This document shows, in pieces, positions 1-64,000 of a DNA stretch of 64,000 nucleotides. The position numbers were made by a program, and so were the translations under genes. Positions within the stretch are counted from its first letter, which is position 1. Each line of letters opens with the position of its first letter. This DNA comes from a virus: the IMG/VR virus record IMGVR_UViG_3300050821_003228, positions 33,818-97,817 of that record; one strand, 5' to 3'. Under the pieces are notes generated by a model. The model saw only the letters and a list, made by a program, of their open reading frames with translations, did no database searches and was not told the origin of the DNA.

Positions 1-2
1 TT

Positions 3-3000
3 TATTCGTTCCCCGTTTTTGGCAATAATGCTAATTCTTATCAGCGTGTATTAACTTCATCAAGTTCACAGATTACCGATATTACTGGCGGGGGAAATAA
101 TGTTATTTATAATCGTGCCCAATTAGTACAAACTGGAACGTTAGTTAATATTACAACTTTGAATACTCCAATTTTTGTTTTAGTTGGTAGTATTAATAAT
201 ATGTTTGTCGGACAGAAGTTGAATATTGATGTCGGAGCTAGTGCCGAAGTTGTTACTGTTTTGGGTCTTGAAAATGTGTCCGGTGGGGTTCTTTTCCAAG
301 CTGTATTTACTAAAACTCATGGCGTTGATACATTAGTTGCTGCCCCATATTCAACAAAGGTAACATTTCAAGCAATTGGTGATACAACATTTTTTGCCGA
401 TCAATACAATCCAAGTCAATTATTGAGTTTCATTAGTTCATGGACAGCCAATACTATTTTTCAAATTGGCACTGGAATTACTGACAGTAATGGTAATGTC
501 CAAAAGAATTTGGGCGCTGCCGCCGCTATTACCAGTATTACGATTTCATCGGCTGTCCCTCAATATTCAGTTCAAATAACATATACAGGGACCATTCCTG
601 TTGTTGTTAGTAGTAAAGTTACTTTAGTCAATATCAATTATTATCCATTTACATTTTTAAATGGTACAACGCAAACAGTAACGGCCACTGGTGTAAATAC
701 TTTCACATTTTTAATAAACAATACTGTTCCAATTGGAACCAGTTCATTAACCGGCGCTACTTATGTTTTAGGTACTAATAATGTTGGTTCTACTGGAACA
801 ACACAACCGGCTTGGAGTACATCATATCAGGGGCTAACGTTTGACGGTAATACAATTTGGCAGTATAACGGCCACGCGGTACGTAACATCGGTATTGTAG
901 CTCCTACAACTTCTCCCGTTGTGACTAATACGCCCGCACCGCCAACGGGAAATCCGTGGGCTGCAAGTACTTATTATTTCCCCGGACAGGTGATTTATGA
1001 TTCAACTGGTACGACTGTTCAACAGTTAACAACTGCTGGAACTACAGCGGGGGCACCGCCAGTGTTTGCGACGACAGTTGGTGTAACAACTAATGACGGG
1101 TCCGCTGTGTGGACATGCATTGCTTCAGGAGCAAGTGGAAGTACTTCAGCAACTCGCGCCGTTTCTACTGCTTATGCTGTGGGAGCAATTACATTAATAA
1201 CATGGACGAAAACGTTCATTAGTGGGTATAATACATCACAGAATAGCGATACTCCGGGGCATACAGTAGCTCCTGCAACTCCGATTTATAGCACCGTTAC
1301 ATATTCAGCATTTTTTCAATGTACTATTGCCGGAACTACATCATCAACAGCAACAAATTCAATTTCTTGGCCGTTATCAGGCACCTATGTGGATGGTGGG
1401 GTAACTTGGGCATTTGTTGGTCTTCAAATAAAACGAGGAGCAACCTCATCTTCGCCTTCAGTAACAACTTCAACATTTACGTTTGGTGTTATTGGTAATA
1501 CAACATTAGTATCAATTTTTGGTAGTCTTGCTATTGTTAATTTTGTTTCGGCCCCATTGAATGATGCTGTATCTTCGGGCGGTGGTGCTGGTAATTTTGA
1601 AGTTATCGCGTTGGCCGGTTTAAGTGGTTCTACTCATCCAACATGGCCTTCAGGTGCTGGTTCAAGTGGGGTAACGACGGTTGATGGTGGAGCGAACTGG
1701 ATTAGCGCCGGTTCTGCCGGTTCTGCTGCTAATACTGGATATTGGACTTATGCATATGCATTTTTAAGTTCAAGCACTCCTGATATTTCATCGGCAAGTC
1801 CGCTATCTGTTCCTATTATTCGTGCTCCGGGATCATTCATTTCTATTAGTGGTCAAGGTGATCCTAATAATATGTTCCTTGATGGCGTAGATACAATAAG
1901 AATATACCGCAGTACTCAGCAAGCAACTAACGTTGCATTGCCGGGGGCCGACCTTTTCTGGATTGCTGATATCCCAGCAATGATTAATCCAATTATAGGT
2001 TCAGGATTAGCATGGAATTTTGTTGACACAACTAATGATCCACCTGATCCTAATAGCACGATGAATAATCAGATTATTGCGGATACTATAGGAGTTAATA
2101 CTACTCCACCTTCGGCTATAACGAATTTGGTTTATTATCTTGGCCGACTTTGGGGATCAATCGGTAACACGGTTTATGCAAGTGCTGGACCGGATGTGTT
2201 AAATGGTGGAAACCCGTTTACGGCATTTCCGCCGTCTAATTTTATGGATTTTCCGGCAACAGTTGTACGTATGGTTTCATCGTCTCAAGGATTGATGGTC
2301 TATACGTCTTCTGGTGTACAAGTGGTCACTGGTAACGGTGTCGCCCCTGTCGGTTCATTTTCTGGATTTACTACATTTGTGCCTGTTATCTTTGCTGAGG
2401 GAATTTCTCTCGGTAGTTATGACAATTTGGCAATTGATGGTGGAACAACATATATTTATACAACTGACCGTAATCTTGTAAGTATTTCATCTAGCGGATT
2501 ACGTTGGATGAGCACGGCAATTGCTAATAAACTGATTGCCCCGTTCAATCTTCCAGATGGAACGAATGTTGATTTTAATCCAGCAAACACTTATTTGTCA
2601 TGGTATGTCAACAGTGATGATTATGGTCTATTTCTTTCAGATGGTAAAACCGGCTGGTTTAGAATGATGCCAAGTACATCTCCTGATGCTGGTAATATGG
2701 TTTGGAGTCCATTTGCAGAGATTGCTGGTGGAGTTTCCGCCGTGCAGAATATTGAAGTAACACCGGGCATACATAAGTTGTTAGTAGCTCCGGGCGTTAG
2801 CGGCCCAATCTTACAAAGGGATACAACTGTCAACCTTGATAATAATGCAACATATTCGTGGTTTGCTACGTTTGGAAGTGTCATATTGGCACATCCGGGC
2901 GAAATAGCGATGGTTCAAGCGATTACTGTTGACTCAATTGCTGTCGGTAGTCATCCAACTTTGACTGTCTATTTCGATGAAATTAATAATGTAAACCCGA

Positions 3001-3203
3001 ATGTTTATACTAATTACAAGTATGATCCATATTCGGCAAGTCAATCGAATACAGTCTTCGCTGACAGATTCTTTATGTCAGAAGATACTACTGCTAACGC
3101 TATTTGTCGTCATCTTCAGTTCACTATTGGATTCCCCGCTGAAAACGCGGCTAACACCGTACTATCAGCAACTATCATAGGCGCAACTGAATACGATAAT
3201 TAA
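3..3203 (+). CDS. Large virion structural protein, 5' end cut by window edge
   Basis: The reading frame is open from the first complete codon of the window, so the apparent TTG at 159 is internal and the true start lies upstream. The visible 1,066 residues are rich in Ser, Thr, Gly and Asn with many short beta-type repeats. Motifs of the form AW..xxx..Y..GQxxYDSTG and WxSxG recur around residues 320-370 and 440-620. This composition is typical of phage tail, fibre or adhesion proteins. No catalytic motif is recognised. It is followed after 6 nt by a small gene with the ribosome site AAGGA, so it is the head of a structural operon running to 9.3 kb. The structural role is an inference from composition and context. 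Confidence 0.7.
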   Translation, partial: YSFPVFGNNANSYQRVLTSSSSQITDITGGGNNVIYNRAQLVQTGTLVNITTLNTPIFVLVGSINNMFVGQKLNIDVGASAEVVTVLGLENVSGGVLFQAVFTKTHGVDTLVAAPYSTKVTFQAIGDTTFFADQYNPSQLLSFISSWTANTIFQIGTGITDSNGNVQKNLGAAAAITSITISSAVPQYSVQITYTGTIPVVVSSKVTLVNINYYPFTFLNGTTQTVTATGVNTFTFLINNTVPIGTSSLTGATYVLGTNNVGSTGTTQPAWSTSYQGLTFDGNTIWQYNGHAVRNIGIVAPTTSPVVTNTPAPPTGNPWAASTYYFPGQVIYDSTGTTVQQLTTAGTTAGAPPVFATTVGVTTNDGSAVWTCIASGASGSTSATRAVSTAYAVGAITLITWTKTFISGYNTSQNSDTPGHTVAPATPIYSTVTYSAFFQCTIAGTTSSTATNSISWPLSGTYVDGGVTWAFVGLQIKRGATSSSPSVTTSTFTFGVIGNTTLVSIFGSLAIVNFVSAPLNDAVSSGGGAGNFEVIALAGLSGSTHPTWPSGAGSSGVTTVDGGANWISAGSAGSAANTGYWTYAYAFLSSSTPDISSASPLSVPIIRAPGSFISISGQGDPNNMFLDGVDTIRIYRSTQQATNVALPGADLFWIADIPAMINPIIGSGLAWNFVDTTNDPPDPNSTMNNQIIADTIGVNTTPPSAITNLVYYLGRLWGSIGNTVYASAGPDVLNGGNPFTAFPPSNFMDFPATVVRMVSSSQGLMVYTSSGVQVVTGNGVAPVGSFSGFTTFVPVIFAEGISLGSYDNLAIDGGTTYIYTTDRNLVSISSSGLRWMSTAIANKLIAPFNLPDGTNVDFNPANTYLSWYVNSDDYGLFLSDGKTGWFRMMPSTSPDAGNMVWSPFAEIAGGVSAVQNIEVTPGIHKLLVAPGVSGPILQRDTTVNLDNNATYSWFATFGSVILAHPGEIAMVQAITVDSIAVGSHPTLTVYFDEINNVNPNVYTNYKYDPYSASQSNTVFADRFFMSEDTTANAICRHLQFTIGFPAENAANTVLSATIIGATEYDN

Positions 3204-3209
3204 GGAAAT

Positions 3210-3437
3210 ATGGAACGTTTTTTAACGCCCGAACAAGTTGAAAATTTGGGCATGACAGTATCAACTATGAGGCACGGCTCGTTAACCGGGCCGATGCCTA
3301 TAAACCCCGTAATTGCTTTCTATCGTGGGCCATTACCTTCAACAAGTACATTTACTGATAGTGTTGTAAATTTTTATACTGAGAATAATTTTCGTAGTCA
3401 AAGACTATTTCAGCCCCGATTGAATGGAAGTCTTTAA
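3210..3437 (+). CDS. Small structural-operon protein
   Basis: A 75-residue protein of unknown function. The start ATG is preceded by AAGGAAAT. It lies in a packed series of structural genes (6 nt after the previous stop, 7 nt before the next likely start). No membrane segment or known motif is visible. Confidence 0.65.
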   Translation: MERFLTPEQVENLGMTVSTMRHGSLTGPMPINPVIAFYRGPLPSTSTFTDSVVNFYTENNFRSQRLFQPRLNGSL

Positions 3438-3444
3438 GGAATGC

Positions 3445-4179
3445 ATGTTTATAACGACTAGAATAACATGGGATTTATCAGGTAAAGTTATTGAACATGA
3501 GGGCTATTTTTATTCCGGGCCGATTTCATCCCTTTGTGGCGCTTCATCGCAGCAAAATCAGATAGAGGCTCAGCAACAAGCCTATTATCAAACTTTGACA
3601 CAACAGGCGCAACAAGAATTCGGCCAAGCATCAAAAGTCTTTGATGATCTTTATGCTGCAATGAGTCCTATAGTTGCTGCTGGAATTAATCAACAAGGAT
3701 TTTCAACTGGTGAATTACAGAACTTGAATTCAATAGCTGAAACTAGTTCTGGTGAAGCTTATAGTGCGGCTGCCCAGAATGTTCGTGAACAAGAGGCCGC
3801 TGCTGGCGGAAGTAATTTCGTTCCATCGGGCGCGAATGAACAGATTAACGCTGAAGTTGCTGCTCGTGGTGCAGGACAAACGGCGGGTGAATTAAATCAG
3901 ATCGAACAGGCTAATTATGCTACTGGACGATCAAATTATCTAGCCGCTGCTGGCGATTTATCTGCTGCAACAGGAACTTATAGTACTTCAATTGGTGCAG
4001 CTAACGCCGCTACTGCGGGCGGAAATGCTGCTGCCAATACTGCCAACCAAATTGCACAAGAGAATAATTCGTGGGTCGGGGCCGTAACTGGCGCTCTTGG
4101 TGGAATCGCGGGATCAGTTGTTTCTGGTGGTATGAGTAATCTTGGTAAAGGTGTTGGATTCTTCGGACAGAACGGATAA
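3445..4179 (+). CDS. Ala/Gln-rich internal virion-like protein
   Basis: About 244 residues when started at the ATG at 3445, which follows AAGGA. A longer frame from 3424 has no ribosome site. After a short N-terminus comes a Gln/Ala-rich helical region (about residues 40-190) and a C-terminus of small residues (GAVTGALGGIAGSVVSGGM) that may insert in a membrane. Composition and position before two long Gln-rich proteins resemble the internal virion (ejection) protein set of podovirus-like phages (T7 gp14-16 type). No sequence match was run, so this is an analogy. Confidence 0.6.
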   Translation: MFITTRITWDLSGKVIEHEGYFYSGPISSLCGASSQQNQIEAQQQAYYQTLTQQAQQEFGQASKVFDDLYAAMSPIVAAGINQQGFSTGELQNLNSIAETSSGEAYSAAAQNVREQEAAAGGSNFVPSGANEQINAEVAARGAGQTAGELNQIEQANYATGRSNYLAAAGDLSAATGTYSTSIGAANAATAGGNAAANTANQIAQENNSWVGAVTGALGGIAGSVVSGGMSNLGKGVGFFGQNG

Positions 4180-4181
4180 AC

Positions 4182-6704
4182 ATGGCAGATACACTAAACA
4201 ACTTTAGCGGGCCAATGATGGGCGATTTTCAGCCAGCTACACTAGATAATGCCCCGTTAAATGATAGAACTGCGCCAATAACACAACAACCAGTTCCGCC
4301 TGTACCAAGTACAAATAATATTCCGGCTGTATCGCCTAAAACGGCGAATACTCCACAGCCGCCCCCTGTACATCCGGCTGTCCAAAAAGCTAGTATGGGC
4401 GCGAACATTGTGAAGGGCATTGCTGATGTATTATCTCCTCCACAATATAAGACTGAAATAAATCCTGACGGTTCTACGAAACAAACGCCAATTCCGCGCA
4501 CTCGTAAAGATGTTGGTATGTCTATTGCGTTAGCTGCATTATCAGGTGCATTTTCTGGATTAGGTCAAGTCGGCCCCGGTCATCTCGGTCGTGCTGCCGC
4601 TGCTGGATTTAATACTACGATGCAACAGAGGCAACAGGCTGATCAACAACAGAGTCAACAGGCACAGGCCGATTTTGCTCGTAAACAGGCTACAGTTTCA
4701 TTTAATATGCAACAAATGAATGCTGCATTAGACCTTGGCACTAAAGATAAGTCGTATCATGAAGATTATGTTCAAAGTTATGATCATCTTGTAAAACAAT
4801 GGTCTGAATTGCCGAATGTTGCAGATATAATTAAATTTGGAAGTCCTGATGCACCATTATCTGAGGATGAAGCCGAAGATATTAAAAAGCATTCAGTTTT
4901 TGAATTGATGCGCGTTCCTGTTAGTACTTATGAACGCCGTGACCCTAAAACTGGTAAACAAGTTTGGGTTAATAATAAGGGGGAAGTAGTTCCAGAGGGT
5001 AGTTATTCTGCTCATCCTGCTTGGGATAACGGTTACATTCTTGTTGATAAAAATGCGCCAGCAAAATTGAGTGATGAAAATGGTCCTACCCAAACGGTGA
5101 AAGATTTAGTTGCTAAATATGATGGTATAATTCCGGGTGTTAATAAATCGTTATTAGCCGGTAAGGGGGTTCAAGAACCAATACCTGCCACATCATACGG
5201 ACAAATGTTGTTTAAGGCCAACACTATTAAGTCAGCGCAAGATACGGTTAATAATTTTGTTAATACATTGAATGAAGGGGAATCTGAGAAAAATCAGATA
5301 AAACCCGTCGATTTGGTCGATGCTATTAAAAATAATAAGATTACGTTGAATGATCTTGATTTATTTCAACGAGCAATTGGCAAGTCTTCACAGGCGAATG
5401 CTACATCATTACAGACAAAACTTGATGCTGTATCAGCAAAAAATCAGGCAGCGGGAGCTAGATTAGTTGGTTTTTTTGATTCATTAACTCCTACAGGGGA
5501 AGGATTAAAAACTTTTGATCAGAAAATTCAGGCCCAAGGTAAAGCATATGTTGCAAAGTTAGAACAAGAATCTAAAGCAATGACTCCTGATGAAGCCGAA
5601 TCTATTCAGGCGAAAGCTGTCGCAGGTCAACATGTTGATCCTCACGATTTAGCTGTTGCAAACGAGTTTACTAGAATTCATACAGCAAATATTGTTAATA
5701 AAGATAAACAAGTTGAACAGGGTAAACAAGATTTAGCTGATCAACAAAATCGAAAAGTTCTTGCATATACTGAAACTCCTCCGGGCTGGGGTTTACAACA
5801 AGCACAAACTGCCGCTAGTATGCGTGATCCTTTTGCAATTGAAGAATATTTAAAGAAGAATAATGTGCCGAATGTGCCTTATCTTCATGATTTAATTTCA
5901 ATTTCACAGTACCGAGATTCATTAGATGAATTTACAAAGAGATTGACGAAAGGTACCGGACAGATGGATGAAGCTACTGCCGCAACATTCATTAATAAGT
6001 TTTTGAATCCGGGGTTCACGAAAGAAAAGTTTAGAGAAGGTAGTGCATGGTTTCAAGAACTTGGTCAAACGAAACCGGGAACTGCTGGCGGTACGATTAT
6101 GGCTGCTGGAACAGCGGCAAGACATCTTGACCATTATGGGCCGTTGTTAGAGGCGGTTAATAATGGCGATGTTCAATTATATAATAAGTTACTTACTAAT
6201 TTAGCTCAACAAACAGGTAGTACACCAATTGTACAGGCGCAGATTGTGGCTAACGCTCTATCTGCTGAAACTGAAAAGGTTATTACCGGATCAACACCTC
6301 TTGAATCAAGAATGAAGGATGCTTCACAAGGATTAAATCCGAAAGCACTTAGTAAGGATCAAGGGTTCGGGGCTATCAAAACTCTTTCAGGATTGATGAA
6401 TGATCGTTTGAATGAGTTGAATGATAAGAATATGGCTCTTTATGGAACGCCATTGAATTTGATTAGCCCACATACAACTCAATTTATGAAGAAACTCGGA
6501 TTTGAGACTTCATGGGATCAAAAGAGCGAACAACAGAGACAACAAGAAACTAATCAACAGAAGCAGCAGAAGCTTCAAGCTATTACACTTCCGGGCGGTG
6601 GTCATCCGGTTGATATAAAGTATAAAGGTAATACCACGATTGTTTCAGATGGTCATCAATGGATAGATTTAGCAACTGGTAAACCTTACGTTGCTCAGAA
6701 ATAG
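4182..6704 (+). CDS. Large internal virion-like protein
   Basis: An 840-residue protein starting 3 nt after the previous gene. The N-terminus (about 1-70) is Pro/Gln-rich and disordered, followed by a small-residue stretch (about residues 105-140) and long predicted helices with QQ-rich segments (QQRQQADQQQSQQAQ). The C-terminal 40 residues (GGGHPVDIKYKGNT...ATGKPYVAQK) look like a small beta domain. Size, order and composition suggest an ejected core protein or minor structural protein. No lytic transglycosylase motif is seen. Confidence 0.65.
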   Translation: MADTLNNFSGPMMGDFQPATLDNAPLNDRTAPITQQPVPPVPSTNNIPAVSPKTANTPQPPPVHPAVQKASMGANIVKGIADVLSPPQYKTEINPDGSTKQTPIPRTRKDVGMSIALAALSGAFSGLGQVGPGHLGRAAAAGFNTTMQQRQQADQQQSQQAQADFARKQATVSFNMQQMNAALDLGTKDKSYHEDYVQSYDHLVKQWSELPNVADIIKFGSPDAPLSEDEAEDIKKHSVFELMRVPVSTYERRDPKTGKQVWVNNKGEVVPEGSYSAHPAWDNGYILVDKNAPAKLSDENGPTQTVKDLVAKYDGIIPGVNKSLLAGKGVQEPIPATSYGQMLFKANTIKSAQDTVNNFVNTLNEGESEKNQIKPVDLVDAIKNNKITLNDLDLFQRAIGKSSQANATSLQTKLDAVSAKNQAAGARLVGFFDSLTPTGEGLKTFDQKIQAQGKAYVAKLEQESKAMTPDEAESIQAKAVAGQHVDPHDLAVANEFTRIHTANIVNKDKQVEQGKQDLADQQNRKVLAYTETPPGWGLQQAQTAASMRDPFAIEEYLKKNNVPNVPYLHDLISISQYRDSLDEFTKRLTKGTGQMDEATAATFINKFLNPGFTKEKFREGSAWFQELGQTKPGTAGGTIMAAGTAARHLDHYGPLLEAVNNGDVQLYNKLLTNLAQQTGSTPIVQAQIVANALSAETEKVITGSTPLESRMKDASQGLNPKALSKDQGFGAIKTLSGLMNDRLNELNDKNMALYGTPLNLISPHTTQFMKKLGFETSWDQKSEQQRQQETNQQKQQKLQAITLPGGGHPVDIKYKGNTTIVSDGHQWIDLATGKPYVAQK

Positions 6705-6710
6705 GAAAAT

Positions 6711-8513
6711 ATGGAACCAGATGTAACAATCCCTCAACCTGTGAGCAGCGGGGCTGTTGATCACCCAGAAGCAGCACAATCTGGCGTCCCTCAATCGCCC
6801 GCTGTACCAGAAGGTTTTGGGGATACTCAGGGACCGCCCCCACCGGCAGGATTTACTGATACTCCTCCTGAACAGGGTAATACCGAAAAACCGGGTTTTT
6901 TTTCAACTCTTGGTTCTGATGTTTTAAACGCGGGTAAAGGATTGCGCGATTTAAGCTATAATACAGCTAATTTTTTAACATCTACGCCTAATAAAGAAGG
7001 TCTTGAACAAGGTAGACAAATACAAGAAGAACATAAACATAAAGTTTATACTCAAATAAAAGATGATCTGCACAACGGCAATTATGTTCAAGCTTTTAGT
7101 CATTTTGGCGATTTGTTTGATCCTCACTACGATGATCCTAATGATCCTATTTCAAGAGTTATACAGGCTCAATGGGATTCTAGTAAACTTGCCAAAGAGC
7201 GTATGATGGAGGCAGCTAAGAACAAAGATTACGCTTCTGTTGTTCAACATGCAGCAGGAATTCTTCCTGTAGCTAGTCAAGTTGATTCAGCAATGGAAAC
7301 GTATAGAAAAGACCCTACGCGAGAGAATTTGGCCCATGTTATTTCATCAGCTATTCCCGCATTTGTTCCTTCTTTAATGAAAGGGGCAAAATACGTGATG
7401 GAAGGGGCCAGCGAGACTTTAGAGGCGGCAAAGGCCACAGGTAAGGCCACTACTGAAGTTCCTAAACCTAATTTAGTGCGCCCATCAACAGTTAAAATAG
7501 CTGGAGAAGATGTGCCAGTAAGTACGCCGCAATTAAGTACACAATCAAAACTATCAAAAGCCGTTTCATCTGTTGCTACTGAAGAGGGGGCGCAAGGATT
7601 TATTGATAGAGAAGTTCAGCCTGCGGCTATTAATGCTACAGGTAATACGTTTCGTGATGTTGCTCAAAAAGCTGTTTCTGATTTACGAGATCTAAGCGGA
7701 GAATCCGGTTCTATCCCTCGTATGGAAACTATTGATGAAATGGCTAAAGCAATGGAAGCTGAGGCAAAAAAGACCTATTCTCGACTTGATGATGCAGGCC
7801 AAAGTGATATAGAGGCTGTTGTTAAGCGTAACAAAGAGGGGGCAGCAGCAGCAAGAGCGGCGGGCAGAGATTTTACGCCACAAGAATTGCCGAAATCTTT
7901 TACCGAATTGCAAGAAGGTATTAATGATGCTAAAGCTACATTGAAATCTCGTACCGCGAGTACAGTCGATAAAGAGCTTGCAAAAAGTAGTTTAAAAGAT
8001 TATAACAGTCAAATGGGCGAGTTTTTAACTAAACACGGCGATTCTGTAAATTATGGCGAATTGGACGCAGCTAACGGAATTTACCAAAGAGCGCAACGTT
8101 TTAAATACATCGCAAAAAATATACGCTCTGCTGTAAAAGGGGTTGAAGAAAGTGATTCTGAATTAAATTCGGTTCCTAGTTCAATTAATAAAGATGCTCT
8201 TGCCAGCTTACCTGCTAAATTTGATAATCGTTTTGGTGAAGGTGCATTTGAAAAAACCCTTGGTAATGAAGGTTTAAAGAATTTTAATGATATAATAAAA
8301 GTTCTACAGAACCCGTTTTCTAAAGCAGGAAATGAAGGGCTAATTAGTACAACAGCTAAGGCCGGGGCAAAAGCAAGTGATTTTATTACCTCTGTTGCAA
8401 AACTTATAGGTAAACCTGTTTCGTGGACAGCCGATAAATTGTTATTTGATCCTGAATTTGGGCAAAGCATGTTAAAACGTTTCGGCCAGTTAAACAGGCA
8501 ACTAAAGCGTTAG
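6711..8513 (+). CDS. Internal virion-like protein
   Basis: A 600-residue protein with start ATG preceded by AGGAAAAT. It has a disordered Pro/Gly-rich N-terminus (about 1-60), then mostly helical Ala/Lys/Glu-rich sequence with a short hydrophobic patch (AHVISSAIPAFVPSLM, about residues 205-225). It is the third long gene of a consecutive set with similar character, consistent with an ejection-apparatus or minor structural role. Function not recognised. Confidence 0.6.
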   Translation: MEPDVTIPQPVSSGAVDHPEAAQSGVPQSPAVPEGFGDTQGPPPPAGFTDTPPEQGNTEKPGFFSTLGSDVLNAGKGLRDLSYNTANFLTSTPNKEGLEQGRQIQEEHKHKVYTQIKDDLHNGNYVQAFSHFGDLFDPHYDDPNDPISRVIQAQWDSSKLAKERMMEAAKNKDYASVVQHAAGILPVASQVDSAMETYRKDPTRENLAHVISSAIPAFVPSLMKGAKYVMEGASETLEAAKATGKATTEVPKPNLVRPSTVKIAGEDVPVSTPQLSTQSKLSKAVSSVATEEGAQGFIDREVQPAAINATGNTFRDVAQKAVSDLRDLSGESGSIPRMETIDEMAKAMEAEAKKTYSRLDDAGQSDIEAVVKRNKEGAAAARAAGRDFTPQELPKSFTELQEGINDAKATLKSRTASTVDKELAKSSLKDYNSQMGEFLTKHGDSVNYGELDAANGIYQRAQRFKYIAKNIRSAVKGVEESDSELNSVPSSINKDALASLPAKFDNRFGEGAFEKTLGNEGLKNFNDIIKVLQNPFSKAGNEGLISTTAKAGAKASDFITSVAKLIGKPVSWTADKLLFDPEFGQSMLKRFGQLNRQLKR

Positions 8514-8566
8514 CCGTTGATGAGACGGCCCGATCGGAGGGATTTATACTTCGTCAAGATGATTTT

Positions 8567-8950
8567 GTGAAGGCCCATTTAGTTACAGTGGGCTATAATT
8601 GCGGGAAAGAATACGGTGCCCATCTAGCAGCATGCATGATTATGTCGTGTATAGCGAACCGCGTGAGGTTGGGGTGGGGCACTTGGCTAGATATAATTAA
8701 TACATTACCGAAATACGCGGCTGAAGAAAATTTACCAACTGGAATACCTTCTCTTTGGGATGTTAATTTTATCAGGTTATTGACCGAAGTTGAGGGTATC
8801 TACGATGGTTCTGCAAAGGATTTATCTTGTGGGGCATTATATTGGTGTGATTCGCGCCGGGTGACTAGGAAGTGGTTTCGTGATGAAATCATTCGTTCAC
8901 CGAATCACATAGTAACCGCAAACATGAACTCTCTCACTTGCTACCGCTAG
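8567..8950 (+). CDS. Putative cell-wall hydrolase (SleB-like)
   Basis: A 127-residue protein. The segment ANRVRLGWGTWLDII followed by a later GALYWCDSRR block resembles phage and bacterial SleB-type cell-wall hydrolases (NRVR..GWG...ALYF pattern). A GTG start is used; it overlaps the TGA of a 17-codon ORF (8516-8569), which suggests translational coupling. The same frame stays open upstream into the previous gene but has no start codon there. Assignment is by motif resemblance only. Confidence 0.5.
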   Translation: MKAHLVTVGYNCGKEYGAHLAACMIMSCIANRVRLGWGTWLDIINTLPKYAAEENLPTGIPSLWDVNFIRLLTEVEGIYDGSAKDLSCGALYWCDSRRVTRKWFRDEIIRSPNHIVTANMNSLTCYR

Positions 8951-8956
8951 GAAACT

Positions 8957-9274
8957 ATGATACAAGGGCAAAATTTAGAGATTAGCCGACAGTTTTATAC
9001 GGAATTTAAGTTTTGGGGGCCAGTGATCGGCGGTATCTGGTCTGTTTTTAAACTTGTAGATTGGTTTAAAGCTATTAAAACCGATGATTTACAGCAAATT
9101 AAAGATGGTATTAAAAATTTTAATGTTCAACTTGATCAAGGTTTACAGAAGCAGACTGACACTATAGTTAATAGCATGACAGTAAACACGAATGAGTTGA
9201 AAGAATTGCGCGTTGATGTTAAAATGATGACATCAGCCGCGTTAACGAAAGCGGCCCGCGTTAGGAAGAAGTAG
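8957..9274 (+). CDS. Small membrane-anchored protein, possible holin or spanin partner
   Basis: A 105-residue protein with one hydrophobic segment near residues 17-36 (KFWGPVIGGIWSVFKLVDW) followed by a Gln/Lys-rich helix and a basic tail (AARVRKK). It follows a cell-wall hydrolase candidate by 6 nt and has the site AGGAAACT. The architecture would fit a lysis-associated membrane protein, but no family is recognised. Confidence 0.55.
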   Translation: MIQGQNLEISRQFYTEFKFWGPVIGGIWSVFKLVDWFKAIKTDDLQQIKDGIKNFNVQLDQGLQKQTDTIVNSMTVNTNELKELRVDVKMMTSAALTKAARVRKK

Positions 9275-9303
9275 TTGACTTCTGGTGATAAATCGAGTAT
9301 ACT
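9275..9303 (+). promoter_or_regulatory. Sigma70-type promoter, leaderless
   Basis: TTGACT at 9275, 17-nt spacer, TATACT at 9298. The ATG of the exonuclease begins 7 nt after the -10, about where transcription should start, so the mRNA is probably leaderless. Confidence 0.75.
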
Positions 9304-9310
9304 CATTAAT

Positions 9311-10084
9311 ATGGAGAAAAATAGTCTTGGTCCACGCATACTTGTGCTGGACATAGAAACGCTACCCAACCAAGCCTTTGTCTGGGGCACATATGATCAA
9401 AATGTTATTCGGTTCATTAAACAAAGTTGTATAGCAACATTTTCAGCAAAGTGGTTGGGCGATAAGAAAATGATTTCAAGGGCGTTGATAGATTATTCAG
9501 GGTATGTGCCCGGTTCTTATGATGACCAACATTTAGTTCGTGATTTGTGGGAATTAGTTGATCAAGCTGATATTATTATCGCGCATAATGGTAATGGGTT
9601 TGATTTCAAGGTTTGTAATGCGCGGTTCATATTTCACGATTTGAAGCCGCCTAGCCCGTTTAAGACGATTGATACGAAGAAAATCTTTAAGGAAATCGCC
9701 CGTTTTAATACGAATAAATTAGACGATCTTTGCCAGCTTTTAGGAATTGGCGCGAAGATCAAGACTGATTTCGATCTATGGGAAGGATGTATTAATGGGG
9801 ATAAAAAGTCTTGGAAGTTGATGGTTCAGTATAATGAGCGTGATGTAAAAATGCTTGAAGAATTGTATCTGAAAGCACTTCCGTGGGTGAAAGATCATCC
9901 AAATTTGACTTTATGGACTCAAGGATTGTGTCCGAAGTGCGGCTCACATCAAGTTCAATATCGCGGGTATCAAGTAACAACTACAAGGCTTTATCGAAGA
10001 TTCCAGTGTGTAAATTGCGGCGGTTGGGGTAGAGTAGTAAAGTGTGAAAAAGATGTAAAAGCATTGACAACTAATGCAGTTTAG
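9311..10084 (+). CDS. DEDD-family 3'-5' exonuclease with C-terminal zinc ribbon
   Basis: A 257-residue protein. VLDIET near residue 12 supplies the first Asp-Glu pair of RNase H-like DEDD exonucleases; IIIAHNGNGFDFKV (about 95-108) is the Exo II Asp; YNERDVKML (about 190) is Exo III. Four cysteines at the C-terminus (CPKCG ... CVNCG) form a likely zinc ribbon. Similar proteins are annotated in phages as RNase H-like or YprB-like exonucleases. The start at 9311 fits the promoter; the upstream frame to 9275 overlaps that promoter. Confidence 0.85.
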   Translation: MEKNSLGPRILVLDIETLPNQAFVWGTYDQNVIRFIKQSCIATFSAKWLGDKKMISRALIDYSGYVPGSYDDQHLVRDLWELVDQADIIIAHNGNGFDFKVCNARFIFHDLKPPSPFKTIDTKKIFKEIARFNTNKLDDLCQLLGIGAKIKTDFDLWEGCINGDKKSWKLMVQYNERDVKMLEELYLKALPWVKDHPNLTLWTQGLCPKCGSHQVQYRGYQVTTTRLYRRFQCVNCGGWGRVVKCEKDVKALTTNAV

Positions 10085-10092
10085 GCTATAAT
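10064..10092 (+). promoter_or_regulatory. Sigma70-type promoter, leaderless
   Basis: TTGACA at 10064 (inside the exonuclease 3' end), 17-nt spacer, TATAAT at 10087, then 5 nt to an ATG at 10098. Confidence 0.8.
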
Positions 10093-10097
10093 TAATT

Positions 10098-10202
10098 ATG
10101 TCAGATTTTACTGCTGCATTAATTGGGGTTGTATTAGCTTTTGTATTGATATATATTTATCAAGAAATAGCTTTTAAATCGGGCGATAAAAAGATTAAAT
10201 AA
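10098..10202 (+). CDS. 34-residue membrane peptide
   Basis: Starts 5 nt after a consensus -10 box. The product MSDFTAALIGVVLAFVLIYI... has a single transmembrane helix (about residues 7-22) and a charged tail. It is supported by the promoter placement and by the next gene following after 19 nt with its own GGAGG. Confidence 0.65.
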   Translation: MSDFTAALIGVVLAFVLIYIYQEIAFKSGDKKIK

Positions 10203-10221
10203 AAAGATTATTGGAGGATAA

Positions 10222-10614
10222 ATGTTAGCTAGAGAAGTAGTTTATGGTGGATTAACTCGGGAAGATAATTATGCTCAAGGGTGGTCAAAAGGAAAAAAGA
10301 GTTTAGACAATCTTGTACCAGATCATATGGTGTCTAGACGTACCGGACATGCTTTTACAGAAATGGATTGGATTGTATTTGCGGAAAAGTATCTAAATGA
10401 AGCAAAAAGGGCGTATTCAGATTTTTGTCCCGATATTCGTACAGTTCATGTCCGTATGTTGAAGGCGGCATCACTTTTAGTTTCTGGTTTACAGTGTAAT
10501 GCTGAGGAAGTGGAGAGTATTAGTGGTATTTCTAGTAATAAATTTCCCTTACGGCAAGATGGTGGTGGGTTACAATCTTTTTTAAAATCTGATATAAAGC
10601 AGGACGGTGTTTAA
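10222..10614 (+). CDS. Hypothetical protein
   Basis: A 130-residue protein with ribosome site TTGGAGG before ATG. No motif is recognised. The next gene starts at the last base of its stop codon (TAATG), so the two are translationally coupled and may share a nucleotide-metabolism role. Confidence 0.7.
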   Translation: MLAREVVYGGLTREDNYAQGWSKGKKSLDNLVPDHMVSRRTGHAFTEMDWIVFAEKYLNEAKRAYSDFCPDIRTVHVRMLKAASLLVSGLQCNAEEVESISGISSNKFPLRQDGGGLQSFLKSDIKQDGV

Positions 10615-11063
10615 TGTCTGCTTATAGACGAAAAGTAAAGTTAAATATTCCCGCTTTGAAGGCAAGTATTTCTGTATTAGATAAACACGTTAATGGTAAA
10701 GAAGTTGATCCAAAAGGACTTGATCCTAAGACACAAGGGGCAAAATTGGATTTAGGAAAGCCGCCCGTTTTTCAAGGCGTGTTAAGTTATTTTCCTAAGG
10801 CATTGAATGCGGTATCTCTCGTTTCTTTAGCGGGCGCTAAGAAGTATCATTGGAAGGGATGGGAGAAGGTAGAAGACGGGTTTAACCGCTACAGTGATGC
10901 GCTTGGTCGCCATCTGCTGAAAGAATCGTATGAATTATATGATGATGTAGACGATAATGGTAATGAAGGAACGCATTTGCTTCACGCAGCGCAAGTTGCG
11001 TGGAACTCACTCAGTCGGTTAGAATTTCTATTACGCGAACACAAAGTCAGCAGTCAAGGATAA
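10614..11063 (+). CDS. DUF5664 / dATP-dGTP diphosphohydrolase N-terminal-like protein
   Basis: A 149-residue protein. The block GAKLDLGKPP...FPKALNAVS...GAKKYHWKGWEKV, then NRYSDALGRHLLKE and HAAQVAWNSLSRLEFLL, matches the phage domain known as DUF5664 (dATP/dGTP diphosphohydrolase N-terminal), an all-helical MazG-like fold. A role in dNTP pool control fits the MazG and RNR genes elsewhere. No purZ or datZ is seen in the window, so base-Z synthesis should not be assumed. Confidence 0.7.
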   Translation: MSAYRRKVKLNIPALKASISVLDKHVNGKEVDPKGLDPKTQGAKLDLGKPPVFQGVLSYFPKALNAVSLVSLAGAKKYHWKGWEKVEDGFNRYSDALGRHLLKESYELYDDVDDNGNEGTHLLHAAQVAWNSLSRLEFLLREHKVSSQG

Positions 11064-11065
11064 AA

Positions 11066-11305
11066 ATGTGGCGTTCATTTAAGGTGTTTACTGTAGGCAT
11101 TTCTTGGTTATTGGCGATGTTGTTTTTCGTCATTTCCCTTTACCTTGGTACACACGGCTTTCTCTTTGCTGGTGGATTGATTTTATTCTTTGGTGTTGGA
11201 TTGTGGTGTTTTTCTCGGGCACTTGAACAGGATTTAGTTAGAGAATCGGGCGATAAAGATGATGATGATCAAAATCCTACTACAACGATATATAAATTCG
11301 CTTGA
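11066..11305 (+). CDS. Two-helix membrane protein
   Basis: A 79-residue protein if started at the ATG at 11066 (site AAGGA); an upstream frame from 11000 overlaps the previous gene and lacks a ribosome site. Two adjacent transmembrane helices (about residues 5-27 and 30-50) are followed by an acidic tail (SGDKDDDDQN). Function unknown. Confidence 0.65.
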   Translation: MWRSFKVFTVGISWLLAMLFFVISLYLGTHGFLFAGGLILFFGVGLWCFSRALEQDLVRESGDKDDDDQNPTTTIYKFA

Positions 11306-11330
11306 CAATCGGGCGGTAATGGGGTATAAT
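11302..11330 (+). promoter_or_regulatory. Sigma70-type promoter for the first tRNA island
   Basis: TTGACA at 11302, 17-nt spacer, TATAAT at 11325. The downstream ATG at 11336 opens only a 7-codon ORF, so the promoter most likely serves the tRNAs that begin about 35 nt later. Confidence 0.8.
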
Positions 11331-11367
11331 TAATTATGATAGGTACAGAGTGGTTGTAGGTTTATGT

Positions 11368-11444
11368 TGTTTTGTCGTATAATTTGATAGTATGTCGCTC
11401 TGTTAAAGCGAAAGGTGCAGGTTTGAATCCTACCGAAACAGCCA
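11368..11444 (+). tRNA. tRNA-Asn(GTT)
   Basis: Acceptor TGTTTTG pairs with CGAAACA; discriminator G and encoded CCA. Anticodon arm TCGCT-CTGTTAA-AGCGA. T-loop TTTGAAT, with one C-A mismatch in the T stem. Confidence 0.85.
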
Positions 11445-11468
11445 AGTTGTTGATTGTAAAATATTTAC

Positions 11469-11551
11469 GGGCCGGACACCGAACGGTTTTGGTAGCAATC
11501 TGTTAAATTGCCGCGTAAGCATAGTTGGTTCGACCCCAACCCGGTTCGCCA
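11469..11551 (+). tRNA. tRNA-Asn(GTT), second copy with long variable region
   Basis: Acceptor GGGCCGG pairs with CCGGTTC using two G-U pairs; discriminator G, CCA encoded. Anticodon arm GCAAT-CTGTTAA-ATTGC; T arm GTTGG-TTCGACC-CCAAC. The variable region is about 12 nt, unusual for Asn. Confidence 0.75.
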
Positions 11552-11695
11552 TTTTAGTTAGTGTCTTTATCTTAAACAGTAATGTTTACTCCGAATTTAA
11601 AAGCGTGTTAATCGGGCCTTAACCCGAATGATTGTTAAGGTGGTCGGGAGGCTTTTCACTACACCGATGCTCTGAGAAAGCGTCAGTGAAAGCAA
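11552..11695 (+). other. Non-coding stretch with hairpins before the HNH gene
   Basis: Holds the hairpin TCGGG/CCCGA (11614-11629) and a long imperfect hairpin at 11651-11692 (GCTTTTCACT with AGTGAAAGC) whose tip reads ATGCT-CTGAGAA-AGCGT, exactly anticodon-arm sized (Leu GAG by position). No T arm or acceptor stem can be built around it. It may be a tRNA remnant or a leader structure of the HNH gene. Confidence 0.4.
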
Positions 11696-12037
11696 TTGCC
11701 ATACAAAGATGAAGGGTTACAAAAACTTGCTCAACATGAGCATTATTTAAGAAATAAAAAGTATTTTAAAGAAAGAACAAGATTAAGACGAAAACAGCAA
11801 AGAGCATGGTTTCAGGAATTAAAATCAAAATTGGTTTGTAGTAATTGTCCTGAACCTGATTCAATATGCCTAGATTTTCATCATCTTGATCCTAAAGATA
11901 AGAGCGATACTGTTTCAAAATTGGCAGCAGAATTACGAAATAAAGAAATAATTTTAAAAGAAATTGCTAAATGTATTGTTCTATGCTCTAATTGTCATAG
12001 AAAATTACATAGAGATGAATATCAGCCTGTTGGGTAA
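11696..12037 (+). CDS. HNH endonuclease
   Basis: A 113-residue protein starting at TTG; the N-terminus MPYKD is common in free-standing phage HNH proteins, which supports this start. Basic helical N-terminus, then CSNCP...CLDFHHLDP and CSNCHRKLH, giving the His of the HNH beta-beta-alpha-metal fold and two CxxC zinc pairs. Its last five codons overlap the acceptor and D arm of tRNA-Pro, so it is embedded in the tRNA island. Likely a selfish homing nuclease. Confidence 0.8.
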   Translation: MPYKDEGLQKLAQHEHYLRNKKYFKERTRLRRKQQRAWFQELKSKLVCSNCPEPDSICLDFHHLDPKDKSDTVSKLAAELRNKEIILKEIAKCIVLCSNCHRKLHRDEYQPVG

Positions 12038-12097
12038 TGGTAACCCCCAATCCTCGGACGATTGTATATGCAGATTCGACTTCTGTCAGGCTGACCA
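12023..12097 (+). tRNA. tRNA-Pro(CGG)
   Basis: Acceptor CAGCCTG/CAGGCTG, discriminator A, CCA encoded. D arm GGG...CCC; anticodon arm CAATC-CTCGGAC-GATTG; T-loop ATTCGAC region. Its 5' end overlaps the stop region of the HNH gene. Confidence 0.85.
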
Positions 12098-12098
12098 T

Positions 12099-12185
12099 AC
12101 GGGTGTAAAACGGTAGTTGGGAGCCGTCTCGCTTTGGAAGCGAGAGATAAGATCACTAGAGGTCCGAATCCTCTCACCCGTACCA
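12099..12185 (+). tRNA. tRNA-Pro(TGG)
   Basis: Acceptor ACGGGTG/CACCCGT, discriminator A, CCA. D stem ACGG/CCGT, anticodon arm CTCGC-TTTGGAA-GCGAG, T arm AGAGG-TCCGAAT-CCTCT. The variable region of about 13 nt is longer than usual for Pro. It begins one base after the previous tRNA ends. Confidence 0.8.
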
Positions 12186-12205
12186 TTTTCATAATGATCC
12201 TTGAA

Positions 12206-12235
12206 TTGACAAGGTTCTACCGGTTATGATAAACT
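12206..12235 (+). promoter_or_regulatory. Sigma70-type promoter, leaderless
   Basis: TTGACA at 12206, 18-nt spacer, TAAACT at 12230, then 6 nt to the ATG at 12242. Confidence 0.65.
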
Positions 12236-12241
12236 GGCATT

Positions 12242-12394
12242 ATGTTTGATAAAAGTATACAAACTGAATTAGAAGATTTGTGGAAGAAATTGAATCCATA
12301 TCCAGAAGGAAGTTACAAATGGTATGGATGGAGTTTAGAAGTAGATTGCGAGAATTATCAATTTGATAACACGGACAGTGAGCTAGTTAGGTAA
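12242..12394 (+). CDS. 50-residue protein between tRNAs
   Basis: Placed directly after a promoter with ATG 6 nt from the -10. The product MFDKSIQTELEDLWKKL... is acidic and Tyr/Trp-rich with no known motif. Its 3' end overlaps tRNA-Phe by 22 nt. Confidence 0.55.
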   Translation: MFDKSIQTELEDLWKKLNPYPEGSYKWYGWSLEVDCENYQFDNTDSELVR

Positions 12395-12448
12395 TAGCGT
12401 TCGGTTGAAGCCCGAAAGAACGGGGATCGTTACCTCGACTGTCCACCA
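12373..12448 (+). tRNA. tRNA-Phe(GAA)
   Basis: Acceptor GGACAGT/ACTGTCC, discriminator A, CCA. D stem GCTA/TAGC; anticodon arm TTCGG-TTGAAGC-CCGAA; T arm CGGGG-ATCGTTA-CCTCG. Confidence 0.85.
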
Positions 12449-12466
12449 TGTTTAAAAGGAAAAAAA

Positions 12467-12658
12467 TTGCTACAAATTTTAATAGTTTTAATTGTTGTAG
12501 GCGTTTTGTTGTGGTTAGTTAATACATACATCCCGATGGATGGTAAGATTAAGACGATTTTAAATGTTGTAGTAGTCATCTGTGTTGTTCTTTGGTTATT
12601 GAACGTTTTCGGTGTGCTCGGAATGGATGTGCCCGTTCCGCGTGTTCATCGTTATTAA
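12467..12658 (+). CDS. Thivi_2564-family small membrane protein
   Basis: A 63-residue protein with TTG start after AAAAGGAAAAAAA. Two transmembrane helices flank the motif NTYIPMDGKIKTILN, which is characteristic of the Thivi_2564-type small membrane proteins found in proteobacteria and phages. Cellular role unknown. It lies inside the tRNA island just upstream of the rRNA-like RNA. Confidence 0.75.
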   Translation: MLQILIVLIVVGVLLWLVNTYIPMDGKIKTILNVVVVICVVLWLLNVFGVLGMDVPVPRVHRY

Positions 12659-12660
12659 GG

Positions 12661-12863
12661 TTTTGATGGGAAGTTGGCTTAGAAGCAGCCATCTTTTAAA
12701 GAGTAGCACTGAACGTGGAACCACTTAAAAAATAGGGCACTCAATTTTAAAACCTATTTGATCCTATACAGGCGGTATAGGTTGAGGACAGTCCCGTATT
12801 GAGCGTTTCTCAGGACGGCCATTTGGCCGATAACACTTTTGGCGTAATAGCACACCATCAAAA
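12661..12863 (+). ncRNA. RNA mimicking the 23S rRNA GTPase-associated centre
   Basis: Outer stem TTTTGATGG (12661-12669) pairs perfectly with CCATCAAAA (12855-12863), like 23S helix 42. Inside, 12673-12693 is a 21-nt stretch identical, as I recall it, to the L11-binding hairpin H43 of bacterial 23S rRNA (loop TAGAAGC). It is followed by TTTTAAAGAGT, as in the H43/H44 junction. The H44 loop sequence GGCGTAATAGCACACC occurs at 12841-12856. Between the two halves of H44 is an insertion of about 135 nt with its own hairpins: CCTATAC/GTATAGG (12763-12781), CGGCC/GGCCG (12818-12831), CTCAAT/ATTGAG. It lies between Thivi_2564-like and tRNA-Tyr genes. Expected to fold like the L11/EF-G binding platform; function is inferred only. 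Confidence 0.75.
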
Positions 12864-12870
12864 AGTTTAT

Positions 12871-12958
12871 GCATTGGTTGGGCTAATGGTAGCCTCGCGC
12901 TCTGTAAAAGCGCCTCTCTTAGCGAGAATAGTGAGTTCAATTCTCACCCAATGCACCA
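12871..12958 (+). tRNA. tRNA-Tyr(GTA)
   Basis: Acceptor GCATTGG/CCAATGC, discriminator A, CCA. Anticodon arm GCGCT-CTGTAAA-AGCGC, long class II variable arm (CTCTCTTAGCGAGA), T arm GTGAG-TTCAATT-CTCAC. Confidence 0.92.
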
Positions 12959-12973
12959 TTTTAGGAGGAATGA

Positions 12974-13288
12974 TTGAAAGTAAAATTTGAACCGGCACCT
13001 AATAAAGTCCTTGTACGTGTGGCCGATCCTGTAACTATTACGAAAAACGGAATACATGTTCCAGATTCGGCCCAGATGAGGCCAATGGAGGGCGTCATAG
13101 TTAAAATCGGGCCAAATAGTGATACAGTGGATAAACTGACTAAGGGTGTTGTTCATGTCGAACCTCTTTGGAAAGAGAAGGATCACGTTCTATTCGGTAA
13201 GTATGACGGTATTGAAATCAGGATAGATGAAGAGGATTTCCTTCTTTTAAATCATGATCAGATTTTAGGTAAAAGGACAGGCAATTAG
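12974..13288 (+). CDS. groES: Co-chaperonin GroES
   Basis: A 104-residue protein with TTG start after AGGAGGAATGA. PAPNKVLVRVADP, the acidic mobile-loop region ITKNGIHVPDSAQ, EGVIVKIGP, and DHVLFGKYDG with EDFLLLNHDQILG follow the standard GroES order and length. No groEL is present in the window, so it should work with host GroEL, as T4 gp31 and other phage co-chaperonins do. It overlaps no gene and sits between tRNA-Tyr and tRNA-Asp. Confidence 0.92.
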   Translation: MKVKFEPAPNKVLVRVADPVTITKNGIHVPDSAQMRPMEGVIVKIGPNSDTVDKLTKGVVHVEPLWKEKDHVLFGKYDGIEIRIDEEDFLLLNHDQILGKRTGN

Positions 13289-13353
13289 TTAATTGACATA
13301 ACCTTCGGCCCTGAACCGAAAAAAGAACGTTTGATTCGTTCATTGCCTACCAC

Positions 13354-13429
13354 GGTGCGGTAGTTTAACTGTTAAAATGCTTTCCTGTCACGAAAGACGA
13401 TGCGGGTTAGAATCCCGTCGGCACCGCCA
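13354..13429 (+). tRNA. tRNA-Asp(GTC)
   Basis: Acceptor GGTGCGG with CGGCACC (one G-G mismatch), discriminator G, CCA. Anticodon arm CTTTC-CTGTCAC-GAAAG; T arm GCGGG-TTAGAAT-CCCGT. Confidence 0.88.
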
Positions 13430-13437
13430 TAATTTAG

Positions 13438-13466
13438 TTGACAAAATGGTTTAAAAATAGTAAGAT
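13438..13466 (+). promoter_or_regulatory. Sigma70-type promoter of the Ro60-like gene
   Basis: TTGACA at 13438, 17-nt spacer, TAAGAT at 13461. The predicted start near 13473 coincides with the first base of the Y-RNA-like leader stem. Confidence 0.8.
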
Positions 13467-13471
13467 TGATC

Positions 13472-13538
13472 TTGACGTGGTGAAGAGTAGAGTTACTTCT
13501 CGATTAGAAAAAACACTCTACTCGTTTGTTCCCGTCAT
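13472..13538 (+). ncRNA. Y-RNA-like element in the 5' leader of the Ro60-like mRNA
   Basis: Outer stem TGACG (13473-13477) with CGTCA (13533-13537), then conserved GTGGTGA on the 5' side and TTTGTTCCC on the 3' side, enclosing a perfect inner stem GAGTAGAG/CTCTACTC (13485-13492 with 13516-13523) and the loop start TTACTTC. The same elements occur in the same order in the three RNAs at 14995, 15161 and 16341, but here the tRNA-like module is absent. It ends 12 nt before the GGAGGA ribosome site of the Ro gene, a good position for autoregulation by Ro binding (inference). Confidence 0.6.
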
Positions 13539-13558
13539 TTAATTTTCTCGGAGGAGAT

Positions 13559-14947
13559 ATGTCGTCAGTCAATACAGCTACAAAGACAGCAAAATATACG
13601 CATGAAGGCGCGAAGGCGTCTAATATTACGAAGAAACAAGAGCTTCGCCGTAGTGTTACAGCTTGTATGCTTTGGGAGAACACCTTCTATGAAGATGGAA
13701 AGGCGATTGCTGACCGTATCAAGGAATTAGTTCATCAGCTTCCCGGCCAATTTGTTTCAGAATTGGCAATTGAAGCGCGTGAGAAGATGAAACTTCGTCA
13801 CGTTCCGCTGTTCCTAGTTCGTGAATTGGCCCGTCATCCTAAGAAGGCTGAACGACAGTTTGTATCAGATACATTGGCCCGAGTAATTCAACGTCCTGAT
13901 GAATTGACTGAGTATATTGCAATTTATTGGAAAGACGGTAAAGAACCGTTGTCTGCTCAATCCAAACTTGGATTAGCAAAAGCGTTTCTGAAGTTTAACG
14001 AATATAGCTTTGCTAAGTACACCCGTGATGGCGCTGTGAAGCTTCGTGACGCATTGTTCTTATCCCACGCAAAGCCGGGCACGAAGGAACAAGAGAAACT
14101 GTTCAAGAAGATCGTAGATAACACTCTTGTTACTCCTGATACTTGGGAAGTCGCACTTTCAGGTGGGGCCGATAAGAAAGAGACGTTTACTCGATTGCTG
14201 AAAGAGGGCAAGCTTGGTGCATTGGCTCTATTGCGTAATCTACGTAACATGAGTGAAGCCGGGGTATCAACCGAGTTAGTTACAGAGTCATTAGAGAATT
14301 TGGATGTCATTCGCGTACTGCCGTTTAGATTTATTTCTGCCGCGAAGTATGCTCCACAACTTGAATCAGTTCTAGAGAAGACAATGTTTAAAGCGTTGGA
14401 AAGTCATCCTGAATTGCCGGGCAAAACTGTAATGATTGTTGATGTCTCTGGCTCAATGGGCGGCAATGTTTCTGGTAAGTCAGAAATTGGACGAGTTGAT
14501 GCTGCTGCATCTTTAGCAATTCTTCTTCGTGAAATTTGTGAAGATTTTTCAATTTATGCAACAGCGGGTAATGATTATAGTCGTATTCATAAAACGGCAT
14601 TGATTCCTTCACGTCATGGTTTTGCACTGAAAGATTCAATTTTGAAGTCCAAAAATGAATTGGGTGGTGGGGGAATATTTTTGAAACAAGTTATGGATTA
14701 TGTTTATAACTTGGAAAAAAGCAATGATGTCGCTCGTATCATAGTAATTACTGATGAACAAGATTGTGATACTGATCCGGCTAAATCGCCGTCAAAAGCA
14801 AATACGTTTGGTGCTAATAATTATCTGATAAATATAGCTAATGAGAAAAATGGCATTGGCTATGATAAATGGGTTCATATTGATGGTTTTTCTGAAGCAG
14901 TAATAGATTACATTCAAGCCTTTGAAGATCAAGGCGATGAAGATTAA
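13559..14947 (+). CDS. rsr: TROVE-domain Ro60-like RNA-binding protein
   Basis: A 462-residue protein. The start at 13559 has CTCGGAGGAGAT in front; a longer frame from 13526 runs back into the leader RNA. Residues about 20-280 are the helical HEAT-like TROVE ring (HVPLFLVRELARHPKK, LGALALLRNLRNM, VLPFRFISAAKY), and residues about 290-462 a von Willebrand A domain with MIDAS motif DVSGSMG (295-301) and ITDEQDCD. Ro60 orthologues (Rsr) bind Y RNAs and misfolded RNAs and act in RNA quality control and ribosomal RNA decay. Bacterial and some phage Ro genes lie next to their Y RNAs, as here. Confidence 0.93.
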   Translation: MSSVNTATKTAKYTHEGAKASNITKKQELRRSVTACMLWENTFYEDGKAIADRIKELVHQLPGQFVSELAIEAREKMKLRHVPLFLVRELARHPKKAERQFVSDTLARVIQRPDELTEYIAIYWKDGKEPLSAQSKLGLAKAFLKFNEYSFAKYTRDGAVKLRDALFLSHAKPGTKEQEKLFKKIVDNTLVTPDTWEVALSGGADKKETFTRLLKEGKLGALALLRNLRNMSEAGVSTELVTESLENLDVIRVLPFRFISAAKYAPQLESVLEKTMFKALESHPELPGKTVMIVDVSGSMGGNVSGKSEIGRVDAAASLAILLREICEDFSIYATAGNDYSRIHKTALIPSRHGFALKDSILKSKNELGGGGIFLKQVMDYVYNLEKSNDVARIIVITDEQDCDTDPAKSPSKANTFGANNYLINIANEKNGIGYDKWVHIDGFSEAVIDYIQAFEDQGDED

Positions 14948-14954
14948 AACGTAT

Positions 14955-14990
14955 GAAGCGGATTAACCGCTGATTTCAAGTTACCGCTTC
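14955..14990 (+). other. Hairpin directly after the Ro60-like gene
   Basis: GAAGCGG..TAAC pairs with GTTA CCGCTTC, an 11-bp stem starting 8 nt after the Ro stop codon. No T-run follows, so it is more likely a 3' mRNA protector or an RNase processing site separating mRNA from the next RNA than a terminator. Confidence 0.5.
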
Positions 14991-14994
14991 GCAA

Positions 14995-15089
14995 GTTTGC
15001 GTGGTGATAGGTTGTAGTTACTTCTTACTGAAAAAAAGGAAGTTGGGTGAAATCCCCGACATACCTGCAATCGCATGTTCCCGCAATTA
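14995..15089 (+). ncRNA. Y-RNA-like RNA A, downstream of the Ro60-like gene
   Basis: Outer stem TTGCG (14997-15001) with CGCAA (15082-15086); conserved TGGTGA and CGCATGTTCCC; inner stem GGTTGTAG/CTGCAATC (15010-15017 with 15065-15072), playing the part of an acceptor stem. Inside are TTACTTC forming a D-arm-like hairpin (ACTTC/GAAGT, 15020-15043) and a T-arm-like hairpin GTTGGG/CCCGAC (15042-15060). This matches the architecture of bacterial YrlA-type Y RNAs (Ro-binding stem plus tRNA-like module). Confidence 0.7.
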
Positions 15090-15160
15090 ATTTAGAGTGT
15101 AGACGCACGATAAAATGTTAAGGTTTTACGGTAGTCCTTGAAATAAACCGTCTAAGTTTA

Positions 15161-15273
15161 TTTGTGATGGCGTAGAATGCAGATACTTCTCTTACTTAAA
15201 GAGACTGTGTGGTTCGATTCCATAAGTAAGGATGGTTCCTAGTCATTTCTGTAATCGCTTGTTCCTCACAATT
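15161..15273 (+). ncRNA. Y-RNA-like RNA B with canonical T-arm mimic
   Basis: Outer stem TTGTGA (15162-15167) with TCACAA (15266-15271), conserved TGGCGTA and CGCTTGTTCC, inner stem GAATGCAG/CTGTAATC (15175-15182 with 15249-15256; one A-A mismatch). The module contains ATACTTC and a T arm TGTGG-TTCGATT-CCATA (15208-15224) whose loop is a textbook TPsiC loop, although no complete tRNA can be folded. It lies 70 nt after RNA A. Confidence 0.7.
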
Positions 15274-15287
15274 ATTTGTGTTATAAT
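15259..15287 (+). promoter_or_regulatory. Promoter of the ClpP-like gene, overlapping Y-like RNA B
   Basis: TTGTTC at 15259 (part of the RNA's conserved 3' strand), 17-nt spacer, TATAAT at 15282. Confidence 0.55.
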
Positions 15288-15319
15288 CACTATAGTAAAT
15301 TCAATTAAAGGATAACAAA

Positions 15320-16120
15320 TTGAGCAAAGTATTGGATGCTGCTACAAAGCTTGTAACTAAAGAGGAAGCTGAAACTGAAAAATTATTGAGTGAAGCGGCA
15401 TTGCGTCGTTTTCGTCTTGAATCGGAGAGAAAGAATGGCCCGAAAGAAGATGAACTGATTCTTGCCCGTCGTCAGGCTGAAGTTGAAAAAATTAAGAATG
15501 AGTCTCAGAAGGCCCACTTTGAAGCGGCCTGTGCGGAATTGATTTTCAATAACGCAAAACGTGAAGAAGATAAGATTCTGACTGGCGACCGTTATAACAA
15601 AGTTTATCGCTTTGTTCATGAAGTTTGTCATGAATCTGTCGCTGACTGTATGATGATTCTTTCTCGTTGGTCGCGTCTTGAGCCGGAATGTGCGATGGAA
15701 ATCGTATTCTGTTCGCCCGGTGGAAGCATTATTGACGGTTTCGCTCTTTTCGATTTTATCCAAGATTTGAAAGCAAAGGGCCATAAGGTCACTACAAAAT
15801 CAATCGGTTATGCTGCAAGTATGGCAGGTGTATTGTTACAGGCCGGAAGTGATCGAGTGATGGGCCGTGAATCGTGGCTTTTGATTCATGAAGCTTCATT
15901 CTTTGCGATGGGTAAAATCGGCGCGGTTGATGATACGGTTGAATGGATCAAAAGGATGTGTGATCGTATTGTAGACATTTTCGCTGAACGTGCATCCGAG
16001 AAAACTGGAAAATCAGTAAAGGCAATTCGGGCAACAATTAAAAAGAATTGGCTTCGTAAAGATTGGTGGCTTTCTGCTGACGAGGCGCTAGAGTACGGTT
16101 TTTGTGATCGTATTAGTTAG
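15320..16120 (+). CDS. ClpP-like serine protease with N-terminal coiled coil
   Basis: A 266-residue protein with TTG start after AAAGGATAAC. Residues about 10-85 are a charged coiled coil not found in standard ClpP. The protease domain follows: oxyanion strand SPGGSI (132-137), catalytic Ser167 in SIGYAASMAG, His190 in LLIHEAS, and the C-terminal LSADEALEYGFCDRI typical of ClpP. Such phage enzymes are annotated as Clp protease or head maturation protease. No capsid genes lie nearby, and a Clp-type ATPase is encoded at 34.8-35.8 kb, so either role is possible. Confidence 0.85.
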   Translation: MSKVLDAATKLVTKEEAETEKLLSEAALRRFRLESERKNGPKEDELILARRQAEVEKIKNESQKAHFEAACAELIFNNAKREEDKILTGDRYNKVYRFVHEVCHESVADCMMILSRWSRLEPECAMEIVFCSPGGSIIDGFALFDFIQDLKAKGHKVTTKSIGYAASMAGVLLQAGSDRVMGRESWLLIHEASFFAMGKIGAVDDTVEWIKRMCDRIVDIFAERASEKTGKSVKAIRATIKKNWLRKDWWLSADEALEYGFCDRIS

Positions 16121-16128
16121 GAGAGAAT

Positions 16129-16338
16129 ATGTCAGTTAATGAAGCAATAATGTTTATACATCCGCTAGATTTTGTAAGAATGCTGAATCATCGTGATGGT
16201 CCGATTGATATTATATTTCGGAAATTACACGGTCTTCAGGTGAATGAAGTTAATGGTGTAATATATTATCAAACGGTTGAAGTGCCAGAAACGCTTCAAG
16301 ATGCAGAACCGGCCAACTGTTGGCCGTATAAATTTTAA
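16129..16338 (+). CDS. Hypothetical protein after the ClpP-like gene
   Basis: A 69-residue protein, ribosome site TAGGAGAGAAT, 8 nt after the protease stop. No known motif. Probably cotranscribed with the protease. Confidence 0.6.
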   Translation: MSVNEAIMFIHPLDFVRMLNHRDGPIDIIFRKLHGLQVNEVNGVIYYQTVEVPETLQDAEPANCWPYKF

Positions 16339-16340
16339 AG

Positions 16341-16439
16341 TTTGTAGTGGTGATTGATAGAGATACTTCAAGGTGAAAGTTGACTAATACTCAACGTGCT
16401 GTCGAAAGCACAAGCCTCTGTCGCTTGTTCCCTACAATT
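16341..16439 (+). ncRNA. Y-RNA-like RNA C with full cloverleaf-like module
   Basis: Outer stem TTGTAG (16342-16347) with CTACAA (16432-16437); conserved TGGTGA and CGCTTGTTCCC. A 7-bp acceptor-like stem GATAGAG/CTCTGTC (16356-16362 with 16416-16422) encloses ATACTTC with a D-arm-like hairpin carrying GG in its loop (16364-16380), an anticodon-arm-like hairpin GTTGA-CTAATAC-TCAAC (16379-16395) and a T-arm-like hairpin GTGCT-GTCGAA-AGCAC (16396-16411). It lacks the continuity of a real tRNA and no CCA end exists, as in tRNA-mimicking YrlA RNAs. Confidence 0.7.
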
Positions 16440-16446
16440 AAGTTTT

Positions 16447-16521
16447 GCCCGTATCGTCTAAAGATAAGGCCCACGCCCGATTAGCGTGAGATGATCGGTT
16501 TAATTCCGACTACGGGTACCA
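16447..16521 (+). tRNA. tRNA-Ile(GAT) by position, atypical anticodon loop
   Basis: Acceptor GCCCGTA/TACGGGT (first pair G-U), discriminator A, CCA. D stem GTCT/AGGC. Anticodon arm CACGC-CCGATTA-GCGTG: position 33 is C instead of the nearly universal U, and position 37 is T. T stem TCGG/CCGA with loop TTTAATT. Identity is uncertain. Confidence 0.65.
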
Positions 16522-16523
16522 AT

Positions 16524-16598
16524 GCTCGGCTAGTAGAGTGGCTATAACACTTCTCCTACAAAGAAGAGAGCAAGGTTCGATTCCTTGGCTGAGTACCA
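16524..16598 (+). tRNA. tRNA-Val(TAC), C at position 33
   Basis: Acceptor GCTCGGC with GCTGAGT (two G-U pairs), discriminator A, CCA. D stem GTAG/CTAT; anticodon arm CTTCT-CCTACAA-AGAAG (C33); T arm CAAGG-TTCGATT-CCTTG. Confidence 0.8.
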
Positions 16599-16599
16599 T

Positions 16600-16928
16600 T
16601 TTTATTGAGGCAATAACTCGGCACCTGACTGAATAAGGATTGCCAGTCCTCAAAGTATGGGATAGCTAACCGAGAGGTTACTATTCTAGTTGTTGCGTAA
16701 TCGCTACATAAAGGTCTAAATAGTGGCTCTAGATCGAGAGCCATGACGTAAGGACACGACAAATCGTCTATTATACATAGAGATGGCTGTATCGTGCTGT
16801 GAGTAACCATACTCACCAGACATTAACTGTTAGAGTAATTACCTAACAGGTCTGTGACCGAATAATGAGGCGTTTACTGCGAACTTATGGGTATTCTCAA
16901 ATCCCATGATGCTGAGTTATTGCCTCTA
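16600..16928 (+). ncRNA. Large multi-hairpin structured RNA between tRNAs
   Basis: A perfect 13-bp closing stem joins GAGGCAATAACTC (16607-16619) to 16914-16926. Inside are at least five strong hairpins: TAACC-GAGA-GGTTA, TGGCTCT/AGAGCCA, GTGAGT/ACTCAC, CAGAC(..)CTGTTAG/CTAACAG(..)GTCTG and ATGGG/CCCAT. No ORF of note runs through it. Its size and location in a phage tRNA island recall large ornate RNAs such as ROOL and GOLLD, but no match to them is recognised, nor to RNase P, tmRNA or 6S RNA. Confidence 0.7.
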
Positions 16929-16929
16929 T

Positions 16930-17005
16930 ACCGGGATCGTTCAACATCCGAGGACGGTTGCCTTTGAAGCAATTTATCTAGGTTGGAATCCTAGTTCCGG
17001 TGCCA
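16930..17005 (+). tRNA. tRNA-Gln(TTG)
   Basis: Acceptor ACCGGGA/TTCCGGT, discriminator G, CCA. Anticodon arm GTTGC-CTTTGAA-GCAAT; T arm CTAGG-TTGGAAT-CCTAG. Confidence 0.85.
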
Positions 17006-17043
17006 TTTTTCACAAGGCATTGTTTAAAAGTGCGACGGGAGCG

Positions 17044-17072
17044 CGGCTCGGATTAATTTCCGGGCCGTTTTT
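17044..17072 (+). terminator. Rho-independent terminator ending the first RNA island
   Basis: CGGCTCGG/CCGGGCCG stem (one G-U), 8-nt loop, followed by five T. Confidence 0.85.
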
Positions 17073-17084
17073 ATTGGAGTAATT

Positions 17085-17363
17085 ATGAAGTGTGGAAACT
17101 GTTATCAAGAACAGCCGTGTAAATGTATTGTGAACACTCCAATTCATGAGCACCAAAAAATTAAATCTAGAACGAATGGACAAGAATATGAAATTATGTT
17201 TGGTCCTCAACCTGGAAATTTAGTTCCGGCTAACCCATTTGCCTCAAAACTTCAAAGTCGATTTGCTCATGCTAATCCTGATAAGTTTGGTGGCAAAAAG
17301 GGATTAGAACATTGGGATAAGGTTACTAACTACTCTAGTTTACCTGAAAAGAAGGAAGGGTAA
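17085..17363 (+). CDS. Small Cys-rich hypothetical protein
   Basis: A 92-residue protein, site TTGGAG before ATG. The N-terminus CGNCYQEQPCKC could bind zinc. The rest is hydrophilic. It is the first gene after a terminator; promoter not identified. Confidence 0.65.
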   Translation: MKCGNCYQEQPCKCIVNTPIHEHQKIKSRTNGQEYEIMFGPQPGNLVPANPFASKLQSRFAHANPDKFGGKKGLEHWDKVTNYSSLPEKKEG

Positions 17364-17367
17364 TTCT

Positions 17368-17817
17368 TTGGCGTTTGACTACATTTGCGAAGGCCCTCCA
17401 ACATTTCCAGTAACAATGAATCCGGCTTTACTATTAGATATAGTAAATAACAATCTCTATGTTTCTTCGCCATACAGCACGAACTGGATTCTAATTGGTA
17501 ATTCGGGCGGAACTAATGATTCTGTCCAGAATGCAAATATATCACAGACAATTAGTTTCCTTGGCGCAACTAATACATTTTTAAAAGCTACTGCTGGAGT
17601 GCCCGGAATTACATTAACTCTGCCCGATTCAGTTGGTAATTCGGGACAAAGAGTAACAGTTATCATGGTTGATACTGGTGCCGGTGGAGTTACGATCAAT
17701 ACAACAAATTCTGAAACTATTAATGGAAATTTATCTTATGAACTTACGAATCAATATCAAGCAGTTACTTTTGAGTCCGATAACGCTAATTGGTTTGTCG
17801 TTGCTACTTCTAACTAG
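17368..17817 (+). CDS. Virion-type beta-rich protein
   Basis: A 149-residue protein, TTG start after GAAGGAAGGG. The sequence (LYVSSPYSTNWILIGNSGG..., ITLTLPDSVGNSGQRVTVIMVDTGAGGVTI) resembles C-terminal modules of phage fibre proteins (parallel-beta, Asn/Thr/Gly-rich). Its last 80 nt are overlapped by the lipoprotein gene in another frame. Confidence 0.65.
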   Translation: MAFDYICEGPPTFPVTMNPALLLDIVNNNLYVSSPYSTNWILIGNSGGTNDSVQNANISQTISFLGATNTFLKATAGVPGITLTLPDSVGNSGQRVTVIMVDTGAGGVTINTTNSETINGNLSYELTNQYQAVTFESDNANWFVVATSN

Positions 17818-18478
17818 TTGTGCATCGGCCCGAATACCAATAGTTATACCGACTGCTCCCCCATTACAGGTTGCAACGGCTACACGATCTGTTTCTTCGT
17901 TACCAGCAACGTGTAAGGGCGGCAGTCCTTTTATGCCCACTGACATTGTTGTAGTTATATCGGGCGGTAATGGAACGTTAAATTGGTGTAATTCAACGAA
18001 TCATTGGACTTCTGGAACAGGAACCTCGCCGGGCGGTTCTCCTAATCAAATTCAATATAATTTATCAGGAGCATTTGCTGGATTTACAATGACTGGCGAT
18101 TGTACTGCTGTTGTTAGTACGGGCGTAATAACTTGCACAAAAAGTAGTGGCACTCCATTTGGAACGGGCGCGTTCTTAAATAATGTCACCCAAACGATAG
18201 CAAACGGATCGGCTGCACTTGGTACATCAGCGATTTCTTCAGGTTCTTGTGCAAGTCCGGTCACCGTATCAACTTCGGGCGTAGCAACATCTGATGTCAT
18301 ACAAGCAACTTTTAATAGTGATCCAACATCGACTGTAGGATATATTCCGTCAACATCGGGCGGGTTAACGATCTTCGTTTATCCAACCGCAAATAACGTC
18401 AATTTCAAAGTGTGTAATTCAACGACTTCGAGTATAACTCCGGGGGCTGTAACAGTTAATTTTCGTGTAACAAGGTAA
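17738..18478 (+). CDS. Lipoprotein with fibre-like body
   Basis: 246 residues starting at an ATG inside the previous gene (GGAAA 8-12 nt upstream). The first 28 residues form a lipoprotein signal ending in LLLLTSC, followed by a Ser/Thr/Gly-rich body with NQIQYNLSGAFAG and a C-terminal beta domain. An upstream frame from 17669 lacks signal sense. Likely exported and anchored in the host envelope, or carried on the virion. Confidence 0.7.
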   Translation: MNLRINIKQLLLSPITLIGLSLLLLTSCASARIPIVIPTAPPLQVATATRSVSSLPATCKGGSPFMPTDIVVVISGGNGTLNWCNSTNHWTSGTGTSPGGSPNQIQYNLSGAFAGFTMTGDCTAVVSTGVITCTKSSGTPFGTGAFLNNVTQTIANGSAALGTSAISSGSCASPVTVSTSGVATSDVIQATFNSDPTSTVGYIPSTSGGLTIFVYPTANNVNFKVCNSTTSSITPGAVTVNFRVTR

Positions 18479-18480
18479 TA

Positions 18481-21400
18481 ATGAAGAAGTTTTTATTTAT
18501 CATTCTATTATTAGCATTGCCCGCATTTGCTCAAAGTGTAACAAATAACACTTCAGCGTGCGGCCCTGCAAATGGATTTCCAACGGCGGGCTGTAATTTA
18601 ACGACAGGAATGCCGTTTCTTGGTAATCCGGCTAATACGGGTTTAGAAACTGCAACGCCCGATCCATTACCGGTTAACACTTCAACCTTGAGTGTTCATA
18701 ATTATCTTTATGCCGGATCGACAACAAGACATATCGGTGAATATCAGCCGTGGTTCTGTAATACATCAAATCCATGTAACGGGCACAAAGTCAATGGAAT
18801 GGAAGAGTCTAATGCGGCCCAAGTTCTAGTTCAGGCGCAATGGATGTTCACTGTCGGAATGGATGCAACAGTAGTAGATTGGTATGGTTGTTCTGATTAT
18901 TGCTCTACTCCACAAAGTTCTGCTCAACATTATAATAATTCGGTTACCCTTGCTTTAGCTTCAGCTATTAATAGTAATCCTTCGACAACGCCGAAGTTCA
19001 TGATCATGCTCGACATTGGAGCAATTGATGGTTCTGGTACAGGACAATGTGCTCCTGCTGGTGGGGATCAATCAGCGTGTGTAATTGCCGCGATTAATCT
19101 TCAAATGGACTATGTAGCAGCAACTTGGCTAGGCCATAGTTATTATGAGACAGATCGTAACGGTCGGCCAATGGTTCTTATATTTGGTATTAATACGGGA
19201 CCGTATCCGGGCACTAATTTTACTACAGTTTGGAATGCAGTTTCAGCACATGTAACTTCTGGTAATTCATGCGGTACAGGATGTACTTATCCAGCAACAA
19301 TAGATTTTATAGATGAGAACGCTGGCGCATTTAGCGAATCAGGTATTGCGGGCGGATATGCTTGGCCTCAACCGAATTCTTGGAGTAGTACTAATCAATT
19401 TTGTTATCTAGGCAACCCTTGCTCATTCAATTATATTGCTGATTTCTATTCACACGCCCGCTCCAACCCAAGTAAGATTGCAATCGGTGTAGGGTATAAA
19501 GGGTTTGATGATTTCAATGCAAGTTGGGGATCAAATCGTGTTATAGCGCAGGAATGCGGCCAATTGCCCGGACTATTAGGAACTGCTGTATCAACGGCGG
19601 GCTATAGTTCTTCTAGTCAGTTAGATTATTTTCAATGGGCAACATTGAATGATTATGAAGAAGGAACTGAAGTAGAATCGGGCATTGACAATTGTATGAC
19701 TGTAAGTACTCCTGTAATTTCTGGTAGTACGATGTCATGGTCATTATTGAACACTGATGCTACTTATGCCAGCACGAATACTATCAATAGTTTCAGTATT
19801 TATACGGGGACGGGTTCACCAACAACATTATTTGCTTCAGGCATTTCTGCGACCTCGACTAGCCATGCTGCACCCACTTTGACGGCAGGGCAATCTGCGT
19901 GGGTGTACATGGTTGGTCAACCGCTGATTCATAATCAATTATCTGGCCCGAGTGTGAATAATAATCCGGCAGGATATGTTGCTTATACGGGAACAGATAT
20001 TGTTATACCTTCGACAACTCCTCCAAATTTAGGTACATACACGAAGAATAATGCGATTGTTTATGACAATTCTTATGTATCTCATGGATTTAGTTCAGCT
20101 AATTTAAGTCCGCACGCCCGCTGTACGGATCAAAACTTTACGCCTACAAACGGATTGAAGGGGTTTTCAGCGGGACAGGGCGGCGGCGGTGGAGCTATAA
20201 TGTGGAATGCCGGATCACCACCGACATTAATTCACGTTGTAACTAATGGCGGCGGTTCTGCTATTTCACTATTTAATGCAACAACGATGTCTTGTCTTGG
20301 GGCGATTACTGCGGATAAGAATTTATCTCATCCCGGCTCATCTTCTAATATAGCTTCTTTTGGAGACGGACAATTTGATCGTCAAAATTCTAGCAAATGG
20401 TGGGCATTTGGTGTAGTAGGCAATGATATTTTAAGCAATACTTTTGTAACACCACTTACAATTAATACTACTACTGGAACATTTACTGAGGGGGCGACAG
20501 CCGTTGATTTTAAATCAGGGCTACCGCTAGGAACTAATGCTCCTGAATGGTTACCGAATCATGCGTATATTAAGGGCGCTTATGTTTCGCATACAATGGT
20601 ACCGGGTGAATTTTTTACTTATCAATCTAACTATAGCGGATTTCATCTTGGAGATATTATTTGGCCCCTTTATCCTTCTGGATGTGGATTTACTTTAAGG
20701 GTTGCAGGAACAACGGGAGCAACTCCCCCTAATTGGTCAACTTCGGCCAATTGTGGAGTTAATCCTACAGTTGTTAAAGATGGAACTGCAACATGGCATA
20801 GTTTAGTAGGTCCAGCAAAATTTGTATTTCAATTGATCAGTTCTAGTGGTACTTCAGGCAGTCCTACACCAGCATTTGTTCCTGTAGCTACAAAACACCC
20901 TGATGTATTAAGCCAAGTATCAGATAATGGCTTGACTTGGGAAAATGTAGGTGTTAACTCGTCTAATCCAATATGGGGAAGCTTAACTAGTGTTTCATTT
21001 GATGGAACAAAATTTGCAAAAGGGTGGAGTACAAATATTTATGGAGCCGATCCTAGTTCACTCGGCGGCGCGTTTAATCTTTGTGTGTACTCAGGTTGTG
21101 GTGGAGGTCAAGGTACAGGGTTTTATATTGTAACTTACGATTCTGTTGCTAATGTATATCACTTATTGAATACTGTAACAGCAATGCAAACAGATATAAC
21201 ATGTAGTGGCGGAATAGGTTATAATTGTGCCGGTGGAACGCAAGTATTTACAACTGCCGGAACTGCAACCGGAATTGCGTGTCCGTTCTTTATTCATGAT
21301 AATTCTGGTTATGCTAATTCTAATCCAATTCAAATGCAACCACAGGCTGGATATATCGGCGTTGGATGCCCGTCTGGTATAAACAATTTATTATGGTCAC

Positions 21401-22350
21401 CATATCAACCGTTTAATGCGACAACACAAGTACAAGTGTTTCGTACACCGCTGAACCATCCGGCCAGCGGGGTTAGTCATGTTTCATTTACTGGACAAAA
21501 TGCTAGTAATTATGGGTTTGAAACGGGCGCATATGCGGTAGAATATCCTATTAATGATATCGCTGATGTTCCACCTATTACATGGCAAGCCGTTCCGTGT
21601 GACACTATAGTTCCTTCGGTTTGGTTTCCGGGCGATCCTAATCAGCCATGTTTCTTACAATGGGATAACCATCTTTCTTGGGCGTATAACCCCAATCAAG
21701 ATGATACTACCCCCGTTTGTGGAACTTATTTTGGTAACGTTGTAGCAAACGCCGGTCAAGTTCCTGTAGCAGCCTATGAAGGTGAAGTTGTTTGTTATTC
21801 AACTGTTCCATCATGGACTGATACATCAACTCCAAATTCAGGACAAACACAGTGGAGATTCGGGCATACATTTAATTTTCAGGCTAATGTAAATTTTAAC
21901 ATCTGGTTTAACATCGGTCAATGGTCGTTAGATGGCCTTTATTTCGCATACGGCACAGATTGGTACGGGCAATTTGGATCAACTACAGGTGTAGCCCCTG
22001 TATTGCCGATACCTAACGCTTCAGTTCTATGCCTTGGTGGATTTCCTTGGCAAGCAAGCCATACTTATACTTTAGGGTCAGTCATTAATCCGGTGGCTAA
22101 TTTAAGTGGGGGCGGCTCACCATATGATGTGTTTCAAGCGATTGCTGTAACCGGGCCGAGTGGCAGCACTGCTCCGGCTTGGGGAACTGCATCAATTGGT
22201 TCAAATTTGACTGATAATGGAATTATATGGCAAAATGTTGGTGTAGGCAATTGTCGTGGGGATGTTGTCATCGTTAAAATGACTCCATTTTCAACCCCAC
22301 CACCATCAGGAACATTAACAAATATTTCGCCAATTATAATAACATTTTAG
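18481..22350 (+). CDS. Large secreted glycoside-hydrolase-like protein
   Basis: 1,289 residues with a clear Sec signal (MKKFLFIILLLALPAFAQS). Residues about 55-420 have a TIM-barrel-like pattern (TVGMDATVVDWYG, PKFMIMLDIG, RNGRPMVLIFG, DYFQWATLNDYEEGTE) like GH71/GH99-type glycanases, with DWYG and NDYEE as possible acidic active-site strands. The rest is repetitive and beta-rich, with WQASHTYTLGSVI and PAWG modules also seen in fibre proteins. A cell-surface polysaccharide depolymerase is a reasonable inference. It starts 2 nt after the lipoprotein gene. Confidence 0.65.
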   Translation: MKKFLFIILLLALPAFAQSVTNNTSACGPANGFPTAGCNLTTGMPFLGNPANTGLETATPDPLPVNTSTLSVHNYLYAGSTTRHIGEYQPWFCNTSNPCNGHKVNGMEESNAAQVLVQAQWMFTVGMDATVVDWYGCSDYCSTPQSSAQHYNNSVTLALASAINSNPSTTPKFMIMLDIGAIDGSGTGQCAPAGGDQSACVIAAINLQMDYVAATWLGHSYYETDRNGRPMVLIFGINTGPYPGTNFTTVWNAVSAHVTSGNSCGTGCTYPATIDFIDENAGAFSESGIAGGYAWPQPNSWSSTNQFCYLGNPCSFNYIADFYSHARSNPSKIAIGVGYKGFDDFNASWGSNRVIAQECGQLPGLLGTAVSTAGYSSSSQLDYFQWATLNDYEEGTEVESGIDNCMTVSTPVISGSTMSWSLLNTDATYASTNTINSFSIYTGTGSPTTLFASGISATSTSHAAPTLTAGQSAWVYMVGQPLIHNQLSGPSVNNNPAGYVAYTGTDIVIPSTTPPNLGTYTKNNAIVYDNSYVSHGFSSANLSPHARCTDQNFTPTNGLKGFSAGQGGGGGAIMWNAGSPPTLIHVVTNGGGSAISLFNATTMSCLGAITADKNLSHPGSSSNIASFGDGQFDRQNSSKWWAFGVVGNDILSNTFVTPLTINTTTGTFTEGATAVDFKSGLPLGTNAPEWLPNHAYIKGAYVSHTMVPGEFFTYQSNYSGFHLGDIIWPLYPSGCGFTLRVAGTTGATPPNWSTSANCGVNPTVVKDGTATWHSLVGPAKFVFQLISSSGTSGSPTPAFVPVATKHPDVLSQVSDNGLTWENVGVNSSNPIWGSLTSVSFDGTKFAKGWSTNIYGADPSSLGGAFNLCVYSGCGGGQGTGFYIVTYDSVANVYHLLNTVTAMQTDITCSGGIGYNCAGGTQVFTTAGTATGIACPFFIHDNSGYANSNPIQMQPQAGYIGVGCPSGINNLLWSPYQPFNATTQVQVFRTPLNHPASGVSHVSFTGQNASNYGFETGAYAVEYPINDIADVPPITWQAVPCDTIVPSVWFPGDPNQPCFLQWDNHLSWAYNPNQDDTTPVCGTYFGNVVANAGQVPVAAYEGEVVCYSTVPSWTDTSTPNSGQTQWRFGHTFNFQANVNFNIWFNIGQWSLDGLYFAYGTDWYGQFGSTTGVAPVLPIPNASVLCLGGFPWQASHTYTLGSVINPVANLSGGGSPYDVFQAIAVTGPSGSTAPAWGTASIGSNLTDNGIIWQNVGVGNCRGDVVIVKMTPFSTPPPSGTLTNISPIIITF

Positions 22351-22352
22351 AC

Positions 22353-22381
22353 TTGACAATCGCCCGAATTTCTGATATATT
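22353..22381 (+). promoter_or_regulatory. Sigma70-type promoter
   Basis: TTGACA at 22353, 17-nt spacer, TATATT at 22376; the following gene has its own AGGAG site. Confidence 0.8.
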
Positions 22382-22396
22382 CATAATAGGAGAAAA

Positions 22397-22804
22397 ATGA
22401 AATTTAAACAAGTATTAATGGCTTTAATATTGTGCCCGCTATTGACAGTTGGTGTAATAAGTACAACGGGGTGTATGAATCGTCCCGCTGCTCCGGTGCC
22501 CGGATCGTTAAATCAGTTCGATTCTGATACGTACCTCGCGCTAATAACGGCGAAAGGTGTGATTGATCAGACTAAAACTGATTTAATAAATGATATATTT
22601 CCGCCTAATCAGGTTGCAATTGTGAAAAAGTCGGTCAACGATCTTATAACGTATTATAATGTATCAGATACAGCATACACGGCTTATCATGCGGCTTCAT
22701 TAGCAGGAACGGCCACACTTGAGCAACAACAGGCTGTACAAGCGACTGTCGATAATTTGAATAAAGCGGTCGTAGCAGTCAGTACTGCAAAGGCAGGAAA
22801 TTAA
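22397..22804 (+). CDS. Small lipoprotein
   Basis: A 135-residue protein with lipoprotein signal (LLTVGVISTTGC, Cys at about residue 26) and a helical Ala/Val-rich body. Preceded by TAGGAG and its own promoter. Overlaps the next gene by one base (TAATG). Could be an outer-membrane lipoprotein affecting superinfection or lysis; no family recognised. Confidence 0.7.
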   Translation: MKFKQVLMALILCPLLTVGVISTTGCMNRPAAPVPGSLNQFDSDTYLALITAKGVIDQTKTDLINDIFPPNQVAIVKKSVNDLITYYNVSDTAYTAYHAASLAGTATLEQQQAVQATVDNLNKAVVAVSTAKAGN

Positions 22805-23007
22805 TGGCAAACTTATCGTTAACAAGTATATTGCAGATCATACAAATTGCACTGACAGCGCTACAAGCAATTCCGGCAACCGGTGCAGTTGATCGTGAAG
22901 TGAGTGCATTAGTCGGGCTATTACAAGCAGGATTGAATGCTTATCATCAAGCTTCTGGTTCGCCACTTGATCTAACTCGAATACCTTTAGAAACGCCGAT
23001 ACCGTAA
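22804..23007 (+). CDS. Short helical hypothetical protein
   Basis: A 67-residue protein coupled to the lipoprotein gene (ATG overlaps its stop). Amphipathic and hydrophobic helices (LQIIQIALTALQAIPATGAVDREVSALVGLLQAGLNAY) as in small phage helper proteins. Function unknown. Confidence 0.6.
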   Translation: MANLSLTSILQIIQIALTALQAIPATGAVDREVSALVGLLQAGLNAYHQASGSPLDLTRIPLETPIP

Positions 23008-23036
23008 TTGACAAGTCGGGCGGTTTGTAGTATATT
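23008..23036 (+). promoter_or_regulatory. Sigma70-type promoter, leaderless
   Basis: TTGACA at 23008, 17-nt spacer, TATATT at 23031, 6 nt to ATG at 23043. Confidence 0.8.
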
Positions 23037-23042
23037 AATAAT

Positions 23043-23204
23043 ATGTCACATAGAGAATATGGAACTACAAACGGAAAACATTTGAAAATTCATCCAAAGC
23101 AGTTTATATCCGTAATCCGTCACATCCACGAATTCTGGCCTAAAGGCTGTCTTTGTGTAGCGTGTAAAGCAGTTGACAACCGTGAGGATATTGTGGTAAG
23201 ATAG
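23043..23204 (+). CDS. 53-residue basic protein with CxCxxC
   Basis: Directly after a strong promoter. His- and Lys-rich with GCLCVACK near the C-terminus. The promoter of the next gene lies inside its 3' end. Confidence 0.55.
   Translation: MSHREYGTTNGKHLKIHPKQFISVIRHIHEFWPKGCLCVACKAVDNREDIVVR
23173..23202 (+). promoter_or_regulatory. Sigma70-type promoter, leaderless
   Basis: TTGACA at 23173, 18-nt spacer, TAAGAT at 23197, 6 nt to ATG at 23209. Confidence 0.65.
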
Positions 23205-23208
23205 CATT

Positions 23209-23433
23209 ATGATGACTCGCGGCAAGTTTCAATGTTATAGTGATAAGAGAGTTTACTGGAATAAGGACGTTCATGTCTACACGTTTCAGGCAGTTTGTAA
23301 TGATGGAACACCTGAAAACGAGCGGTTTCATAAGTATACGCCATCAGGATCAATTGAAATAACAGTTGATAATCCTAATGTCGTTCTTGAACCGGGCAAG
23401 TTTTATTATGTAGATTTTACTGAAGTAAGTTAA
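23209..23433 (+). CDS. Hypothetical beta-rich protein
   Basis: A 74-residue protein beginning ATGATG just after a -10 box. The alternating pattern (SGSIEITVDNPNVVLEPGKFYYVDF) suggests a small beta fold. It precedes the second tRNA island. Confidence 0.6.
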   Translation: MMTRGKFQCYSDKRVYWNKDVHVYTFQAVCNDGTPENERFHKYTPSGSIEITVDNPNVVLEPGKFYYVDFTEVS

Positions 23434-23437
23434 AGTT

Positions 23438-23513
23438 GGGCTTATAGCTCATTCAGGAGAGCGCCTGTCTTGCAAACAGGAGGCGACCGGGGCGGAACCG
23501 GTTAAGTCCACCA
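23438..23513 (+). tRNA. tRNA-Ala(TGC)
   Basis: Acceptor GGGCTTA/TAAGTCC, discriminator A, CCA; D stem GCTC/GAGC; anticodon arm CCTGT-CTTGCAA-ACAGG; T stem ACCGG/CCGGT with a non-standard loop GGCGGAA. Confidence 0.88.
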
Positions 23514-23518
23514 TTTTT

Positions 23519-23593
23519 GAGGCTAGGGTATGACTGGCGGTGCCACAGGTTTCCACCCTGTAGAGTCCGATTCGATTTCGGATAGCCTCTCCA
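23519..23593 (+). tRNA. tRNA-Gly(TCC)
   Basis: Acceptor GAGGCTA/TAGCCTC, discriminator T, CCA; anticodon arm ACAGG-TTTCCAC-CCTGT; T stem TCCGA/TCGGA. Confidence 0.9.
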
Positions 23594-23597
23594 TTTT

Positions 23598-23672
23598 GGG
23601 CGCGCACCTTCTGGTGAAGGCTCAAGTTTGTGAAGCTTGTAGAAATACATTCGATTTGTAGCGTGCCCTCCA
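23598..23672 (+). tRNA. tRNA-His(GTG)
   Basis: Acceptor GGGCGCG/CGTGCCC, CCA encoded; anticodon arm CAAGT-TTGTGAA-GCTTG. The discriminator is T and no G-1 is encoded, unlike standard tRNA-His (G-1:C73). Confidence 0.8.
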
Positions 23673-23677
23673 TTTTT

Positions 23678-23753
23678 GGATATGTCGTATAAAGATAAAT
23701 ACTCTGTTTTCGTAAAACAGCTAATGTCGGCTCAATCCCGGCCATATCCTCCA
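23678..23753 (+). tRNA. tRNA-Thr(CGT)
   Basis: Acceptor GGATATG/CATATCC, discriminator T, CCA; anticodon arm CTGTT-TTCGTAA-AACAG; T arm GTCGG-CTCAATC-CCGGC. Confidence 0.88.
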
Positions 23754-23828
23754 GTAGATATAATATAATGGCTATTATAATTTCTTGGTAAGAAATTTAT
23801 ATGCGTTCGATTCGCATTATCGGCTCCA
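23754..23828 (+). tRNA. tRNA-Thr(GGT)
   Basis: Acceptor GTAGATA with TATCGGC (one mismatch), discriminator T, CCA; anticodon arm ATTTC-TTGGTAA-GAAAT; T arm ATGCG-TTCGATT-CGCAT. Abuts the previous tRNA. Confidence 0.85.
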
Positions 23829-23829
23829 T

Positions 23830-23903
23830 GCACTTGTAGCATAATGAAATGCCCCATACTTGTAATATGGCTTATGTCGGCCCATTGCCGATCAAGTGCT
23901 CCA
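23830..23903 (+). tRNA. tRNA-Thr(TGT)
   Basis: Acceptor GCACTTG/CAAGTGC, discriminator T, CCA; anticodon arm CCATA-CTTGTAA-TATGG; T stem GTCGG/CCGAT with atypical loop CCCATTG. Completes a Thr set of three anticodons. Confidence 0.85.
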
Positions 23904-23911
23904 TTTTTATT

Positions 23912-23986
23912 GCGGGAATAGCTCAGAGGCAGAGCACAACATTGCCAATGTTGAGGTCGCGGTTTCAACATCCGTTTCCCGCTCCA
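23912..23986 (+). tRNA. tRNA-Gly(GCC)
   Basis: Acceptor GCGGGAA/TTCCCGC, discriminator T, CCA; anticodon arm CAACA-TTGCCAA-TGTTG. Confidence 0.88.
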
Positions 23987-23987
23987 T

Positions 23988-24064
23988 ATGCCGTTGGCGA
24001 AGAGGTCAAACGCGGAAAGCTACAACCTTTCTAATCAGGGGTTCGACTCCCTTACGGCATTCCA
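23988..24064 (+). tRNA. tRNA with anticodon ACA by position (Cys codon UGU)
   Basis: Acceptor ATGCCGT/ACGGCAT, discriminator T, CCA; D stem GCG/CGC; anticodon arm GAAAG-CTACAAC-CTTTC; T arm AGGGG-TTCGACT-CCCTT. A34 is very rare in bacterial tRNAs outside Arg(ACG), so the decoding identity is uncertain. Confidence 0.65.
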
Positions 24065-24069
24065 TTTTT

Positions 24070-24150
24070 ATGTTTGAATTTATATTAATGATTTTAGCTA
24101 ATTTGGCCCATAGAATCGGGCCGGAATATCCTAATTATAAACAAGATTAA
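24070..24150 (+). CDS. Possible 26-residue peptide between tRNAs
   Basis: ATG-started ORF (MFEFILMILANLAHRIG...) filling the gap between two tRNAs. No ribosome site or promoter is visible, so expression is doubtful. Confidence 0.25.
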   Translation: MFEFILMILANLAHRIGPEYPNYKQD

Positions 24151-24151
24151 T

Positions 24152-24225
24152 AGGTGATTGATGTAATGGAAGCATGACAGTCTCCAAAACTGTTCGTAAG
24201 GGTTCAAGTCCTTTATCATCTGCCA
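24152..24225 (+). tRNA. tRNA-Trp(CCA)
   Basis: Acceptor AGGTGAT/ATCATCT, discriminator G, CCA; anticodon arm ACAGT-CTCCAAA-ACTGT; T arm AAGGG-TTCAAGT-CCTTT. Confidence 0.9.
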
Positions 24226-24228
24226 TTT

Positions 24229-24369
24229 ATGGGCAAAGCTAATAAAATGCCTTATGTACCGACAGAATGGGCTAAACATCTTCGCCCGTTTCTGAAACGG
24301 CTGTTCTGGAAGAAAGTTCGCCGTAAAACGAAAGAATTGACAAATCGAGTAAAGGATGATATAAGTTAA
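24229..24369 (+). CDS. 46-residue highly basic peptide
   Basis: MGKANKMPYVPTEWAKHLRPF followed by a Lys/Arg-rich helix (FLKRLFWKKVRRKTKELTNRV). Fills the space between tRNA-Trp and the HNH gene. No ribosome site is evident; could bind nucleic acid or membrane. Confidence 0.45.
   Translation: MGKANKMPYVPTEWAKHLRPFLKRLFWKKVRRKTKELTNRVKDDIS
24337..24365 (+). promoter_or_regulatory. Sigma70-type promoter, leaderless
   Basis: TTGACA at 24337, 17-nt spacer, TATAAG at 24360, 6 nt to the ATG at 24372 of the HNH gene. Confidence 0.75.
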
Positions 24370-24371
24370 AT

Positions 24372-24878
24372 ATGCAAGACTGTTTAGTGGTGGATTCAAC
24401 ACATCGGCCCATCGCTTACTGCTCTTGGATGGAAGCGGTCAAACTTTATTATGAAGGTGTAGCGGACATTATTAAAGAGGATGCTGAGAAAGAAATACAC
24501 TCGCCCTCTGTAACAATGAAGGTTCCAAGAGTTATAGCAATTAGGAATTACGTCTCGAAGAGATTCGGGCGCGATACTATAACACTTACAAGACGTAATA
24601 TTGCTATCCGTGATGAACGAAAATGTCAGTACTGCGGGCTGGAATTAAGTAATGATGAACAAACGCTTGATCACGTTATTCCCCGTTCTCGCGGCGGCAA
24701 GAGTTCATGGGATAACCTTATATTATGTTGCAAGCCATGTAACCGCTTAAAGGCAGATTTAACTGTTGAAGAAGCAGGAATGAAATTGTTAAGCATTCCA
24801 AAGAAACCCAAACCGGGAGTGCAGTACCGAGGAATCGGGCACGTTAGACCGGAATGGGCCGATTACGAGAGGAATTAG
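24372..24878 (+). CDS. HNH endonuclease (McrA/5-methylcytosine-type HNH)
   Basis: A 168-residue protein. N-terminal domain with VDSTHRPI..CSWMEAVKLYYEG and KVPRVIAIRNYV, then CQYCG, LDHVIPRSRGGKSSWDNLILCC and KPCNRLKADLT, the standard HNH core with zinc CxxC pairs. This type (HNH family with N-terminal VL..N..P...W..A) is common in bacteria and phages. Its stop overlaps the first base of the following tRNA. Confidence 0.85.
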   Translation: MQDCLVVDSTHRPIAYCSWMEAVKLYYEGVADIIKEDAEKEIHSPSVTMKVPRVIAIRNYVSKRFGRDTITLTRRNIAIRDERKCQYCGLELSNDEQTLDHVIPRSRGGKSSWDNLILCCKPCNRLKADLTVEEAGMKLLSIPKKPKPGVQYRGIGHVRPEWADYERN

Positions 24879-24952
24879 GCTGTTTAGCTCAAAGATGGAG
24901 CAAGCGTCTCATTAACGCAAGGCTATTGGTTTAAATCCAATAACAGCCACCA
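24878..24952 (+). tRNA. tRNA with CAT anticodon (elongator Met or Ile2)
   Basis: Acceptor GGCTGTT/AACAGCC, discriminator A, CCA; D stem GCTC/GAGC; anticodon loop CTCATTA on stem GCGT/ACGC; T arm TATTG-GTTTAAAT-CAATA. A paired 1:72 rules out initiator. Met versus lysidine-modified Ile cannot be settled from sequence. Confidence 0.82.
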
Positions 24953-24956
24953 AGTC

Positions 24957-25113
24957 GGGCCGGGGAGAGAGGTTAAATGGGAACTATGCCTATTCTCACA
25001 AGTGATTCCCACAACGGTCCATCAATTTTTGAGTAGCCCACATTGCTGAGGCAAGGCCAGCCCAAAGATAAACGGAAGAGAAAGCACCACAGCCTAGCGC
25101 CGTTTCTCAAAAA
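24957..25113 (+). ncRNA. Two-domain structured RNA between two CAT tRNAs
   Basis: Domain 1: GGGCCG (24957-24962) with CGGTCC (25015-25020), enclosing TGGGAA/TTCCCA (24978-24983 with 25006-25011). Domain 2: TTTTTGAG (25026-25033) with CTCAAAAA (25106-25113), extended inside by AAACGG/CCGTTT. No ORF and no known family recognised. Confidence 0.5.
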
Positions 25114-25124
25114 CCAATTTTTAT

Positions 25125-25201
25125 GGCGAGTTAGTAGCGTAGGACAATACGAGAGGCTCATAACCTCTAAACGGTGCGTGCAAATCCACCACTCGCAACC
25201 A
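25125..25201 (+). tRNA. Initiator-like tRNA-fMet(CAT)
   Basis: Anticodon arm AGAGG-CTCATAA-CCTCT. The 3' end CTCGCAACCA makes pair 1:72 a G-A mismatch, the hallmark unpaired position of initiators (C-A in E. coli). Only two of the three conserved G-C pairs of the anticodon stem are kept; T arm irregular. Confidence 0.75.
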
Positions 25202-25216
25202 ATTTAGTTGTACAAT

Positions 25217-25248
25217 AGTTACTAGGGAGAGAAACAGCTTCCTAGTAA
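25217..25248 (+). other. Hairpin between tRNAs
   Basis: GTTACTAGG pairs with CCTAGTAAC across a 14-nt loop. No T-run follows. Probably a processing signal within the tRNA transcript. Confidence 0.5.
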
Positions 25249-25258
25249 CAGCGCGTTT

Positions 25259-25336
25259 GTGGAATTAGTTTAAATGGCTTAGAACCCTTGACTTTCAATC
25301 AGGAAGATGCGAGTTCGACTCTCGTATTCCACACCA
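25259..25336 (+). tRNA. tRNA-Glu(TTC)
   Basis: Acceptor GTGGAAT/ATTCCAC, discriminator A, CCA; anticodon arm CTTGA-CTTTCAA-TCAGG; T arm GCGAG-TTCGACT-CTCGT. Confidence 0.85.
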
Positions 25337-25344
25337 AAATTTAT

Positions 25345-25434
25345 GGATAACGGGCAGGACGGGTAATGCAATGTCCTGCTAAGTCATGATAACCGAAAGG
25401 TTATAACCGAGTTCGACTCTCGGGTTATCCGCCA
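25345..25434 (+). tRNA. tRNA-Ser(GCT)
   Basis: Acceptor GGATAAC/GTTATCC, discriminator G, CCA; anticodon loop CTGCTAA on stem ATGTC/GTCAT (one mismatch); class II variable arm ATAACC-GAAA-GGTTAT; T arm CCGAG-TTCGACT-CTCGG. Confidence 0.88.
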
Positions 25435-25435
25435 C

Positions 25436-25528
25436 GGAAGGTACCGCTGAGAGGTCAGCAATTGGCTTTGAACACCAAGGAAACCGTATGCACTACGGTT
25501 TAGCGTTCGACTCGTTTATCTTCCGCCA
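25436..25528 (+). tRNA. tRNA-Ser(TGA)
   Basis: Acceptor GGAAGGT/ATCTTCC, discriminator G, CCA; anticodon loop TTTGAAC on stem TTGG/CCAA; class II variable arm AACCGTA/TACGGTT; T-loop TTCGACT. Confidence 0.88.
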
Positions 25529-25529
25529 C

Positions 25530-25603
25530 GAAGCTGTCATCTAATGATAGGATAGAACTTTCTCAAGGTTTTAATACGGGTTTGACTCCCGTCAGCTTCA
25601 CCA
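25530..25603 (+). tRNA. tRNA-Glu(CTC)
   Basis: Acceptor GAAGCTG/CAGCTTC, discriminator A, CCA; D stem ATC/GAT; anticodon arm GAACT-TTCTCAA-GGTTT (G-U rich); T arm ACGGG-TTTGACT-CCCGT. Confidence 0.83.
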
Positions 25604-25634
25604 AATTTAATGGGATCATTGATCCCGCCAAATC

Positions 25635-25659
25635 AGACTCACTTCGGTGGGTCTTTTTT
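25635..25659 (+). terminator. Rho-independent terminator ending the second tRNA island
   Basis: AGACTCAC-TTCG-GTGGGTCT stem closed by a TTCG tetraloop, followed by a run of six T. Confidence 0.92.
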
Positions 25660-25673
25660 ATTTTAAGGAACTA

Positions 25674-27182
25674 ATGCCAGTTACTATTGATGAAATCTAT
25701 GGCGGAAAATTTTCTAATCCTGACGGATCACCGTTAAACGGTGGAAAAATTCTTTTCCAGTTATCAACAAATGCAATGGTCACTGGCGGGGATGAACAAA
25801 TAGCTCAAGGCCATATCATTGCTTACACATTAGATTCTAACGGCAGTGTGCCCGGTCCTGATACTAGTCATGTACTTTGGGGCAATGATCAATTAACGCC
25901 TACTAATACTTATTATATTGTACGCCTTTATAATGCAAATGGTCAACTCGTTGCTGGCCCGATGAACGGGGTAATTCAAGGGACATCACCGATTGATTTA
26001 GGTTCTGTCAATTTTTCAAGTGGCGCGGGTTCGGGCGGTATTGGCTCTAGTCTTCTATTACAAACGAATGATGTTAACAATACAAATCAAGCTTTATTAG
26101 ATTTGAAACAAGGCTCTAATATCAGCCTTGCAAACGTCAACGGTGTAACAACTATTACAGGCACGGCTGTTCCTATTACACTACAAACAAACGGAACGCC
26201 CAATTCTAACCAAAGTCTATTAAATATTGCTCAAGGCAGCAATATGACAATTAGTAACTCAGCCGGGACAACGACTATTACCGGGCCAACTCCCCCTCTA
26301 TTACAGACTAATGGTAGCACAAATTCAAGCCAAACGCAACTAAATCTTGCTGCTGGAACGGGTATCAGTCTTGCTAACGTTACTGGTACTACAATGGTGA
26401 CTAACAGTGCTCCCGCCTTGCCATCGGCCCAAATTGGAGATGTCGCTCGCTTTAATGTTAACGGTGATTCATTGTGGGATAGTGTCAATTTTGCCACTAA
26501 AGCAGTAACAATCTTCGCTAATTATGCTCAAGGTGATTTAGAAGCATATGGAGCAACTAAAAATAACCCTACCGTTAATTCACCAAGTCACGGCACAGTC
26601 GCACCAACTGCGACAGATAGTGGAGCATACAACCAATCCGCCCCTGCTACCGCATCTACTAGCACTGTCTTAGGGTTTACTGAAGGCGCAAATCCGAACT
26701 TTGGTGGTTATGGATTTGGAGCATTCTATCGTTGGTCACTTCGTTATGCTCTTGGCGTTACAACTAATGCCCGATTTTGGTTAGGAATTACTGCGTATAA
26801 TACAAGTGGTGGTGGTACAGAAGGACAAGACCCGAAAGCTTCTGCTAGTTTTGCTACTAATACTCCAAACCGTTCTACAATAGCGTTTCGTTATTCGGCG
26901 GGCACCGATACGACATGGAAAGCTACGACACAGGTGACGGGCGGTTCTCAAACTGTTGTTGATACAACTGTTGCAGTTGATACTAATCCACATAATTTTG
27001 AATTCACTTATGATGGAACAACAGTACGATTTTATATTGATACAGTGTTACGGGCATCAATAACAACGAATATACCGGCAGCTAATGCTAACCCGTTTAT
27101 GCAAATTGCTGTAGTTGATAATCAAAATACAAATAATGCAGTATCAGCCACGATTTATCATGGCTTTCTTTCTTTGAAATAA
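25674..27182 (+). CDS. Tail fibre / receptor-binding-like protein with three internal repeats
   Basis: 502 residues from the ATG at 25674 (AAGGAACTA in front; the frame from 25647 overlaps the terminator). The N-terminus YGGKFSNPDGSPLNGGKILFQL resembles phage fibre attachment domains. Residues about 130-245 hold three imperfect 38-residue repeats of the pattern LQTNG..N.NQ.LLNL.QGSNISL.N..GTTTITG. The C-terminal about 200 residues (WSLRYALGV..ARFWLGITAYN, DTNPHNFEFTYDGTTVRFYID) look like a lectin-like jelly roll. Confidence 0.7.
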   Translation: MPVTIDEIYGGKFSNPDGSPLNGGKILFQLSTNAMVTGGDEQIAQGHIIAYTLDSNGSVPGPDTSHVLWGNDQLTPTNTYYIVRLYNANGQLVAGPMNGVIQGTSPIDLGSVNFSSGAGSGGIGSSLLLQTNDVNNTNQALLDLKQGSNISLANVNGVTTITGTAVPITLQTNGTPNSNQSLLNIAQGSNMTISNSAGTTTITGPTPPLLQTNGSTNSSQTQLNLAAGTGISLANVTGTTMVTNSAPALPSAQIGDVARFNVNGDSLWDSVNFATKAVTIFANYAQGDLEAYGATKNNPTVNSPSHGTVAPTATDSGAYNQSAPATASTSTVLGFTEGANPNFGGYGFGAFYRWSLRYALGVTTNARFWLGITAYNTSGGGTEGQDPKASASFATNTPNRSTIAFRYSAGTDTTWKATTQVTGGSQTVVDTTVAVDTNPHNFEFTYDGTTVRFYIDTVLRASITTNIPAANANPFMQIAVVDNQNTNNAVSATIYHGFLSLK

Positions 27183-27184
27183 TT

Positions 27185-27403
27185 ATGACGACGACGATTT
27201 CACAAGTCAAGTTTCCAAAAATGTATATTAAAGGCGGGCAAGGTAATATTGCCGATGTCAATAATAGTTCCCAATTATTAACCAACACTGGTGGAGTAGG
27301 AATTTCAATTTTAAGTATGGGTTCGCAATCAATGATTGCCGGGCCAAGCGGTTATATAGCCAACGTTTCATCAACCGGCGATTTACAAACAACGAACGGA
27401 TAA
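27185..27403 (+). CDS. Short fibre-associated protein
   Basis: A 72-residue protein starting 2 nt after the fibre gene. Its core GPSGYIANVSSTGDLQTT is nearly repeated at the start of the 27974 gene (GPSGYIADVTSAGQLQTT), with a GIY-YIG gene inserted between the two. Confidence 0.6.
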   Translation: MTTTISQVKFPKMYIKGGQGNIADVNNSSQLLTNTGGVGISILSMGSQSMIAGPSGYIANVSSTGDLQTTNG

Positions 27404-27404
27404 C

Positions 27405-27968
27405 ATGAAAGTTTATTACACCTATTTATGGTTGCGCGAAGACGGAACGCCTTACTATGTGGGTAAAGGGACTGGCATTAGAGCGTTTACTAATAGTTCA
27501 CATAATGTTCATAAACCTTTAGATGAATCTTTAATTTTAACACAAGAATTTCCTGATGAACAATCCGCTTTTGCTGCTGAAAAATTTCTGATTGCCTATT
27601 ACGGACGTAAAGATTTAGGTACAGGATGCCTTCGCAATTTAACCGACGGTGGGGAAAATCCTCCAACACATAGAAGAGGCAATCCGGGTCATATACCTTG
27701 GAACAAGGGTAAACCGTGGTCTGAAGAAATTAAATTAAAATTTAGTAACGCGAAAAAAGGAAAACCTTCAAACTGGTCGGGGATGAAAGCATCTGATGAA
27801 TTAAGACGAAAATTAAGTCGAGCACACTCTAAGTTTACGCAAGAACAAATAAATGAAATAAAAGAATTAAGAAAACAAGGTATTAAATATCAAGTTATAG
27901 GAAAACAATTTGATATAAGTGCTAGTTATGTTGGTGAAATTTGTTCTGGAAAGAAGTGTAATTTCTAA
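27405..27968 (+). CDS. GIY-YIG homing endonuclease
   Basis: A 187-residue protein. YYTYLWLREDGTPYYVGKGTGIRAF is a GIY-YIG domain N-terminus (the YIG-equivalent is YVG), with the later FLIAYYGRKDLG and N..DGGE. It is followed by NUMOD-type DNA-binding segments (GNPGHIPWNKGKPWSEE, KLSRAHSKFTQEQINEIKELR) and a helix-turn-helix tail. Such enzymes are seg/hom-type selfish elements. It is packed between two related fibre genes with no intron visible. Confidence 0.85.
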   Translation: MKVYYTYLWLREDGTPYYVGKGTGIRAFTNSSHNVHKPLDESLILTQEFPDEQSAFAAEKFLIAYYGRKDLGTGCLRNLTDGGENPPTHRRGNPGHIPWNKGKPWSEEIKLKFSNAKKGKPSNWSGMKASDELRRKLSRAHSKFTQEQINEIKELRKQGIKYQVIGKQFDISASYVGEICSGKKCNF

Positions 27969-27973
27969 AAAAT

Positions 27974-28675
27974 ATGGCTAATACTATAAATCAAATAAAT
28001 TTTCCAAAAGTTTTCGTGGTTGGTCCGAGCGGTTATATTGCCGATGTGACGAGCGCGGGGCAGCTTCAAACTACTGGAAGTGGAGCAAGCGGTAGCGTCA
28101 CTAGTGTAGGAACTGCCGGTATTGCTACAGGTGGGCCGATTACTACAACCGGAACTGTAACAGTTCTAGGTTCTGGTAATACGACAACTGCTGTTACAGC
28201 CGGAGCTAGTGTCGCTGGCGCTGCTAATAACGACGTTCTAGTTGCTGACGGTTCAGGTAATGCTAAAGATAGTGGCGTATTGATTGGTAGTCTCGCCCCA
28301 TTAGCATCGCCCGCATTCACTGGTAATGCATCTGCTATCAATATTACAATTTCAGGCGCACAGGTTAACACACCGACAATAATTGCGTTCTCTGCTACAC
28401 CCACTTTTAACGCGGCTACAGCTAACAACTTTAAAATTACATTGACCGGTAACGTTACTAGCTCAACACTCTCAGGAGCAACAGCGGGCCAAAGAATAAT
28501 AATGGAAATTATACAAGATGGGTCCGGGGGACACACTTTTGTATGGCCTAGTAATATGAAAAATACAATGAATATCGCTGATCAAGCGGCAGGAGCAAAC
28601 GAAGTCTCATTACAAGAATTTTACTATGATGGTACGAACGCCTATGCGCTTACGACCGGAATGATATACCCATAA
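27974..28675 (+). CDS. Fibre / virion protein
   Basis: A 233-residue protein. N-terminus paralogous to the 27185 gene, middle Gly/Thr/Ala-rich with LASPAFTGNAS (a module frequent in tail fibres), and C-terminal IIMEIIQDGSGGHTFVWPSN, resembling fibre-tip domains. Structural role inferred. Confidence 0.65.
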   Translation: MANTINQINFPKVFVVGPSGYIADVTSAGQLQTTGSGASGSVTSVGTAGIATGGPITTTGTVTVLGSGNTTTAVTAGASVAGAANNDVLVADGSGNAKDSGVLIGSLAPLASPAFTGNASAINITISGAQVNTPTIIAFSATPTFNAATANNFKITLTGNVTSSTLSGATAGQRIIMEIIQDGSGGHTFVWPSNMKNTMNIADQAAGANEVSLQEFYYDGTNAYALTTGMIYP

Positions 28676-28682
28676 GGATTTA

Positions 28683-31538
28683 ATGAAAAAGATAATCACA
28701 GTTTTATTAACTATTATAGCGTGTCTCGGCGTTTCTGTAGCCCAAAACTCGTCTGTCAACAGTTTAACATTTGGGCCGCGCTATACAGTAAGTACGTTAC
28801 CCGCCGCTGCATCAAATAATAAAAGAATTTTTGAAATTACAGACGGTACTACAGGGGCAGATTGTACAGTCGGGGGCGGTAGCTCAGTTAATCTTTGCCA
28901 ATCAAACGGCAGTGTATATGCTTCTTTGAATACTAATAGCATTACTTCAATAGTGACAGCAAACCAAATAGCTGCTGCCGCAAAATGTAATGATATATCT
29001 GTCTCAGCTAATACTATTACCTGTAACCCTACGAATGCTTTGACTGCTTATGTCGATGGAACATTGTTGGAAGTAAAAGTAGCTAATACTGACACCGGAG
29101 CTACAACAATTAACGTTTCATCTATTGGTAGTAAAAATGTAAAGTCTAGTCTTGGCAATCCAACCGCATTAAGTGGCGGTGAATTGGCCGCTGGATCAAC
29201 TTATTTATTATATTACGATGGAACACAATTCGTAATGATGAACGATTTTGCTTGGGTAGATGCAGCAACATTCCCTGGAGCAACGGCTGATGTTCAAATT
29301 GCTAATGCAATTACTGCCGGATGTACAAGCCGTTCGGCTGTTGTTGAAGCACGAAACCTTGTTTCTCCAGTTTTTGTTGCTAACCCATTTCAGGCATTAA
29401 TTGGGGCCGGATATAAGCCTTCTTGTACTGGAATATTGTTACTTCCGTCAGGTGTTGTAACAGTTAATGTGCCGTTAATTATTCCGGGCGGTTGGAGAGT
29501 TCTTGGCGTAGGCGCTAATGATACGTTGAATAATGCTAATTCTACTGAAATTTTAGCTTCTGCTACCAATTTTAAAGGGCCATATTCAGCCGGAACAGCG
29601 GCTAATGCGGTCTGTTCTGGAACACCGCTGACTTGCGCTATCACAGGTACAACAACATCATGGACAACAGCTAATATATCTCTTGGTATGCGTTTTACAA
29701 TGTGTACAGCCGCGATTACAGGAACAGCTTGTGGCGGAACCCCCGCAGCTAACGCTGTCACCGGATTAATTACAACGATTACAGATAGTACACACATTAC
29801 GATTACAACGAATCAGGCGTATTCATCTAATACAGCGTCTAGTTATGTCATAGTGCCTTCTGTAGTTGAAATGGGTGATGAATCTGGTGTAGCTTCTCAG
29901 CCGGGCAACTTTGATGTCGGCATTGGTGGGTTTGTAATTCAAACTAATAATATAACAGGTGTAAATGGTCTAGCTAATTATAGCTGCCAAAACTTATGTC
30001 ATTTTATTGATAGTATTTTTATTCATCCTGCACCTAGCGCAATCGGGTTCGATATGGAAAGTCCACAAGCACAAAATTCTGGACCTTTTTATCCATTATG
30101 GGTTGTAGGACAAACTGGCGGTTGTAATACAAGTACAATTGGAATTGTTGTTCGTGCTTCAACTTCTATGCCGTTCGCTCTTGATAATGCCAGCGTATTT
30201 TTAAACCAATGTGGCGCGGTCGGTACCGGCATTGCTGTTGAAGGGCCGATGACATTGAATAACGCTCACGTTGGCGTTAGTAGCACTGCTGGAACTGGTG
30301 TAGCTGTAGATGTCGGAGATGCAGTAACTTGTCCACAGATTTGTGAAGGTGGAGCACTTGCGGCTAACGGTGCAGCTATTAACAATTTGAATATCACGGC
30401 CAATGGATTGACTGGCTTAAAATTTGGTAGCACTGCTAGAAATTTCATCGCTAGTAAGATTGTAGACGCTAGTTCTGGCGGATATACTAATCTATTCGCT
30501 GAGGGTGCGCGTGGCTGTACAATTCCTATCAGTACAGTAAGATTAGAAACATATATCGTTGGAGATTCAGCAAGTACGTACTATTCTAGTTCTGAAGCGA
30601 CAAGCACAGGAACAGGATCATGTACTGGAATGGGCACTTTAGGCATAATTACTGGAGTTATTGGTACAGCTTCAACTACACCTAATTTCTGTGCAACTGA
30701 TACAGGAAGCGCAAACGCGTATGCAATCGCTCCCTCTCCCGCTGCTACATTGACTACTAATACTTGGGTTTGTTTCCAAGTTGCCAACGCTAATACAACG
30801 GCCTCAACCCTTGCGGTCAATGGTTTGGCTGCTAAAAACTTAACAAAGAATGGTAACACCGCTTTGGCAAACGGCGATTTATTTACAGGAACTTATTACA
30901 TTGCTATTTATGACGGAACAGAATGGCAGTTAGTAACTAACATTCCCGGTTCATTATCAGCATCAAGTACAACCTTATCAAATAACGTAATACCAAAGGG
31001 TGCAGGAGCACATAAACTTACTAACGGTGGTATAACTGATAACGTAAATATTACTTCCTCAGAAATTTTCTCGGGCGGCAACACTGTTCGATTAACTGCC
31101 GATAGTAGTGGCATTACAGCTACAACTCCGGGCACAACGTTCCTAACTCTTGGCACCTTGATTGCAAACACTAATTACTCATTTACTTGTGAAATATTGT
31201 ATAGTCAGGCAACTGCTGCCGTGCTAGACGGGTTTTCTGTGCAAGCAGCCACGAACGCGGCGACCGATTGGGATGCGTGGGGAACGATGTATACAGCCGA
31301 TCCTTTAACTGGAACCGTGGTAGGATCACAAAGTTCGGCTTTACGAGTAACTACAACGACAGCAACACCGATTGTTACAGCTACTCCTGCCGCAACTGCA
31401 ACTGTATATCAGGCAAGAATAGCGGGTAATATTCAAGTTGGTGCAAGTGTTCCAACAATTAATATTCTTGCATTCACTGGAAACGCCTCAGATGCAGTAA
31501 CAATTAAAGCAGGGTCGTTCTGTTCGGTACACATTTAA
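28683..31538 (+). CDS. Large exported fibre or spike protein
   Basis: 951 residues with Sec signal MKKIITVLLTIIACLGVSVAQ, then FGPRYTVSTLPAAASNNKRIFEITDG. The pattern ANAITAGCTSRSAVVEARNL...GILLLPSGVVTVNVPLIIPGGWRVLGVG (residues about 205-285) is the entry of a right-handed beta-helix (pectate-lyase-like) as in spikes and depolymerases. A C-terminal jelly-roll-like segment follows. The signal peptide on a spike-like protein is unusual. Confidence 0.65.
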   Translation: MKKIITVLLTIIACLGVSVAQNSSVNSLTFGPRYTVSTLPAAASNNKRIFEITDGTTGADCTVGGGSSVNLCQSNGSVYASLNTNSITSIVTANQIAAAAKCNDISVSANTITCNPTNALTAYVDGTLLEVKVANTDTGATTINVSSIGSKNVKSSLGNPTALSGGELAAGSTYLLYYDGTQFVMMNDFAWVDAATFPGATADVQIANAITAGCTSRSAVVEARNLVSPVFVANPFQALIGAGYKPSCTGILLLPSGVVTVNVPLIIPGGWRVLGVGANDTLNNANSTEILASATNFKGPYSAGTAANAVCSGTPLTCAITGTTTSWTTANISLGMRFTMCTAAITGTACGGTPAANAVTGLITTITDSTHITITTNQAYSSNTASSYVIVPSVVEMGDESGVASQPGNFDVGIGGFVIQTNNITGVNGLANYSCQNLCHFIDSIFIHPAPSAIGFDMESPQAQNSGPFYPLWVVGQTGGCNTSTIGIVVRASTSMPFALDNASVFLNQCGAVGTGIAVEGPMTLNNAHVGVSSTAGTGVAVDVGDAVTCPQICEGGALAANGAAINNLNITANGLTGLKFGSTARNFIASKIVDASSGGYTNLFAEGARGCTIPISTVRLETYIVGDSASTYYSSSEATSTGTGSCTGMGTLGIITGVIGTASTTPNFCATDTGSANAYAIAPSPAATLTTNTWVCFQVANANTTASTLAVNGLAAKNLTKNGNTALANGDLFTGTYYIAIYDGTEWQLVTNIPGSLSASSTTLSNNVIPKGAGAHKLTNGGITDNVNITSSEIFSGGNTVRLTADSSGITATTPGTTFLTLGTLIANTNYSFTCEILYSQATAAVLDGFSVQAATNAATDWDAWGTMYTADPLTGTVVGSQSSALRVTTTTATPIVTATPAATATVYQARIAGNIQVGASVPTINILAFTGNASDAVTIKAGSFCSVHI

Positions 31539-31567
31539 TTGACAAAGCTGTAAAAATATAGTATTAT
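31539..31567 (+). promoter_or_regulatory. Sigma70-type promoter of the RNR gene
   Basis: TTGACA at 31539, 17-nt spacer, TATTAT at 31562. Confidence 0.8.
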
Positions 31568-31585
31568 TATAAATACGATAGGTGT

Positions 31586-31619
31586 GGGGTATCTCAATGA
31601 GAGATACCCCTCATTTTTC
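31586..31619 (+). promoter_or_regulatory. Perfect hairpin in the RNR leader, possible attenuator
   Basis: GGGGTATCTC-AATGA-GAGATACCCC, a perfect 10-bp hairpin 10 nt into the transcript, followed by TCATTTTTCATTT and then the AGAAAGG ribosome site. It could act as an attenuator or an mRNA stabiliser. Confidence 0.6.
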
Positions 31620-31633
31620 ATTTAGAAAGGTTT

Positions 31634-33538
31634 ATGAAAGAGTTATCGCAATATCAAACGTATATTGCCAAATCGCGCTATGCGAAGTGGATACCAGAAT
31701 TAAGCAGGCGAGAGAATTGGGACGAAACAGTTAACCGTTACATCACATTTTTTAAAGATAGAATACCAAAATCAGATCGAGAAGAAGTAACTAAAGAATT
31801 ACAAAAGGCCATTTTAGAAATGGATGTAATGCCTTCAATGCGGGCTATGATGTTTGCGGGGCCGGGATTAGAGAGGGATAACTGTGCGGGCTATAATTGC
31901 TCGTATTTAGTAATAGATGATCCCAGAGCATTTGATGAAACTTTATACATATTAATGTGTGGTACAGGAGTAGGCTATTCAGTCGAACGCCAATTTATAT
32001 GTAAAATGCCGTATATTGCTGAGGTCTTTTATGAGACTGAAACTACGATTAAAGTGCCCGATTCTAAGATTGGATGGGCAACATCATTTAGACAATTGAT
32101 CGGACTTTTATATGGTGGACTAGTTCCTAAATGGGATATGTCGTTAGTTCGTCCTGCCGGAACGATATTAAAAACAGGGGGCGGGCGTGCCTCTGGTCCT
32201 GAACAACTAGAAAAGCTATTTAAATTTACAATCAATCTGTTTAAAAATGCTGCCGGAAGGAAATTGAATTCTGTTGAATGCCATGATTTGATGTGTGCAA
32301 TTGCAGATATTGTTGAAGTTGGTGGGGTACGTCGCGCTGCAATGATTAGTCTTAGTAATTTTAGTGATGATAGAATGCGGAATGCAAAAAACGGGCAATG
32401 GTGGTTAGAACATAATTATCGCCGTCTTGCTAATAATTCTGTCGCATATACTGAAATGCCAGATGTTGAATCGTTTCTGAAAGAATGGGCAACGTTAGTG
32501 GAGAGTAAATCAGGAGAGAGGGGCATATTTAATCGTGAGGGAGCTAGAAAGCACATTTTGAAAAATGGCCGTAGAGCCATCAAGGTAAACGATGAATTTA
32601 TAGAGTTTGGAACCAACCCTTGCGGCGAAATCCTTCTTCGTCCGAATGGATTTTGTAATCTTTCAGAAGTTATTATCCGTCCAGATGATGACAAGAAAAG
32701 CTTGAAGAAGAAGATAAGATTAGCCACTATTATCGGGTGCCTTCAATCAACATTGACTGACTTCCGTTATCTTCGTAAAATTTGGACTAAGAATGCCGAA
32801 GAAGAAAGGTTATTAGGAGTTAGTTTAACCGGCATAATGGACAACCCGCTGATGTATACGAACGGGACAGAATTAGAAAAGTTATTGACTGAATTGCGAG
32901 AATATGCTGTCACAGTAGCTATGGAATGGGCCGAAAAGTTAAAAATTAACGTTCCGGCGGCGATCACTTGTGTTAAACCGTCTGGAACTGTCAGTCAACT
33001 AGTCAATTGTTCGCCGGGCATACATACTCGTTGGAGTCCTTACTACATTCGGGCCGTTCGAGAAGATAATAAAAGTCCTATTACCCCCTTTTTACGCGAT
33101 ACAGGCGTTTACAGCGAGGTTGAAAATTCAAGGCCGAACGACTCAACCGTGTTCTTTTGGCCGCTAGAATCGCCCCTAATGAGCCGCTGTAAGGATGATT
33201 TTACAGCTATCGAGCAACTAGAACTGTATCTAACATATAAGAAATGTTGGACCGAGCATAATCCATCATGTACTGTATATGTTAAACAAAATGAATGGAT
33301 TGAAGTTTGTGCGTGGGTATATCGTAATTTTGCTGACATAGGCGGGGTTTCATTCTTACCTAGTTCGGACCATATTTACCAACAAGCCCCCTATCAACAA
33401 GTTACAAAGGAAAAATACGGAGAGTTTAAAAAGAAAGTGCCAGCGATTGATTGGAATAAATTGACTGACTATGAGAAAGAAGACATGACCGATGTTAAGC
33501 ATGAACCGGCCTGTAGTTCAGGAGTGTGCGAACTGTGA
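31634..33538 (+). CDS. nrdJ: Class II (adenosylcobalamin-dependent) ribonucleotide reductase
   Basis: 634 residues. MPSMRAMMFAGPGLERDNCAGYNCSYL with MCGTGVGYSVERQF (residues about 68-120), VGGVRRAAMISL, TNPCGEILL (active-site Cys/Glu loop), ITCVKPSGTVSQLVNCSPGIH, and the C-terminal redox pair ACSSGVCEL fit the monomeric B12-dependent ribonucleoside-triphosphate reductases found in phages. No ATP-cone domain and no NrdB are present. It supplies dNTPs for phage DNA. Leader hairpin and promoter lie upstream. Confidence 0.9.
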   Translation: MKELSQYQTYIAKSRYAKWIPELSRRENWDETVNRYITFFKDRIPKSDREEVTKELQKAILEMDVMPSMRAMMFAGPGLERDNCAGYNCSYLVIDDPRAFDETLYILMCGTGVGYSVERQFICKMPYIAEVFYETETTIKVPDSKIGWATSFRQLIGLLYGGLVPKWDMSLVRPAGTILKTGGGRASGPEQLEKLFKFTINLFKNAAGRKLNSVECHDLMCAIADIVEVGGVRRAAMISLSNFSDDRMRNAKNGQWWLEHNYRRLANNSVAYTEMPDVESFLKEWATLVESKSGERGIFNREGARKHILKNGRRAIKVNDEFIEFGTNPCGEILLRPNGFCNLSEVIIRPDDDKKSLKKKIRLATIIGCLQSTLTDFRYLRKIWTKNAEEERLLGVSLTGIMDNPLMYTNGTELEKLLTELREYAVTVAMEWAEKLKINVPAAITCVKPSGTVSQLVNCSPGIHTRWSPYYIRAVREDNKSPITPFLRDTGVYSEVENSRPNDSTVFFWPLESPLMSRCKDDFTAIEQLELYLTYKKCWTEHNPSCTVYVKQNEWIEVCAWVYRNFADIGGVSFLPSSDHIYQQAPYQQVTKEKYGEFKKKVPAIDWNKLTDYEKEDMTDVKHEPACSSGVCEL

Positions 33539-34038
33539 GTTTAAACAAAGATAACGCTTTATCAAAGGAAACCGAATACCGCAAGAAATACGGTCCGCGA
33601 TATACGTATTTATTTAAATGTTCTGAACCAGAATGCACTAAAATAATAAGAGTTAGAAGTGATTATCTTAACCGATCATCGGGTCAATGTAATATTCATT
33701 CTCATCAAAAACGTCCATTTGAAAGTTTATATAACTCATTATATAACGATTGGCGCGGTACTGAAGTAACCTTAACTTATGAAGAGTTTTTAGAATTTAC
33801 AAAAATTAAAAAATGTCATTATTGCAGTTATGGTATTTTGTGGATTCCATTTGGAACGGTAGCGGGAGAGTACAAATCAAGAGCATATTACTTAGATAGA
33901 AAAAATCATAATGAAGGGTACACTAAAGAAAATTGTGTTGTTTGTTGTTCTAAATGCAACATCATTAGGCGGGACCACTTTACATATGAACAATTTTTAG
34001 AAATTGGTAAATTAATAAATAAATGGCGTATTGAATAA
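33535..34038 (+). CDS. HNH endonuclease overlapping the RNR stop codon
   Basis: 167 residues from a GTG that overlaps the RNR stop (GTGA). CSEPECTK near the N-terminus, CHYCSYG, YYLDRKNHNEGYTKENCVVCCSKCN. This is the same subfamily as the gene at 38411 (IDRKDNNLGYTKENCVICCTQCN), pointing to two members of one mobile family in this genome. Confidence 0.82.
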   Translation: MSLNKDNALSKETEYRKKYGPRYTYLFKCSEPECTKIIRVRSDYLNRSSGQCNIHSHQKRPFESLYNSLYNDWRGTEVTLTYEEFLEFTKIKKCHYCSYGILWIPFGTVAGEYKSRAYYLDRKNHNEGYTKENCVVCCSKCNIIRRDHFTYEQFLEIGKLINKWRIE

Positions 34039-34085
34039 GCAGATATTTGTGAGATTAGTAAGGGCGGTAGTTGCGGATCATAAAA

Positions 34086-34108
34086 TGGGGCCGTTTTATA
34101 CGGTCCCA
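34086..34108. terminator. Terminator at the convergence of both gene blocks
   Basis: TGGGGCCGT-TTTAT-ACGGTCCCA stem; on the minus strand it is followed by TTTTATG, on the plus strand by a weaker A/T stretch. It separates the last plus gene from the end of the minus operon, so it probably works for both. Confidence 0.7.
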
Positions 34109-34284
34109 TATTCTTTAGGATAAATTGTTACTATACATCCATTTACAACCATATTAAATATGTCATGGGCGGTTAAAATATCTTTCAATTTTGGCGATTG
34201 TGGTTGATAACCAATTATTTCTTCTATAGTGAAAGATGTACAATAATAACTTGGGTTAGTCATTCTAATTCTAAACTCTGTCAT
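34096..34284 (-). CDS. Hypothetical protein, last gene of the minus operon
   Basis: A 62-residue protein whose ATG overlaps the mazG stop (ATGA). Ends inside the terminator. No motif recognised. Confidence 0.6.
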   Translation of the reverse strand: MTEFRIRMTNPSYYCTSFTIEEIIGYQPQSPKLKDILTAHDIFNMVVNGCIVTIYPKEYGTV

Positions 34285-34622
34285 CTATTATCTCCTTCAC
34301 TTTTAATTACCCCGCGTTTACGTCGGTCCTGTAATTTTTCAATATTAATGTGGGCTATAGTTTCTAACGATATCCCCAATTCTGACGCTAAAGCCGCGCA
34401 ATACCATGTCACGTCACCAAGCTCCCTAATTAATTCAGACCGTTGTTCATCATTTAATTGCTTGCCCGAAGTAATACCAAAATTGCGCCAATACTTTTTA
34501 ATCTTGTCCGCTGTTTCCCCGGCCTCGCCAGTCAAACCTAAAGCTGGATATAGCAAATTTCGGCCTTTATATGGATAATCCGCTGTTTGTAAAGCGGCAT
34601 GTTGATATTCGTTAAAATTCAT
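34281..34622 (-). CDS. mazG: MazG-like nucleotide pyrophosphohydrolase
   Basis: 113 residues from the ATG at 34622 (AGGAGAAG in front). Metal-binding EAGE in LGLTGEAGETADKIKKYWR and ELIRELGDVTWYCAALASELGI are the two helices of the MazG fold (ExxE..12-28..ExxD). Phage MazG enzymes hydrolyse nucleoside triphosphates or ppGpp and modulate host starvation responses. It overlaps the upstream membrane protein gene. Confidence 0.88.
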   Translation of the reverse strand: MNFNEYQHAALQTADYPYKGRNLLYPALGLTGEAGETADKIKKYWRNFGITSGKQLNDEQRSELIRELGDVTWYCAALASELGISLETIAHINIEKLQDRRKRGVIKSEGDNR

Positions 34623-34780
34623 TCTTCTCCTGTTTTTACTGCACAATAAAACGTTACACTAGTATAGATTAAAAATAACACCATACTTTTATAAAAAGGT
34701 AATGTTATTAGTAATACAAACAGTCCTCCAACAAATGAAACAAGTATTAATAAAATAAATCCGTAAATAGCTTGCTTCAT
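34619..34780 (-). CDS. 53-residue two-helix membrane protein
   Basis: MKQAIYGFILLILVSFVGGLFVLLITLPF..., two hydrophobic helices. Its ATG overlaps the stop of the AAA+ gene and its stop overlaps the mazG start, so it is clearly part of the operon. Confidence 0.7.
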   Translation of the reverse strand: MKQAIYGFILLILVSFVGGLFVLLITLPFYKSMVLFLIYTSVTFYCAVKTGEE

Positions 34781-35784
34781 TTAGTTTTATGTCCGTAGAC
34801 ATATCCCCTATTTTTATAGTCTAACACGATTTCATCCTCTTGTCCAGCGATACCTGAAGCTATAATACGGGCCAACGGAATTTCAAGTCTCTGCTCTATG
34901 ACTCTTCTGATATTCCGACCATTATACTTTGGATCATAACCCTCATCTATTAACGCCCGTCTTGCCTCTTTTGTAACGTTTAGAAATATGATATTCTTAC
35001 TCTTCGATAGAATATTCTGTTGAATAATATTAATTTCTAGATCACAGACCTTCTCAATTTGCTCTTTTGTCAATGTGTGGAAGGCAATAATCCTGTCAAG
35101 ACGGTTGATAAACTCGGGCGTGAACTTCTTCTTAGCTGAAGAGATACCAATTTCAGCAATTCCGGCCTCATCAACCCCTGCTAACTTATTAAAGCCAATA
35201 CCGCCACCATGAATCAACTTATCCATTTCTGCTGAACCGGCGTTAGATGTCATCAGTATCACAGTGTCTTTAAAATCTGTCGTACTATTATCGCCAAGAG
35301 TAATTGTTGCCTTATCCATTATAGTTAAGAGAAGGTGCCATAATGAGTCTGAAGCCTTCTCTATCTCATCAAAGAAAATGATAGACAGTTTATAATGTTC
35401 AGTATGTAGCGCGTTCAATGTCTTCTGTGTAAATCGGGCCGGGGTTTCTTTATGACCGAGGTAGCCCGGAGGAGAACCGATCAACTTAGCAATTTCATGA
35501 GAATGCTGGAATTCGCCACAATCAATCTTAACACAATGATGTGTATCATTACCAATAGCTTCGCAGAATGATTCAATCAATCTAGTTTTACCTACACCGG
35601 TCGGCCCTAAAAATAACGCTGTACCAATCGGGCGATTTTTATCATGTAAATTAGCGTGATATTTTTCAATAATATCAATGATTGCATCAATTCCTTCTTG
35701 TTGGCCGATCACTTTCGATCTTAGTGTTTCTCTAATCGCCTTTGCCCGATCACTTTCAATTTGTGTTAAATCTAGGATGTTCAC
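34777..35784 (-). CDS. Clp/Hsp100-type AAA+ ATPase
   Basis: 335 residues: Walker A GPTGVGKT (60-67), Walker B IIFFDEIEKA (about 134-143), sensor TSNAG, and RLDRIIAFHTLTKEQI with the C-terminal D2 small domain (YDPKYNGRNIRRVIEQ) as in ClpA/ClpB D2. The pore-type loop GSPPGYLGHKE is present. No N-domain or D1 ring. It may unfold substrates for the ClpP-like protease encoded at 15.3 kb; no IGF-type loop is evident, so pairing is an inference. Confidence 0.87.
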   Translation of the reverse strand: MNILDLTQIESDRAKAIRETLRSKVIGQQEGIDAIIDIIEKYHANLHDKNRPIGTALFLGPTGVGKTRLIESFCEAIGNDTHHCVKIDCGEFQHSHEIAKLIGSPPGYLGHKETPARFTQKTLNALHTEHYKLSIIFFDEIEKASDSLWHLLLTIMDKATITLGDNSTTDFKDTVILMTSNAGSAEMDKLIHGGGIGFNKLAGVDEAGIAEIGISSAKKKFTPEFINRLDRIIAFHTLTKEQIEKVCDLEINIIQQNILSKSKNIIFLNVTKEARRALIDEGYDPKYNGRNIRRVIEQRLEIPLARIIASGIAGQEDEIVLDYKNRGYVYGHKTK

Positions 35785-35945
35785 ACTTTTTCCCAGAACC
35801 CACCAGATTTACCATCTTCTTCTAAGATATAGCTGATCCAACGCTGTTTCGGTCGGCCAATCCGCTTATTTTTCATCCATTCTTGAAAGGCTTGATAATT
35901 CTTTTTCTGGTTCATTTTCTTACCACGTCTTGTGTTTTCACTCAT
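35781..35945 (-). CDS. 54-residue basic protein
   Basis: MSENTRRGKKMNQ..., Lys/Arg-rich with KNKRIGRPKQRW. The chosen ATG overlaps the endolysin stop (ATGA); its stop overlaps the AAA+ start. Function unknown. Confidence 0.6.
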   Translation of the reverse strand: MSENTRRGKKMNQKKNYQAFQEWMKNKRIGRPKQRWISYILEEDGKSGGFWEKV

Positions 35946-36400
35946 TGATTTGCCCGCTTCAACCATCCGGTAAGGAATTTACCTAATTTTGGATTCTTTT
36001 GTACTAACTCTTGGTAATAGATACAAAGTGATTCTCGATAGTGAATTAACAACATGCCCGGATCATACTGATTTATAGCCTTCTCTGTCATTGGACCATA
36101 TTGACCGTCCTGTGTAACGTTAACGAGCCTCTGCATCAATCTAATCGCTGCCGCGCCCATGTTTACGAAGGCATCAAATAGCTTAGTCGCTATATCTTGA
36201 TCATTGATACCATCGAATTTCCAGAAGTCTCGGTGATAAATCTCAGTCGCTCCCTCAACTGTCAGGTTTCTTATATCAATATTGGGGTAACTTCTTTGGC
36301 TAATGCCAAAATTCGTAAGACCTCCGGGGTCTGAATAATCATCAACCAGACCACCTTCGTTAGCTAATACAGTTTTAATTGCTATTGAAAAATCAGCCAT
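35942..36400 (-). CDS. GH108 endolysin (N-acetylmuramidase)
   Basis: A 152-residue protein. LANEGGLVDDYSDPGGLTNFGIS (Glu15 catalytic) is the glycosyl hydrolase 108 signature; YHRDFWKFDGIND and the C-terminal peptidoglycan-binding-3 segment (LVNVTQDGQYGPMTEKAIN...LIHYRESLCIYYQELV) complete the family. Cleaves peptidoglycan at lysis. No signal peptide, so a holin is needed. Confidence 0.92.
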   Translation of the reverse strand: MADFSIAIKTVLANEGGLVDDYSDPGGLTNFGISQRSYPNIDIRNLTVEGATEIYHRDFWKFDGINDQDIATKLFDAFVNMGAAAIRLMQRLVNVTQDGQYGPMTEKAINQYDPGMLLIHYRESLCIYYQELVQKNPKLGKFLTGWLKRANQ

Positions 36401-36564
36401 TAGTGCCCCGGTTGTAAAGGTAGTCCAACGTCTTTAACGTGGTTATTGATCTTCTGGGCCAATTCAAATGCTCGATGGACAGCCGCTTGTGGTGTAAATT
36501 CTCCACTAGAATAGATGACAGCCGCCGCCTGTAACAATTCCTGTCTTGTAAAATATTCTAACAT
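36400..36564 (-). CDS. 54-residue hypothetical protein
   Basis: MLEYFTRQELLQAAAVIYSS..., helical, overlapping its neighbours by TAATG at the endolysin start. Could belong to the lysis group. No family recognised. Confidence 0.6.
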   Translation of the reverse strand: MLEYFTRQELLQAAAVIYSSGEFTPQAAVHRAFELAQKINNHVKDVGLPLQPGH

Positions 36565-36565
36565 G

Positions 36566-36739
36566 TTAATCCTTTACAACGAGATAGGTATTATCAACAC
36601 GAATAGCGTGTACTAAATTACGCGATTTTACTCCCCCAAAAAATCCTTTTACATGCTCATAAAATCGAGCTAATGTCAATCCAATATCAAAACTATCGGC
36701 CACAACAGTCATTATCTCGGTCTTAATGCCTAAATCCAT
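36566..36739 (-). CDS. 57-residue hypothetical protein
   Basis: MDLGIKTEIMTVVADSFDIGL..., mixed alpha/beta, in the same tight operon with ATG 14 nt after the PP2C stop. Confidence 0.6.
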   Translation of the reverse strand: MDLGIKTEIMTVVADSFDIGLTLARFYEHVKGFFGGVKSRNLVHAIRVDNTYLVVKD

Positions 36740-36753
36740 TAACCTTATAAATT

Positions 36754-37476
36754 TTATAACGATTCATCTTTTCCTCCAAATTGGACTACAACAGCGGTGA
36801 CATTATCAAATGAATTCTTATATTTCTCAATCAACTCTTCAGCCGTTGTATGCTTCGTCAATAGAAATGGCGCGGTTTGGTGGGCCGGGTCTGTCAATCC
36901 GTCCGAAGCTACTAGGAGTGAAGTCACATTCTCTCTCATAAATAAAACGACTTCCGGTTCCTGTGAAGTTACTCCACGCAATTCGACATCGCCTAACACC
37001 CGAGACATCTGAATGCCTTTGTTATAATCACCATACGTTTTAAAAAGATAACCGTTAACGATTACCCCGCCCCGAGACTGTACTTCTAACGCTTCACAAT
37101 AATTGCTGCGAACGTTATGCTCTGGTAATACGACTTCTTCCCCACCTTTATAAAGTATCTGGATGGGCGAATCACCGAGGACACCAGTAACAACGACTTC
37201 AGGCGTGATCAATACGAGTGATGCTGTGCTTCCGCCTTTAAAATCTTTTGTTTCGGTATCGAGAACACTGAAGATCGTATTGACAAGATCAATCGGTTTT
37301 CTGTTTATATAACGAAGAAATGTTGCTGCTAGAATATTATAGCATTTCTCTGAGACTTCTGCGCCCGAATGCCCATCAAAAACGCCGATCAACGTTAGTT
37401 CGCCCTGTTTCACTACGAGATAACGATCTTCTTGATAAGGTCTTTGGCCTATCGCTGTTCCATGCGTTATTTTCAA
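36754..37476 (-). CDS. PP2C-family Ser/Thr protein phosphatase
   Basis: 240 residues, TTG start after AGGAGAGAAAAA, overlapping the previous stop. Motifs in order: RPYQEDR (metal Asp), GVFDGHSG, GGSTASLVLI, VLGDS, ASDGLTDPAH and DNVTAVVVQF, covering the conserved metal-binding aspartates of PPM phosphatases. Rare in phages; may counter host Ser/Thr kinase signalling or act with the kinase-like protein at 41.2 kb. Confidence 0.9.
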   Translation of the reverse strand: MKITHGTAIGQRPYQEDRYLVVKQGELTLIGVFDGHSGAEVSEKCYNILAATFLRYINRKPIDLVNTIFSVLDTETKDFKGGSTASLVLITPEVVVTGVLGDSPIQILYKGGEEVVLPEHNVRSNYCEALEVQSRGGVIVNGYLFKTYGDYNKGIQMSRVLGDVELRGVTSQEPEVVLFMRENVTSLLVASDGLTDPAHQTAPFLLTKHTTAEELIEKYKNSFDNVTAVVVQFGGKDESL

Positions 37477-37643
37477 TTTTTCTCTCCTAAAAAACTAGTA
37501 ACTAATGCGGTCAATTTTCTATCGCAACTTGAACAAAGGTAATAATAAGTATTAGGAAGAAACCATCCCCTATTAATAGAAACTTTTGTAGACGGATAAG
37601 GCGGGGTTTCATTTCCACAACGATCACAATAATGTTTAGTCAT
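37473..37643 (-). CDS. 56-residue zinc-ribbon protein
   Basis: CDRCGNETPP...YYYLCSSCDRK gives two CxxC knuckles. Coupled to both neighbours by overlapping start/stop codons. Probably a small zinc-binding regulatory protein. Confidence 0.65.
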   Translation of the reverse strand: MTKHYCDRCGNETPPYPSTKVSINRGWFLPNTYYYLCSSCDRKLTALVTSFLGEKN

Positions 37644-37800
37644 TTTTAACCACCCTTACCTTACATCCTTTTCCGCACGTCATACAGTGCCATTTCCCGA
37701 GAGTGCTTTGACTAAATTTTCGTTCCTTTCGATCTGATTGAGAACGAGTACATGCATTTTTCTTGGCCTGAGTATTGCAGCAAATTGAAATATAAATCAT
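37636..37800 (-). CDS. 54-residue Cys-rich protein
   Basis: MIYISICCNTQ...HCMTCGKGCKVRVV: a C-terminal CxxCxxxC cluster and basic character suggest a zinc finger. Overlaps the HD-domain gene end and the following gene start. Confidence 0.6.
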   Translation of the reverse strand: MIYISICCNTQAKKNACTRSQSDRKERKFSQSTLGKWHCMTCGKGCKVRVVKND

Positions 37801-38414
37801 TTCCGCCCTTTTGTCAACTCAAAATGTCGATCTAAATATCTTTCTCTTGCTTCTTCCGGTGCCCAAGGTATGATCTTTTCTTTAAACGGTTGCCCGAAAT
37901 CGTCAGACCATTCACACTTTTGTTGAAATAAGTCCCTTGCTTCAGTGACTAACATTCTAGAATCGGCTAACTTGACACTCTCAGGTTCGGGCCGAAGATT
38001 GAATTTCTTTTCAATCGCTTTCATCGTTAATCTTTCATACATTCGATAGACTTCCATTCCCGGCGCACGTTTCAACGGCCTTGGTATATCAACACAGCCT
38101 AATCCTTCAGAATCGTCATGATGTAACCCTTCTAACGCATCATTAGGATCACAATATTGACTCACAAGGACGGCGTGTTGAGCAATTGAATAAAAAGTCC
38201 TTATCTGGCCCCCGAAACGACAAAGTAACGATAATCCTCTCGCAATATCGTTCAAATCAACGTCTTCTGAAAGCGGCCACATATGGCGGAACTTCTTCCC
38301 AGAGAAAGTTTGAATGTAAGGAATTGATTCACGATCAACGCCTTTCAGCGTTTGCTGAAGTGTTTTATTAGCTAAATCGAACATCAATTCACTTTGCTGC
38401 TTAGTATAATTCAT
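37797..38414 (-). CDS. HD-domain phosphohydrolase
   Basis: A 205-residue protein. SIAQHAVLVSQYC (first His), HHDDSEGLGCVDIPRPLK (HD plus E) and LADSRML (last Asp) match HD hydrolases of the YfbR/5'-nucleotidase type seen in phages. Probably acts on nucleotides, fitting the MazG and RNR genes. ATG overlaps the HNH stop. Confidence 0.83.
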   Translation of the reverse strand: MNYTKQQSELMFDLANKTLQQTLKGVDRESIPYIQTFSGKKFRHMWPLSEDVDLNDIARGLSLLCRFGGQIRTFYSIAQHAVLVSQYCDPNDALEGLHHDDSEGLGCVDIPRPLKRAPGMEVYRMYERLTMKAIEKKFNLRPEPESVKLADSRMLVTEARDLFQQKCEWSDDFGQPFKEKIIPWAPEEARERYLDRHFELTKGRK

Positions 38415-38950
38415 TTCATTCGTGATTCTTGTATTTTTCTTAATCCTTCCGAAAGCATCATAAACTCATTATACGTGAACTTATTACTTTTTGTCAAATT
38501 ACATTGTGTGCAACAAATAACGCAATTTTCTTTAGTATATCCTAAGTTATTATCTTTTCTATCAATATTATAAGAATGCGTAACATTATCTTTTAAATAT
38601 TTGTTTATAATCACTTTATCGCCACAATAATGACATTCCGGCGTTTTAATTAATTCTAAATATTCTTCAAATGTTAAAGATGAAAATTCTTTACGTTTAC
38701 TGGCGTTTAACATTAATCTATTATAACGGGATTCATAGGGCCGTCTCTTACATAAACAACCACAACTTTTAGTGTGAGCACTGACTAATCCCCTCGCCTG
38801 AATTAATTTACTTGTTCCACAATCACAAAGACATTTTAATATAGCAGATCGTCCTTTACCTATTATATTCTCAATCTCTTTTGTTCTGGGAATCCGCTCA
38901 ATTACTAAAAGTTTTCCAAAACGTTGTCCAATAAGTTTATGTTCGAGCAT
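38411..38950 (-). CDS. HNH homing endonuclease with N-terminal AP2/zinc-type domain
   Basis: A 179-residue protein. N-terminal GQRFGKLLVIERIPR with CLCDCGTSK..SCGCL (the module often preceding HNH in phage homing enzymes), then CHYCGDK, NIDRKDNNLGYTKENCVICCTQCN. Sits between recA and the HD gene, overlapping both, as an insertion at an operon junction. Confidence 0.85.
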   Translation of the reverse strand: MLEHKLIGQRFGKLLVIERIPRTKEIENIIGKGRSAILKCLCDCGTSKLIQARGLVSAHTKSCGCLCKRRPYESRYNRLMLNASKRKEFSSLTFEEYLELIKTPECHYCGDKVIINKYLKDNVTHSYNIDRKDNNLGYTKENCVICCTQCNLTKSNKFTYNEFMMLSEGLRKIQESRMK

Positions 38951-39992
38951 TTAATAGCTCTTTTATTTTATCAAAGGGCACGTCATCCTTTCGGTATGAT
39001 TCACCGTTTAGTTTAAACCAGCCGCCCACCTTTTCAATGACTCCTAAGGAAGCGGCATAATCAACTAAATCGGCATGTTTATCAAACCCTTTGCCATAAT
39101 ATAAATTTAACAATGTTTCCCTAAAGGGGTTAGCAACTTTATTTTTTATACCTTTAATACGTATTACATGTCCAACAACTACATTTTCTTCTTTAATTAG
39201 CTCAGTTTTACGAATATCTAGCCGTAAGCTTGCATAAAACTTTAAAGCACGGCCCCCCGTCGTTGTTTCATTTGATCCATATGTCACGCCAATTTTTTCT
39301 CGTATTTGATTAATAAAAATTAAAGTAACTTGATTAAGATTACATTTACCTCGTAATTTTCGCATTGATTGGCTGAGAAGTCGCGCCTGCAGCCCCATGT
39401 GGCTTTCTCCGAAATCTCCCTCTAACTCAGCCCTCGGGACTAAAGCAGCAACTGAATCAATAACAATTAAACTAACGGCCCCTGAATCCACTAATGCTTC
39501 AACAATACTTAACGCTTCTTCACCACTATTCGGTTGTGAAACAACAAGATTATCAATGTCAACGCCCAATTGTTGGGCATAATTAATATCGACCGCATGT
39601 TCTGCATCTATGAACGCGCAAATATTTTTTCTTTTCTGTTCTTCTGCAATTACATGCAATGTAAAGGTTGTCTTTCCTGAAGATTCCGGCCCTATTACCT
39701 CAATTATTCGTCCTTTTGGTATACCACCTATACCGGCAACATTATAATCAAAACTATATAATCCTGTAGAAATTGAAGGCATTACAATGCCAACTTTATC
39801 ACCTAATCTCATCATAGATGCTTCATTATCAAACTGCTTATTAAATTGCTTTTCAATAGATTTAAGTGTTTTCCACTTTTCTTCTAATGTCTTAGGTAAC
39901 TGTTTCGTTGTTTCCACTATTGGCGCTTGCCATTTCCCCACTGATGTCGTCTGTTCCTGTACTACTTCCTTCAACTGCTCTAATACCTTCAT
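38937..39992 (-). CDS. recA: RecA/UvsX-type recombinase
   Basis: 351 residues: Walker A GPESSGKT (101-108), NICAFIDAEHAVD, LIVIDSVAALVPRAELEGDFGESHMGLQARLLSQ, LIFINQIREKIGVTYGSNETTTGGRALKFY, bacterial RecA-like throughout with an N-terminal extension of about 35 residues and a short acidic-poor C-terminus. Drives homologous recombination and repair of phage DNA. Confidence 0.95.
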   Translation of the reverse strand: MKVLEQLKEVVQEQTTSVGKWQAPIVETTKQLPKTLEEKWKTLKSIEKQFNKQFDNEASMMRLGDKVGIVMPSISTGLYSFDYNVAGIGGIPKGRIIEVIGPESSGKTTFTLHVIAEEQKRKNICAFIDAEHAVDINYAQQLGVDIDNLVVSQPNSGEEALSIVEALVDSGAVSLIVIDSVAALVPRAELEGDFGESHMGLQARLLSQSMRKLRGKCNLNQVTLIFINQIREKIGVTYGSNETTTGGRALKFYASLRLDIRKTELIKEENVVVGHVIRIKGIKNKVANPFRETLLNLYYGKGFDKHADLVDYAASLGVIEKVGGWFKLNGESYRKDDVPFDKIKELLNART

Positions 39993-40311
39993 TCTCCCTC
40001 AATCGTTTTTGTATCTCGTTCATGAAGCGAAGATACCACTTCGTAAATCTCTTGCCTTTCACTTTAATCAGTACTTCTACACCCTCTTTTTGGAATACTT
40101 CATCAGCTATAGCCGCAATCTGTCCCTGAGTAAAAAAGAATGCTGCCCAACAATGCCCGCACCCTGTTCGTGGTTCATCAGTCGGATGAAATTTATGACC
40201 ACATGCGCTTACTTGATCATGTCTCTGAGTAAAGAAAGTGCCCATCGCCCTCTTATATTCGGCCCGAGACATCGGCTTTTGCGGTTCCGTCAATGCTTTA
40301 GTTACTTTCAT
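39892..40311 (-). CDS. Cys/His-containing hypothetical protein overlapping recA
   Basis: A 139-residue protein. ACGHKFHPTDEPRTGCGHCW suggests a zinc site; the remainder is helical. The last 101 nt are shared with the recA 5' end in another frame, a long overlap that may couple translation. Confidence 0.65.
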   Translation of the reverse strand: MKVTKALTEPQKPMSRAEYKRAMGTFFTQRHDQVSACGHKFHPTDEPRTGCGHCWAAFFFTQGQIAAIADEVFQKEGVEVLIKVKGKRFTKWYLRFMNEIQKRLRENEGIRAVEGSSTGTDDISGEMASANSGNNETVT

Positions 40312-40465
40312 TTTTAATTAAATAACGCTCCGATGGGGTTAGTTGGGCCGCACTCAGGCCGTATTTCATTCTCAGCATGTGCTTTTCTTTCGCTGGTATA
40401 GGATGTTCTATTAAATCGCCTACTTCTTCATTAAATTGCGCTGTAACTGCTTCGACCAATTCCAT
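40298..40465 (-). CDS. 55-residue hypothetical protein
   Basis: MELVEAVTAQFNEEVGDLIE..., acidic and helical. Overlaps the start of the following gene by 14 nt. Real-looking from tight packing; function unknown. Confidence 0.6.
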   Translation of the reverse strand: MELVEAVTAQFNEEVGDLIEHPIPAKEKHMLRMKYGLSAAQLTPSERYLIKNESN

Positions 40466-40843
40466 TTATTTCTTTCTCATTACTCTGAAATATTTGTTGA
40501 CAGGTACTATATTCCGTCGCCTCAATTCAAATCCTATTTCATTTTCTAGATGTGACTGCTGCTCTCTATTCAATTCCTCTATACCTAGTATATAATGATT
40601 GAAGAACTTTTGCAAGAGCGCCCGATCCATAAACTGTTTCAGTATATTATCTACATCACAACAGAAATCGGCCCGACATGGCGTAGCCGGATTTCTTGTA
40701 GGACTTGTGCCGCCCGTATAAACTGTTACATTCCGAAGATTATTACTTTTAAACCGTACATACGCCCCCGGATCATTTACATCACCAAATACTTCTAAAA
40801 ACGCCAACTTGTTAAAGTGGGTTTTCAACGACCAACGTTTCAC
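40466..40843 (-). CDS. Hypothetical protein
   Basis: 125 residues, GTG start after AAGGAAAAA and overlapping the EndoVII stop (GTGA). FCCDVDNILKQFMD and a charged C-terminus; no family recognised. Confidence 0.65.
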   Translation of the reverse strand: MKRWSLKTHFNKLAFLEVFGDVNDPGAYVRFKSNNLRNVTVYTGGTSPTRNPATPCRADFCCDVDNILKQFMDRALLQKFFNHYILGIEELNREQQSHLENEIGFELRRRNIVPVNKYFRVMRKK

Positions 40844-41202
40844 TTTTTCCTTTTTACAGGTGCCATCAATACTCCTCTAGTTTTTAGAATAGCTGCCCAT
40901 TTGTTCATATACGCGGCAAGCTTATTGGGATCAATTCCTTGTTTTTCCATATAACCAACCACGAATTTATTACATAAATAACATAACACGCCGCGAGTAC
41001 AGCGGCCACAGAATGTTGTTTTCTTGTCTTTACCTTTTGTTGGACAACAACCATGAAAATGATCTTGAAATGCCCGAAACTGTGGAAATTTCCGGCCACA
41101 GATTGCACACCCGCCGCCCTGTTCTTTCACTTGAAAATCAAACACTACTTTTGTTGTCTTATAAATTTTGCGTAATCTTAAATCTTGTGCTTTCGTACTC
41201 AA
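40840..41202 (-). CDS. Recombination endonuclease VII-like nuclease
   Basis: 120 residues, TTG start overlapping the kinase-like gene stop. GGGCAICGRKFPQFRAFQDHFHG (CxxC, DHxH) and RGVLCYLCNKFVVGYMEKQGID (LCxxCN..lG) match Endonuclease VII. It resolves branched DNA such as Holliday junctions before packaging, or acts as a homing nuclease of the same fold. Confidence 0.87.
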   Translation of the reverse strand: MSTKAQDLRLRKIYKTTKVVFDFQVKEQGGGCAICGRKFPQFRAFQDHFHGCCPTKGKDKKTTFCGRCTRGVLCYLCNKFVVGYMEKQGIDPNKLAAYMNKWAAILKTRGVLMAPVKRKK

Positions 41203-41669
41203 ATTAGTCCTAAATCTATTATAACATACTCACCATCTGCGTTACAAGCTACATTTGAACTATGCATATCGCCCGAATCGCCATTTATATCAAATAACAT
41301 GTTTCCTATAAAATCGGATACTATCCGGCCTTCGTTGTATTTCAACATTCTATATTTAGGCATCAAAATTATACCTTGTTTGTTAGCATAATAAACCTCT
41401 GGAAGATAGCGCCGAAGTAATTTGTATTTCTTATCTTTTTTTATTTTGTTAATTTTAGCTATTTCGATCAATGAATGCTCGACATTTTCATCCCAACTTA
41501 TAGACATTGGAATTTTAACAATTAAAGGTAATTTATTAATTTGATAAGTATTACGGAACACGCCTGAACCGATAGGATGAAGCGATAAACCAATATCAAG
41601 AATTTCATCAAGATTGGCCGGTTTGTGTTCTTTAAATAAAGCAATGACCTGATCTACATCAAGCTTCAT
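41199..41669 (-). CDS. Protein-kinase-like phosphotransferase
   Basis: 156 residues, small for a kinase. GSGVFRNTYQ (Gly-rich loop), LIVKIP (the Lys strand), GDMHSSNVACN (catalytic-loop Asp plus Asn) and VIIDLGL (DFG-like metal Asp) occur in the order of the kinase fold. Similar short phage proteins are known without assigned substrate. With PP2C (36.8 kb) and a dual-specificity phosphatase (55.1 kb) it suggests reversible phosphorylation. Confidence 0.6.
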   Translation of the reverse strand: MKLDVDQVIALFKEHKPANLDEILDIGLSLHPIGSGVFRNTYQINKLPLIVKIPMSISWDENVEHSLIEIAKINKIKKDKKYKLLRRYLPEVYYANKQGIILMPKYRMLKYNEGRIVSDFIGNMLFDINGDSGDMHSSNVACNADGEYVIIDLGLI

Positions 41670-43567
41670 ACAGTAATATTACCAATAACCCTTTCTGCTT
41701 CTTTAATAACATTCAACTCTCTTAGCGTGCTCGTTGCTCCATCGAACTCTAGTTTGACGCTGCCCCCGCCCGAATAACGAGTCAGCCCGATGTTAAAGTG
41801 TGTAATAGGATCAAAAGATTCGGCCCGTTCAGCGTAATCAGCAATATCTTTTTCCTTCAAATCGGCATCAAATGACTTTCGATGAATAGCAATCATAACA
41901 TCGCAATCCTTTGCTATTTGGCTTGCCCCATCTACATTATTCGTAGTAACGACCTTACCATCATAAAGACGGTGCGGCTGAAGAATACGAATCATTTTAA
42001 TCCCGTAGTCCTTCGCTATCTGACTCAAAACCTTACTGATCTGAGAAAGATGAATCGTTCGATTTTGATTAACTAAAGTTGTATCACATAATCTCTGAAT
42101 GTTGTCTATCATTACCCATTTTACACCATAACGACGAATACAATCTTTAATCAACTTATAAATATCATCAACTGTTTTATAGTGTGGATAACAGAAATAA
42201 AGCGTGCCGGGACGGTTTGCAGCTAATTGCCGTGCCCTTGGTATCGCTTTCTTAAACTGTTCTAACTGGAAACGATCAGATTTATCATCAGTCGGTATTA
42301 AATCTGGTACTCCAGTGACATGACTAACCCATTTCTTACTAAAGCGAAGAACTGTCATTTCAAGACAAATGATGACCGCGCTTTCTTCATATTTATTAAC
42401 GGCATATTCCAGCATGTTCATGCCAATTGTCGATTTGCCTATCTTCTCTGGCGCGACTAAATCTATAATATCTCCGTCTTCAAAGCCGACATACTTATTA
42501 ACAGATTCCCATGGTGTTCCGTACTTTGGACGCACCGAAGTCTTGCCTTTAAACATATCTTCTAATTCATCTAACGCGCCTTCTGTACTTGATACACCTT
42601 GGACATCAAATAATTGAGCATCTTGTTTTAGCTGCTCAAAATTTTCAAGATTTCCGTTTCCACTGACAAACCATTCGTTAAGGTCTTTACCCGGCTTTGT
42701 ACTTCCGTCAGAACTGCCGGATACGGGCACGGTAAAATTAGGCAATACGATCTTATAGCATTTTTCGATGCCAATCTTTGATGCAAGCGTTTGCGCCGAT
42801 TTTTGGCCGACTTTATCTGTGTCATAGCAAATATATATTTTCTCTGGCGCGATTCTATCAATTAATTCGATCCATAAAGACTTCTGAACATTCGCGCCCG
42901 GTACACCAACGATGTTATAAATACCATGATCCATCGCAGCTATGCAGTTAGCTTCACCCTCGACCATAATCAACTCGGTCAGCCCTTCATGCAATATTTC
43001 TCCGTTATAAAGCGGAGCATCCCAACCCTTCGGGCTACTAAACGCCTTTTCTGCCGGGGGTAATGTCCTGTAATGAACATAAATCGGCTTACCTTGTACT
43101 AAGTACGGATAAACTAGTGCTCTGACTTCATTCGTTTCTTTGAAGTACCTTCGAGTCAGCCCGAGTTTTTGTTTCTCTATAATCTCTCTACTGAACCCGC
43201 GCTCGTTAATCAAATAATCAAGAACATCAATATCTTCTAATAAAGCCTGATGTAATACGTCTATATCAGGCAATTGTTCTTGTTCACGTTCGCCCGGCCT
43301 GCTCCAATTTGAGGGAGACATAACTCCCGGTACTTCTAGTCCAAGATGTTCTCTAAGTCTTCGCCCATTGCCTGAAACCCCGCATTTATGACAAATAAAT
43401 AGATTATCACGATTAGTTCCATCAGCAATGACGTAAAAATGCCCGTAGCCCGATTTCTTACAAAAAGGGCAGGTTTCTAATTCTAATTTATCGCCGTTTT
43501 CCTTATAATTCCATCCTTGTGACTTAACTAACTGTAATGCTTTACTATTCTCGGCAATCTCTAACAT
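41666..43567 (-). CDS. Primase-helicase (T7 gp4-like)
   Basis: 633 residues: zinc finger C33/C36...C59/C62, Toprim primase core with VEGE (about 201-204) and YDTD (247-250), then a DnaB-like RecA-fold helicase with Walker A APEKIGKS (371-378), AVIICLEMTVLRFSKKW and WVMIDNIQRL (Walker B). Combines primer synthesis and fork unwinding. Leaderless start: the -10 box is 5 nt from its ATG. Confidence 0.9.
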   Translation of the reverse strand: MLEIAENSKALQLVKSQGWNYKENGDKLELETCPFCKKSGYGHFYVIADGTNRDNLFICHKCGVSGNGRRLREHLGLEVPGVMSPSNWSRPGEREQEQLPDIDVLHQALLEDIDVLDYLINERGFSREIIEKQKLGLTRRYFKETNEVRALVYPYLVQGKPIYVHYRTLPPAEKAFSSPKGWDAPLYNGEILHEGLTELIMVEGEANCIAAMDHGIYNIVGVPGANVQKSLWIELIDRIAPEKIYICYDTDKVGQKSAQTLASKIGIEKCYKIVLPNFTVPVSGSSDGSTKPGKDLNEWFVSGNGNLENFEQLKQDAQLFDVQGVSSTEGALDELEDMFKGKTSVRPKYGTPWESVNKYVGFEDGDIIDLVAPEKIGKSTIGMNMLEYAVNKYEESAVIICLEMTVLRFSKKWVSHVTGVPDLIPTDDKSDRFQLEQFKKAIPRARQLAANRPGTLYFCYPHYKTVDDIYKLIKDCIRRYGVKWVMIDNIQRLCDTTLVNQNRTIHLSQISKVLSQIAKDYGIKMIRILQPHRLYDGKVVTTNNVDGASQIAKDCDVMIAIHRKSFDADLKEKDIADYAERAESFDPITHFNIGLTRYSGGGSVKLEFDGATSTLRELNVIKEAERVIGNITV

Positions 43568-43572
43568 ACTTA

Positions 43573-43601
43573 ATTATATCATTCTCGATAGATGAAGTCA
43601 A
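43573..43601 (-). promoter_or_regulatory. Sigma70-type promoter, leaderless, of the primase-helicase
   Basis: On the minus strand TTGACT (43601-43596), 17-nt spacer, TATAAT (43578-43573), 5 nt to ATG at 43567. It lies inside the 3' end of the frameshifted HExxH gene. Confidence 0.8.
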
Positions 43602-43933
43602 AAGCTTCTTGTGTTAGATAGCCTAAATGATATGCCACAACTTCGTCATCAAACTCAGCACCTACCCGGTCACATATTTTACGGGCACAGTGCCAACATT
43701 CATGGGCTATAGTACCAACCTTACATTTTATCAGGGAATACTAAATAGGATATGCCAACAGCACCGATCCAAATGTGCATTGCCTCACATTCATCAGCTT
43801 TATGTGGTATATCGTATAATTTAAAAATCTTTTTGATTGACCGTTGCAGATCGTTACTAACTATAATTCTTACTGAATAATCAGCAAAAACAGGGAATTT
43901 TATTACTTTTGAGCGTTCTTTAAATTTTTTCAT
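43579..43933 (-). pseudogene. HExxH metallopeptidase-like gene split by a frameshift
   Basis: The first frame (43933-43721) gives MKKFKERSKV...ISYLVFPDKM and stops at TAA. The +1 frame continues without a break as KVGTIAHECWHCARKICDRVGAEFDDEVVAYHLGYLTQEAF to a TGA at 43579. Together they read as one roughly 117-residue protein with HExxH (HECWH) and a following Glu, like phage proteins of the TIAHE..H type. The shift is at GATAAAATGTAAG (about 43721-43733). Confidence 0.7.
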
Positions 43934-44289
43934 GTTTGCGGCGTAATGATGACATAATCAACGCCAACTTTCTTTAATCCGATCAATTCTGCGGCCCGCT
44001 CTGATAAGTCAATTGTTCGGCCCTTGATCCACGGACCACGATCATTAACTCTAACAGTTACAGATAACCTTGTTCGTGGATAATATACAGTCAATATAGT
44101 GTTTTTAGGATAAAATTGGGATGCACAGGTCAATTCTTTAGGATTAAATGCTTCTCCGTAGGCCGTTTTCTTACCAGCAAATCTAATTCCGTAAAATGAT
44201 GCTAACCCGCGAGTTATTGGCAATTTAGTTAACATAGCGCCCATAGTTAATGTTAACATCATTATTATAACAATTGTTAACTTAATCAT
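43930..44289 (-). CDS. RlpA-like double-psi beta-barrel protein
   Basis: A 119-residue protein. N-terminal hydrophobic signal/anchor (IVIIMMLTLTMGAML), then GLASFYGIRFAGKKTAYGEAF, LTCAS, VRVNDRGPW and RTIDLSERAAELIGL, the RlpA signature with the catalytic-type Asp/His region. RlpA proteins cleave or bind naked glycan strands. A cell-wall role during lysis or entry is likely. Confidence 0.85.
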   Translation of the reverse strand: MIKLTIVIIMMLTLTMGAMLTKLPITRGLASFYGIRFAGKKTAYGEAFNPKELTCASQFYPKNTILTVYYPRTRLSVTVRVNDRGPWIKGRTIDLSERAAELIGLKKVGVDYVIITPQT

Positions 44290-44645
44290 CAGGCATTATT
44301 CCTTGAAATTCATTCAATACAGTTCCGCAGCGGACTTTACTCCACAATTCTTTCCTGTTAATCCAAAGAAGACGATCTAATACTTTGAAGGCCGTTTCTA
44401 TGTCGGGCCGGGTTCCCTTATAATTCTTCTCATTCAATCGAGCACCTAATGCCCAATTGCCCGATTCTGGCTTCAATTCTAGGAAATCGCCGTCTGGGAG
44501 GAGCACTTGGAATCCGGCCCCCATTCGTTCCCAAGTATACCCATCCCGAACTTCGGGCCGCCCTTTTTTTGGTACTGCTACGGCCTTACCCTCGATAATA
44601 TTGTTGTTCCAAGCATTGTGCTTTTAATTTTTGCGTTCTCGATCA
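44282..44645 (-). pseudogene. Hypothetical gene interrupted by a frameshift near its start
   Basis: The natural start is ATG 44645, which overlaps the phosphoesterase stop and has GAGGT in front, giving MIENAKIK. At ATTAAAAGC (about 44617) the reading must slip -1 to continue as KHNAWNNNIIEGKAVAVP, then KKGRPEVRDGYTWERM and a further 79 residues to 44282. The downstream frame is open but has no start codon before 44524. Function not recognised. Confidence 0.6.
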
Positions 44646-45278
44646 TATTGTAACCTCAAATGGATTATATACCACTTTATAAGATTCATCAACAACGGTT
44701 GAATTATAGAATTTAGTACCATTCAACTCATATTCACCGCGCCCACCATGTAAATGTCCAAATGTATGAATCTTAGGTTTAACTTCTAACACTCTAGTCA
44801 GAAGATCATCACACCCGGCTGAAATACCATCTTGAATTCGATCTAAAATCTTATGGGGCGGGCCGTGCGTAATAAGTACATCAGTATCGCCCGGTATGGC
44901 ATCCCAAAAACGCTTAATTTTCAGTCCACGGTCAACGTTAAACGCCCAATCAGAAAACCACGGAGTCATTGGTGAACCGTAGAATTTTAGTCCTTGTATC
45001 GTTACAGCACTATTCTGAAGATAATAAACACCGGCCTCAAGCATCATGTCTCTTGCTTTCTTCTGGCGATGATCTTCAAAGCAAAAATCATGGTTTCCGG
45101 CGATAGTCACGATTTGCTGATAACGATCAGTTTGTTTCTTGAACCAATCGGCCACTTTAGCCAATTCATCTAATGAACCAGACATAGTAAGGTCGCCACT
45201 ATGAATCAAAATATCACCTTCCGGCAGGTTGACCTTATCGTGTTGTCCGTGCGTGTCTGAAATTAGTATTAGTCGCAT
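44643..45278 (-). CDS. Calcineurin-like metallophosphoesterase
   Basis: A 211-residue protein. SDTHGQHD, HSGDLTMSG, IAGNHDFCF, THGPPHKILD and HTFGHLHGGRG are the five metal-binding motifs of the superfamily. Phage relatives act on nucleic acid ends or nucleotides; the substrate is unknown here. Confidence 0.9.
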   Translation of the reverse strand: MRLILISDTHGQHDKVNLPEGDILIHSGDLTMSGSLDELAKVADWFKKQTDRYQQIVTIAGNHDFCFEDHRQKKARDMMLEAGVYYLQNSAVTIQGLKFYGSPMTPWFSDWAFNVDRGLKIKRFWDAIPGDTDVLITHGPPHKILDRIQDGISAGCDDLLTRVLEVKPKIHTFGHLHGGRGEYELNGTKFYNSTVVDESYKVVYNPFEVTI

Positions 45279-45284
45279 AGATAT

Positions 45285-45713
45285 TTACCAATTTATTGTG
45301 TAGAATGCAGTATAAGTAGTACATTCATATTCACTTCCGTTAGTTTCCGAATATGAATAATGCTCTTGTGGATTAACGCTCTCCTCAATAATATAACCGG
45401 ACCTTCTATATTCATCAAGAATTTTAGTAACTTCTTTAATGTAAGGATGAAATTTAAAGGCTTTTTCTGCCTCTGTTCGATAATCATAGCCGGGTTGTAA
45501 ATCTTTAGTACAATAGGTCTTTCCGGCTTTAACTGCATCTGCTATCTCAGAGTCTAAGTATGATTTAAACCAAAATAAGTAATCTTTTTTATCTTTCTTT
45601 GCTTTTTCGATAGCTTCTAAAGCTTTATTTTTCTCTCTTTCTTCTCTTGCCTTATTTCTATCGTCTACAACTTTCTGGGCCGTTAATCGCGCCGCTTTAG
45701 CGTTCATAATCAT
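45285..45713 (-). CDS. Charged coiled-coil protein
   Basis: 142 residues from ATG 45713 (GGGAG 9 nt upstream); a TTG at 45722 is a weaker choice. Lys/Glu-rich coiled coil in residues about 10-50, then a globular part ending in TYTAFYTINW. Overlaps the upstream HNH gene by 4 nt. Confidence 0.65.
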   Translation of the reverse strand: MIMNAKAARLTAQKVVDDRNKAREEREKNKALEAIEKAKKDKKDYLFWFKSYLDSEIADAVKAGKTYCTKDLQPGYDYRTEAEKAFKFHPYIKEVTKILDEYRRSGYIIEESVNPQEHYSYSETNGSEYECTTYTAFYTINW

Positions 45714-45970
45714 GGCTTCCAACTCCCTCTTGGAACGAACTTCACATCAACATTACGATTATACACCTTTATAACAATTAAATCAAGGTCTTTGTGATGA
45801 ACCGCATTATGGCAGGTGATACAAAGGCATAAAAGATTGTTCAAAACGTCTTTACCGCCCCGGCCCTTAAACTTTATGTGGTGGGGCGTTAATCCGGCCC
45901 GATTATGACAATAACGACATTTCCAGTCATCACGAATATAAACTTTTAAAGCGAGACTTTTAGAAATCAC
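45710..45970 (-). CDS. Small HNH endonuclease
   Basis: 86 residues: VYIRDDWKCRYCHNRAGLTPHHIKFKGRGG...NNLLCLCITCHNAVH, a minimal HNH domain with two zinc CxxC pairs. Overlaps the HAD gene by 11 nt. Confidence 0.88.
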   Translation of the reverse strand: MISKSLALKVYIRDDWKCRYCHNRAGLTPHHIKFKGRGGKDVLNNLLCLCITCHNAVHHKDLDLIVIKVYNRNVDVKFVPRGSWKP

Positions 45971-46424
45971 CGGGCGGCTCTAATTCATCTTCTAAATCTT
46001 CTGCTCTCCTATGCTCTAAAATTAGAGCTTCTCGCAGTATAGTAATTACTTCATCTTTCTCAGCAATAATCTCTTGCATCGTAGTTCCTGTATTCGGTTG
46101 TAGCTGGACTGCACGGTCGTCCCATAGTTCGTACATGTGAAAGTCTTTTTCTGCTGTAATTGGTAGAATCTGGCCGATATACTTCAGACACCACTCTTGT
46201 ATCAATCCTTGTTGTAATTTATGCTGATCAGGAAATTCATTCGCGCCGTTTTTATAAACTCGGGCAGTCATGATCTTAACATTCTTTCCTTCTTTTAACC
46301 ATTGCTTCACACGATTGACCATCTTCGGTATCGGCGCACCAATTGAACCATCATTTCGCCAACCATCGTAGATAGCGAGCGAACCGTCTAAATCAACTCC
46401 AATCCAACCTTTATCATGGGACAT
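45960..46424 (-). CDS. HAD-like hydrolase
   Basis: A 154-residue protein. GVDLDGSLAIYD (motif I DxD), KIMTARVY (motif II T/S), and WDDRAVQLQPNTG (motif IV D) with a lysine between them. Matches the small phage HAD family (polynucleotide 3'-phosphatase-like or nucleotidase). A C-terminal helix (VITILREALILEHRRAEDLE) may oligomerise. Confidence 0.82.
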   Translation of the reverse strand: MSHDKGWIGVDLDGSLAIYDGWRNDGSIGAPIPKMVNRVKQWLKEGKNVKIMTARVYKNGANEFPDQHKLQQGLIQEWCLKYIGQILPITAEKDFHMYELWDDRAVQLQPNTGTTMQEIIAEKDEVITILREALILEHRRAEDLEDELEPPGDF

Positions 46425-46726
46425 AAACTGCTACCTCCGGTAATCTCTCAGTTCCTTCTGTATACGTTAACTTTCTCTCAACCGTGTAATAATAAGTCTT
46501 TTCAGTTTCGGGCGGATTATCAACAAATTTGGCATCTTGAAGATGTTCGGTTTATGACTTCATAATACCCGCCCCTCGTAGTTGATCTTAATACTGTGTC
46601 ATAAGAATTACTATCCCATTCAAGATAGACTTGATGATTGCTGACGTTCGCCCGAATTGAAGAGGCAAACGCGGTTAGAACGGCCAAGACTGTTATAAAA
46701 CTGTAAAGTGTTACAAAAAATTTCAC
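46414..46726 (-). pseudogene. Fibronectin-III-like exported protein split by a frameshift
   Basis: The first frame gives a signal (FFVTLYSFITVLAVLTAFASS) and VSNHQVYLEWDSNSYDTVLRSTTRGGYYEVI, then wanders to a stop at 46520. Removing one A in ATAAACC (about 46555) lets it continue as TEHLQDAKFVDNPPETEKTYYYTVERKL to TGA at 46414, which restores a clear Fn3 pattern. Confidence 0.7.
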
Positions 46727-46914
46727 AAATAGGACGGTCCCTTACCGTTGTAACCTTCTTGAACTGTGCTATAAGTTGTAGGCATAACTTTCTCAATCAC
46801 TGCCCGAACTTCCTCATTTTCCCAAGCAATCGGCCAATTATGGCCCTGTGCCTTCTGGATTAAAGTTCTAAGAATTCTTAATTCATGATCATCAAATTGA
46901 ACATTAAACGACAT
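46723..46914 (-). CDS. Hypothetical protein
   Basis: 63 residues from ATG 46914 with GAAGGT in front. MSFNVQFDDHELRILRTLIQKAQGHNWPIAW..., helical, unknown. Overlaps the neighbours at both ends. Confidence 0.6.
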   Translation of the reverse strand: MSFNVQFDDHELRILRTLIQKAQGHNWPIAWENEEVRAVIEKVMPTTYSTVQEGYNGKGPSYL

Positions 46915-47638
46915 ATTCACCTTCTAACGTTTCAGACTTTAATTCGCCAGCTAAGAATTGATTGGCCGGATTCAAAAGATACTCAACACTAATCATTTCT
47001 AACGCTTTACCGTCACTATAATCCTGTGCCATACCTTCTGAGTCTTTAGATGCAGTTCCGAGATTCTTTTTACAAAGCTGGAAGGCAGGTGTAACGGTCT
47101 GTTCAAATGCTTGTTTGTTAAGGCAAATATTAACCCAAACAGTGTCGTTATCACCGACAAATCCTTTAAGCGTTCGCACATAACTCTTCAATTCACCAAT
47201 AGTCATATCGGGCGCTTTTGTTACTAATCCGCGCACGATGTCACTCATCAACTCAGTACTTCCATCCTCTTTCTCGTATGTGATCGCCCGACCTTCATTA
47301 TCTGTTACATCAAGGCTAGAAATCTCCCTCAGCTTCCCGATACCAACAGGTTCATAGACCTCTCTCGGTATTTCTACTTCACCCATTACGTCTACCATAC
47401 GAACTAGATAATGGGCCTTACTCGTTTTCAATTCTAGCCCTTCGATATACTCAGCAAAACTGCCGAAGCCATAATTCTTATAAAATCCATTCCTTTTCAC
47501 TTGGTACAAAAGTTCTGCCAAATCAAACGTTGACCTATTTATCGAGTAAATCAACTTCTCAAGTTTCTTACGTGTCTCTTCAGCTTCCCCTGCAACCGTT
47601 TCCCCTACTATCGCATAGGGAACCATCATTTCATTCAT
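46904..47638 (-). CDS. Helical hypothetical protein
   Basis: A 244-residue protein. RSTFDLAELLYQVKRNGFYKNYGFGSFAEYIEGL resembles the N-terminal helices of phage DUF proteins that precede ParB-like or DNA-binding modules (F..ya.eelgl...ayylv pattern). LKTSKAHYLVRMVDV supports that. Probably DNA-associated; unproven. Confidence 0.6.
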   Translation of the reverse strand: MNEMMVPYAIVGETVAGEAEETRKKLEKLIYSINRSTFDLAELLYQVKRNGFYKNYGFGSFAEYIEGLELKTSKAHYLVRMVDVMGEVEIPREVYEPVGIGKLREISSLDVTDNEGRAITYEKEDGSTELMSDIVRGLVTKAPDMTIGELKSYVRTLKGFVGDNDTVWVNICLNKQAFEQTVTPAFQLCKKNLGTASKDSEGMAQDYSDGKALEMISVEYLLNPANQFLAGELKSETLEGEYVV

Positions 47639-47844
47639 AATTTTCCTAATTTTACATCAGACAGATTGTAAGGTAAGCGGGCGGTTTCCATATATACCCA
47701 ATGTGTAGTATATGGAATGTCTAAAATATCTAACATATCATCGGCTTCATAAGAGTGATTTTCTCTTACTAATTTGCCGTTAATATAGATACCAACCCAA
47801 TCGCCCGAATTGTCATTAACAAATACAATATCTTGTTTTTTCAT
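47635..47844 (-). CDS. Small hypothetical protein
   Basis: A 69-residue protein. VFVNDNSGDWVGIYINGKLVRENHSYEADDMLDIL is a pattern seen in many small phage proteins of unknown function. ATGA overlap with the next gene. Confidence 0.6.
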   Translation of the reverse strand: MKKQDIVFVNDNSGDWVGIYINGKLVRENHSYEADDMLDILDIPYTTHWVYMETARLPYNLSDVKLGKL

Positions 47845-47911
47845 TTAAACCTTTTTAAAGGGGCGGCACAAACTTATACCATGTACCGCCTCCACCAACT
47901 AGTCAACTAGA

Positions 47912-48751
47912 CTAGATTTCAATGTATTCCTGCTCTCCCGGCTCACTCAACTCTGAGACGACTTCAATTTCAGCTACTCCCGCTGCTTCAGCCTTCGCCT
48001 GTTGTTTCTGAGTAGCTAACTTACTGTTAGTATACTGGATGAAAACCGGCCCGAATGTCGCCTTTTCTTCCTCGGCTAATCGACGGAATTCAGTCATTTT
48101 AAGGACAAAATTCTTTTGATTTCCGGGCACAACCGTGATCTTAAAGCGAACATCGAAAATATTAGGATTACCGCCCGATGCCTTAATCGTTAACAATTGG
48201 CGCATGATATTCTTCATGCCCTTCTCAAATTCAGCCTGAGACGCGCCACGGATGTACATCTGAAGTGGAAGCTTCGTTGCTGTGTCAATAAAGACTGCAT
48301 AATACGTAGTTTCACACTTCGGAATTAGATTACGCTTCTGGAGATTGGGCAACTGTGACTCGCGCCACGGCCCCCAAGCATCATTATTATCGGTATTATG
48401 ACGACAATTCGCGCAGAGGATTGATTGAGGATCAACGGCCCGATCATCCGGGCGAATATTATCACGGCTGAAGCACATCAATGTGTCTGGACTCTTATTC
48501 TCTCCAACGTGATAGTTCTTAATTTCCTTAGGCATCGCCAGAAGCGCAACTGTCAACTCAGTGAATACTTCGCCCGTTTCTTTCACATAAAGTGATCCCG
48601 GCTTGACATTCTCTTTCAGAAAGGCATCGGACATATTCTGTACGATACTCAGCGTAGCAGGAGATAATTCAGCAAACTTACCTGAATAATCAATCCCCTG
48701 ACCGCCCTCTTGTAATTGGTTCTGTCCCACGATAGCTAAAGCTGTACTCAT
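47912..48751 (-). CDS. Hypothetical phage protein with Cys cluster
   Basis: A 279-residue protein, site AGGAG before ATG. A middle cluster CFSRDN...SILCANCRH...IPKCETTYYAVFID suggests bound metal; the C-terminus is Glu-rich. Size and the pattern of a conserved core flanked by acidic tail recall single-strand DNA-binding or recombination accessory proteins, but no family is recognised. Confidence 0.6.
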   Translation of the reverse strand: MSTALAIVGQNQLQEGGQGIDYSGKFAELSPATLSIVQNMSDAFLKENVKPGSLYVKETGEVFTELTVALLAMPKEIKNYHVGENKSPDTLMCFSRDNIRPDDRAVDPQSILCANCRHNTDNNDAWGPWRESQLPNLQKRNLIPKCETTYYAVFIDTATKLPLQMYIRGASQAEFEKGMKNIMRQLLTIKASGGNPNIFDVRFKITVVPGNQKNFVLKMTEFRRLAEEEKATFGPVFIQYTNSKLATQKQQAKAEAAGVAEIEVVSELSEPGEQEYIEI

Positions 48752-49291
48752 TTATTCTCCTGTCTCAATAAAATGTTCAATTCGAGCAACTGTTACTTTC
48801 GCATAAGCCTTAGTTCCCGGCTTAATCGCTTCGAGTCGTTTTGCAAATTCATCCGGCCAACCAATATATTCCCCGGTTTCATCATTATATTCGGCTTCCC
48901 AATATTTCAAAAAGAAAAGTTTTGCCGCTTCAAGATAAGACAAACCTAACGCTTCAGCAGCCTGTTTAGGCGTATTCCGCGAAAATTCATAAACTTCAAT
49001 ATCAGAATCAAAATTTTTAATAATCTGTTTTGGTTTAATTATTCCAGAAAGAATGCAAAGATTTCCAGCAATACAGCCTACAGCGCCACAGGGCGGCTTT
49101 TGTTCAACCACAGTAGCTTCATAATAACTGCTGTTTTCTAATTCTCGTAGTTGTTCTTTATCTTTAAATATCTTTGGATCAACGATTTCTCCCCAAAGTG
49201 TGAGATTAAATCGTTTTGGTTCTTCAAGAATGTAAGCTTCAAGTTTACGCAGTAGATCAACCGTTTTCTTACTCAGTTTCGTTTTTGTCAT
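48752..49291 (-). CDS. Hypothetical phage protein with CGAVGCIAG motif
   Basis: A 179-residue protein, site AGAGGAG. CGAVGCIAGNLCIL followed by AAEALGLSYLEAAKLFF is a recurrent phage family of unknown function. Abuts the next gene by zero bases. Confidence 0.65.
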   Translation of the reverse strand: MTKTKLSKKTVDLLRKLEAYILEEPKRFNLTLWGEIVDPKIFKDKEQLRELENSSYYEATVVEQKPPCGAVGCIAGNLCILSGIIKPKQIIKNFDSDIEVYEFSRNTPKQAAEALGLSYLEAAKLFFLKYWEAEYNDETGEYIGWPDEFAKRLEAIKPGTKAYAKVTVARIEHFIETGE

Positions 49292-49448
49292 GTGAATCTC
49301 CTCTATTTAATTTAATCAATTTCTTGATATACGCCCGATGCCGTTCCTCAGCCTGTTCATAGTTAATGATACAAATTGAGACATCAGCAATACGATCAAT
49401 CTCAATTACATCGTCCCGATGGACACTTGGAAATGTTAAATCTAACAT
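49269..49448 (-). CDS. 59-residue hypothetical protein
   Basis: MLDLTFPSVHRDDVIEIDR..., overlapping upstream (TAATG) and downstream (23 nt) genes. Unknown. Confidence 0.6.
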   Translation of the reverse strand: MLDLTFPSVHRDDVIEIDRIADVSICIINYEQAEERHRAYIKKLIKLNRGDSHDKNETE

Positions 49449-49687
49449 TATCCCCTACTTACGCCCTTAATTCGGCCTGTTCCTTCACAGTGAGGACAAT
49501 AACTCTTTTGTTCAGTTAAAGCTTCTAATTGATCGTCAAGATCATAAAAATGATTCCAAGCCATAGACAATTTTAAATCAAGCTTATCGGCAATTTTATT
49601 GGCTTTATCATACGCCTTTTGAAGCGCATTGACATTAATTTTCTGCTCTTTAAGCAATTTCTTTAACTCTTCTTTAGTTTTAGCCAT
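49448..49687 (-). CDS. Coiled-coil protein with C-terminal CxxC
   Basis: 79 residues: a Lys/Leu-rich coiled coil (about 1-60) and CPHCEGTGRIKG, a half zinc-finger like DnaJ repeats. Overlaps both neighbours by one to a few bases. Confidence 0.62.
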   Translation of the reverse strand: MAKTKEELKKLLKEQKINVNALQKAYDKANKIADKLDLKLSMAWNHFYDLDDQLEALTEQKSYCPHCEGTGRIKGVSRG

Positions 49688-49980
49688 TATCTTTGAACCT
49701 CAGCAAGATCGGCCACAAATGTAAACGGTTTTACCTTCTCACCACTATCAAATTTTTGAACAAAGATATCGTTTTTAGCTGGCCCGTAATACGTAGTAGT
49801 AAACCCGCCCAATGTACCTGTTACATCACTGCCGCCGACATCTAAATCCTTAAAACCCAAATCACGCATAGCATAAGCAATCGGGCAATATTCTGGATTA
49901 TGCGGCTTACCTTTATCAATATGTTTCTGTGTCACTGATACTTTCAACTTTGTAGGAATACATTCAAGCTTCTTTGACAT
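49687..49980 (-). CDS. Hypothetical protein
   Basis: 97 residues beginning MSKKLECIPTKLKVSVTQKHIDKGKPHNPEYCPIA; the CPIAYAMRDLG region resembles small phage proteins of unknown function. Preceded by GAGGAG and a promoter at 50009-50038. Confidence 0.62.
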   Translation of the reverse strand: MSKKLECIPTKLKVSVTQKHIDKGKPHNPEYCPIAYAMRDLGFKDLDVGGSDVTGTLGGFTTTYYGPAKNDIFVQKFDSGEKVKPFTFVADLAEVQR

Positions 49981-50008
49981 TTATTTTCTCCTCATTAGAT
50001 TATGACTG

Positions 50009-50038
50009 ATTATACCAAACCCACCGGATGATTGTCAA
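50009..50038 (-). promoter_or_regulatory. Sigma70-type promoter
   Basis: Minus strand TTGACA (50038-50033), 18-nt spacer, TATAAT (50014-50009), in front of the gene at 49687-49980, inside the 3' end of the split nuclease. Confidence 0.75.
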
Positions 50039-50429
50039 GATATAACTTCAAGCAATATTCACAGGGATTGCCATTATTACATCTTGGCCGATTTTTGCCT
50101 TTATAACGCGCCCAATTCTTACACTTCACTTTCAATTCAGCTTCCTTTGCCATCTTCACACGATCTTTTATCGCCCGTTTTATGAAATCTTTCTTAACTT
50201 TCATTCGGGCTTCAACAACTTCGATTGCCCGAGTCAAGTCTAAACAGGCTAAAAATGCATCCAAATCTTCTTCAAATGTTTCCGGCCCTAATCGCCAAGG
50301 TTCAAATTTACCGCTAGTTTTATCAAGACGTAAAACCCACCGATCAATTTTATTATTTTTTTGTAGTGCAAAGGCTTCTTTTATCTCCAAGAACTCCTCC
50401 GCAAAATACACCCAATCGTTGAATGACAA
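50010..50429 (-). CDS. C-terminal half of a split PD-(D/E)XK nuclease
   Basis: 139 residues from ATG 50429. From residue about 18 on (EAFALQKNNKIDRWVLRLDKTSGKFE) it reads as the direct continuation of the 50847-51548 nuclease, whose N-terminal part ends just where this begins. The C-terminus has CKNWARYKGK..RCNNGNPCEYC. The first 49 nt overlap the HNH gene that splits the two halves. Confidence 0.65.
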   Translation of the reverse strand: MSFNDWVYFAEEFLEIKEAFALQKNNKIDRWVLRLDKTSGKFEPWRLGPETFEEDLDAFLACLDLTRAIEVVEARMKVKKDFIKRAIKDRVKMAKEAELKVKCKNWARYKGKNRPRCNNGNPCEYCLKLYLDNHPVGLV

Positions 50430-50860
50430 ACATTATATTTTTTTGCTAAGGCTCTGTGAGTAATTTTATGTTCAATGTATTCATTGCGTATTAAATCAAC
50501 CTGTTGTTGAGTTAATTTTGCTTTAGCTGCAAATTCTCCCTTTGGATTAATTAGTAATCCACGCCTTACAGCGTCTTGCATGTTTTGTTTATGTGTTCCT
50601 TGTTTAAGATGCGAAAATCTAATACACGGAGGATTATCGCATTCGTGTAAAACATCTTGAACCGGCCATTCTTTTGTTTCTAAATATATTGCAACATGGC
50701 TGGCTCTAACTACTTTATTTCCATCCCATATAAGACCATAACCTAACGGATGATGGCCCCCAATCCAAAGCCAACAAGGACCAAGATCAGTGTATATAGT
50801 GGGGCCGTTTTTATCTACTTTTTGCCAAAAACGGGCCTCTAATGTTTTAAGATATGCCAT
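50381..50860 (-). CDS. HNH homing endonuclease inserted in a nuclease gene
   Basis: 159 residues from ATG 50860. CWLWIGGHHPLGYGLIWDG, ASHVAIYLETKEWP, LHECDNPPCIRFSHLKQGTHKQNMQDAV is the HNH_3-type homing domain; a C-terminal helix-turn-helix follows (LTQQQVDLIRNEYIEHKITHRALAKKYNVCHSTI). It overlaps the stop of the N-terminal nuclease half and the start of the C-terminal half. Confidence 0.85.
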   Translation of the reverse strand: MAYLKTLEARFWQKVDKNGPTIYTDLGPCWLWIGGHHPLGYGLIWDGNKVVRASHVAIYLETKEWPVQDVLHECDNPPCIRFSHLKQGTHKQNMQDAVRRGLLINPKGEFAAKAKLTQQQVDLIRNEYIEHKITHRALAKKYNVCHSTIGCILRRSSWR

Positions 50861-51548
50861 ATTCCTCAATTAATGCCAATAGATAGGCCGCCGTTTGATA
50901 GCAATAGTCAGGATATAATGCGTTTGAAGTTTTCCAATCAACCACACTTAACCGTCCTTTAAATTCTTCAGAACAACACAAAGGATCATTACAAGAATCA
51001 ATTAGAGCTAAACCGTCAGTAGTTCCGGCGAATTTATGCTCTTTAGAATATACTTTTTGTTCTGTACAAACCCATTTAACATTGTGCTTTTTTTCCCAAT
51101 CGAGAGCAGCATTAATACAACTAATGGCCCGTTCATCTTCTGGTAAAGGATTATCTAAAATACAAAACTGATTTAATTGATTTTCAATATGCTTTTCCAA
51201 CCAACTATGCGCTAAATGGCCAATATTACCGGCTTCTTCAAGTTTTTCAGTGTGGGCCGACTTAGCCTCTAGAACTAATTTTTCAAACTCGGCCCTTGTA
51301 CTTGGTAAATCTACCGAAGCCAATAACTTTTGACTCATCATTTTACAGCCCCACGCTATTAAAGCATTTGACTTATCAATAATATGAACAATCTGGGTAA
51401 CTGATGGGATATTAACTAATTGATCACCATCTACGAGAAGATACTGGTGCTCGTCCTTATCGAATCTTAACTCGATTGTATCATTATAAAAGCGATAAGA
51501 CTCTGAAATTCCACCCCATCGAGCGGCTGCTGCATCTAAATCTAACAA
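50847..51548 (-). CDS. PD-(D/E)XK exonuclease, N-terminal part (RecB/Cas4-like)
   Basis: A 233-residue protein. GNIGHLAHSWLEKHIENQ (motif I region), TEQKVYSKEHKFAGTTDGLALI (GxxD), LSVVDWKTSNALYPDYCYQTAAYLLAL (the D-xK core and QxxxY) are the RecB-nuclease motifs. It ends abruptly at EEYGIS because of the HNH insertion; the missing tail is encoded at 50010-50429. Probably processes DNA ends for recombination or packaging. Confidence 0.85.
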   Translation of the reverse strand: MLDLDAAAARWGGISESYRFYNDTIELRFDKDEHQYLLVDGDQLVNIPSVTQIVHIIDKSNALIAWGCKMMSQKLLASVDLPSTRAEFEKLVLEAKSAHTEKLEEAGNIGHLAHSWLEKHIENQLNQFCILDNPLPEDERAISCINAALDWEKKHNVKWVCTEQKVYSKEHKFAGTTDGLALIDSCNDPLCCSEEFKGRLSVVDWKTSNALYPDYCYQTAAYLLALIEEYGIS

Positions 51549-51558
51549 CTAATCCTTT

Positions 51559-51774
51559 CTAACAATTACGCTGATACAAATCATAGCCGTCTTGTTTGAA
51601 TAAGTGCCGTAAACGGCGGTACATAAACGAAACTGTGTCTTTTAGTTTCTCCTGATCGCCCGATTTACATAATTCCATGTAATACCAACGAGTACGTTCC
51701 ATATCGTGTTCATTCGCGCCCGTTGTAGCTCTTGCCCACGCTAAAAGAAGTCCTTGATCCGGCTCAATCTTCAA
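51559..51774 (-). CDS. Hypothetical protein
   Basis: 71 residues, helical (LLLAWARATTGANEHDMERTRWYYMELCKSG). Overlaps the gene at 51764 by 11 nt. Unknown function. Confidence 0.6.
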   Translation of the reverse strand: MKIEPDQGLLLAWARATTGANEHDMERTRWYYMELCKSGDQEKLKDTVSFMYRRLRHLFKQDGYDLYQRNC

Positions 51775-52006
51775 GATAGCATCCTGTCATGCCGTATTTA
51801 TTCAAAACAACTGCCCGAGCACCAAAGACGTTCGTCACAAAAGCGCCACCTAACCAATAAAAGAAATGCCCGTCGTTATAAGGGTTATAATAAATCGGCA
51901 TTGCTAATCGACCAAAACGATCAGTACCAAATGCGCTGCCTGTATCAGTTTCATCGCTTGATTTCGGCCCATTTATCTTCACTTTAATGTTTACATATCC
52001 AACCAA
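51764..52006 (-). CDS. Hypothetical protein
   Basis: 80 residues, beta-rich (MVGYVNIKVKINGPKSSDE...). Overlaps the membrane protein gene by 23 nt. Unknown. Confidence 0.55.
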   Translation of the reverse strand: MVGYVNIKVKINGPKSSDETDTGSAFGTDRFGRLAMPIYYNPYNDGHFFYWLGGAFVTNVFGARAVVLNKYGMTGCYLED

Positions 52007-52181
52007 AACCGTATATTATCGTAAAAACCCAAATGATAGACAATAACCAAAAAGTTTTTTTATAACCGCGTTCAAAGGCCAATAATGTTCCGACAACTGA
52101 GGCAATAAATGCACCAGCAATTAATAATACTGTTCCTACTAATATAAATCCGCACCATAAAGTTGATAAAAATTCAATCAT
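51984..52181 (-). CDS. Two-helix membrane protein
   Basis: 65 residues with two transmembrane helices (about 7-33 and 43-62). ATGA overlap with the upstream gene. Could be a small lysis or envelope protein. Confidence 0.65.
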   Translation of the reverse strand: MIEFLSTLWCGFILVGTVLLIAGAFIASVVGTLLAFERGYKKTFWLLSIIWVFTIIYGFGWICKH

Positions 52182-52405
52182 TTTTTCTCCTCAATTCTTT
52201 CTATGTCTTTCATTGGTATTTCAACCGTGTGTGGCTTCTTTCCCTTATAGCCCGCTATTGGCTGTACTGTCCCCGTTTTATCGGTCGCCCGAGTTAGGTA
52301 TCCAATTCTCCACCCCTCGTTGTAGTACCTAACTAACGTGTTATCAACAACTCGGACAATATCAAATACTCGGGCCTTCGCTCTACGATTCTTCTTTTCA
52401 GCCAT
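52178..52405 (-). CDS. Small basic protein
   Basis: 75 residues: basic N-terminus, then an SH3-like beta pattern (RVVDNTLVRYYNEGWRIGYLTRATDKTGTV). Leaderless start 5 nt after its -10 box. Confidence 0.65.
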   Translation of the reverse strand: MAEKKNRRAKARVFDIVRVVDNTLVRYYNEGWRIGYLTRATDKTGTVQPIAGYKGKKPHTVEIPMKDIERIEEKK

Positions 52406-52410
52406 GTATT

Positions 52411-52439
52411 ATTATATCAAATACAGTAAGAGAAGTCAA
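52411..52439 (-). promoter_or_regulatory. Sigma70-type promoter, leaderless
   Basis: Minus strand TTGACT (52439-52434), 17-nt spacer, TATAAT (52416-52411), 5 nt to ATG at 52405. Confidence 0.8.
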
Positions 52440-52949
52440 TTATAATCCAACCGCCTTAGCGAATGCTTTACTAGCCTGATCGTCGTTTACCTTCAAATAT
52501 TGCCCTGTCGATGAGAGTGACTTATGCCCGAGATAGGCTTGTACTTCGTTTAATTTCATTCCGCCCTCTAATGCAAGCATGGCTGTTGTATGTTTTAATT
52601 TATGAGGGGAACACTTATGATAAGGAATACCGGCTAATTTTCCATACCGATGCATCAACTTCTGGAACCAGCGAGTAGAAAAAGGGAAAAGTCGGCCTGT
52701 TAACCCGACCGAAGCCGCTAACTTTTCAACTGCTTCCCTTTCTACTAATAACGGTTGTACTGTCTTCAGACTACCCTTCAATCGCTCGACAGTCAAATAG
52801 CCGTCTTTCACTTGACTTCCACGCATCTGAGTAACTTCACTCGCTCGAAGTCCGTGGCTATAAGCGATTAGGATAGCGAGATAATGTACTTTGTTAACTT
52901 TCGCGGCCTCTAATAGCCGTATTAACTCGTTCTTATCAAGACTTTTCAT
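52440..52949 (-). CDS. Tyrosine recombinase, catalytic domain only
   Basis: 169 residues, lacking the N-terminal SAM-like core-binding domain. Box I Arg35 (SHGLRASEV), catalytic Lys region (VERLKGSLKT), box II SPHKLKHTTAMLALEGG with Lys119 where the second Arg is expected (HxxR), AYLGHKSLSSTGQY with nucleophile Tyr151. May be a minimal resolvase/integrase or an inactive relative. No att-like repeats were found next to it. Confidence 0.8.
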   Translation of the reverse strand: MKSLDKNELIRLLEAAKVNKVHYLAILIAYSHGLRASEVTQMRGSQVKDGYLTVERLKGSLKTVQPLLVEREAVEKLAASVGLTGRLFPFSTRWFQKLMHRYGKLAGIPYHKCSPHKLKHTTAMLALEGGMKLNEVQAYLGHKSLSSTGQYLKVNDDQASKAFAKAVGL

Positions 52950-53677
52950 ATTTCATAAACCTGTACAACATCTTCGACTTTATTGGCCTTTAAACTATTG
53001 ACCTGATCAATCCAGTCAGCAGTAAATTGATACTTGAACTTCTTGATAATCTTTTCCTTCGCCTCACTCTCATTCCGGGCGAACGTTGTGTAATGATAAA
53101 CTTGTCGATCTAACCGAAGAATTAAATGATACATAGACAACTCTTTTTCATTCACTACGGGCGGGACTTCAATCAATTTAGGTACTTCCAACTTAAAAGG
53201 GTTAGTTACCGGCCATGAAACTGTCAATTCTGGGTTAATTTTCTTTCCATTATCCTCAACTAACTTATACGCCCCGGCCTTTATAAAATAATCATCATGT
53301 TTAAAACATGAAGCAAAATAAACAGTTTCATCCTTGGGATAAACTTTATGATATTCAAACACCTTGCCCGATAATTCGCCCGGTTTTCCACATTGCGGGC
53401 AATAACCATCATAACTAAGTTTATAATAACTACTTGTATGCTTAGCCTGAAACACGCCGTATTTCATTGCCTCTTCGGGCGACACCTTCGTCCAAGATGA
53501 ATAGAAATGCTCATGGGCCGTACACGGCATAAATGGAGCGTCCGGCACGATATTACTTACTAAATAAAGATTATTTGACGGCACGCCCGAATGTTTACCT
53601 TGAAAGTGACCTTCAGCACAAGGACAAGGATCATAGTGTAAATATATCGGCCCGGATTTAACGATATAACCTTCCAT
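52946..53677 (-). CDS. Hypothetical Cys/His-rich protein
   Basis: 243 residues: DPCPCAEGHFQGKH at the start, CPQCGKPGEL in the middle and CFKHDDYF later suggest zinc binding. The C-terminal segment (LILRLDRQVYHYTTFARNESEAKEKI) looks like a separate small domain. ATGA overlap with the recombinase gene. Confidence 0.6.
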   Translation of the reverse strand: MEGYIVKSGPIYLHYDPCPCAEGHFQGKHSGVPSNNLYLVSNIVPDAPFMPCTAHEHFYSSWTKVSPEEAMKYGVFQAKHTSSYYKLSYDGYCPQCGKPGELSGKVFEYHKVYPKDETVYFASCFKHDDYFIKAGAYKLVEDNGKKINPELTVSWPVTNPFKLEVPKLIEVPPVVNEKELSMYHLILRLDRQVYHYTTFARNESEAKEKIIKKFKYQFTADWIDQVNSLKANKVEDVVQVYEI

Positions 53678-53684
53678 ACAGTAT

Positions 53685-53780
53685 TCAGTCTAATTCAAAA
53701 GAAAAAAATTGATCTGTTAAAACAGTCGTATATTCATTTTGACATCCAACCCAATAGCATTTTGTATTAGAATTTAACAT
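53685..53780 (-). CDS. Possible 31-residue Cys-containing peptide
   Basis: MLNSNTKCYWVGCQNEYTTV..., starting inside the end of the upstream gene. CxxxxxC spacing hints at a zinc-knuckle half. Weak support. Confidence 0.35.
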   Translation of the reverse strand: MLNSNTKCYWVGCQNEYTTVLTDQFFSFELD

Positions 53781-54099
53781 CAGTATCTCCAAAAATTTGA
53801 ACCCCGTCTTTCGTCTCTAGATATGAAAGATCATAAGTTGGAATATCTACTCGAACACGGACAGGCAATAACGCCCGTTTCATCATAAACTTTCCATCCC
53901 TGACATACTCTCTCGCCGTTTTCTTCTTCAGATTGACTAGGTAAGCATCCTTTGGCCCGGTCCAAGCGAGACAAACTCCGTGTGGTAGTTGTCCATTCAT
54001 AAAAGCGGCCCGGACTGTTACCCGTCTCGGCTCAGGACGATCTTGATTGATAATCGTCTGACAAAGCTTACGCCTCTTTTGATTAACTTCTTGTTTCAT
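53767..54099 (-). CDS. Hypothetical basic protein
   Basis: 110 residues; ATG overlaps the upstream stop (ATGA). Mixed basic beta protein (VTVRAAFMNGQLPHGVCLAWTGPKDAYLV). Unknown. Confidence 0.62.
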   Translation of the reverse strand: MKQEVNQKRRKLCQTIINQDRPEPRRVTVRAAFMNGQLPHGVCLAWTGPKDAYLVNLKKKTAREYVRDGKFMMKRALLPVRVRVDIPTYDLSYLETKDGVQIFGDTDVKF

Positions 54100-54299
54100 A
54101 GTCCTAATCGGGCCAATTCTTTCCTTGCTTCTATAATTTCTTTATCTGTGGCTGTAATTGGATATAATCTATGGCCTAACTCACCACTATCGGGCATTTC
54201 AAGATCATTAATTATTCCTATAGATGGGAACTTATTAAGCAATTTTACAATTGCTGAACGTTCTCGCCGTTTTTTATTCATTCTATTAGTTTCATTCAT
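54096..54299 (-). CDS. Hypothetical protein
   Basis: 67 residues, helical, with GAAGGG 8 nt before ATG. A 15-codon ORF overlaps its start. Unknown. Confidence 0.6.
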   Translation of the reverse strand: MNETNRMNKKRRERSAIVKLLNKFPSIGIINDLEMPDSGELGHRLYPITATDKEIIEARKELARLGL

Positions 54300-54541
54300 A
54301 AATTTGCCCTTCGGTTAGGACGATTACACCATTAGTCATGACTATGCAGGATTCTACTGCCCCTGAAGGTCTTTTGAGCTAAACGCTCTAGAATCGGGCC
54401 GATATACAGCCCTCATCCACAACATTTATCTATAATATAATAATATAATTGCTTTCTAATCAAGGCCGTTCTATGTGGATAATTGTTAACGTGGCACCCA
54501 CTGACCACAAATCCTTAACTAGTTTTCGAGTGTGCTCTTGG
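54300..54541. other. Intergenic region with DnaA-box-like sites and AT-rich block
   Basis: Holds a perfect DnaA box (TGTGGATAA, 54474-54482), a one-mismatch box in opposite orientation (TCATCCACA, 54413-54421), an AT-rich run between them (54424-54450) and a 10-nt direct repeat AATTGTTAAC (54481-54490 and 54544-54553). The largest gene-free gap of the minus block; a candidate replication origin or regulatory region. Confidence 0.5.
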
Positions 54542-54874
54542 TTAATTGTTAACTATTCCATACGTCTTAACATCGCCGTTCAGATAATAAACCTTAACTG
54601 CTGGTATATCCTTATCGGCCCAAGATGATGTATATTTTTCAGCCGGTTTACCATAAACTTCAGGCTTTTCAGTGCCATCTTCCCAAGTAGGATACCACCG
54701 GTCACCACAACATTCGCAATCATGGCCTTTGTCAACGCCGTCGAAATAGACATCAAAATCATGCGCCCTTTCGTTAGCATGTTCTGTACTATTAGCTTCA
54801 ACGATCACGTTTAACGCAGGACCACCAAATACCCCGCCTGAGTTATTTTGGTGAAATGTATAAAACTTTGTCAT
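54542..54874 (-). CDS. Conserved phage protein with CECCGDRW motif
   Basis: 110 residues from ATG 54874 (GAGGAAGT in front). VIVEANSTEHANERAHDFDVYFDGVDKGHDC followed by CCGDRWYP...DGTE is a widespread phage protein of unknown function (DUF7296-like). The start at 54910 would run through another frame without ribosome site. Confidence 0.75.
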   Translation of the reverse strand: MTKFYTFHQNNSGGVFGGPALNVIVEANSTEHANERAHDFDVYFDGVDKGHDCECCGDRWYPTWEDGTEKPEVYGKPAEKYTSSWADKDIPAVKVYYLNGDVKTYGIVNN

Positions 54875-54887
54875 ACTTCCTCTTTTC

Positions 54888-55043
54888 TTAGTCTTCATAA
54901 GATAAGACATCTAGCATCATATCTATTTCATCACGCAGTACTTCCAAATTTTCTTTTGTCTTCCCGCGTGGTACAGTCGTATCGCTAAACATCTTCGTAA
55001 TCCCGTCTAGCGCATCTTCGTACAGTTCATCATTCGTGTCCAT
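54888..55043 (-). CDS. 51-residue acidic protein
   Basis: MDTNDELYEDALDGITKMF..., acidic helical peptide; GGGGAGA before ATG and a promoter 10 nt upstream. Confidence 0.65.
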   Translation of the reverse strand: MDTNDELYEDALDGITKMFSDTTVPRGKTKENLEVLRDEIDMMLDVLSYED

Positions 55044-55052
55044 ACTCTCCCC

Positions 55053-55081
55053 TTTATATCAAATTTGTTAAGACTTGTCAA
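55053..55081 (-). promoter_or_regulatory. Sigma70-type promoter
   Basis: Minus strand TTGACA (55081-55076), 17-nt spacer, TATAAA (55058-55053). Confidence 0.8.
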
Positions 55082-56173
55082 TTACTCTTTTCCAGCTACA
55101 GCGGCTTCAGCTAACGGTACTTTAGCCATCTGTTCAATATAAAACTCTTGCATCGTTGTTTCAATTGCTTCATCACAATAATTCTTACGAACCCATTCAA
55201 TCGCCTGTTTCGGCGTATAATTCAATACCATAGTCATCATTACAGCTAATGCTGTACCTGTCCGACCATGACCGCCTGTACAAAAGACTAACATGCGAAG
55301 CTTATTATCTTCAAGATATTTCAGTAGTTTGGCCCAAAATTCTCTTGGCATCCTAATAACACTATAATCCGGCCAATCTAATTGAATTTCTTTGAACTGA
55401 CAATTCATTTCCTCGAACTCTTCTAATTCAGGGATAGGTATGATATGCGGCTCTTTAATACTAGTGAATGTCAGATTTAAGACAACATCATAATCATTTG
55501 CATAGCTTTGGCAGTCAATCTTTTTCCCGGCCCATACTCCCCACCCCTCGCCCGCGATAATATGTTGTGGCCGATGCGTACAGGAATTATTAGTCCCGTA
55601 ACTTCCTGTATATGTATTCGTCCCGCCCTTCGGTTCATACGCCTTCAACTGTCTGCGGATAGCTCCAAGCTTACAGGTAGAAAAATGACATCCATTCCGG
55701 CCATCACATTCCTTACAAGTGCCTTTAAAGTCGTCATTACCGCCAACGATACGGTCGGCCATTTGACTCACTGTTGCAGGATCATCTGAGACTAAATCGT
55801 TCAAACTCTCACGATTCATTTCTTTCAACTCTTCAGACAAAGCCTCAGCGTCACTTATCAAGACTCCATCCATATCAGCGACATCAAATTCTTGATCACA
55901 CTGGCAGCAATAACATGTCTTTTCATCGTCATAGATATAAACGAAGTTATCACTCGTACAGTGTGGGCATATGACAGTGACTTCCCGCCATTCTCCCGGT
56001 AACTGTGTCGTATCTTTGATATGTTCTTTATTCGTCTCTGTCAATTCGTCTCCCCACGCCTGTTTATCCCAACGATTTTGTAAATCTTCTCTCGTATTGA
56101 CGCCCGGCAAGTGTTCCCAATGGTCCTTAGAAGGGATTCTTAAATTCTTATTAATTTGATCGGCCAGTGTCAA
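55082..56173 (-). CDS. Dual-specificity (tyrosine) phosphatase with zinc domain
   Basis: 363 residues. N-terminal about 1-110: zinc ribbon CPHCTS...CYCCQC. Middle: further Cys cluster CKECDGRNGC..STC. C-terminal: DYDVVLNLTFTSIKEPH and the signature VFCTGGHGRTG (Cys298, Arg304) of the HCx5R phosphatases. It could dephosphorylate proteins or RNA ends. The multi-zinc N-terminus suggests nucleic-acid binding. Confidence 0.85.
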   Translation of the reverse strand: MTLADQINKNLRIPSKDHWEHLPGVNTREDLQNRWDKQAWGDELTETNKEHIKDTTQLPGEWREVTVICPHCTSDNFVYIYDDEKTCYCCQCDQEFDVADMDGVLISDAEALSEELKEMNRESLNDLVSDDPATVSQMADRIVGGNDDFKGTCKECDGRNGCHFSTCKLGAIRRQLKAYEPKGGTNTYTGSYGTNNSCTHRPQHIIAGEGWGVWAGKKIDCQSYANDYDVVLNLTFTSIKEPHIIPIPELEEFEEMNCQFKEIQLDWPDYSVIRMPREFWAKLLKYLEDNKLRMLVFCTGGHGRTGTALAVMMTMVLNYTPKQAIEWVRKNYCDEAIETTMQEFYIEQMAKVPLAEAAVAGKE

Positions 56174-56367
56174 AACTTAATCTCCTGATCGACTAGACCG
56201 AATGCCTTCGGCTTTGTCAAAATATTCTCTGGCAATTTGAATGCATAGTAACCCTTATCAGTCCAAGAACTCATTGTGTTCATTCGTAGATACCAATGTT
56301 TACCAAAAATACCTTGGACTAGCGGAATTGAAGATTCATTTGCATTTAATTTTCCATGATTCTGCAA
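56170..56367 (-). CDS. Hypothetical protein
   Basis: 65 residues, TTG start, overlapping the upstream 651-aa gene by 32 nt and the phosphatase by 4 nt. Aromatic-rich, unknown. Confidence 0.55.
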   Translation of the reverse strand: MQNHGKLNANESSIPLVQGIFGKHWYLRMNTMSSWTDKGYYAFKLPENILTKPKAFGLVDQEIKF

Positions 56368-58291
56368 TCTTCTTAATATGGTCCATTTCTTCAGCCGGAA
56401 ATAGATAATTAGAACAGGCCGTAACTAACTCACCGTTAAGTTTATATTTCACCGTGAAGCTTCCATCACTAAATAACTTAAACTTTGCCTCAGTAGCATT
56501 ACCTATTGTCGGCCATAAATCTCCAATCTTGTCAGTTTTTGGAAGAGGAACTTCAATCTTATCTTCTTTATGATACTTATGAAGATGATTCGGTTCAGTT
56601 CCTTTATCCCGCTCTCTCATTTCATCCCGCTTCGCGCCCTCTTCATCAATTTCTTCTAACTCGATATGATGCTTCCCCTTGAACCAATCGCAAACTTCCT
56701 TATCGCTTTCAGCCTTCAGGATGACATCATATAACATCGGCGCGATTCCTAACAACGTGATGCTCGGGTTTTTCGCTGTGATATTCATCACGTCCTGAGA
56801 AATGAATTTGTCAAACGCCCATCCATTGTTATGAACGGCGTTCACGCATTTATTCAAATTCTCTAATGCTTTCACGATGTTACCATCAAGTAATTCATTG
56901 AACATCGCACTTGCGAAAGCACCGAATGTATACCATTTCTTACCTCCGAATGATCCCGGCCATTCAGGATTATTAGCAAATGAAGCTAACGCTTTTAAAT
57001 ATCGTGTCCGTGTTGAACTGTTCAAGACTTTATTCCATACACCCTTATACACGATATTACGGGCCGGTTTACGCTTCCTGCCCGGTTCGTGACGGAATTC
57101 ACCTAACGCGGCTGTAACAGTCAGTCGGTAAGCACAGCCCATTGCGAAACCAAGAAGAACGTCTTGACGGCCTAACCAAACTGATGTACTATGACAACCT
57201 GTGACCATTGCATAAGCAGCATCTTGAAAAGTAGTGTCATGAGTCGCACCGAGGACAAAACCCTTCCTGATGTCATCTAACTTTGGCTCATAAACCTCAG
57301 TATTCGGGCGAAGAGTCTCACCAATGACGGGTTTCCGAGAAATTAGAACAGGAAGCTTCGCTAGAACAGCATGAACTGCATAATGCGAAGCAAGGCTTCC
57401 TTCAGGATGATAAATACACGTCCCTCTTGGGAATTCCTTCGCTTTCGTTTCCCACTCTAATAGGTCACCTTCTGCAAGAACGATATTCTTAACTTCAACT
57501 TCTTCAGGAATGTAATCCACAGTATTAGGAAGTGCCGGGCCATTCCGCAATTGAACGAAGTAGTTAATTAATGAAGTATCATATTCATACTTCTTAGCCC
57601 ATAACAATTCGACATAAGGTGTCTCTGTAATCCGGGCCGCACTCAAAGCTTGTGACCATCCCCAACTATCTCCCGGCATTCCTAATGCTGGAATACAACG
57701 TGAAGAGTGCCCTGCTGTAGCTCCATCATTGCCTTTTCCAATGACTAGCTTTCCTGTCGTCCAAATGCCCGAATATTCAGCTTTGATAAACGGCATCACA
57801 ATAAACTCGGCCCGATCTTCAGCTTTCAACGTCTCTTCAAATAGCTTCTCAGCCTCTTCAACTGTATTGACCGGGCGGGAATCTACGAAGCCGTGGCGCG
57901 GAACCATAGGACAAGGACGAACGAACTTATTAACCATTCGACTGAAATCTCGCGCCTGAAACAGACCTAACTGTTTCTGAGTGATTAACTTCTCTTCTCT
58001 AGTAATTTCAGCCTGAAGATCATTCATTGCTGCTTCAAGATAAATCTTTTGATGATACTTGTCAATTGAAGCTTTTAGAATTGTCTTCAACTGTTCCAAT
58101 CTTTCTTTCTTCTCTGATAATTCAACCGTCAAAATCGGGCGGTCATAAGGCGATTCAAAATTGAAATGTTCAACTCCATAGACATCAAATGCAGGAGTCA
58201 GGAACCCGTTTGTTTTCAATGCCTTCAATCCTGCCGCCTTCTGTGTTCGGTACTCAGGATTGACTGCCGTTGCTTGTCCTACTTGTGCCAT
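56336..58291 (-). CDS. Large protein with PEP-utilising swivel-like segment
   Basis: 651 residues, own promoter and GAGGA site. CIYHPEGSLASHYAVHAVLAKLPVLIS (about residues 295-320) follows the pattern of the phosphohistidine swivel domain (GGxxSHxAIxAR.xxIP) found in PEP synthases and rifampin phosphotransferases. Upstream AEFIVMPFIKAEYSGIWTTGKLVIGKG resembles an ATP-grasp strand. Highly organised C-terminus with no known family. Could be a phage phosphotransferase; assignment tentative. Confidence 0.55.
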   Translation of the reverse strand: MAQVGQATAVNPEYRTQKAAGLKALKTNGFLTPAFDVYGVEHFNFESPYDRPILTVELSEKKERLEQLKTILKASIDKYHQKIYLEAAMNDLQAEITREEKLITQKQLGLFQARDFSRMVNKFVRPCPMVPRHGFVDSRPVNTVEEAEKLFEETLKAEDRAEFIVMPFIKAEYSGIWTTGKLVIGKGNDGATAGHSSRCIPALGMPGDSWGWSQALSAARITETPYVELLWAKKYEYDTSLINYFVQLRNGPALPNTVDYIPEEVEVKNIVLAEGDLLEWETKAKEFPRGTCIYHPEGSLASHYAVHAVLAKLPVLISRKPVIGETLRPNTEVYEPKLDDIRKGFVLGATHDTTFQDAAYAMVTGCHSTSVWLGRQDVLLGFAMGCAYRLTVTAALGEFRHEPGRKRKPARNIVYKGVWNKVLNSSTRTRYLKALASFANNPEWPGSFGGKKWYTFGAFASAMFNELLDGNIVKALENLNKCVNAVHNNGWAFDKFISQDVMNITAKNPSITLLGIAPMLYDVILKAESDKEVCDWFKGKHHIELEEIDEEGAKRDEMRERDKGTEPNHLHKYHKEDKIEVPLPKTDKIGDLWPTIGNATEAKFKLFSDGSFTVKYKLNGELVTACSNYLFPAEEMDHIKKIAESWKIKCK

Positions 58292-58311
58292 TTTTTATTC
58301 CTCAAAAATTG

Positions 58312-58340
58312 AATGTATCAGATACAGAATTACTTGTCAA
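58312..58340 (-). promoter_or_regulatory. Sigma70-type promoter of the 651-aa gene
   Basis: Minus strand TTGACA (58340-58335), 17-nt spacer, TACATT (58317-58312). Confidence 0.75.
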
Positions 58341-58620
58341 GCTTTTTTAAACGTGGATTATATTTTGTTAATTCTAGCTGTGCCAGATAGTTGCCCGCGT
58401 CTTCAAGAAATTCTTCGCCGTGATATTTAGAAATGTTAAACACTTTTTTAAAAAAGATTCGTGCTTCTTTAGTGTTTTTCAAATCATTGTCTTCTAAAAA
58501 CCGCTCGTAATATCCTTCAGGAAAATAATATTCTCTTCTTTTAACTGTTCCGCCCATAAATATACTGAACCAGAATACTATAAGTGGAATTAGAGCAATA
58601 GCGCCGATAATGAATTTCAA
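58330..58620 (-). CDS. Membrane-anchored hypothetical protein
   Basis: 96 residues, N-terminal helix ending in VFWFSIFMGGTVK, then a charged domain. The FWFS(I/M)FMGG(T/M)VK segment is shared with the 58861 gene. ATGA overlap upstream. Confidence 0.65.
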   Translation of the reverse strand: MKFIIGAIALIPLIVFWFSIFMGGTVKRREYYFPEGYYERFLEDNDLKNTKEARIFFKKVFNISKYHGEEFLEDAGNYLAQLELTKYNPRLKKLDK

Positions 58621-58856
58621 TGTCTTACCTCCGTCAAATGTCCGTTTTTACAACTGATGACTTTCGGGCCGGGCATATCAATTGTTACATGCGCGGATTC
58701 TTCGGGCCGTCCCATCACAGGTTCACAGGAAGTACAATAAACTCGGTAAGAAATGCCCGGTTTCGTATTAGTCCTCGAACCGTTTGACAACGTTTTCTTT
58801 CTCGTTGCCAAACCTCTGATTTTATAAAGTCTTTGATCACCGTGTTTTGCACTCAT
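58617..58856 (-). CDS. Zinc-ribbon-like hypothetical protein
   Basis: 79 residues: YCTSCEPV ... VISCKNGHLTEV gives a possible four-ligand zinc site; basic N-terminus. Confidence 0.6.
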   Translation of the reverse strand: MSAKHGDQRLYKIRGLATRKKTLSNGSRTNTKPGISYRVYCTSCEPVMGRPEESAHVTIDMPGPKVISCKNGHLTEVRH

Positions 58857-58860
58857 TTAT

Positions 58861-59061
58861 TTAACCTTTCGATGAAGATGTAGATTTTACCATTCCGCCC
58901 ATGAACATACTGAACCAAAACGCTTTCCAATATGTCAATGCCCCACCGAATACGAATGTTAGAAAAGTGGACGAAAATAGGTAATTGGTAACCCACATGA
59001 CTAACAACACGATTACGCCGAATACCGTAACAGCGCCAACTACTGTTAAAACTGTTTTCAT
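58861..59061 (-). CDS. Two-helix membrane protein
   Basis: 66 residues, helices at about 4-27 and 33-55; C-terminus KAFWFSMFMGGMVK is a near copy of the segment in the 58330 gene, pointing to a duplicated anchoring motif. Confidence 0.62.
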   Translation of the reverse strand: MKTVLTVVGAVTVFGVIVLLVMWVTNYLFSSTFLTFVFGGALTYWKAFWFSMFMGGMVKSTSSSKG

Positions 59062-59107
59062 TTTTTCTCCCTTACGAGTGATTGGATGCTACTGTTCAAA
59101 ATTAGAT

Positions 59108-59242
59108 TCAAAAAAGCGTTCTTTCCTTCTCTAAATTACAAACGACACAATAGCGCCGTTGAAAGCAGAACGATGATTTACTCCATACCGACCATGTATG
59201 GAACCAATGCCAGCTTTGTAGCAATTTCTTAAATTTATTCAA
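59108..59242 (-). CDS. 44-residue basic peptide with CxxC
   Basis: TTG start after AGGAGATAACA; MNKFKKLLQSWHWFHTW...YCVVCNLEKERTLF. Basic, Trp-rich, ends in a CVVC knuckle. Confidence 0.5.
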   Translation of the reverse strand: MNKFKKLLQSWHWFHTWSVWSKSSFCFQRRYCVVCNLEKERTLF

Positions 59243-59260
59243 AATGTTATCTCCTAGTCT

Positions 59261-59330
59261 GGAATCCTGAAACGCACCGAAGCCAGAAAAACTTGACTAA
59301 CGGAATCGTAAAAAGCACCGAAGCCCAAAT
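59261..59330 (-). repeat. Two tandem copies of a leader repeat
   Basis: 59261-59289 and 59301-59329 are related 29-nt units sharing GGAATC and GCACCGAAGCC. They lie just downstream of a promoter. A third, diverged unit occurs at 63718-63742. Confidence 0.6.
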
Positions 59331-59357
59331 ATCTCACGATAGCCCGACAATTGTCAA
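59329..59357 (-). promoter_or_regulatory. Probable promoter upstream of the repeat leader
   Basis: Minus strand TTGACA (59357-59352), 17-nt spacer, AGATAT (59334-59329), a weak -10. Confidence 0.5.
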
Positions 59358-59407
59358 GCGAAAAAGTTAACCGTTACAAAAAAAGATTAAACTAATTTAT
59401 TAGTTTC

Positions 59408-59614
59408 TTAAGAACGTAACATCCACCTAAGATGTTGAAATTGTAGGGCCATAGAAGCAATCCATTCGACAAAGGTTAATCCCTGCCGTGGCCCATCAAA
59501 ACAAACGTGATCCCGCGATACATAACTACCGCACGCACAAGTACGCTCCCTGTACTGCTGTCTTAGCTCTCGCTCCAAATAAGCGATTCCGTTTAGTTTT
59601 CTGTTCCATAGCAA
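59408..59614 (-). CDS. Hypothetical protein
   Basis: 68 residues, TTG start without clear ribosome site; CACGSYVSRDHVC could bind metal. Kept because the gap is otherwise empty and the composition is protein-like. Confidence 0.45.
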   Translation of the reverse strand: MLWNRKLNGIAYLERELRQQYRERTCACGSYVSRDHVCFDGPRQGLTFVEWIASMALQFQHLRWMLRS

Positions 59615-59650
59615 TTAGATGGCCTAACGCCGTGGAAGATTCAAAATTTT

Positions 59651-59893
59651 TTAGGGATAAACTAGGGTATCAGTCGAGGGGATGTGCTGTACCATCACAG
59701 CTTCTTGAGAATTAAGCTTGCCTATCGCGTCTGCAATGGCCGTTATTTCGTCTACGGGCCGATCTGAGAGGTCAATTACTAGGGATTGCTCTTTGACTCC
59801 ATGCCAAACGCCAATAGCAGAAAAAGCCGTACAATCGCCGCAAAGCGAAAGTACGGCATCGAAGTTTTTATTCTCTGTCAGAATTCTATACAT
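59651..59893 (-). CDS. Hypothetical protein
   Basis: 80 residues, alpha/beta (SLVIDLSDRPVDEITAIADAIGKLN), ATG overlapping the end of the ART-like gene by 8 nt. Confidence 0.6.
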   Translation of the reverse strand: MYRILTENKNFDAVLSLCGDCTAFSAIGVWHGVKEQSLVIDLSDRPVDEITAIADAIGKLNSQEAVMVQHIPSTDTLVYP

Positions 59894-60368
59894 CGTAATC
59901 CTGAGACACGAACGCGGCAGGATTCCGCATTGTAAATGTTAAAGGTTTAACCGCTTTGACGTAATCAGCCGGAATCGGACACTGGCAGGTTAGCCCGTCG
60001 AACATATCCGCCTGTACGTCCGTTTCTAGCTGAATATCCTCGGGAATGTCTAATTCGACAATAGCCGGATTAGCTTTCCTCTGTGTCCTTCCAAGCTTGA
60101 TTAGTTTTAATCCGCCCCATGGAAGTGCTTCGCCCGGTTTAGCCCGTTCATACTGTGCGCGGAATTGAGCAAACATCTCCGCTACATCTTTCCTCCGAGT
60201 GACATAAACCCTTGGTTCATTTTCCATCGGAGTATTGCCGCTTTCATCACGCAATTTCCATCCATTGTCAGATCGCATCGTATTAAAGGCTGTTTCTCTG
60301 TGCGGAATCAGCCCGATTTTACGAATTTGTCTAGCCGCCGATAAGGTAGTGCCGTGGTAAACAATCAT
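59886..60368 (-). CDS. ADP-ribosyltransferase-like fold protein
   Basis: A 160-residue protein. IVYHGTTLSAARQIRKIGLIP (H-Y[HG]T motif), EPRVYVTRRKDVAEMFAQF and the later NPAIVELDIPED resemble the ART superfamily (R/H..YVT..a pattern) of phage toxins and modifiers. Which acceptor, if any, is modified is unknown. Overlaps the HExxH gene start by 4 nt. Confidence 0.6.
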   Translation of the reverse strand: MIVYHGTTLSAARQIRKIGLIPHRETAFNTMRSDNGWKLRDESGNTPMENEPRVYVTRRKDVAEMFAQFRAQYERAKPGEALPWGGLKLIKLGRTQRKANPAIVELDIPEDIQLETDVQADMFDGLTCQCPIPADYVKAVKPLTFTMRNPAAFVSQDYDV

Positions 60369-60787
60369 CGGCCTAACCCTCGGAATAAGGATTCGATTGT
60401 CATTCCCTTCGTTTGATCTTGATAAGTGCTAAGGGAACGACGTTCATTATCTTTGTCGAGGTCAGGAACCATCAAGTTTGCTAATTCCCAAGCCTTTTTT
60501 TCAGCAGGAACCTGAGAACGGACGTTACCAGTTAACGCAATTTCCATTACGTTAATATTCCTGTGCGTTTGATCTTGTGAAACGATTGAAACAAAATGAC
60601 CTAACTCATGAGCCAATGTCGTTTGAAAGTCTTTTTGTGTCTTGACTCTGAAATCACCATATTTCTTATCCACACTCCCACCGTTTACGGTAATTTCAAA
60701 GAGGTTAAAAGATTTTTGTTGAGTAACACTCGAATCGGGCGAATCGGGGTCAACGTATAGATCGAGAGTAGCAATTTTACGTCTCAA
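60365..60787 (-). CDS. HExxH metallopeptidase-like protein
   Basis: 140 residues: TLAHELGHFVSI carries the zinc HExxH; a downstream Glu/Asp-rich helix may give the third ligand. Forms a pair with the ART-like gene. Confidence 0.7.
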   Translation of the reverse strand: MRRKIATLDLYVDPDSPDSSVTQQKSFNLFEITVNGGSVDKKYGDFRVKTQKDFQTTLAHELGHFVSIVSQDQTHRNINVMEIALTGNVRSQVPAEKKAWELANLMVPDLDKDNERRSLSTYQDQTKGMTIESLFRGLGR

Positions 60788-60797
60788 TTATTTTCCT

Positions 60798-60845
60798 CTA
60801 GGGTAGTTACCCTAATAGCCCGTCTCCGAACGGGCTAATGTGAGA
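60798..60845 (-). repeat. Intercistronic two-hairpin element, copy 1
   Basis: Hairpins TAGCCCGT/ACGGGCTA (60816-60837) and AGGGTA/TACCCT (60800-60813), preceded on the minus strand by CACATT. One of four copies with the same plan. Confidence 0.7.
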
Positions 60846-60854
60846 ACTACCGAA

Positions 60855-61079
60855 CTACTCATGAAAAAAACCTTTTCCGATTGAACGGTCAGCCCACAAT
60901 TCCCCGCCCAGATGGATTAGGCGAACAATGAATCCAGCGAAAGAGAACTTTGCTAAACCGTGTTCTCCGACAATCGTAAGCGTAATTGCGATAAACAGGA
61001 ACACGCCGGCATGTTTAAGCTTAGGGTGTTTCTGTCCTACAACGTGCGTGAGTATTACGATTTTTCTTAGTCTCTTCAT
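60855..61079 (-). CDS. Membrane protein
   Basis: 74 residues with a hydrophobic stretch (GVFLFIAITLTIVG) and basic N-terminus. 1 nt after the upstream gene. Confidence 0.62.
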   Translation of the reverse strand: MKRLRKIVILTHVVGQKHPKLKHAGVFLFIAITLTIVGEHGLAKFSFAGFIVRLIHLGGELWADRSIGKGFFHE

Positions 61080-61418
61080 CTACCAAATGCCTGTAGGGTC
61101 GGAATTGCGTCTCGAATCCTTTTCCCGTTGAATGCAATCTAATACAGTGTCAGCCCCTTCAGTATGGCAGACATGAAAATCGGAATCATCCGGGCGTACA
61201 TTCGCACCGATAGGGGAAACTACCGGAGTAATAGACGCGCCTTGATGATTGAAAATGTAAGAAGCGTATTCCTCGGGCCAAGTACCAGACGGAAGATGAT
61301 TAGCCTTATGGAATTGTTCAGCCGCTTTCAGCGTTTCAGCTAGATCAGCAACAGAGTAGAACGTTACAACCTGTCTAATCTGTCGATTAATAGGGGCGAT
61401 TGCAGATTGTCTCTTCAT
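61080..61418 (-). CDS. Hypothetical protein
   Basis: 112 residues; SVADLAETLKAAEQFHKANHLPSGTWPEEYASYI suggests a helical fold. Unknown. Confidence 0.62.
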   Translation of the reverse strand: MKRQSAIAPINRQIRQVVTFYSVADLAETLKAAEQFHKANHLPSGTWPEEYASYIFNHQGASITPVVSPIGANVRPDDSDFHVCHTEGADTVLDCIQREKDSRRNSDPTGIW

Positions 61419-61430
61419 TCGTCTATCCTA

Positions 61431-61484
61431 GAGGGTAGTTCCCTCAATCGCCCGATTCTAATAAACTAATCGGGCCAATGTGAG
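61431..61484 (-). repeat. Intercistronic two-hairpin element, copy 2
   Basis: GCCCGATT/AATCGGGC (61450-61475) and GAGGG/CCCTC (61431-61445), with CACATTG in front on the minus strand. Confidence 0.7.
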
Positions 61485-61486
61485 CA

Positions 61487-61678
61487 CTACAATTTAGGTA
61501 AATAAGCCTCTGATTCTTCTGATAATTCCCCGCCGTCTTCATGATCGAGGAGAATCATATCGTGCTTTACTAATATATTAGTCACTGGTGAAATCATAGT
61601 TTCTTCCAGATAATTAGCAAAGCACACTGTTACATCAGCGCCGTTTAGCAATTTTTGGGCTAATGTATGGGCCGTCAT
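61487..61678 (-). CDS. Hypothetical protein
   Basis: 63 residues; resembles small phage proteins with a ADVTVCFANYLEE strand pattern. ATG overlaps the upstream stop by one base. Confidence 0.6.
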   Translation of the reverse strand: MTAHTLAQKLLNGADVTVCFANYLEETMISPVTNILVKHDMILLDHEDGGELSEESEAYLPKL

Positions 61679-61959
61679 TAGTCATCCCCTACAATTTTTT
61701 CATCAAACGATTTAAATTCTTCGGGCGAATAATCATCCAATTCGTCTGAAAAATCATCTTCGTCATCTGACTCGGGCGATTCGGTATGATCCATGATTGT
61801 AGTCAAGAGATGGTTATAGTCTCCTGACTTAGCTTCGTCTAATACGACCTTAATTTCCGCAGCCGTCCAACCTTCCCGTTGTGCCTGTCTCTGGAAAGCG
61901 CCCATGATAGAAAACGCATTCCCATCTAGCCCGACTAATTCAAGTTTTACTTTTTTCAT
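61678..61959 (-). CDS. Conserved-looking phage protein with acidic tail
   Basis: 93 residues; LVGLDGNAFSIMGAFQRQAQREGWTAAEIKVVLDEAKSGDYNHLLTTIMDH is a common small phage domain, followed by a Asp/Glu-rich tail. Function unknown. Confidence 0.68.
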   Translation of the reverse strand: MKKVKLELVGLDGNAFSIMGAFQRQAQREGWTAAEIKVVLDEAKSGDYNHLLTTIMDHTESPESDDEDDFSDELDDYSPEEFKSFDEKIVGDD

Positions 61960-61975
61960 TCATTTTACCTCTTTG

Positions 61976-62036
61976 ATTAGATTTTGACTACATTACGGCA
62001 CCCCTACAAAGTAGGATGCCGGATGAGGTCAAAATA
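61976..62036 (-). other. Hairpin in the leader of the 93-aa gene
   Basis: TTTTGAC/GTCAAAA (outer, at about 62029 and 61984) enclosing CGGCATCC/GGGGTGCCG. Lies between the 28-aa peptide gene and the 93-aa gene. Confidence 0.5.
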
Positions 62037-62115
62037 CTTGCGCTATCGCGTCTCCAATGACTAACGCGATTAGCGCGGCAATCGAGAGAATCAAGTAATA
62101 GTCTAGATTACGCAT
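62029..62115 (-). CDS. 28-residue membrane peptide
   Basis: MRNLDYYLILSIAALIALVIG..., single helix; ATG overlaps the stop region of the upstream gene. Confidence 0.5.
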   Translation of the reverse strand: MRNLDYYLILSIAALIALVIGDAIAQVF

Positions 62116-62341
62116 CAGGATAAATCCTCTCTCCAACCTGTTCACCGTAGATCGGTAGATAGGGCGAGACATCAAATCCGCCGTCATGAATGGGTACCTG
62201 ATAGACTAATTGACTCATTCCAGTTTGATTAGCAAGCTTTACTCCCTTGTCTACCGCTTGCTCAAAACTGAGAGGAGATGGTTGTGGGAATCTCATCGAA
62301 TGCCCCACAGGAACGTTATCAGGCATCCTAATAGCCCACAA
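62108..62341 (-). CDS. Hypothetical protein
   Basis: 77 residues from TTG 62341, or 72 from ATG 62326; neither has a strong ribosome site. LSFEQAVDKGVKLANQTG and VYQVPIHDGG look protein-like. Confidence 0.55.
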   Translation of the reverse strand: MWAIRMPDNVPVGHSMRFPQPSPLSFEQAVDKGVKLANQTGMSQLVYQVPIHDGGFDVSPYLPIYGEQVGERIYPDA

Positions 62342-62382
62342 ATGCCTGAAACGAAGATCATACCGAAGAAAAATACAATCAT
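62293..62382 (-). CDS. 29-residue membrane peptide
   Basis: MIVFFFGMIFVSGICGLLGCL..., a single hydrophobic helix with site GAGGGGGAAACG upstream; overlaps both neighbours. Confidence 0.5.
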   Translation of the reverse strand: MIVFFFGMIFVSGICGLLGCLITFLWGIR

Positions 62383-62708
62383 CGTTTCCCCCTCTTCACT
62401 GACTCAATTTTGACAGTCTCGCCGTTAACGAATTCAGAGAACAGAAAACCCTTTGCGCTTTTCTTGTCTGTGGCGTCGATGACGGCGCGATATTTGAATC
62501 CGCCATTAACCCGGTAGTCAATCGAGTACGGATTAGTCTTCCTCGGTACGAGAGAATCATGCGCGATTTGGGCAATGTGATTAATCGCGGAATCGGCATT
62601 CATTCTTTGACCGTTAATCATGAACGTTTGTGCGAGGTCATTATCCGTATCGTAATTCCGAGTACGGACGATAGCGGCAATCTTTTCTAATGCTGTCCTC
62701 TCCTGCAT
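62379..62708 (-). CDS. Hypothetical protein
   Basis: 109 residues; mixed fold with DYRVNGGFKYRAVIDATDKKSAKGFLFSEFVNGETVKI resembling small phage accessory proteins. Preceded by the copy 3 hairpin element. Confidence 0.62.
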   Translation of the reverse strand: MQERTALEKIAAIVRTRNYDTDNDLAQTFMINGQRMNADSAINHIAQIAHDSLVPRKTNPYSIDYRVNGGFKYRAVIDATDKKSAKGFLFSEFVNGETVKIESVKRGKR

Positions 62709-62720
62709 AAGCTTTTATCT

Positions 62721-62768
62721 CCCGGAGCTAATTAGCTCAATCGCCCGTCTGCGAACGGGCCAATGTGT
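62721..62768 (-). repeat. Intercistronic two-hairpin element, copy 3
   Basis: GCCCGT/ACGGGC (62743-62760) and the palindrome GAGCTAATTAGCTC (62725-62738), preceded by ACACATTG on the minus strand. Confidence 0.7.
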
Positions 62769-62771
62769 TAA

Positions 62772-63044
62772 TTAATAAAGCGAGATACCTAACTCATGTA
62801 ATACTTGTGGAGACTCGCTCTCTAACTCCTGATAGAACCGGGACTCTTGAATCGGATGGTTTTGCACGTAATGGCGAACTGTCGATTCGCCTAAAACATC
62901 TTCCATTGTCGTTGTATCTGGTACAGTAGCTACTTCGGGCAGGGAATCAACGTATTCCTTCGGATGACCGTTAATCAACGGGCAGGTTTGGTAATGCCCG
63001 ATAACCCTTACATACTCGCTCGAATTTTCGTTATCGCTTGCCAT
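62772..63044 (-). CDS. Hypothetical protein
   Basis: 90 residues from ATG 63044 (AGGAGC in front; the frame to 63068 overlaps the leader element). MASDNENSSEYVRVIGHYQTC..., unknown. Confidence 0.62.
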   Translation of the reverse strand: MASDNENSSEYVRVIGHYQTCPLINGHPKEYVDSLPEVATVPDTTTMEDVLGESTVRHYVQNHPIQESRFYQELESESPQVLHELGISLY

Positions 63045-63054
63045 CGGTAAGCTC

Positions 63055-63104
63055 CTAATTTTAGTCACTCAATCGCCCGATTCTAAAAAATCGGGCCAAT
63101 GTGT
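63055..63104 (-). repeat. Intercistronic two-hairpin element, copy 4
   Basis: GCCCGATT/AATCGGGC (63075-63096), preceded by ACACATTG; the second hairpin is degenerate here. Confidence 0.65.
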
Positions 63105-63106
63105 TA

Positions 63107-63688
63107 CTAAAACTTAATCCTCTTTTCCTTAAACAACCGCATCATTAGGGAATAGGGAGTGTGGAATTTACCTTTTCCCCACAGTGTTTTATCCTCTCGG
63201 AAATTACACGCACGTTGTACGTGTACGCCTGAATACGGGCAGGGTCCGCCATTTGCCCAAATGTCGAATGCTTTTCTATTCGGGTGACAAGATGCATCAT
63301 ACATCATTAAATCGGCGCACAATTCGGGCGATACTCTTCCCCACGAAGCGAGTAATACCATTGTTGGTGAGGGTAGGTCAGCCCAACGGAGGTCAGCCGA
63401 ACTGAGGTTAGCCCAACTGAGGTCAGCCGAACTGAGGTTAGCCCAACTGAGGTCAGCCGAACTGAGGTTAGCCCAACGGAGGTTAGCCCAACTGAGGTCA
63501 GCCGAACTGAGGTTAGCCCAACTGAGGTCAGCCGAACTGAGGTTAGCCGAACTGAGGTTAGCCCAACGGAGGTTAGCCCAACGGAGGTCAGCCGAACTGA
63601 GGTTAGCCCAACTGAGGTCAGCCGAACTGAGGTTAGCCGCGTCTATTTCCTTGATTAACACGCCTGTGTAACGATTAATTATTTTCAT
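63107..63688 (-). CDS. Pentapeptide-repeat protein
   Basis: 193 residues. Residues about 18-105 are about 17 consecutive A(N/D)L(S/R)(S/W) pentapeptides forming a right-handed quadrilateral beta-helix, as in MfpA/Qnr-type proteins, some of which mimic DNA and bind gyrase. The remaining 90 residues ([30 protein letters not shown]) form a separate domain. First gene after a promoter. Confidence 0.85.
63400..63640 (-). repeat. 15-bp DNA repeats encoding the pentapeptides
   Basis: Near-identical alternating 15-bp units (plus strand AACTGAGGTCAGCCG and AACTGAGGTTAGCCC) across the repeat region, nearly unmutated at third positions. Confidence 0.8.
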
Positions 63689-63742
63689 TTTCTCCCCTTT
63701 AGCCGATTGGCCGATTTTTGAATCGCACCGAATACCAGAAAC

Positions 63743-63771
63743 ATCTAATCATGATACCAAAAAATTGTCAA
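63743..63771 (-). promoter_or_regulatory. Sigma70-type promoter at the head of the minus operon end
   Basis: Minus strand TTGACA (63771-63766), 17-nt spacer, TTAGAT (63748-63743), 55 nt before the pentapeptide gene; the leader contains a copy of the CACCGAA repeat (63718-63742). Confidence 0.7.
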
Positions 63772-63867
63772 GAAAATAATGCCTGTGGAAAACTGCCCGA
63801 ATCTGTATTTCCATAATCTCAAAATGAGATTACAGAGAGTCGAATCCAGTTTTTCATTGTCACTCAT
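63745..63867 (-). CDS. Possible 40-residue peptide
   Basis: [19 protein letters not shown]... with weak AGGA 10 nt upstream; ends inside the promoter above. Low support. Confidence 0.3.
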
Positions 63868-64000
63868 TAGAGACTGTCCTACATGCCCGAATTTCAGATG
63901 ACCTAGAGCCTACCTGATACAGAGATAGGCTCTAGGATTGGCTGCTATTGCAATTGTGAATCATCGCATAGCAGGGCGGAACCCACAATTACGTCATAGT
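63868..64000. other. Gene-free end of window with hairpin
   Basis: Contains CTAGAGCCTA/TAGGCTCTAG (63910-63942), a 10-bp inverted repeat with 13-nt loop. No gene or tRNA recognised; probably continues into sequence beyond the window. Confidence 0.4.

What the first reader, a model, noticed from the sequence alone, without database searches (positions are those of the whole stretch)
12661..12863. Phage RNA that copies the 23S rRNA GTPase-associated centre
A closed roughly 200-nt element holds a 21-nt stretch (12673-12693) identical, from memory of the rRNA, to the H43 L11-binding hairpin, the junction TTTAAAGAGT, and the H44 loop GCGTAATAGC. All three are in the right order and are closed by a 9-bp helix equivalent to H42. 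The insertion of about 135 nt within H44 is itself structured, so the piece is organised rather than a random rRNA scrap. The closing helix shares no evident rRNA sequence yet pairs perfectly, which implies selection for the fold. A free GAC mimic in a phage could titrate ribosomal protein L11, EF-G/EF-Tu, RelA-linked signalling or a host ribosome-targeting factor, or serve as a resistance decoy. I know of no described phage example.
Basis: partly seen in the sequence, partly recalled or inferred. Interest (0 to 1): 0.95.

Follow-up and report, generated by a model that had tools for sequence, protein, structure and literature searches.

The report
Phage RNA copying the ribosome's GTPase centre
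Many large, tRNA-rich bacterial viruses carry a stand-alone RNA gene that copies the fold of the ribosome's GTPase-associated centre (the L11-binding piece of 23S rRNA), split by a variable insert; it probably captures the host's ribosomal protein L11, and I found no earlier description of such an RNA.

Summary
Window 12661-12863 is one member of a widespread phage RNA family. I recovered 164 loci with both halves from IMG/VR and isolated phages (jumbo phages XacN1, GAP32, CBB, BF; Otagovirus; pf16; Aeromonas 4_4572; others), plus elements in Clostridia and other assemblies and on one Pseudomonas megaplasmid. The constant part is the 58-nt GTPase-associated centre (GAC) of 23S rRNA. The insert of 25-365 nt always sits between nucleotides 1090 and 1091. 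An unsupervised covariation scan returns, as its eight strongest column pairs, exactly GAC base pairs: the closing helix, 1057-1081, 1058-1080 and the junction pair 1082-1086. The tertiary nucleotides U1060, A1084, A1085 and A1088 are invariant. Shared traits absent from rRNA (insert site, UUU after it, A1101) point to one ancient origin. The gene is usually single-copy and often sits, on the same strand, in a tRNA array. The phage genomes tested lack L11 and carry no other detectable rRNA piece. Rfam 15 has no such family, and no paper was found. A few long members also contain a sarcin-ricin-loop hairpin. Most likely it binds host L11 off the ribosome, blunting L11-dependent functions such as RelA activation. 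That step is inferred, not shown.

The parts
12661..12669 (+). 5' strand of the closing helix (H42-equivalent, E. coli 1047-1055)
   Evidence: 9 bp perfect pairing with 12855-12863; the same helix covaries in homologues, 73-99% paired against 38-50% for shuffled partners at the variable positions 1047-1053
12671..12695 (+). H43 equivalent (1057-1081): L11-binding hairpin
   Evidence: 21 nt identical to E. coli 23S; LSU model hit E=1.6e-5; 1057-1081 and 1058-1080 covary
12696..12704 (+). junction and 5' strand of H44 (1082-1090), including A1084, A1085, G1087, A1088, U1090
   Evidence: 1082-1086 covaries UA/CG/AU; A1084, A1085, G1087, A1088, U1090 invariant in 120 distinct sequences
12705..12837 (+). 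variable structured insert (133 nt) between 1090 and 1091
   Evidence: structured in the MFE fold; same insertion point in all homologues, 25-365 nt, 73 unrelated sequence clusters among 135; its first base pair covaries, 98% against 61% shuffled
12838..12841 (+). UUUG linker, not present in rRNA
   Evidence: UUU in 35/35, 35/35 and 33/35 of loci recovered without using the 3' arm
12842..12854 (+). H44 loop hairpin and 3' strand (1091-1103), with A1101 instead of the rRNA U
   Evidence: GCGTAATAGC at 12842-12851; 1091-1100 mostly near-invariant (1096 and 1097 vary) and A1101 35/35 in loci recovered without using the 3' arm
12855..12863 (+). 3' strand of the closing helix (1104-1112)
   Evidence: pairs with 12661-12669
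12871..12958 (+). tRNA-Tyr starting just after the element; array context with tRNA-Asn, -Pro and -Phe upstream and tRNA-Gln and -Asp downstream
   Evidence: ARAGORN
11302..11330 (+). candidate sigma-70 promoter of the array, TTGACA-17-TATAAT
   Evidence: 12 of 12 consensus match; a pattern match only. A second candidate is at 12206-12235 (10 of 12, extended TG)

Best explanation
It is a stand-alone phage RNA gene, probably transcribed with the tRNA array and trimmed out like a tRNA, whose constant part folds into the GTPase-associated centre of 23S rRNA outside the ribosome. Shown: the fold, its conservation by compensatory change, its single-copy gene and its phage distribution. Inferred: the RNA binds host ribosomal protein L11 (uL11) through the intact L11 site, taking new or exchangeable L11 away from 50S subunits. 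L11-poor ribosomes keep making protein but cannot activate RelA, so the (p)ppGpp stringent response is damped during infection; release-factor and GTPase functions that need L11 may shift too. The variable insert is a lineage-specific add-on that stabilises the fold or adds a second contact, such as the sarcin-ricin-like hairpin of some long members.
For: Exact GAC architecture with covariation. Nucleotides that build the L11-bound fold (G1059, U1060, C1079, A1084, A1085, G1087, A1088) are invariant, while A1067 and G1068, on the factor/thiostrepton surface, vary: A1067 is A 57, G 13, C 4 of 74 in loci recovered by the 3' arm, whereas all 20 true rRNA copies sampled kept AGA at 1067-1069. The outer H42 part and its sequence, where L10 binds, are not copied. 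No L11 gene in 21 phage records, the window's own included, so a phage partner is unlikely. No downstream ribosomal-protein gene and no constant neighbour, so it acts in trans. Usually single copy, often in or near tRNA arrays, nearest tRNA on the same strand in 84 of 84 cases within 500 nt. The minimal member has a 25-nt insert (L112), so the GAC is the essential part. [quoted passage not shown]
Against: No binding or expression data exist. L11 is abundant and mostly ribosome-bound, so titration needs very high RNA levels or action on newly made L11. Conservation of the H44 loop and most of the 1065-1073 loop is also expected if elongation factors or another GAC reader were the target; and those loops also build the tertiary fold, so conservation there is ambiguous. 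A sarcin-ricin hairpin in some members hints at factor binding. A pure L11 sponge does not explain why large structured inserts are kept.
Confidence: 0.5

Rival explanations
1. Factor-centre decoy: the RNA imitates the translational GTPase binding site (GAC, with or without the sarcin-ricin loop) and traps or misdirects EF-G, EF-Tu, IF2, RF3 or RelA, or soaks up a host toxin or defence effector that recognises this site.
For: The H44 loop with A1095 and most of the H43 loop are kept. Five divergent long members, about 45-64% identical overall, carry UAGUAC(GAGA/GGGA/AGAA)GGA hairpins with differing flanking helices; two share 13 nt exactly with the 23S sarcin-ricin loop. The two together would be both halves of the GTPase centre.
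Against: Most members lack the sarcin-ricin hairpin. A1067 and G1068 vary more than the L11-fold core. The L10-stalk part of H42 that recruits factors is missing. Shuffled inserts also give 13-nt matches to rRNA somewhere, so only the specific site and its hairpin context support the sarcin-ricin reading; that hairpin's 5' strand is also complementary to an upstream GUACUA in the same RNAs, an alternative pairing.
Confidence: 0.25
2. L11-docked RNP scaffold: the GAC is only a handle that recruits host L11 to build a phage RNP, and the variable insert does the work (for example binding a phage protein such as a Ro60/TROVE protein, or packaging).
For: Constant GAC plus hypervariable structured inserts (73 clusters among 135). 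A TROVE/Ro60-like protein lies close by in the window, 13526-14947, and in 4 more of 48 records.
Against: Inserts as short as 25 nt exist. TROVE is in only 5 of 48 records. No neighbour gene is constant.
Confidence: 0.17
3. rRNA scrap, pseudogene, intron flank or assembly artefact.
For: Short identity to 23S.
Against: 164 loci, complete isolate genomes, compensatory changes, shared derived traits, hypervariable inserts without an intron model hit in the element. No other rRNA piece in the phage genomes tested.
Confidence: 0.01

Closest known systems
GTPase-associated centre of bacterial 23S rRNA (H42-H44, about 1051-1108; Rfam LSU_rRNA_bacteria RF02541)
   Same: H43 hairpin, 1082-1086 pair, U1060/A1088, G1087-C1102, H44 loop GUAAUA, and a closing helix in the same place
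   Different: Stand-alone gene in phage tRNA arrays; 25-365 nt insert between 1090 and 1091; UUUG linker; A1101; unrelated H42 sequence; rest of the rRNA absent
rRNA-mimicking leaders of ribosomal-protein operons (for example the L1 site of the L11-L1 operon, L10 leader)
   Same: An RNA outside the ribosome imitates an r-protein site on rRNA (reviewed in PMC10931766)
   Different: Those are cis-acting mRNA leaders upstream of r-protein genes; here there is no r-protein gene downstream and no cis gene
Large ornate phage/bacterial RNAs found near tRNAs (GOLLD, ROOL)
   Same: Structured phage RNAs of unknown function in tRNA-rich regions (from general knowledge)
   Different: No Rfam hit to these families in the window or 18 related loci; those families are not described as containing a GAC
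Phage-encoded translation genes (tRNA arrays, bS21, bL12)
   Same: Phage investment in taking over host translation (phage bS21: PMC9723584, listed)
   Different: An RNA mimic rather than a protein or tRNA; no phage L11 found, and L12 only as one partial hit

Membership tests
23S GTPase-associated centre fold | H43 helices 1057-1059/1079-1081 and 1062-1064/1074-1076 with a 9-nt loop | tested here: met
   96-100% paired; 1058-1080 found as GC, UA, AU and CG
23S GTPase-associated centre fold | Junction pair 1082-1086 and tertiary pair U1060-A1088 | tested here: met
   1082-1086 covaries UA 76, CG 26, AU 11; U1060 and A1088 in 120 of 120. The tertiary pair never varies, so it is consistent but not independently proven
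23S GTPase-associated centre fold | H44: G1087-C1102, 1091-1092/1099-1100, loop 1093-1098 GUAAUA | tested here: met
   near-invariant in loci recovered without the 3' arm, apart from A/G at 1096 and U/C at 1097
23S GTPase-associated centre fold | Closing helix H42 inner part | tested here: met
   covarying helix in register, 83% paired over 1047-1053 against 34-45% when slid
23S GTPase-associated centre fold | Binding of L11 and thiostrepton | not testable with these tools
   needs biochemistry
Functional large-subunit rRNA | Remaining 23S domains present | tested here: not met
   the LSU model finds only the GAC in the phage records where it hits, none over the gathering score
r-protein leader (rRNA mimicry in cis) | Ribosomal-protein gene downstream | tested here: not met
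   neighbours are tRNAs and variable genes; no L11 in the phages tested
Any Rfam 15 family | Match at the gathering score over the element | tested here: not met
   none in the window, none over the element in 18 related loci
Group I/II intron | Intron core in the insert | tested here: not met
   no hit over the elements; one unrelated group I intron in L061; inserts down to 25 nt
Sarcin-ricin loop | AGUACGAGAGGA hairpin | tested here: inconclusive
   absent in the window; a hairpin of this kind in five divergent long members, with an alternative pairing

The most novel reading that the evidence does not exclude
Phages encode a free-standing mimic of the ribosome's translational GTPase centre (GAC everywhere, GAC plus sarcin-ricin loop in some lineages) that takes over host L11 and/or translation factors to switch off the stringent response or reprogramme host ribosomes: a virus-made decoy of a ribosomal functional centre.
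Probability: 0.6. Interest if true: 0.95.

Novelty: categorically new. Interest (0 to 1): 0.92.

Why it matters
Phages are known to carry tRNAs and some ribosomal proteins, but I know of no phage RNA that copies a functional centre of the ribosome and found none in Rfam or in the papers searched. The family is widespread, has a clear molecular prediction (binding of L11), and sits in culturable phages, so a direct test is possible. If it captures L11 it would be a new way for viruses to disarm the stringent response or retune host ribosomes, and a natural relative of the 58-nt RNA long used as a biophysical model. It also offers an independent natural alignment of which GAC nucleotides the isolated fold needs.

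Tried and rejected
Search for further rRNA pieces inside inserts: matches to 16S/23S/5S are no better than in shuffled inserts, apart from the site-specific sarcin-ricin match. Four of the six new hits of the sarcin-ricin pattern scan (L215-L218) are apparently unrelated sequence lacking the 5' arm. A constant protein partner: none; HNH endonucleases recur most, in 12-13 loci. Phage L11: none. Phage L12: one partial hit. Ro60/TROVE partner: only 5 of 48 records. About 10 of 25 genome contigs matches lack the 5' arm and look like chance matches; one (L208) has a typical insert end but no arm found; one more (L198) is a poor 8-mismatch match. Most plasmid hits appear to be true rRNA, short 5'-arm matches at rRNA-like identity; the best is a genuine element. 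A control set of LSU rRNA by model failed on the server and was replaced by a pattern search. Literature: ten searches, none reporting such an RNA; no preprints were searchable.

Full report
What is in the window. The element at 12661-12863 reads, in E. coli 23S numbering, as a closing helix (12661-12669 with 12855-12863), H43 (12671-12695, including 21 nt identical to 23S), the junction and 5' strand of H44 (12696-12704), a 133-nt insert (12705-12837), a UUUG linker (12838-12841) and the H44 loop and 3' strand (12842-12854). The Rfam bacterial LSU model recognises the 5' part (23.3 bits, E=1.6e-5; 28.4 bits, E=3.3e-8 on the phage record); the 3' part is cut off from it by the insert. The minimum-energy fold forms the closing helix, H43, the GCGUAAUAGC hairpin and a structured insert (z -2.9). 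The element lies in a tRNA cluster: tRNA-Phe ends at 12448, about 210 nt before it, and tRNA-Tyr begins at 12871, just after it. The whole record is a 97.8-kb viral contig with a ribonucleotide reductase and a primase/helicase.

It is a family. blastn against isolated phages found the two halves, separated by unrelated inserts, in XacN1, Astolliot, Kaldavass, Serratia BF, several Erwinia phages and XbC2, and the 5' half in GAP32, CBB, pf16, ME3, Aeromonas 4_4572, Milchi, UNO-G1W1 and Vibrio 2.275.O; reading those loci shows the 3' half as well. L012 (Paenibacillus Pd_22F) is true rRNA. A pattern built from the 5' arm alone hit 72 stretches. Together 164 loci hold both arms.

Covariation. In 120 distinct sequences the closing-helix pairs 1047-1053/1106-1112 are 73-90% paired, against 38-50% when partners are shuffled and 34-45% when the partner strand is slid. 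Pair 1058-1080 occurs as GC 43, UA 41, AU 31, CG 2 with 100% pairing. Pair 1082-1086 occurs as UA 76, CG 26, AU 11. Pair 1057-1081 occurs as AU 105, CG 13. The first pair of the insert helix is 98% paired against 61% shuffled. When mutual information is computed over all pairs of core columns, without any structure given, the eight strongest are 1058-1080, 1051-1108, 1052-1107, 1082-1086, 1053-1106, 1054-1105, 1050-1109 and 1057-1081, with a wide gap to the next. These values are not corrected for phylogeny, but only GAC pairs stand out. U1060, A1084, A1085, G1087, A1088 and U1090 are invariant in all 120. Because the two arms were recovered by different patterns, conservation can be read without selection bias on the other arm: the UUU linker, C1092, G1093 and A1098-A1101 are essentially invariant in 35 loci found by the 5' arm only, and the H43 core in 74 loci found by the 3' arm only.

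One origin, ancient. All members share an insertion at exactly 1090/1091, the UUU linker, and A1101 where the LSU consensus has U. These are absent from the rRNA consensus, so the family most simply descends from one capture or invention and is not repeated recent acquisition of host rRNA. The inserts are 25-365 nt (median 149) and fall into 73 sequence clusters among 135, for example one group with an ACCCC-GNRA-like-GGUAAG hairpin and another with GGGGAAGGACAAG. The smallest, L112, has only a 25-nt hairpin. The constant, essential part is therefore the GAC.

Genomic setting. Twenty of 21 genomes have one copy by pattern; the Vibrio copy is too diverged for the pattern. The nearest tRNA is within 20 nt in 52 of 141 loci (19% for random positions in the same loci) and within 500 nt in 84, always on the same strand. 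The enrichment is modest because these loci are tRNA-rich anyway. No protein family is a constant neighbour; HNH endonucleases recur in 12-13 loci. L11 is absent from the 21 phage records tested, and the LSU model finds no rRNA piece other than the GAC where it hits. In bacterial genome contigs only 25 matches to the 3' pattern occur in about 85,000 species, of which about 13 are real, in Clostridia isolates and mixed MAGs; whether these contigs are prophages or phage-plasmids was not settled. A 909-kb Pseudomonas plasmid also carries one inside a tRNA array. In the window a perfect sigma-70-like promoter precedes the first tRNA of the array (11302-11330) and another candidate lies at 12206-12235; these are pattern matches only.

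Sarcin-ricin-like members. Long elements L061, L099, L118, L213 and L214, about 45-64% identical to each other, contain UAGUAC(GAGA, GGGA or AGAA)GGA flanked by differing complementary helices. The sarcin-ricin loop is the other half of the ribosome's GTPase centre, so this is suggestive. It is tentative: L213 and L214 were found by a pattern that required the motif, shuffled inserts also give 13-nt matches to rRNA somewhere, and the 5' strand of the hairpin could instead pair with an upstream GUACUA in the same RNAs.

Mechanism. The copied part is what L11 recognises (from general knowledge of the L11-RNA structures) and lacks the outer H42 region where L10 and the L12 stalk bind. Positions that build the L11-bound core are invariant, while A1067 and G1068 on the factor/thiostrepton face vary (A1067: A 57, G 13, C 4 of 74), unlike the 20 true rRNA copies sampled, all AGA at 1067-1069 (a small sample with the rest of the motif fixed). 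This favours L11 over translation factors as the ligand. L11 is needed for ribosome-dependent RelA activation (PMC4974054), so L11 capture would damp the stringent response during infection. Binding, expression and effect are all inferred. Rivals are a factor-centre decoy, which the sarcin-ricin members favour, and an L11-docked scaffold in which the insert does the work.

Novelty. Rfam 15 has no family over the element in the window or in 18 related loci. Ten literature searches found no report of such an RNA. The library lacks most subscription journals and all preprints, so an unpublished or paywalled description cannot be excluded.

Noticed in passing
window 13526-14947 +: Ro60/TROVE-like RNA-binding protein (Pfam TROVE E=1.5e-14, PHROG 850) about 660 nt downstream of the element; also a DUF2828/DUF7788 protein with a VWA-like match in L204 2070-3593. 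TROVE found in 5 of 48 records with the element.
   Followed up: partly
window 12974-13288 + and 15320-16120 +: Phage GroES-like (Cpn10) and ClpP-like proteins in the tRNA region.
   Followed up: no
window 11368-17005 and 23519-25603: Two tRNA arrays, 19 tRNA genes in all by ARAGORN; one call has an odd Cys anticodon (aca) at 23988-24064.
   Followed up: no
L213, L214, L061, L099, L118: Elements whose insert contains a sarcin-ricin-loop-like hairpin, so GAC plus SRL in one RNA.
   Followed up: partly
L220 3001-3300 (CP136011.1, Pseudomonas sp. FeN3W): A 909-kb plasmid carries the element inside a dense tRNA array (12 tRNAs in 6 kb).
   Followed up: partly
L202 2522-4714 and L180: Proteins that look by eye like a polynucleotide kinase-phosphatase-ligase (RNA repair) near the element in Clostridial members; a 2'-5' RNA ligase is annotated just upstream in XacN1 (L002).
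   Followed up: no
L133, L149, L176: ARAGORN calls a tRNA-Pyl near the element, possibly a stop-codon suppressor tRNA in these phages.
   Followed up: no
inserts of about 20 members (for example L006, L023, L132): A recurrent ACCCC-(GNRA or UAAC)-YGGUAAG hairpin just before the UUUGG linker, flanked by what looks by eye like a covarying GNC/GNC stem; probable tertiary-contact motif.
   Followed up: partly

What the first reader, a model, noticed from the sequence alone, without database searches (positions are those of the whole stretch)
60798..63104. Four copies of an intercistronic two-hairpin element
Each lies between a stop codon and the next start on the minus strand, with the layout (A)CACATT(G/A)-GCCCG hairpin-GATTGAG hairpin-ribosome site. 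Stem sequences differ (GCCCGATT, GCCCGT, TAGCCCGT), keeping pairing, and the second hairpin varies (AGGGTA, GAGGG, GAGCTAATTAGCTC). A repeated regulatory or processing module, perhaps protecting or spacing mRNA segments, binding a phage protein, or tuning translation.
Basis: seen in the sequence. Interest (0 to 1): 0.7.

Follow-up and report, generated by a model that had tools for sequence, protein, structure and literature searches.

The report
Stop-to-start RNA hairpins in soil phage
A large, apparently complete phage genome, related to a phage of soil Acidobacteria, repeats one RNA structure five times between a gene's stop codon and the next gene's ribosome site; two relatives carry different sequences of the same general plan in the same region, so this looks like a working mRNA-handling device, and I found no earlier description of it.

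Summary
Four copies lie at the stated places. A fifth lies at the other end of the 97.8-kb contig, whose identical 97-bp ends make the five one minus-strand cluster. P0 keeps pairing through changes on both sides (covariation 0.34 against 0-0.09 when slid). The exact motif was not found in IMG/VR, but Tunturiibacter phage Tunturi_3, a collinear relative, has four elements of the same two-state plan with different sequence, and relative G002 has four copies of another two-hairpin module. All lie 8-15 kb downstream of the DNA polymerase gene on its strand. Best explanation: an intercistronic mRNA-processing and stabilising module, working like T7 RNase III sites, with P1 and P2 capping the new RNA ends (about 0.42). 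Rivals are a stop-codon-gated translational switch and a protein-binding element. No RNA data exist, so the function is inferred.

The parts
63057..63114 (-). Copy e1, whole long imperfect hairpin: P0 (UUUUAGU/ACUAAAA core, 9 pairs) including stop codon TAG 63107-63109; internal mismatches; P1 at 63075-63096 (GCCCGATT/AATCGGGC). P2 is weak here.
   Evidence: Sequence, in-register pairing, fold -29.7 kcal/mol with local flank
62725..62775 (-). Copy e2: P0 UUAAUUA/UAAUUAG including stop codon TAA; P1 at 62743-62760 (GCCCGT/ACGGGC); P2 GAGCTAATTAGCTC at 62725-62738.
61431..61490 (-). Copy e3: P0 GUAGU/ACUAC including stop codon TAG; P1 at 61450-61475 (GCCCGATT/AATCGGGC, 10-nt loop); P2 GAGGG-AACTA-CCCTC at 61431-61445.
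60799..60851 (-). Copy e4: P0 GGUAGUU/AACUACC, starting 3 nt after stop codon TAG; P1 at 60818-60835, extended by TA/TA; P2 TAGGGTAACTACCCTA at 60799-60814.
   Evidence: The fifth copy, e5, lies outside the window at contig 345-412 (L006, minus): P0 UAGGU/AUCUA, P1 GCCCGATT/AGTCGGGC, P2 GAGTC-ATCTA-GACTC.
63107..63688 (-). Gene upstream of e1: 193-aa pentapeptide-repeat protein. Its stop codon lies in the e1 5' arm.
62772..63043 (-). 89-aa ORF downstream of e1 and upstream of e2; no convincing family.
62379..62708 (-). 109-aa ORF downstream of e2, no family.
61080..61418 (-). 112-aa ORF downstream of e3, no family.
60365..60787 (-). 140-aa ORF downstream of e4 (TTG start), carrying an HExxH motif (HELGH).

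Best explanation
The element is an intercistronic mRNA-processing and stabilising module in a polycistronic minus-strand transcript. As transcribed, P1 plus P0 form one long imperfect hairpin from the upstream stop codon to just before the downstream ribosome site. This is the kind of duplex a bacterial RNase III can cut, as in the T7 early region. A cut in the 3' arm, in or near GATT^GAG about 10-12 nt from the helix base, would leave P1 at or near the 3' end of the upstream mRNA. It would also free the basal strand of the downstream mRNA to refold as P2, a stem-loop at the new 5' end directly before the Shine-Dalgarno sequence, a position known to protect bacterial mRNAs. Shown here: location, orientation, copy number, in-register long hairpin, mutual exclusion of P0 and P2, compensatory changes, and the same plan in Tunturi_3. 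Inferred: transcription as one unit, cleavage, the enzyme, the cut site and the stabilising effect.
For: Five copies in one orientation, each between stop and start. Long hairpin in register. 96.3% of cells paired, 5 pairs changed on both sides, covariation 0.338 against 0-0.086 when slid. The long form is the predicted fold at 37 C with local upstream flank in all five. P2 kept in 4 of 5 with different sequences. P1 loop length varies from 6 to 10 nt or more while the stem is kept, which suits RNA better than a two-half-site DNA operator. Tunturi_3 has four elements of the same two-state plan with unrelated sequence and longer duplexes from stop codon to ribosome site. G002 has four copies of another two-hairpin intercistronic module with covarying stems. 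T7 R1.1 is a 60-nt internal-loop hairpin between genes 1.0 and 1.1 cut by RNase III (PMC6121014). The two states follow naturally from 'before cut' and 'after cut'.
Against: No RNA data. Our copies have mismatches at fixed places, and the middle of the helix is weak. The 10-12 nt distance from helix base to P2 is partly forced by the size of P2. Copy e1 lacks a good P2. With longer flanks e3, e4 and e5 are predicted to prefer other folds. Conserved unpaired bases (CACATT, ATTGAG) are more than a plain RNase III site needs. A ribosome on the upstream gene would open P0.
Confidence: 0.42

Rival explanations
1. Stop-codon-gated translational switch. The ribosome that finishes the upstream gene covers the P0 5' strand, breaks the long hairpin and lets P2 form beside the Shine-Dalgarno sequence, so downstream translation depends on upstream translation.
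For: The P0 5' strand contains or lies within 3 nt of the stop codon in all nine elements of the two phages. Masking -20..+11 around the stop makes P2 the predicted fold in 7 of 9. In some copies the upstream coding end can also pair with the Shine-Dalgarno region (e2, T1, T2, T3 by inspection). RNA-unfolding coupling is known, for example phage f1 VII/IX and rpmI-rplT at +52 nt (PMC12548453).
Against: Masking changes predicted accessibility of the Shine-Dalgarno region little or inconsistently (e1 0.43 to 0.34, e2 0.43 to 0.44, e3 0.49 to 0.71, T2 0.33 to 0.59). Both states leave it mostly free. The gaps (63-81 nt) are long for coupling.
Confidence: 0.22
2. Binding site for a phage or host RNA-binding protein, recognising the conserved unpaired bases (CACATTN / NATTGAG internal loop, (A)AYTA loop) on a paired scaffold, to repress, protect or tune several genes together.
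For: Invariant CACATT and near-invariant ATTGAG beside covarying stems. G002 has an invariant TGACC loop on covarying stems. Each phage has its own sequence, as expected if a binder co-evolves. The phage encodes an RNA-binding-protein homologue (phrog_850, window 13526-14947).
Against: No binder identified. The phrog_850 homologue has no match in Tunturi_3 or the 12 pulled relatives. Mutual exclusion of P0 and P2 is not needed for a simple binding site.
Confidence: 0.22
3. Transcription-level element: put-like or nut-like antitermination RNA, terminator, or DNA operator such as a stoperator or ESAS site.
For: Two adjacent stem-loops of about 60-70 nt resemble HK022 put in outline (PMC9378689). 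SAS/ESAS also sit between phage genes in one orientation (PMC3203893).
Against: put occurs once per early promoter and its members share sequence; here sequence is private to each phage. No boxA-like site near the copies, no U-run and no terminator call at them. Half-site spacing varies by up to 8 bp and changes keep RNA pairing, unlike ESAS, whose repeats do not support RNA pairing according to its authors.
Confidence: 0.09
4. A repeat spread by recombination between accessory-gene cassettes, with no function of its own in expression.
For: Copies lie in a hypervariable arm among genes with no homologue in the relatives.
Against: Compensatory changes, strict orientation and strict stop-to-start placement imply selection on RNA structure.
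Confidence: 0.05

Closest known systems
T7 early-region RNase III sites (R1.1 and others)
   Same: Several intercistronic hairpins of about 60 nt in one transcription unit, upper stem plus internal loop plus lower stem, each placed between genes.
   Different: Here the internal loop is a row of conserved 1x1 mismatches, the basal strand has a second mutually exclusive hairpin beside the ribosome site, and cleavage is not shown.
[quoted passage not shown]
   Same: Multi-copy, mostly one orientation, immediately upstream of gene starts, inverted repeats with variable spacer, sequence differing between subclusters.
   Different: The SAS consensus is absent here. ESAS repeats do not support RNA pairing according to their authors (PMC3203893); here changes keep pairing. 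Host phylum differs.
HK022 put RNA
   Same: Phage RNA of about 70 nt with two adjacent stem-loops.
   Different: put lies downstream of the two early promoters, one each, and works by contacts on RNA polymerase; these lie between genes in 4-5 copies with sequence private to each phage.
RNA-unfolding translational coupling elements (phage f1 VII/IX, rpmI-rplT)
   Same: A structure spanning the end of the upstream gene that a translating ribosome would open.
   Different: Here the ribosome site is not clearly sequestered, and a dedicated alternative hairpin exists.

Membership tests
T7-type RNase III intercistronic site | Lies between cistrons, several copies in one transcription unit | tested here: met
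   Five copies, same strand, between stop and start. Co-transcription itself is not shown.
T7-type RNase III intercistronic site | About two helical turns of duplex: upper stem, internal loop or mismatches, lower stem | tested here: met
   In-register long hairpin of 20-24 positions plus loop, by prediction and covariation; longer duplexes in Tunturi_3.
T7-type RNase III intercistronic site | Cleaved by RNase III in vivo or in vitro | not testable with these tools
   Needs RNA end mapping or purified enzyme.
SAS/ESAS | 13-bp SAS consensus GGGATAGGAGCCC within two mismatches | tested here: not met
   No match in the window.
SAS/ESAS | Inverted repeats whose variation does not support RNA pairing | tested here: not met
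   Pairing is kept through changes on both sides; authors' statement.
lambda nut (boxA + boxB) | boxA-like sequence upstream of the hairpin | tested here: not met
   boxA-like matches at chance level, none at the copies.
HK022 put RNA | put sequence near early promoters, antiterminates without protein | tested here: inconclusive
   Copies are intercistronic and sequence differs between phages; activity not testable. No Rfam family reaches its threshold in the region.
Intrinsic terminator | GC stem followed by U-run | tested here: not met
   No U-run after P1 or P2; scan finds none at the copies.

The most novel reading that the evidence does not exclude
A phage family uses repeated, two-state RNA switches built on stop codons. 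Each phage has its own sequence but keeps the plan: the stop-codon region pairs with the loop of a hairpin that guards the next ribosome site, so the fate of each downstream gene is set by whether a ribosome has just finished the upstream gene.
Probability: 0.22. Interest if true: 0.78.

Novelty: new variant of a known kind. Interest (0 to 1): 0.6.

Why it matters
Repeated start-proximal elements in phages (SAS/ESAS) have been an open puzzle, partly because their sequence gave no RNA signal. Here the RNA signal is strong, two-state, and kept by a relative with unrelated sequence, so the mechanism can be tested directly. Tunturi_3 is a cultured phage with a cultured host, which makes RNA end mapping feasible. 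If the processing model holds, it shows how phages of Acidobacteria divide a long transcript into separately stable mRNAs.

Tried and rejected
Exact-motif scans of IMG/VR gave none or only chance hits (context). A Tunturi_3 motif scan gave two hits, judged chance on inspection. Searches with the 140-aa and 651-aa neighbours found no relatives. CACATT pairing with the start codon region was considered and dropped because it is extended in only some copies. Kissing between the P1 and P2 loops was dropped because it fails in e2 and e4. A lambda nutR-like reading (CACATT then GCCC hairpin) came from memory; a boxA test was negative. A DNA operator was rejected on variable half-site spacing plus pairing-preserving changes. 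A REPIN-like mobile repeat was considered because of GTAG/CTAC in e3 and e4 but is not general. Shine-Dalgarno sequestration as the general switch output was not supported by partition-function modelling. The P1+P0+P2 detector gave no family above background in the 12 other relatives, so the exact two-state plan is shown only in two phages. In G008 and G010 repeated intergenic sequences exist, but the first is GC-rich and variably structured and the second shows no clear hairpin; they are not counted as support.

Full report
What is there. The window is positions 33,818-97,817 of a 97,817-bp viral contig. The contig ends are identical over 97 bp, so the genome appears closed at about 97.7 kb. 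CACATTNGCCCG occurs four times in the window against 0.04 expected. Reading the rest of the contig gives a fifth copy at contig 345-401. Across the joined ends it belongs to the same minus-strand gene cluster, just upstream of the four.

The missed feature. Aligning the flanks outward from the GCCCG stem shows that each copy is one long imperfect hairpin in perfect register. The 5' arm begins at or beside the stop codon of the upstream gene. The basal stem (P0) pairs UUUUAGU with ACUAAAA (e1), UUAAUUA with UAAUUAG (e2), GUAGU with ACUAC (e3), GGUAGUU with AACUACC (e4) and UAGGU with AUCUA (e5). Between P0 and the upper stem P1 lie the invariant CACATT and near-invariant ATTGAG, with a UxU mismatch in every copy and an AxA (once AxG) mismatch three places further out. 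Summed run length is 33 in register, 9-16 when slid by 1-4, and 0 of 100,000 draws of random genomic 5' arms reach 33. With P0, middle pairs and P1 together, 96.3% of cells pair, five pairs change on both sides and the covariation score is 0.338; slid versions give at most 0.086 and none of 500 column shuffles reaches the score. The structure was derived from these sequences, which favours it on cells paired above all, and five sequences is a small set.

Two exclusive states. It is present in four of five copies (chance about 3.5e-7), with stems GAGCT/AGCTC, GAGGG/CCCTC, TAGGGT/ACCCTA and GAGTC/GACTC. With about 24 nt of upstream flank, the long form is the predicted fold in all five at 37 C. 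With 140 nt of flank, e3, e4 and e5 favour P2 with other pairings; when a ribosome-sized stretch around the stop codon is blocked, P2 forms in 7 of 9 elements of the two phages. So both states are plausible, and the switch is suggested by sequence, not proven.

Relatives. The only close annotated relative found is Tunturiibacter phage Tunturi_3 (PP885686, 97,608 bp, podovirus of an acidobacterium), collinear over head, tail, replication and recombination genes. Its minus strand has four elements at about 75.3, 76.6, 77.7 and 78.5 kb. Each has a P1 of its own, then a P2 CTGC-TATTA-GCAG (CTGC-TATTT-GCAG in one copy, CTGCT-AATT-AGCAG in another), then a ribosome site. The P2 loop pairs back to the stop region (CTAAT with ATTAG; CAAAT with ATTTG in the variant copy, a matched double change). 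A capsid-protein profile brought in 80 more related contigs. The CACATTNGCCCG motif is in none of 22 tested. Among 12 pulled genomes, G002 has four copies of a different module: stop codon, GTGAAA, covarying P1, covarying 7-bp P2 with invariant TGACC loop, then GATCAGGTC(A/G), whose GGTC(A/G) can pair with that loop. The modules of our phage, Tunturi_3 and G002 all lie 8-15 kb downstream of the DNA polymerase gene on its strand, in a region of small genes without homologues in the relatives. The other relatives show no such family by the tests used, apart from repeated sequences in G008 and G010 that are not counted.

How it most likely works. The best single account of a long hairpin from stop to ribosome site, plus a second hairpin hidden in its basal strand, is processing: the long hairpin is cut in its 3' arm, P1 remains near the 3' end of the upstream message, and P2 forms at the 5' end of the downstream message next to its ribosome site. 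The architecture is like T7 R1.1 (for R1.1; the other T7 sites and 5' stem-loop protection are from general knowledge). The steps of co-transcription, cutting, enzyme and stabilisation are inferred. A translation-gated switch and a protein-binding scaffold remain serious rivals; predicted accessibility of the ribosome site does not change consistently enough to favour gating.

What it is not. It is not an SAS/ESAS member (for pairing), not a boxA-boxB site, not an intrinsic terminator, and no Rfam family reaches threshold in the region. Resemblance to HK022 put is in outline only.

Verdict. A real, structured, repeated intercistronic RNA element with a two-state plan shared by a relative with unrelated sequence. 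It works like known phage mRNA-processing sites by inference, and is a new variant by anatomy. Interest 0.6.

Noticed in passing
window 13526-14947 (+): 473-aa protein matching phrog_850 (RNA-binding protein, E 2.8e-44), near the tRNA genes; no match in Tunturi_3 or the 12 pulled relatives.
   Followed up: partly
window 63374-63650: Pentapeptide-repeat gene made of about 17 copies of a 15-bp DNA repeat; G007 and G010 encode relatives.
   Followed up: partly
window 11368-25603: Nineteen tRNA genes in several groups, against three reported for Tunturi_3.
   Followed up: no
window 61960-62020 (-): Another intercistronic hairpin (GGCATCCTAC-TTT-GTAGGGGTGCC) upstream of the 93-aa phrog_1933 gene, not of the repeated family.
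   Followed up: no
contig ends: L006:1-31 and window near 63900-63940: Perfect 9-bp stem TAGAGCCTA...TAGGCTCTA after the 99-aa gene, at the joined contig ends.
   Followed up: no
G002 minus strand 11425-15576 (L106): Four-copy two-hairpin intercistronic module with covarying stems, invariant TGACC loop and a complementary GGTC(A/G) just downstream, suggesting a pseudoknot.
   Followed up: partly
G010, e.g. + 41740-45661 (L133) and - 32889-33548 (L132): Repeated CTAGTTTAA, often as AACTAGTTTAA, at or near gene ends, without a clear hairpin; contains possible stop codons.
   Followed up: no
G008 + 12150-19013 (L156): GC-rich repeated intergenic sequence (AACCCGGCCCAGCTC), some copies forming hairpins, in the same district downstream of DNA polymerase.
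   Followed up: partly
window 59886-60368 (-): 160-aa protein beginning MIVYHGTTLSAARQIRKIGL, which by eye resembles ADP-ribosyltransferase-like or Tpt1-like proteins; not tested.
   Followed up: no
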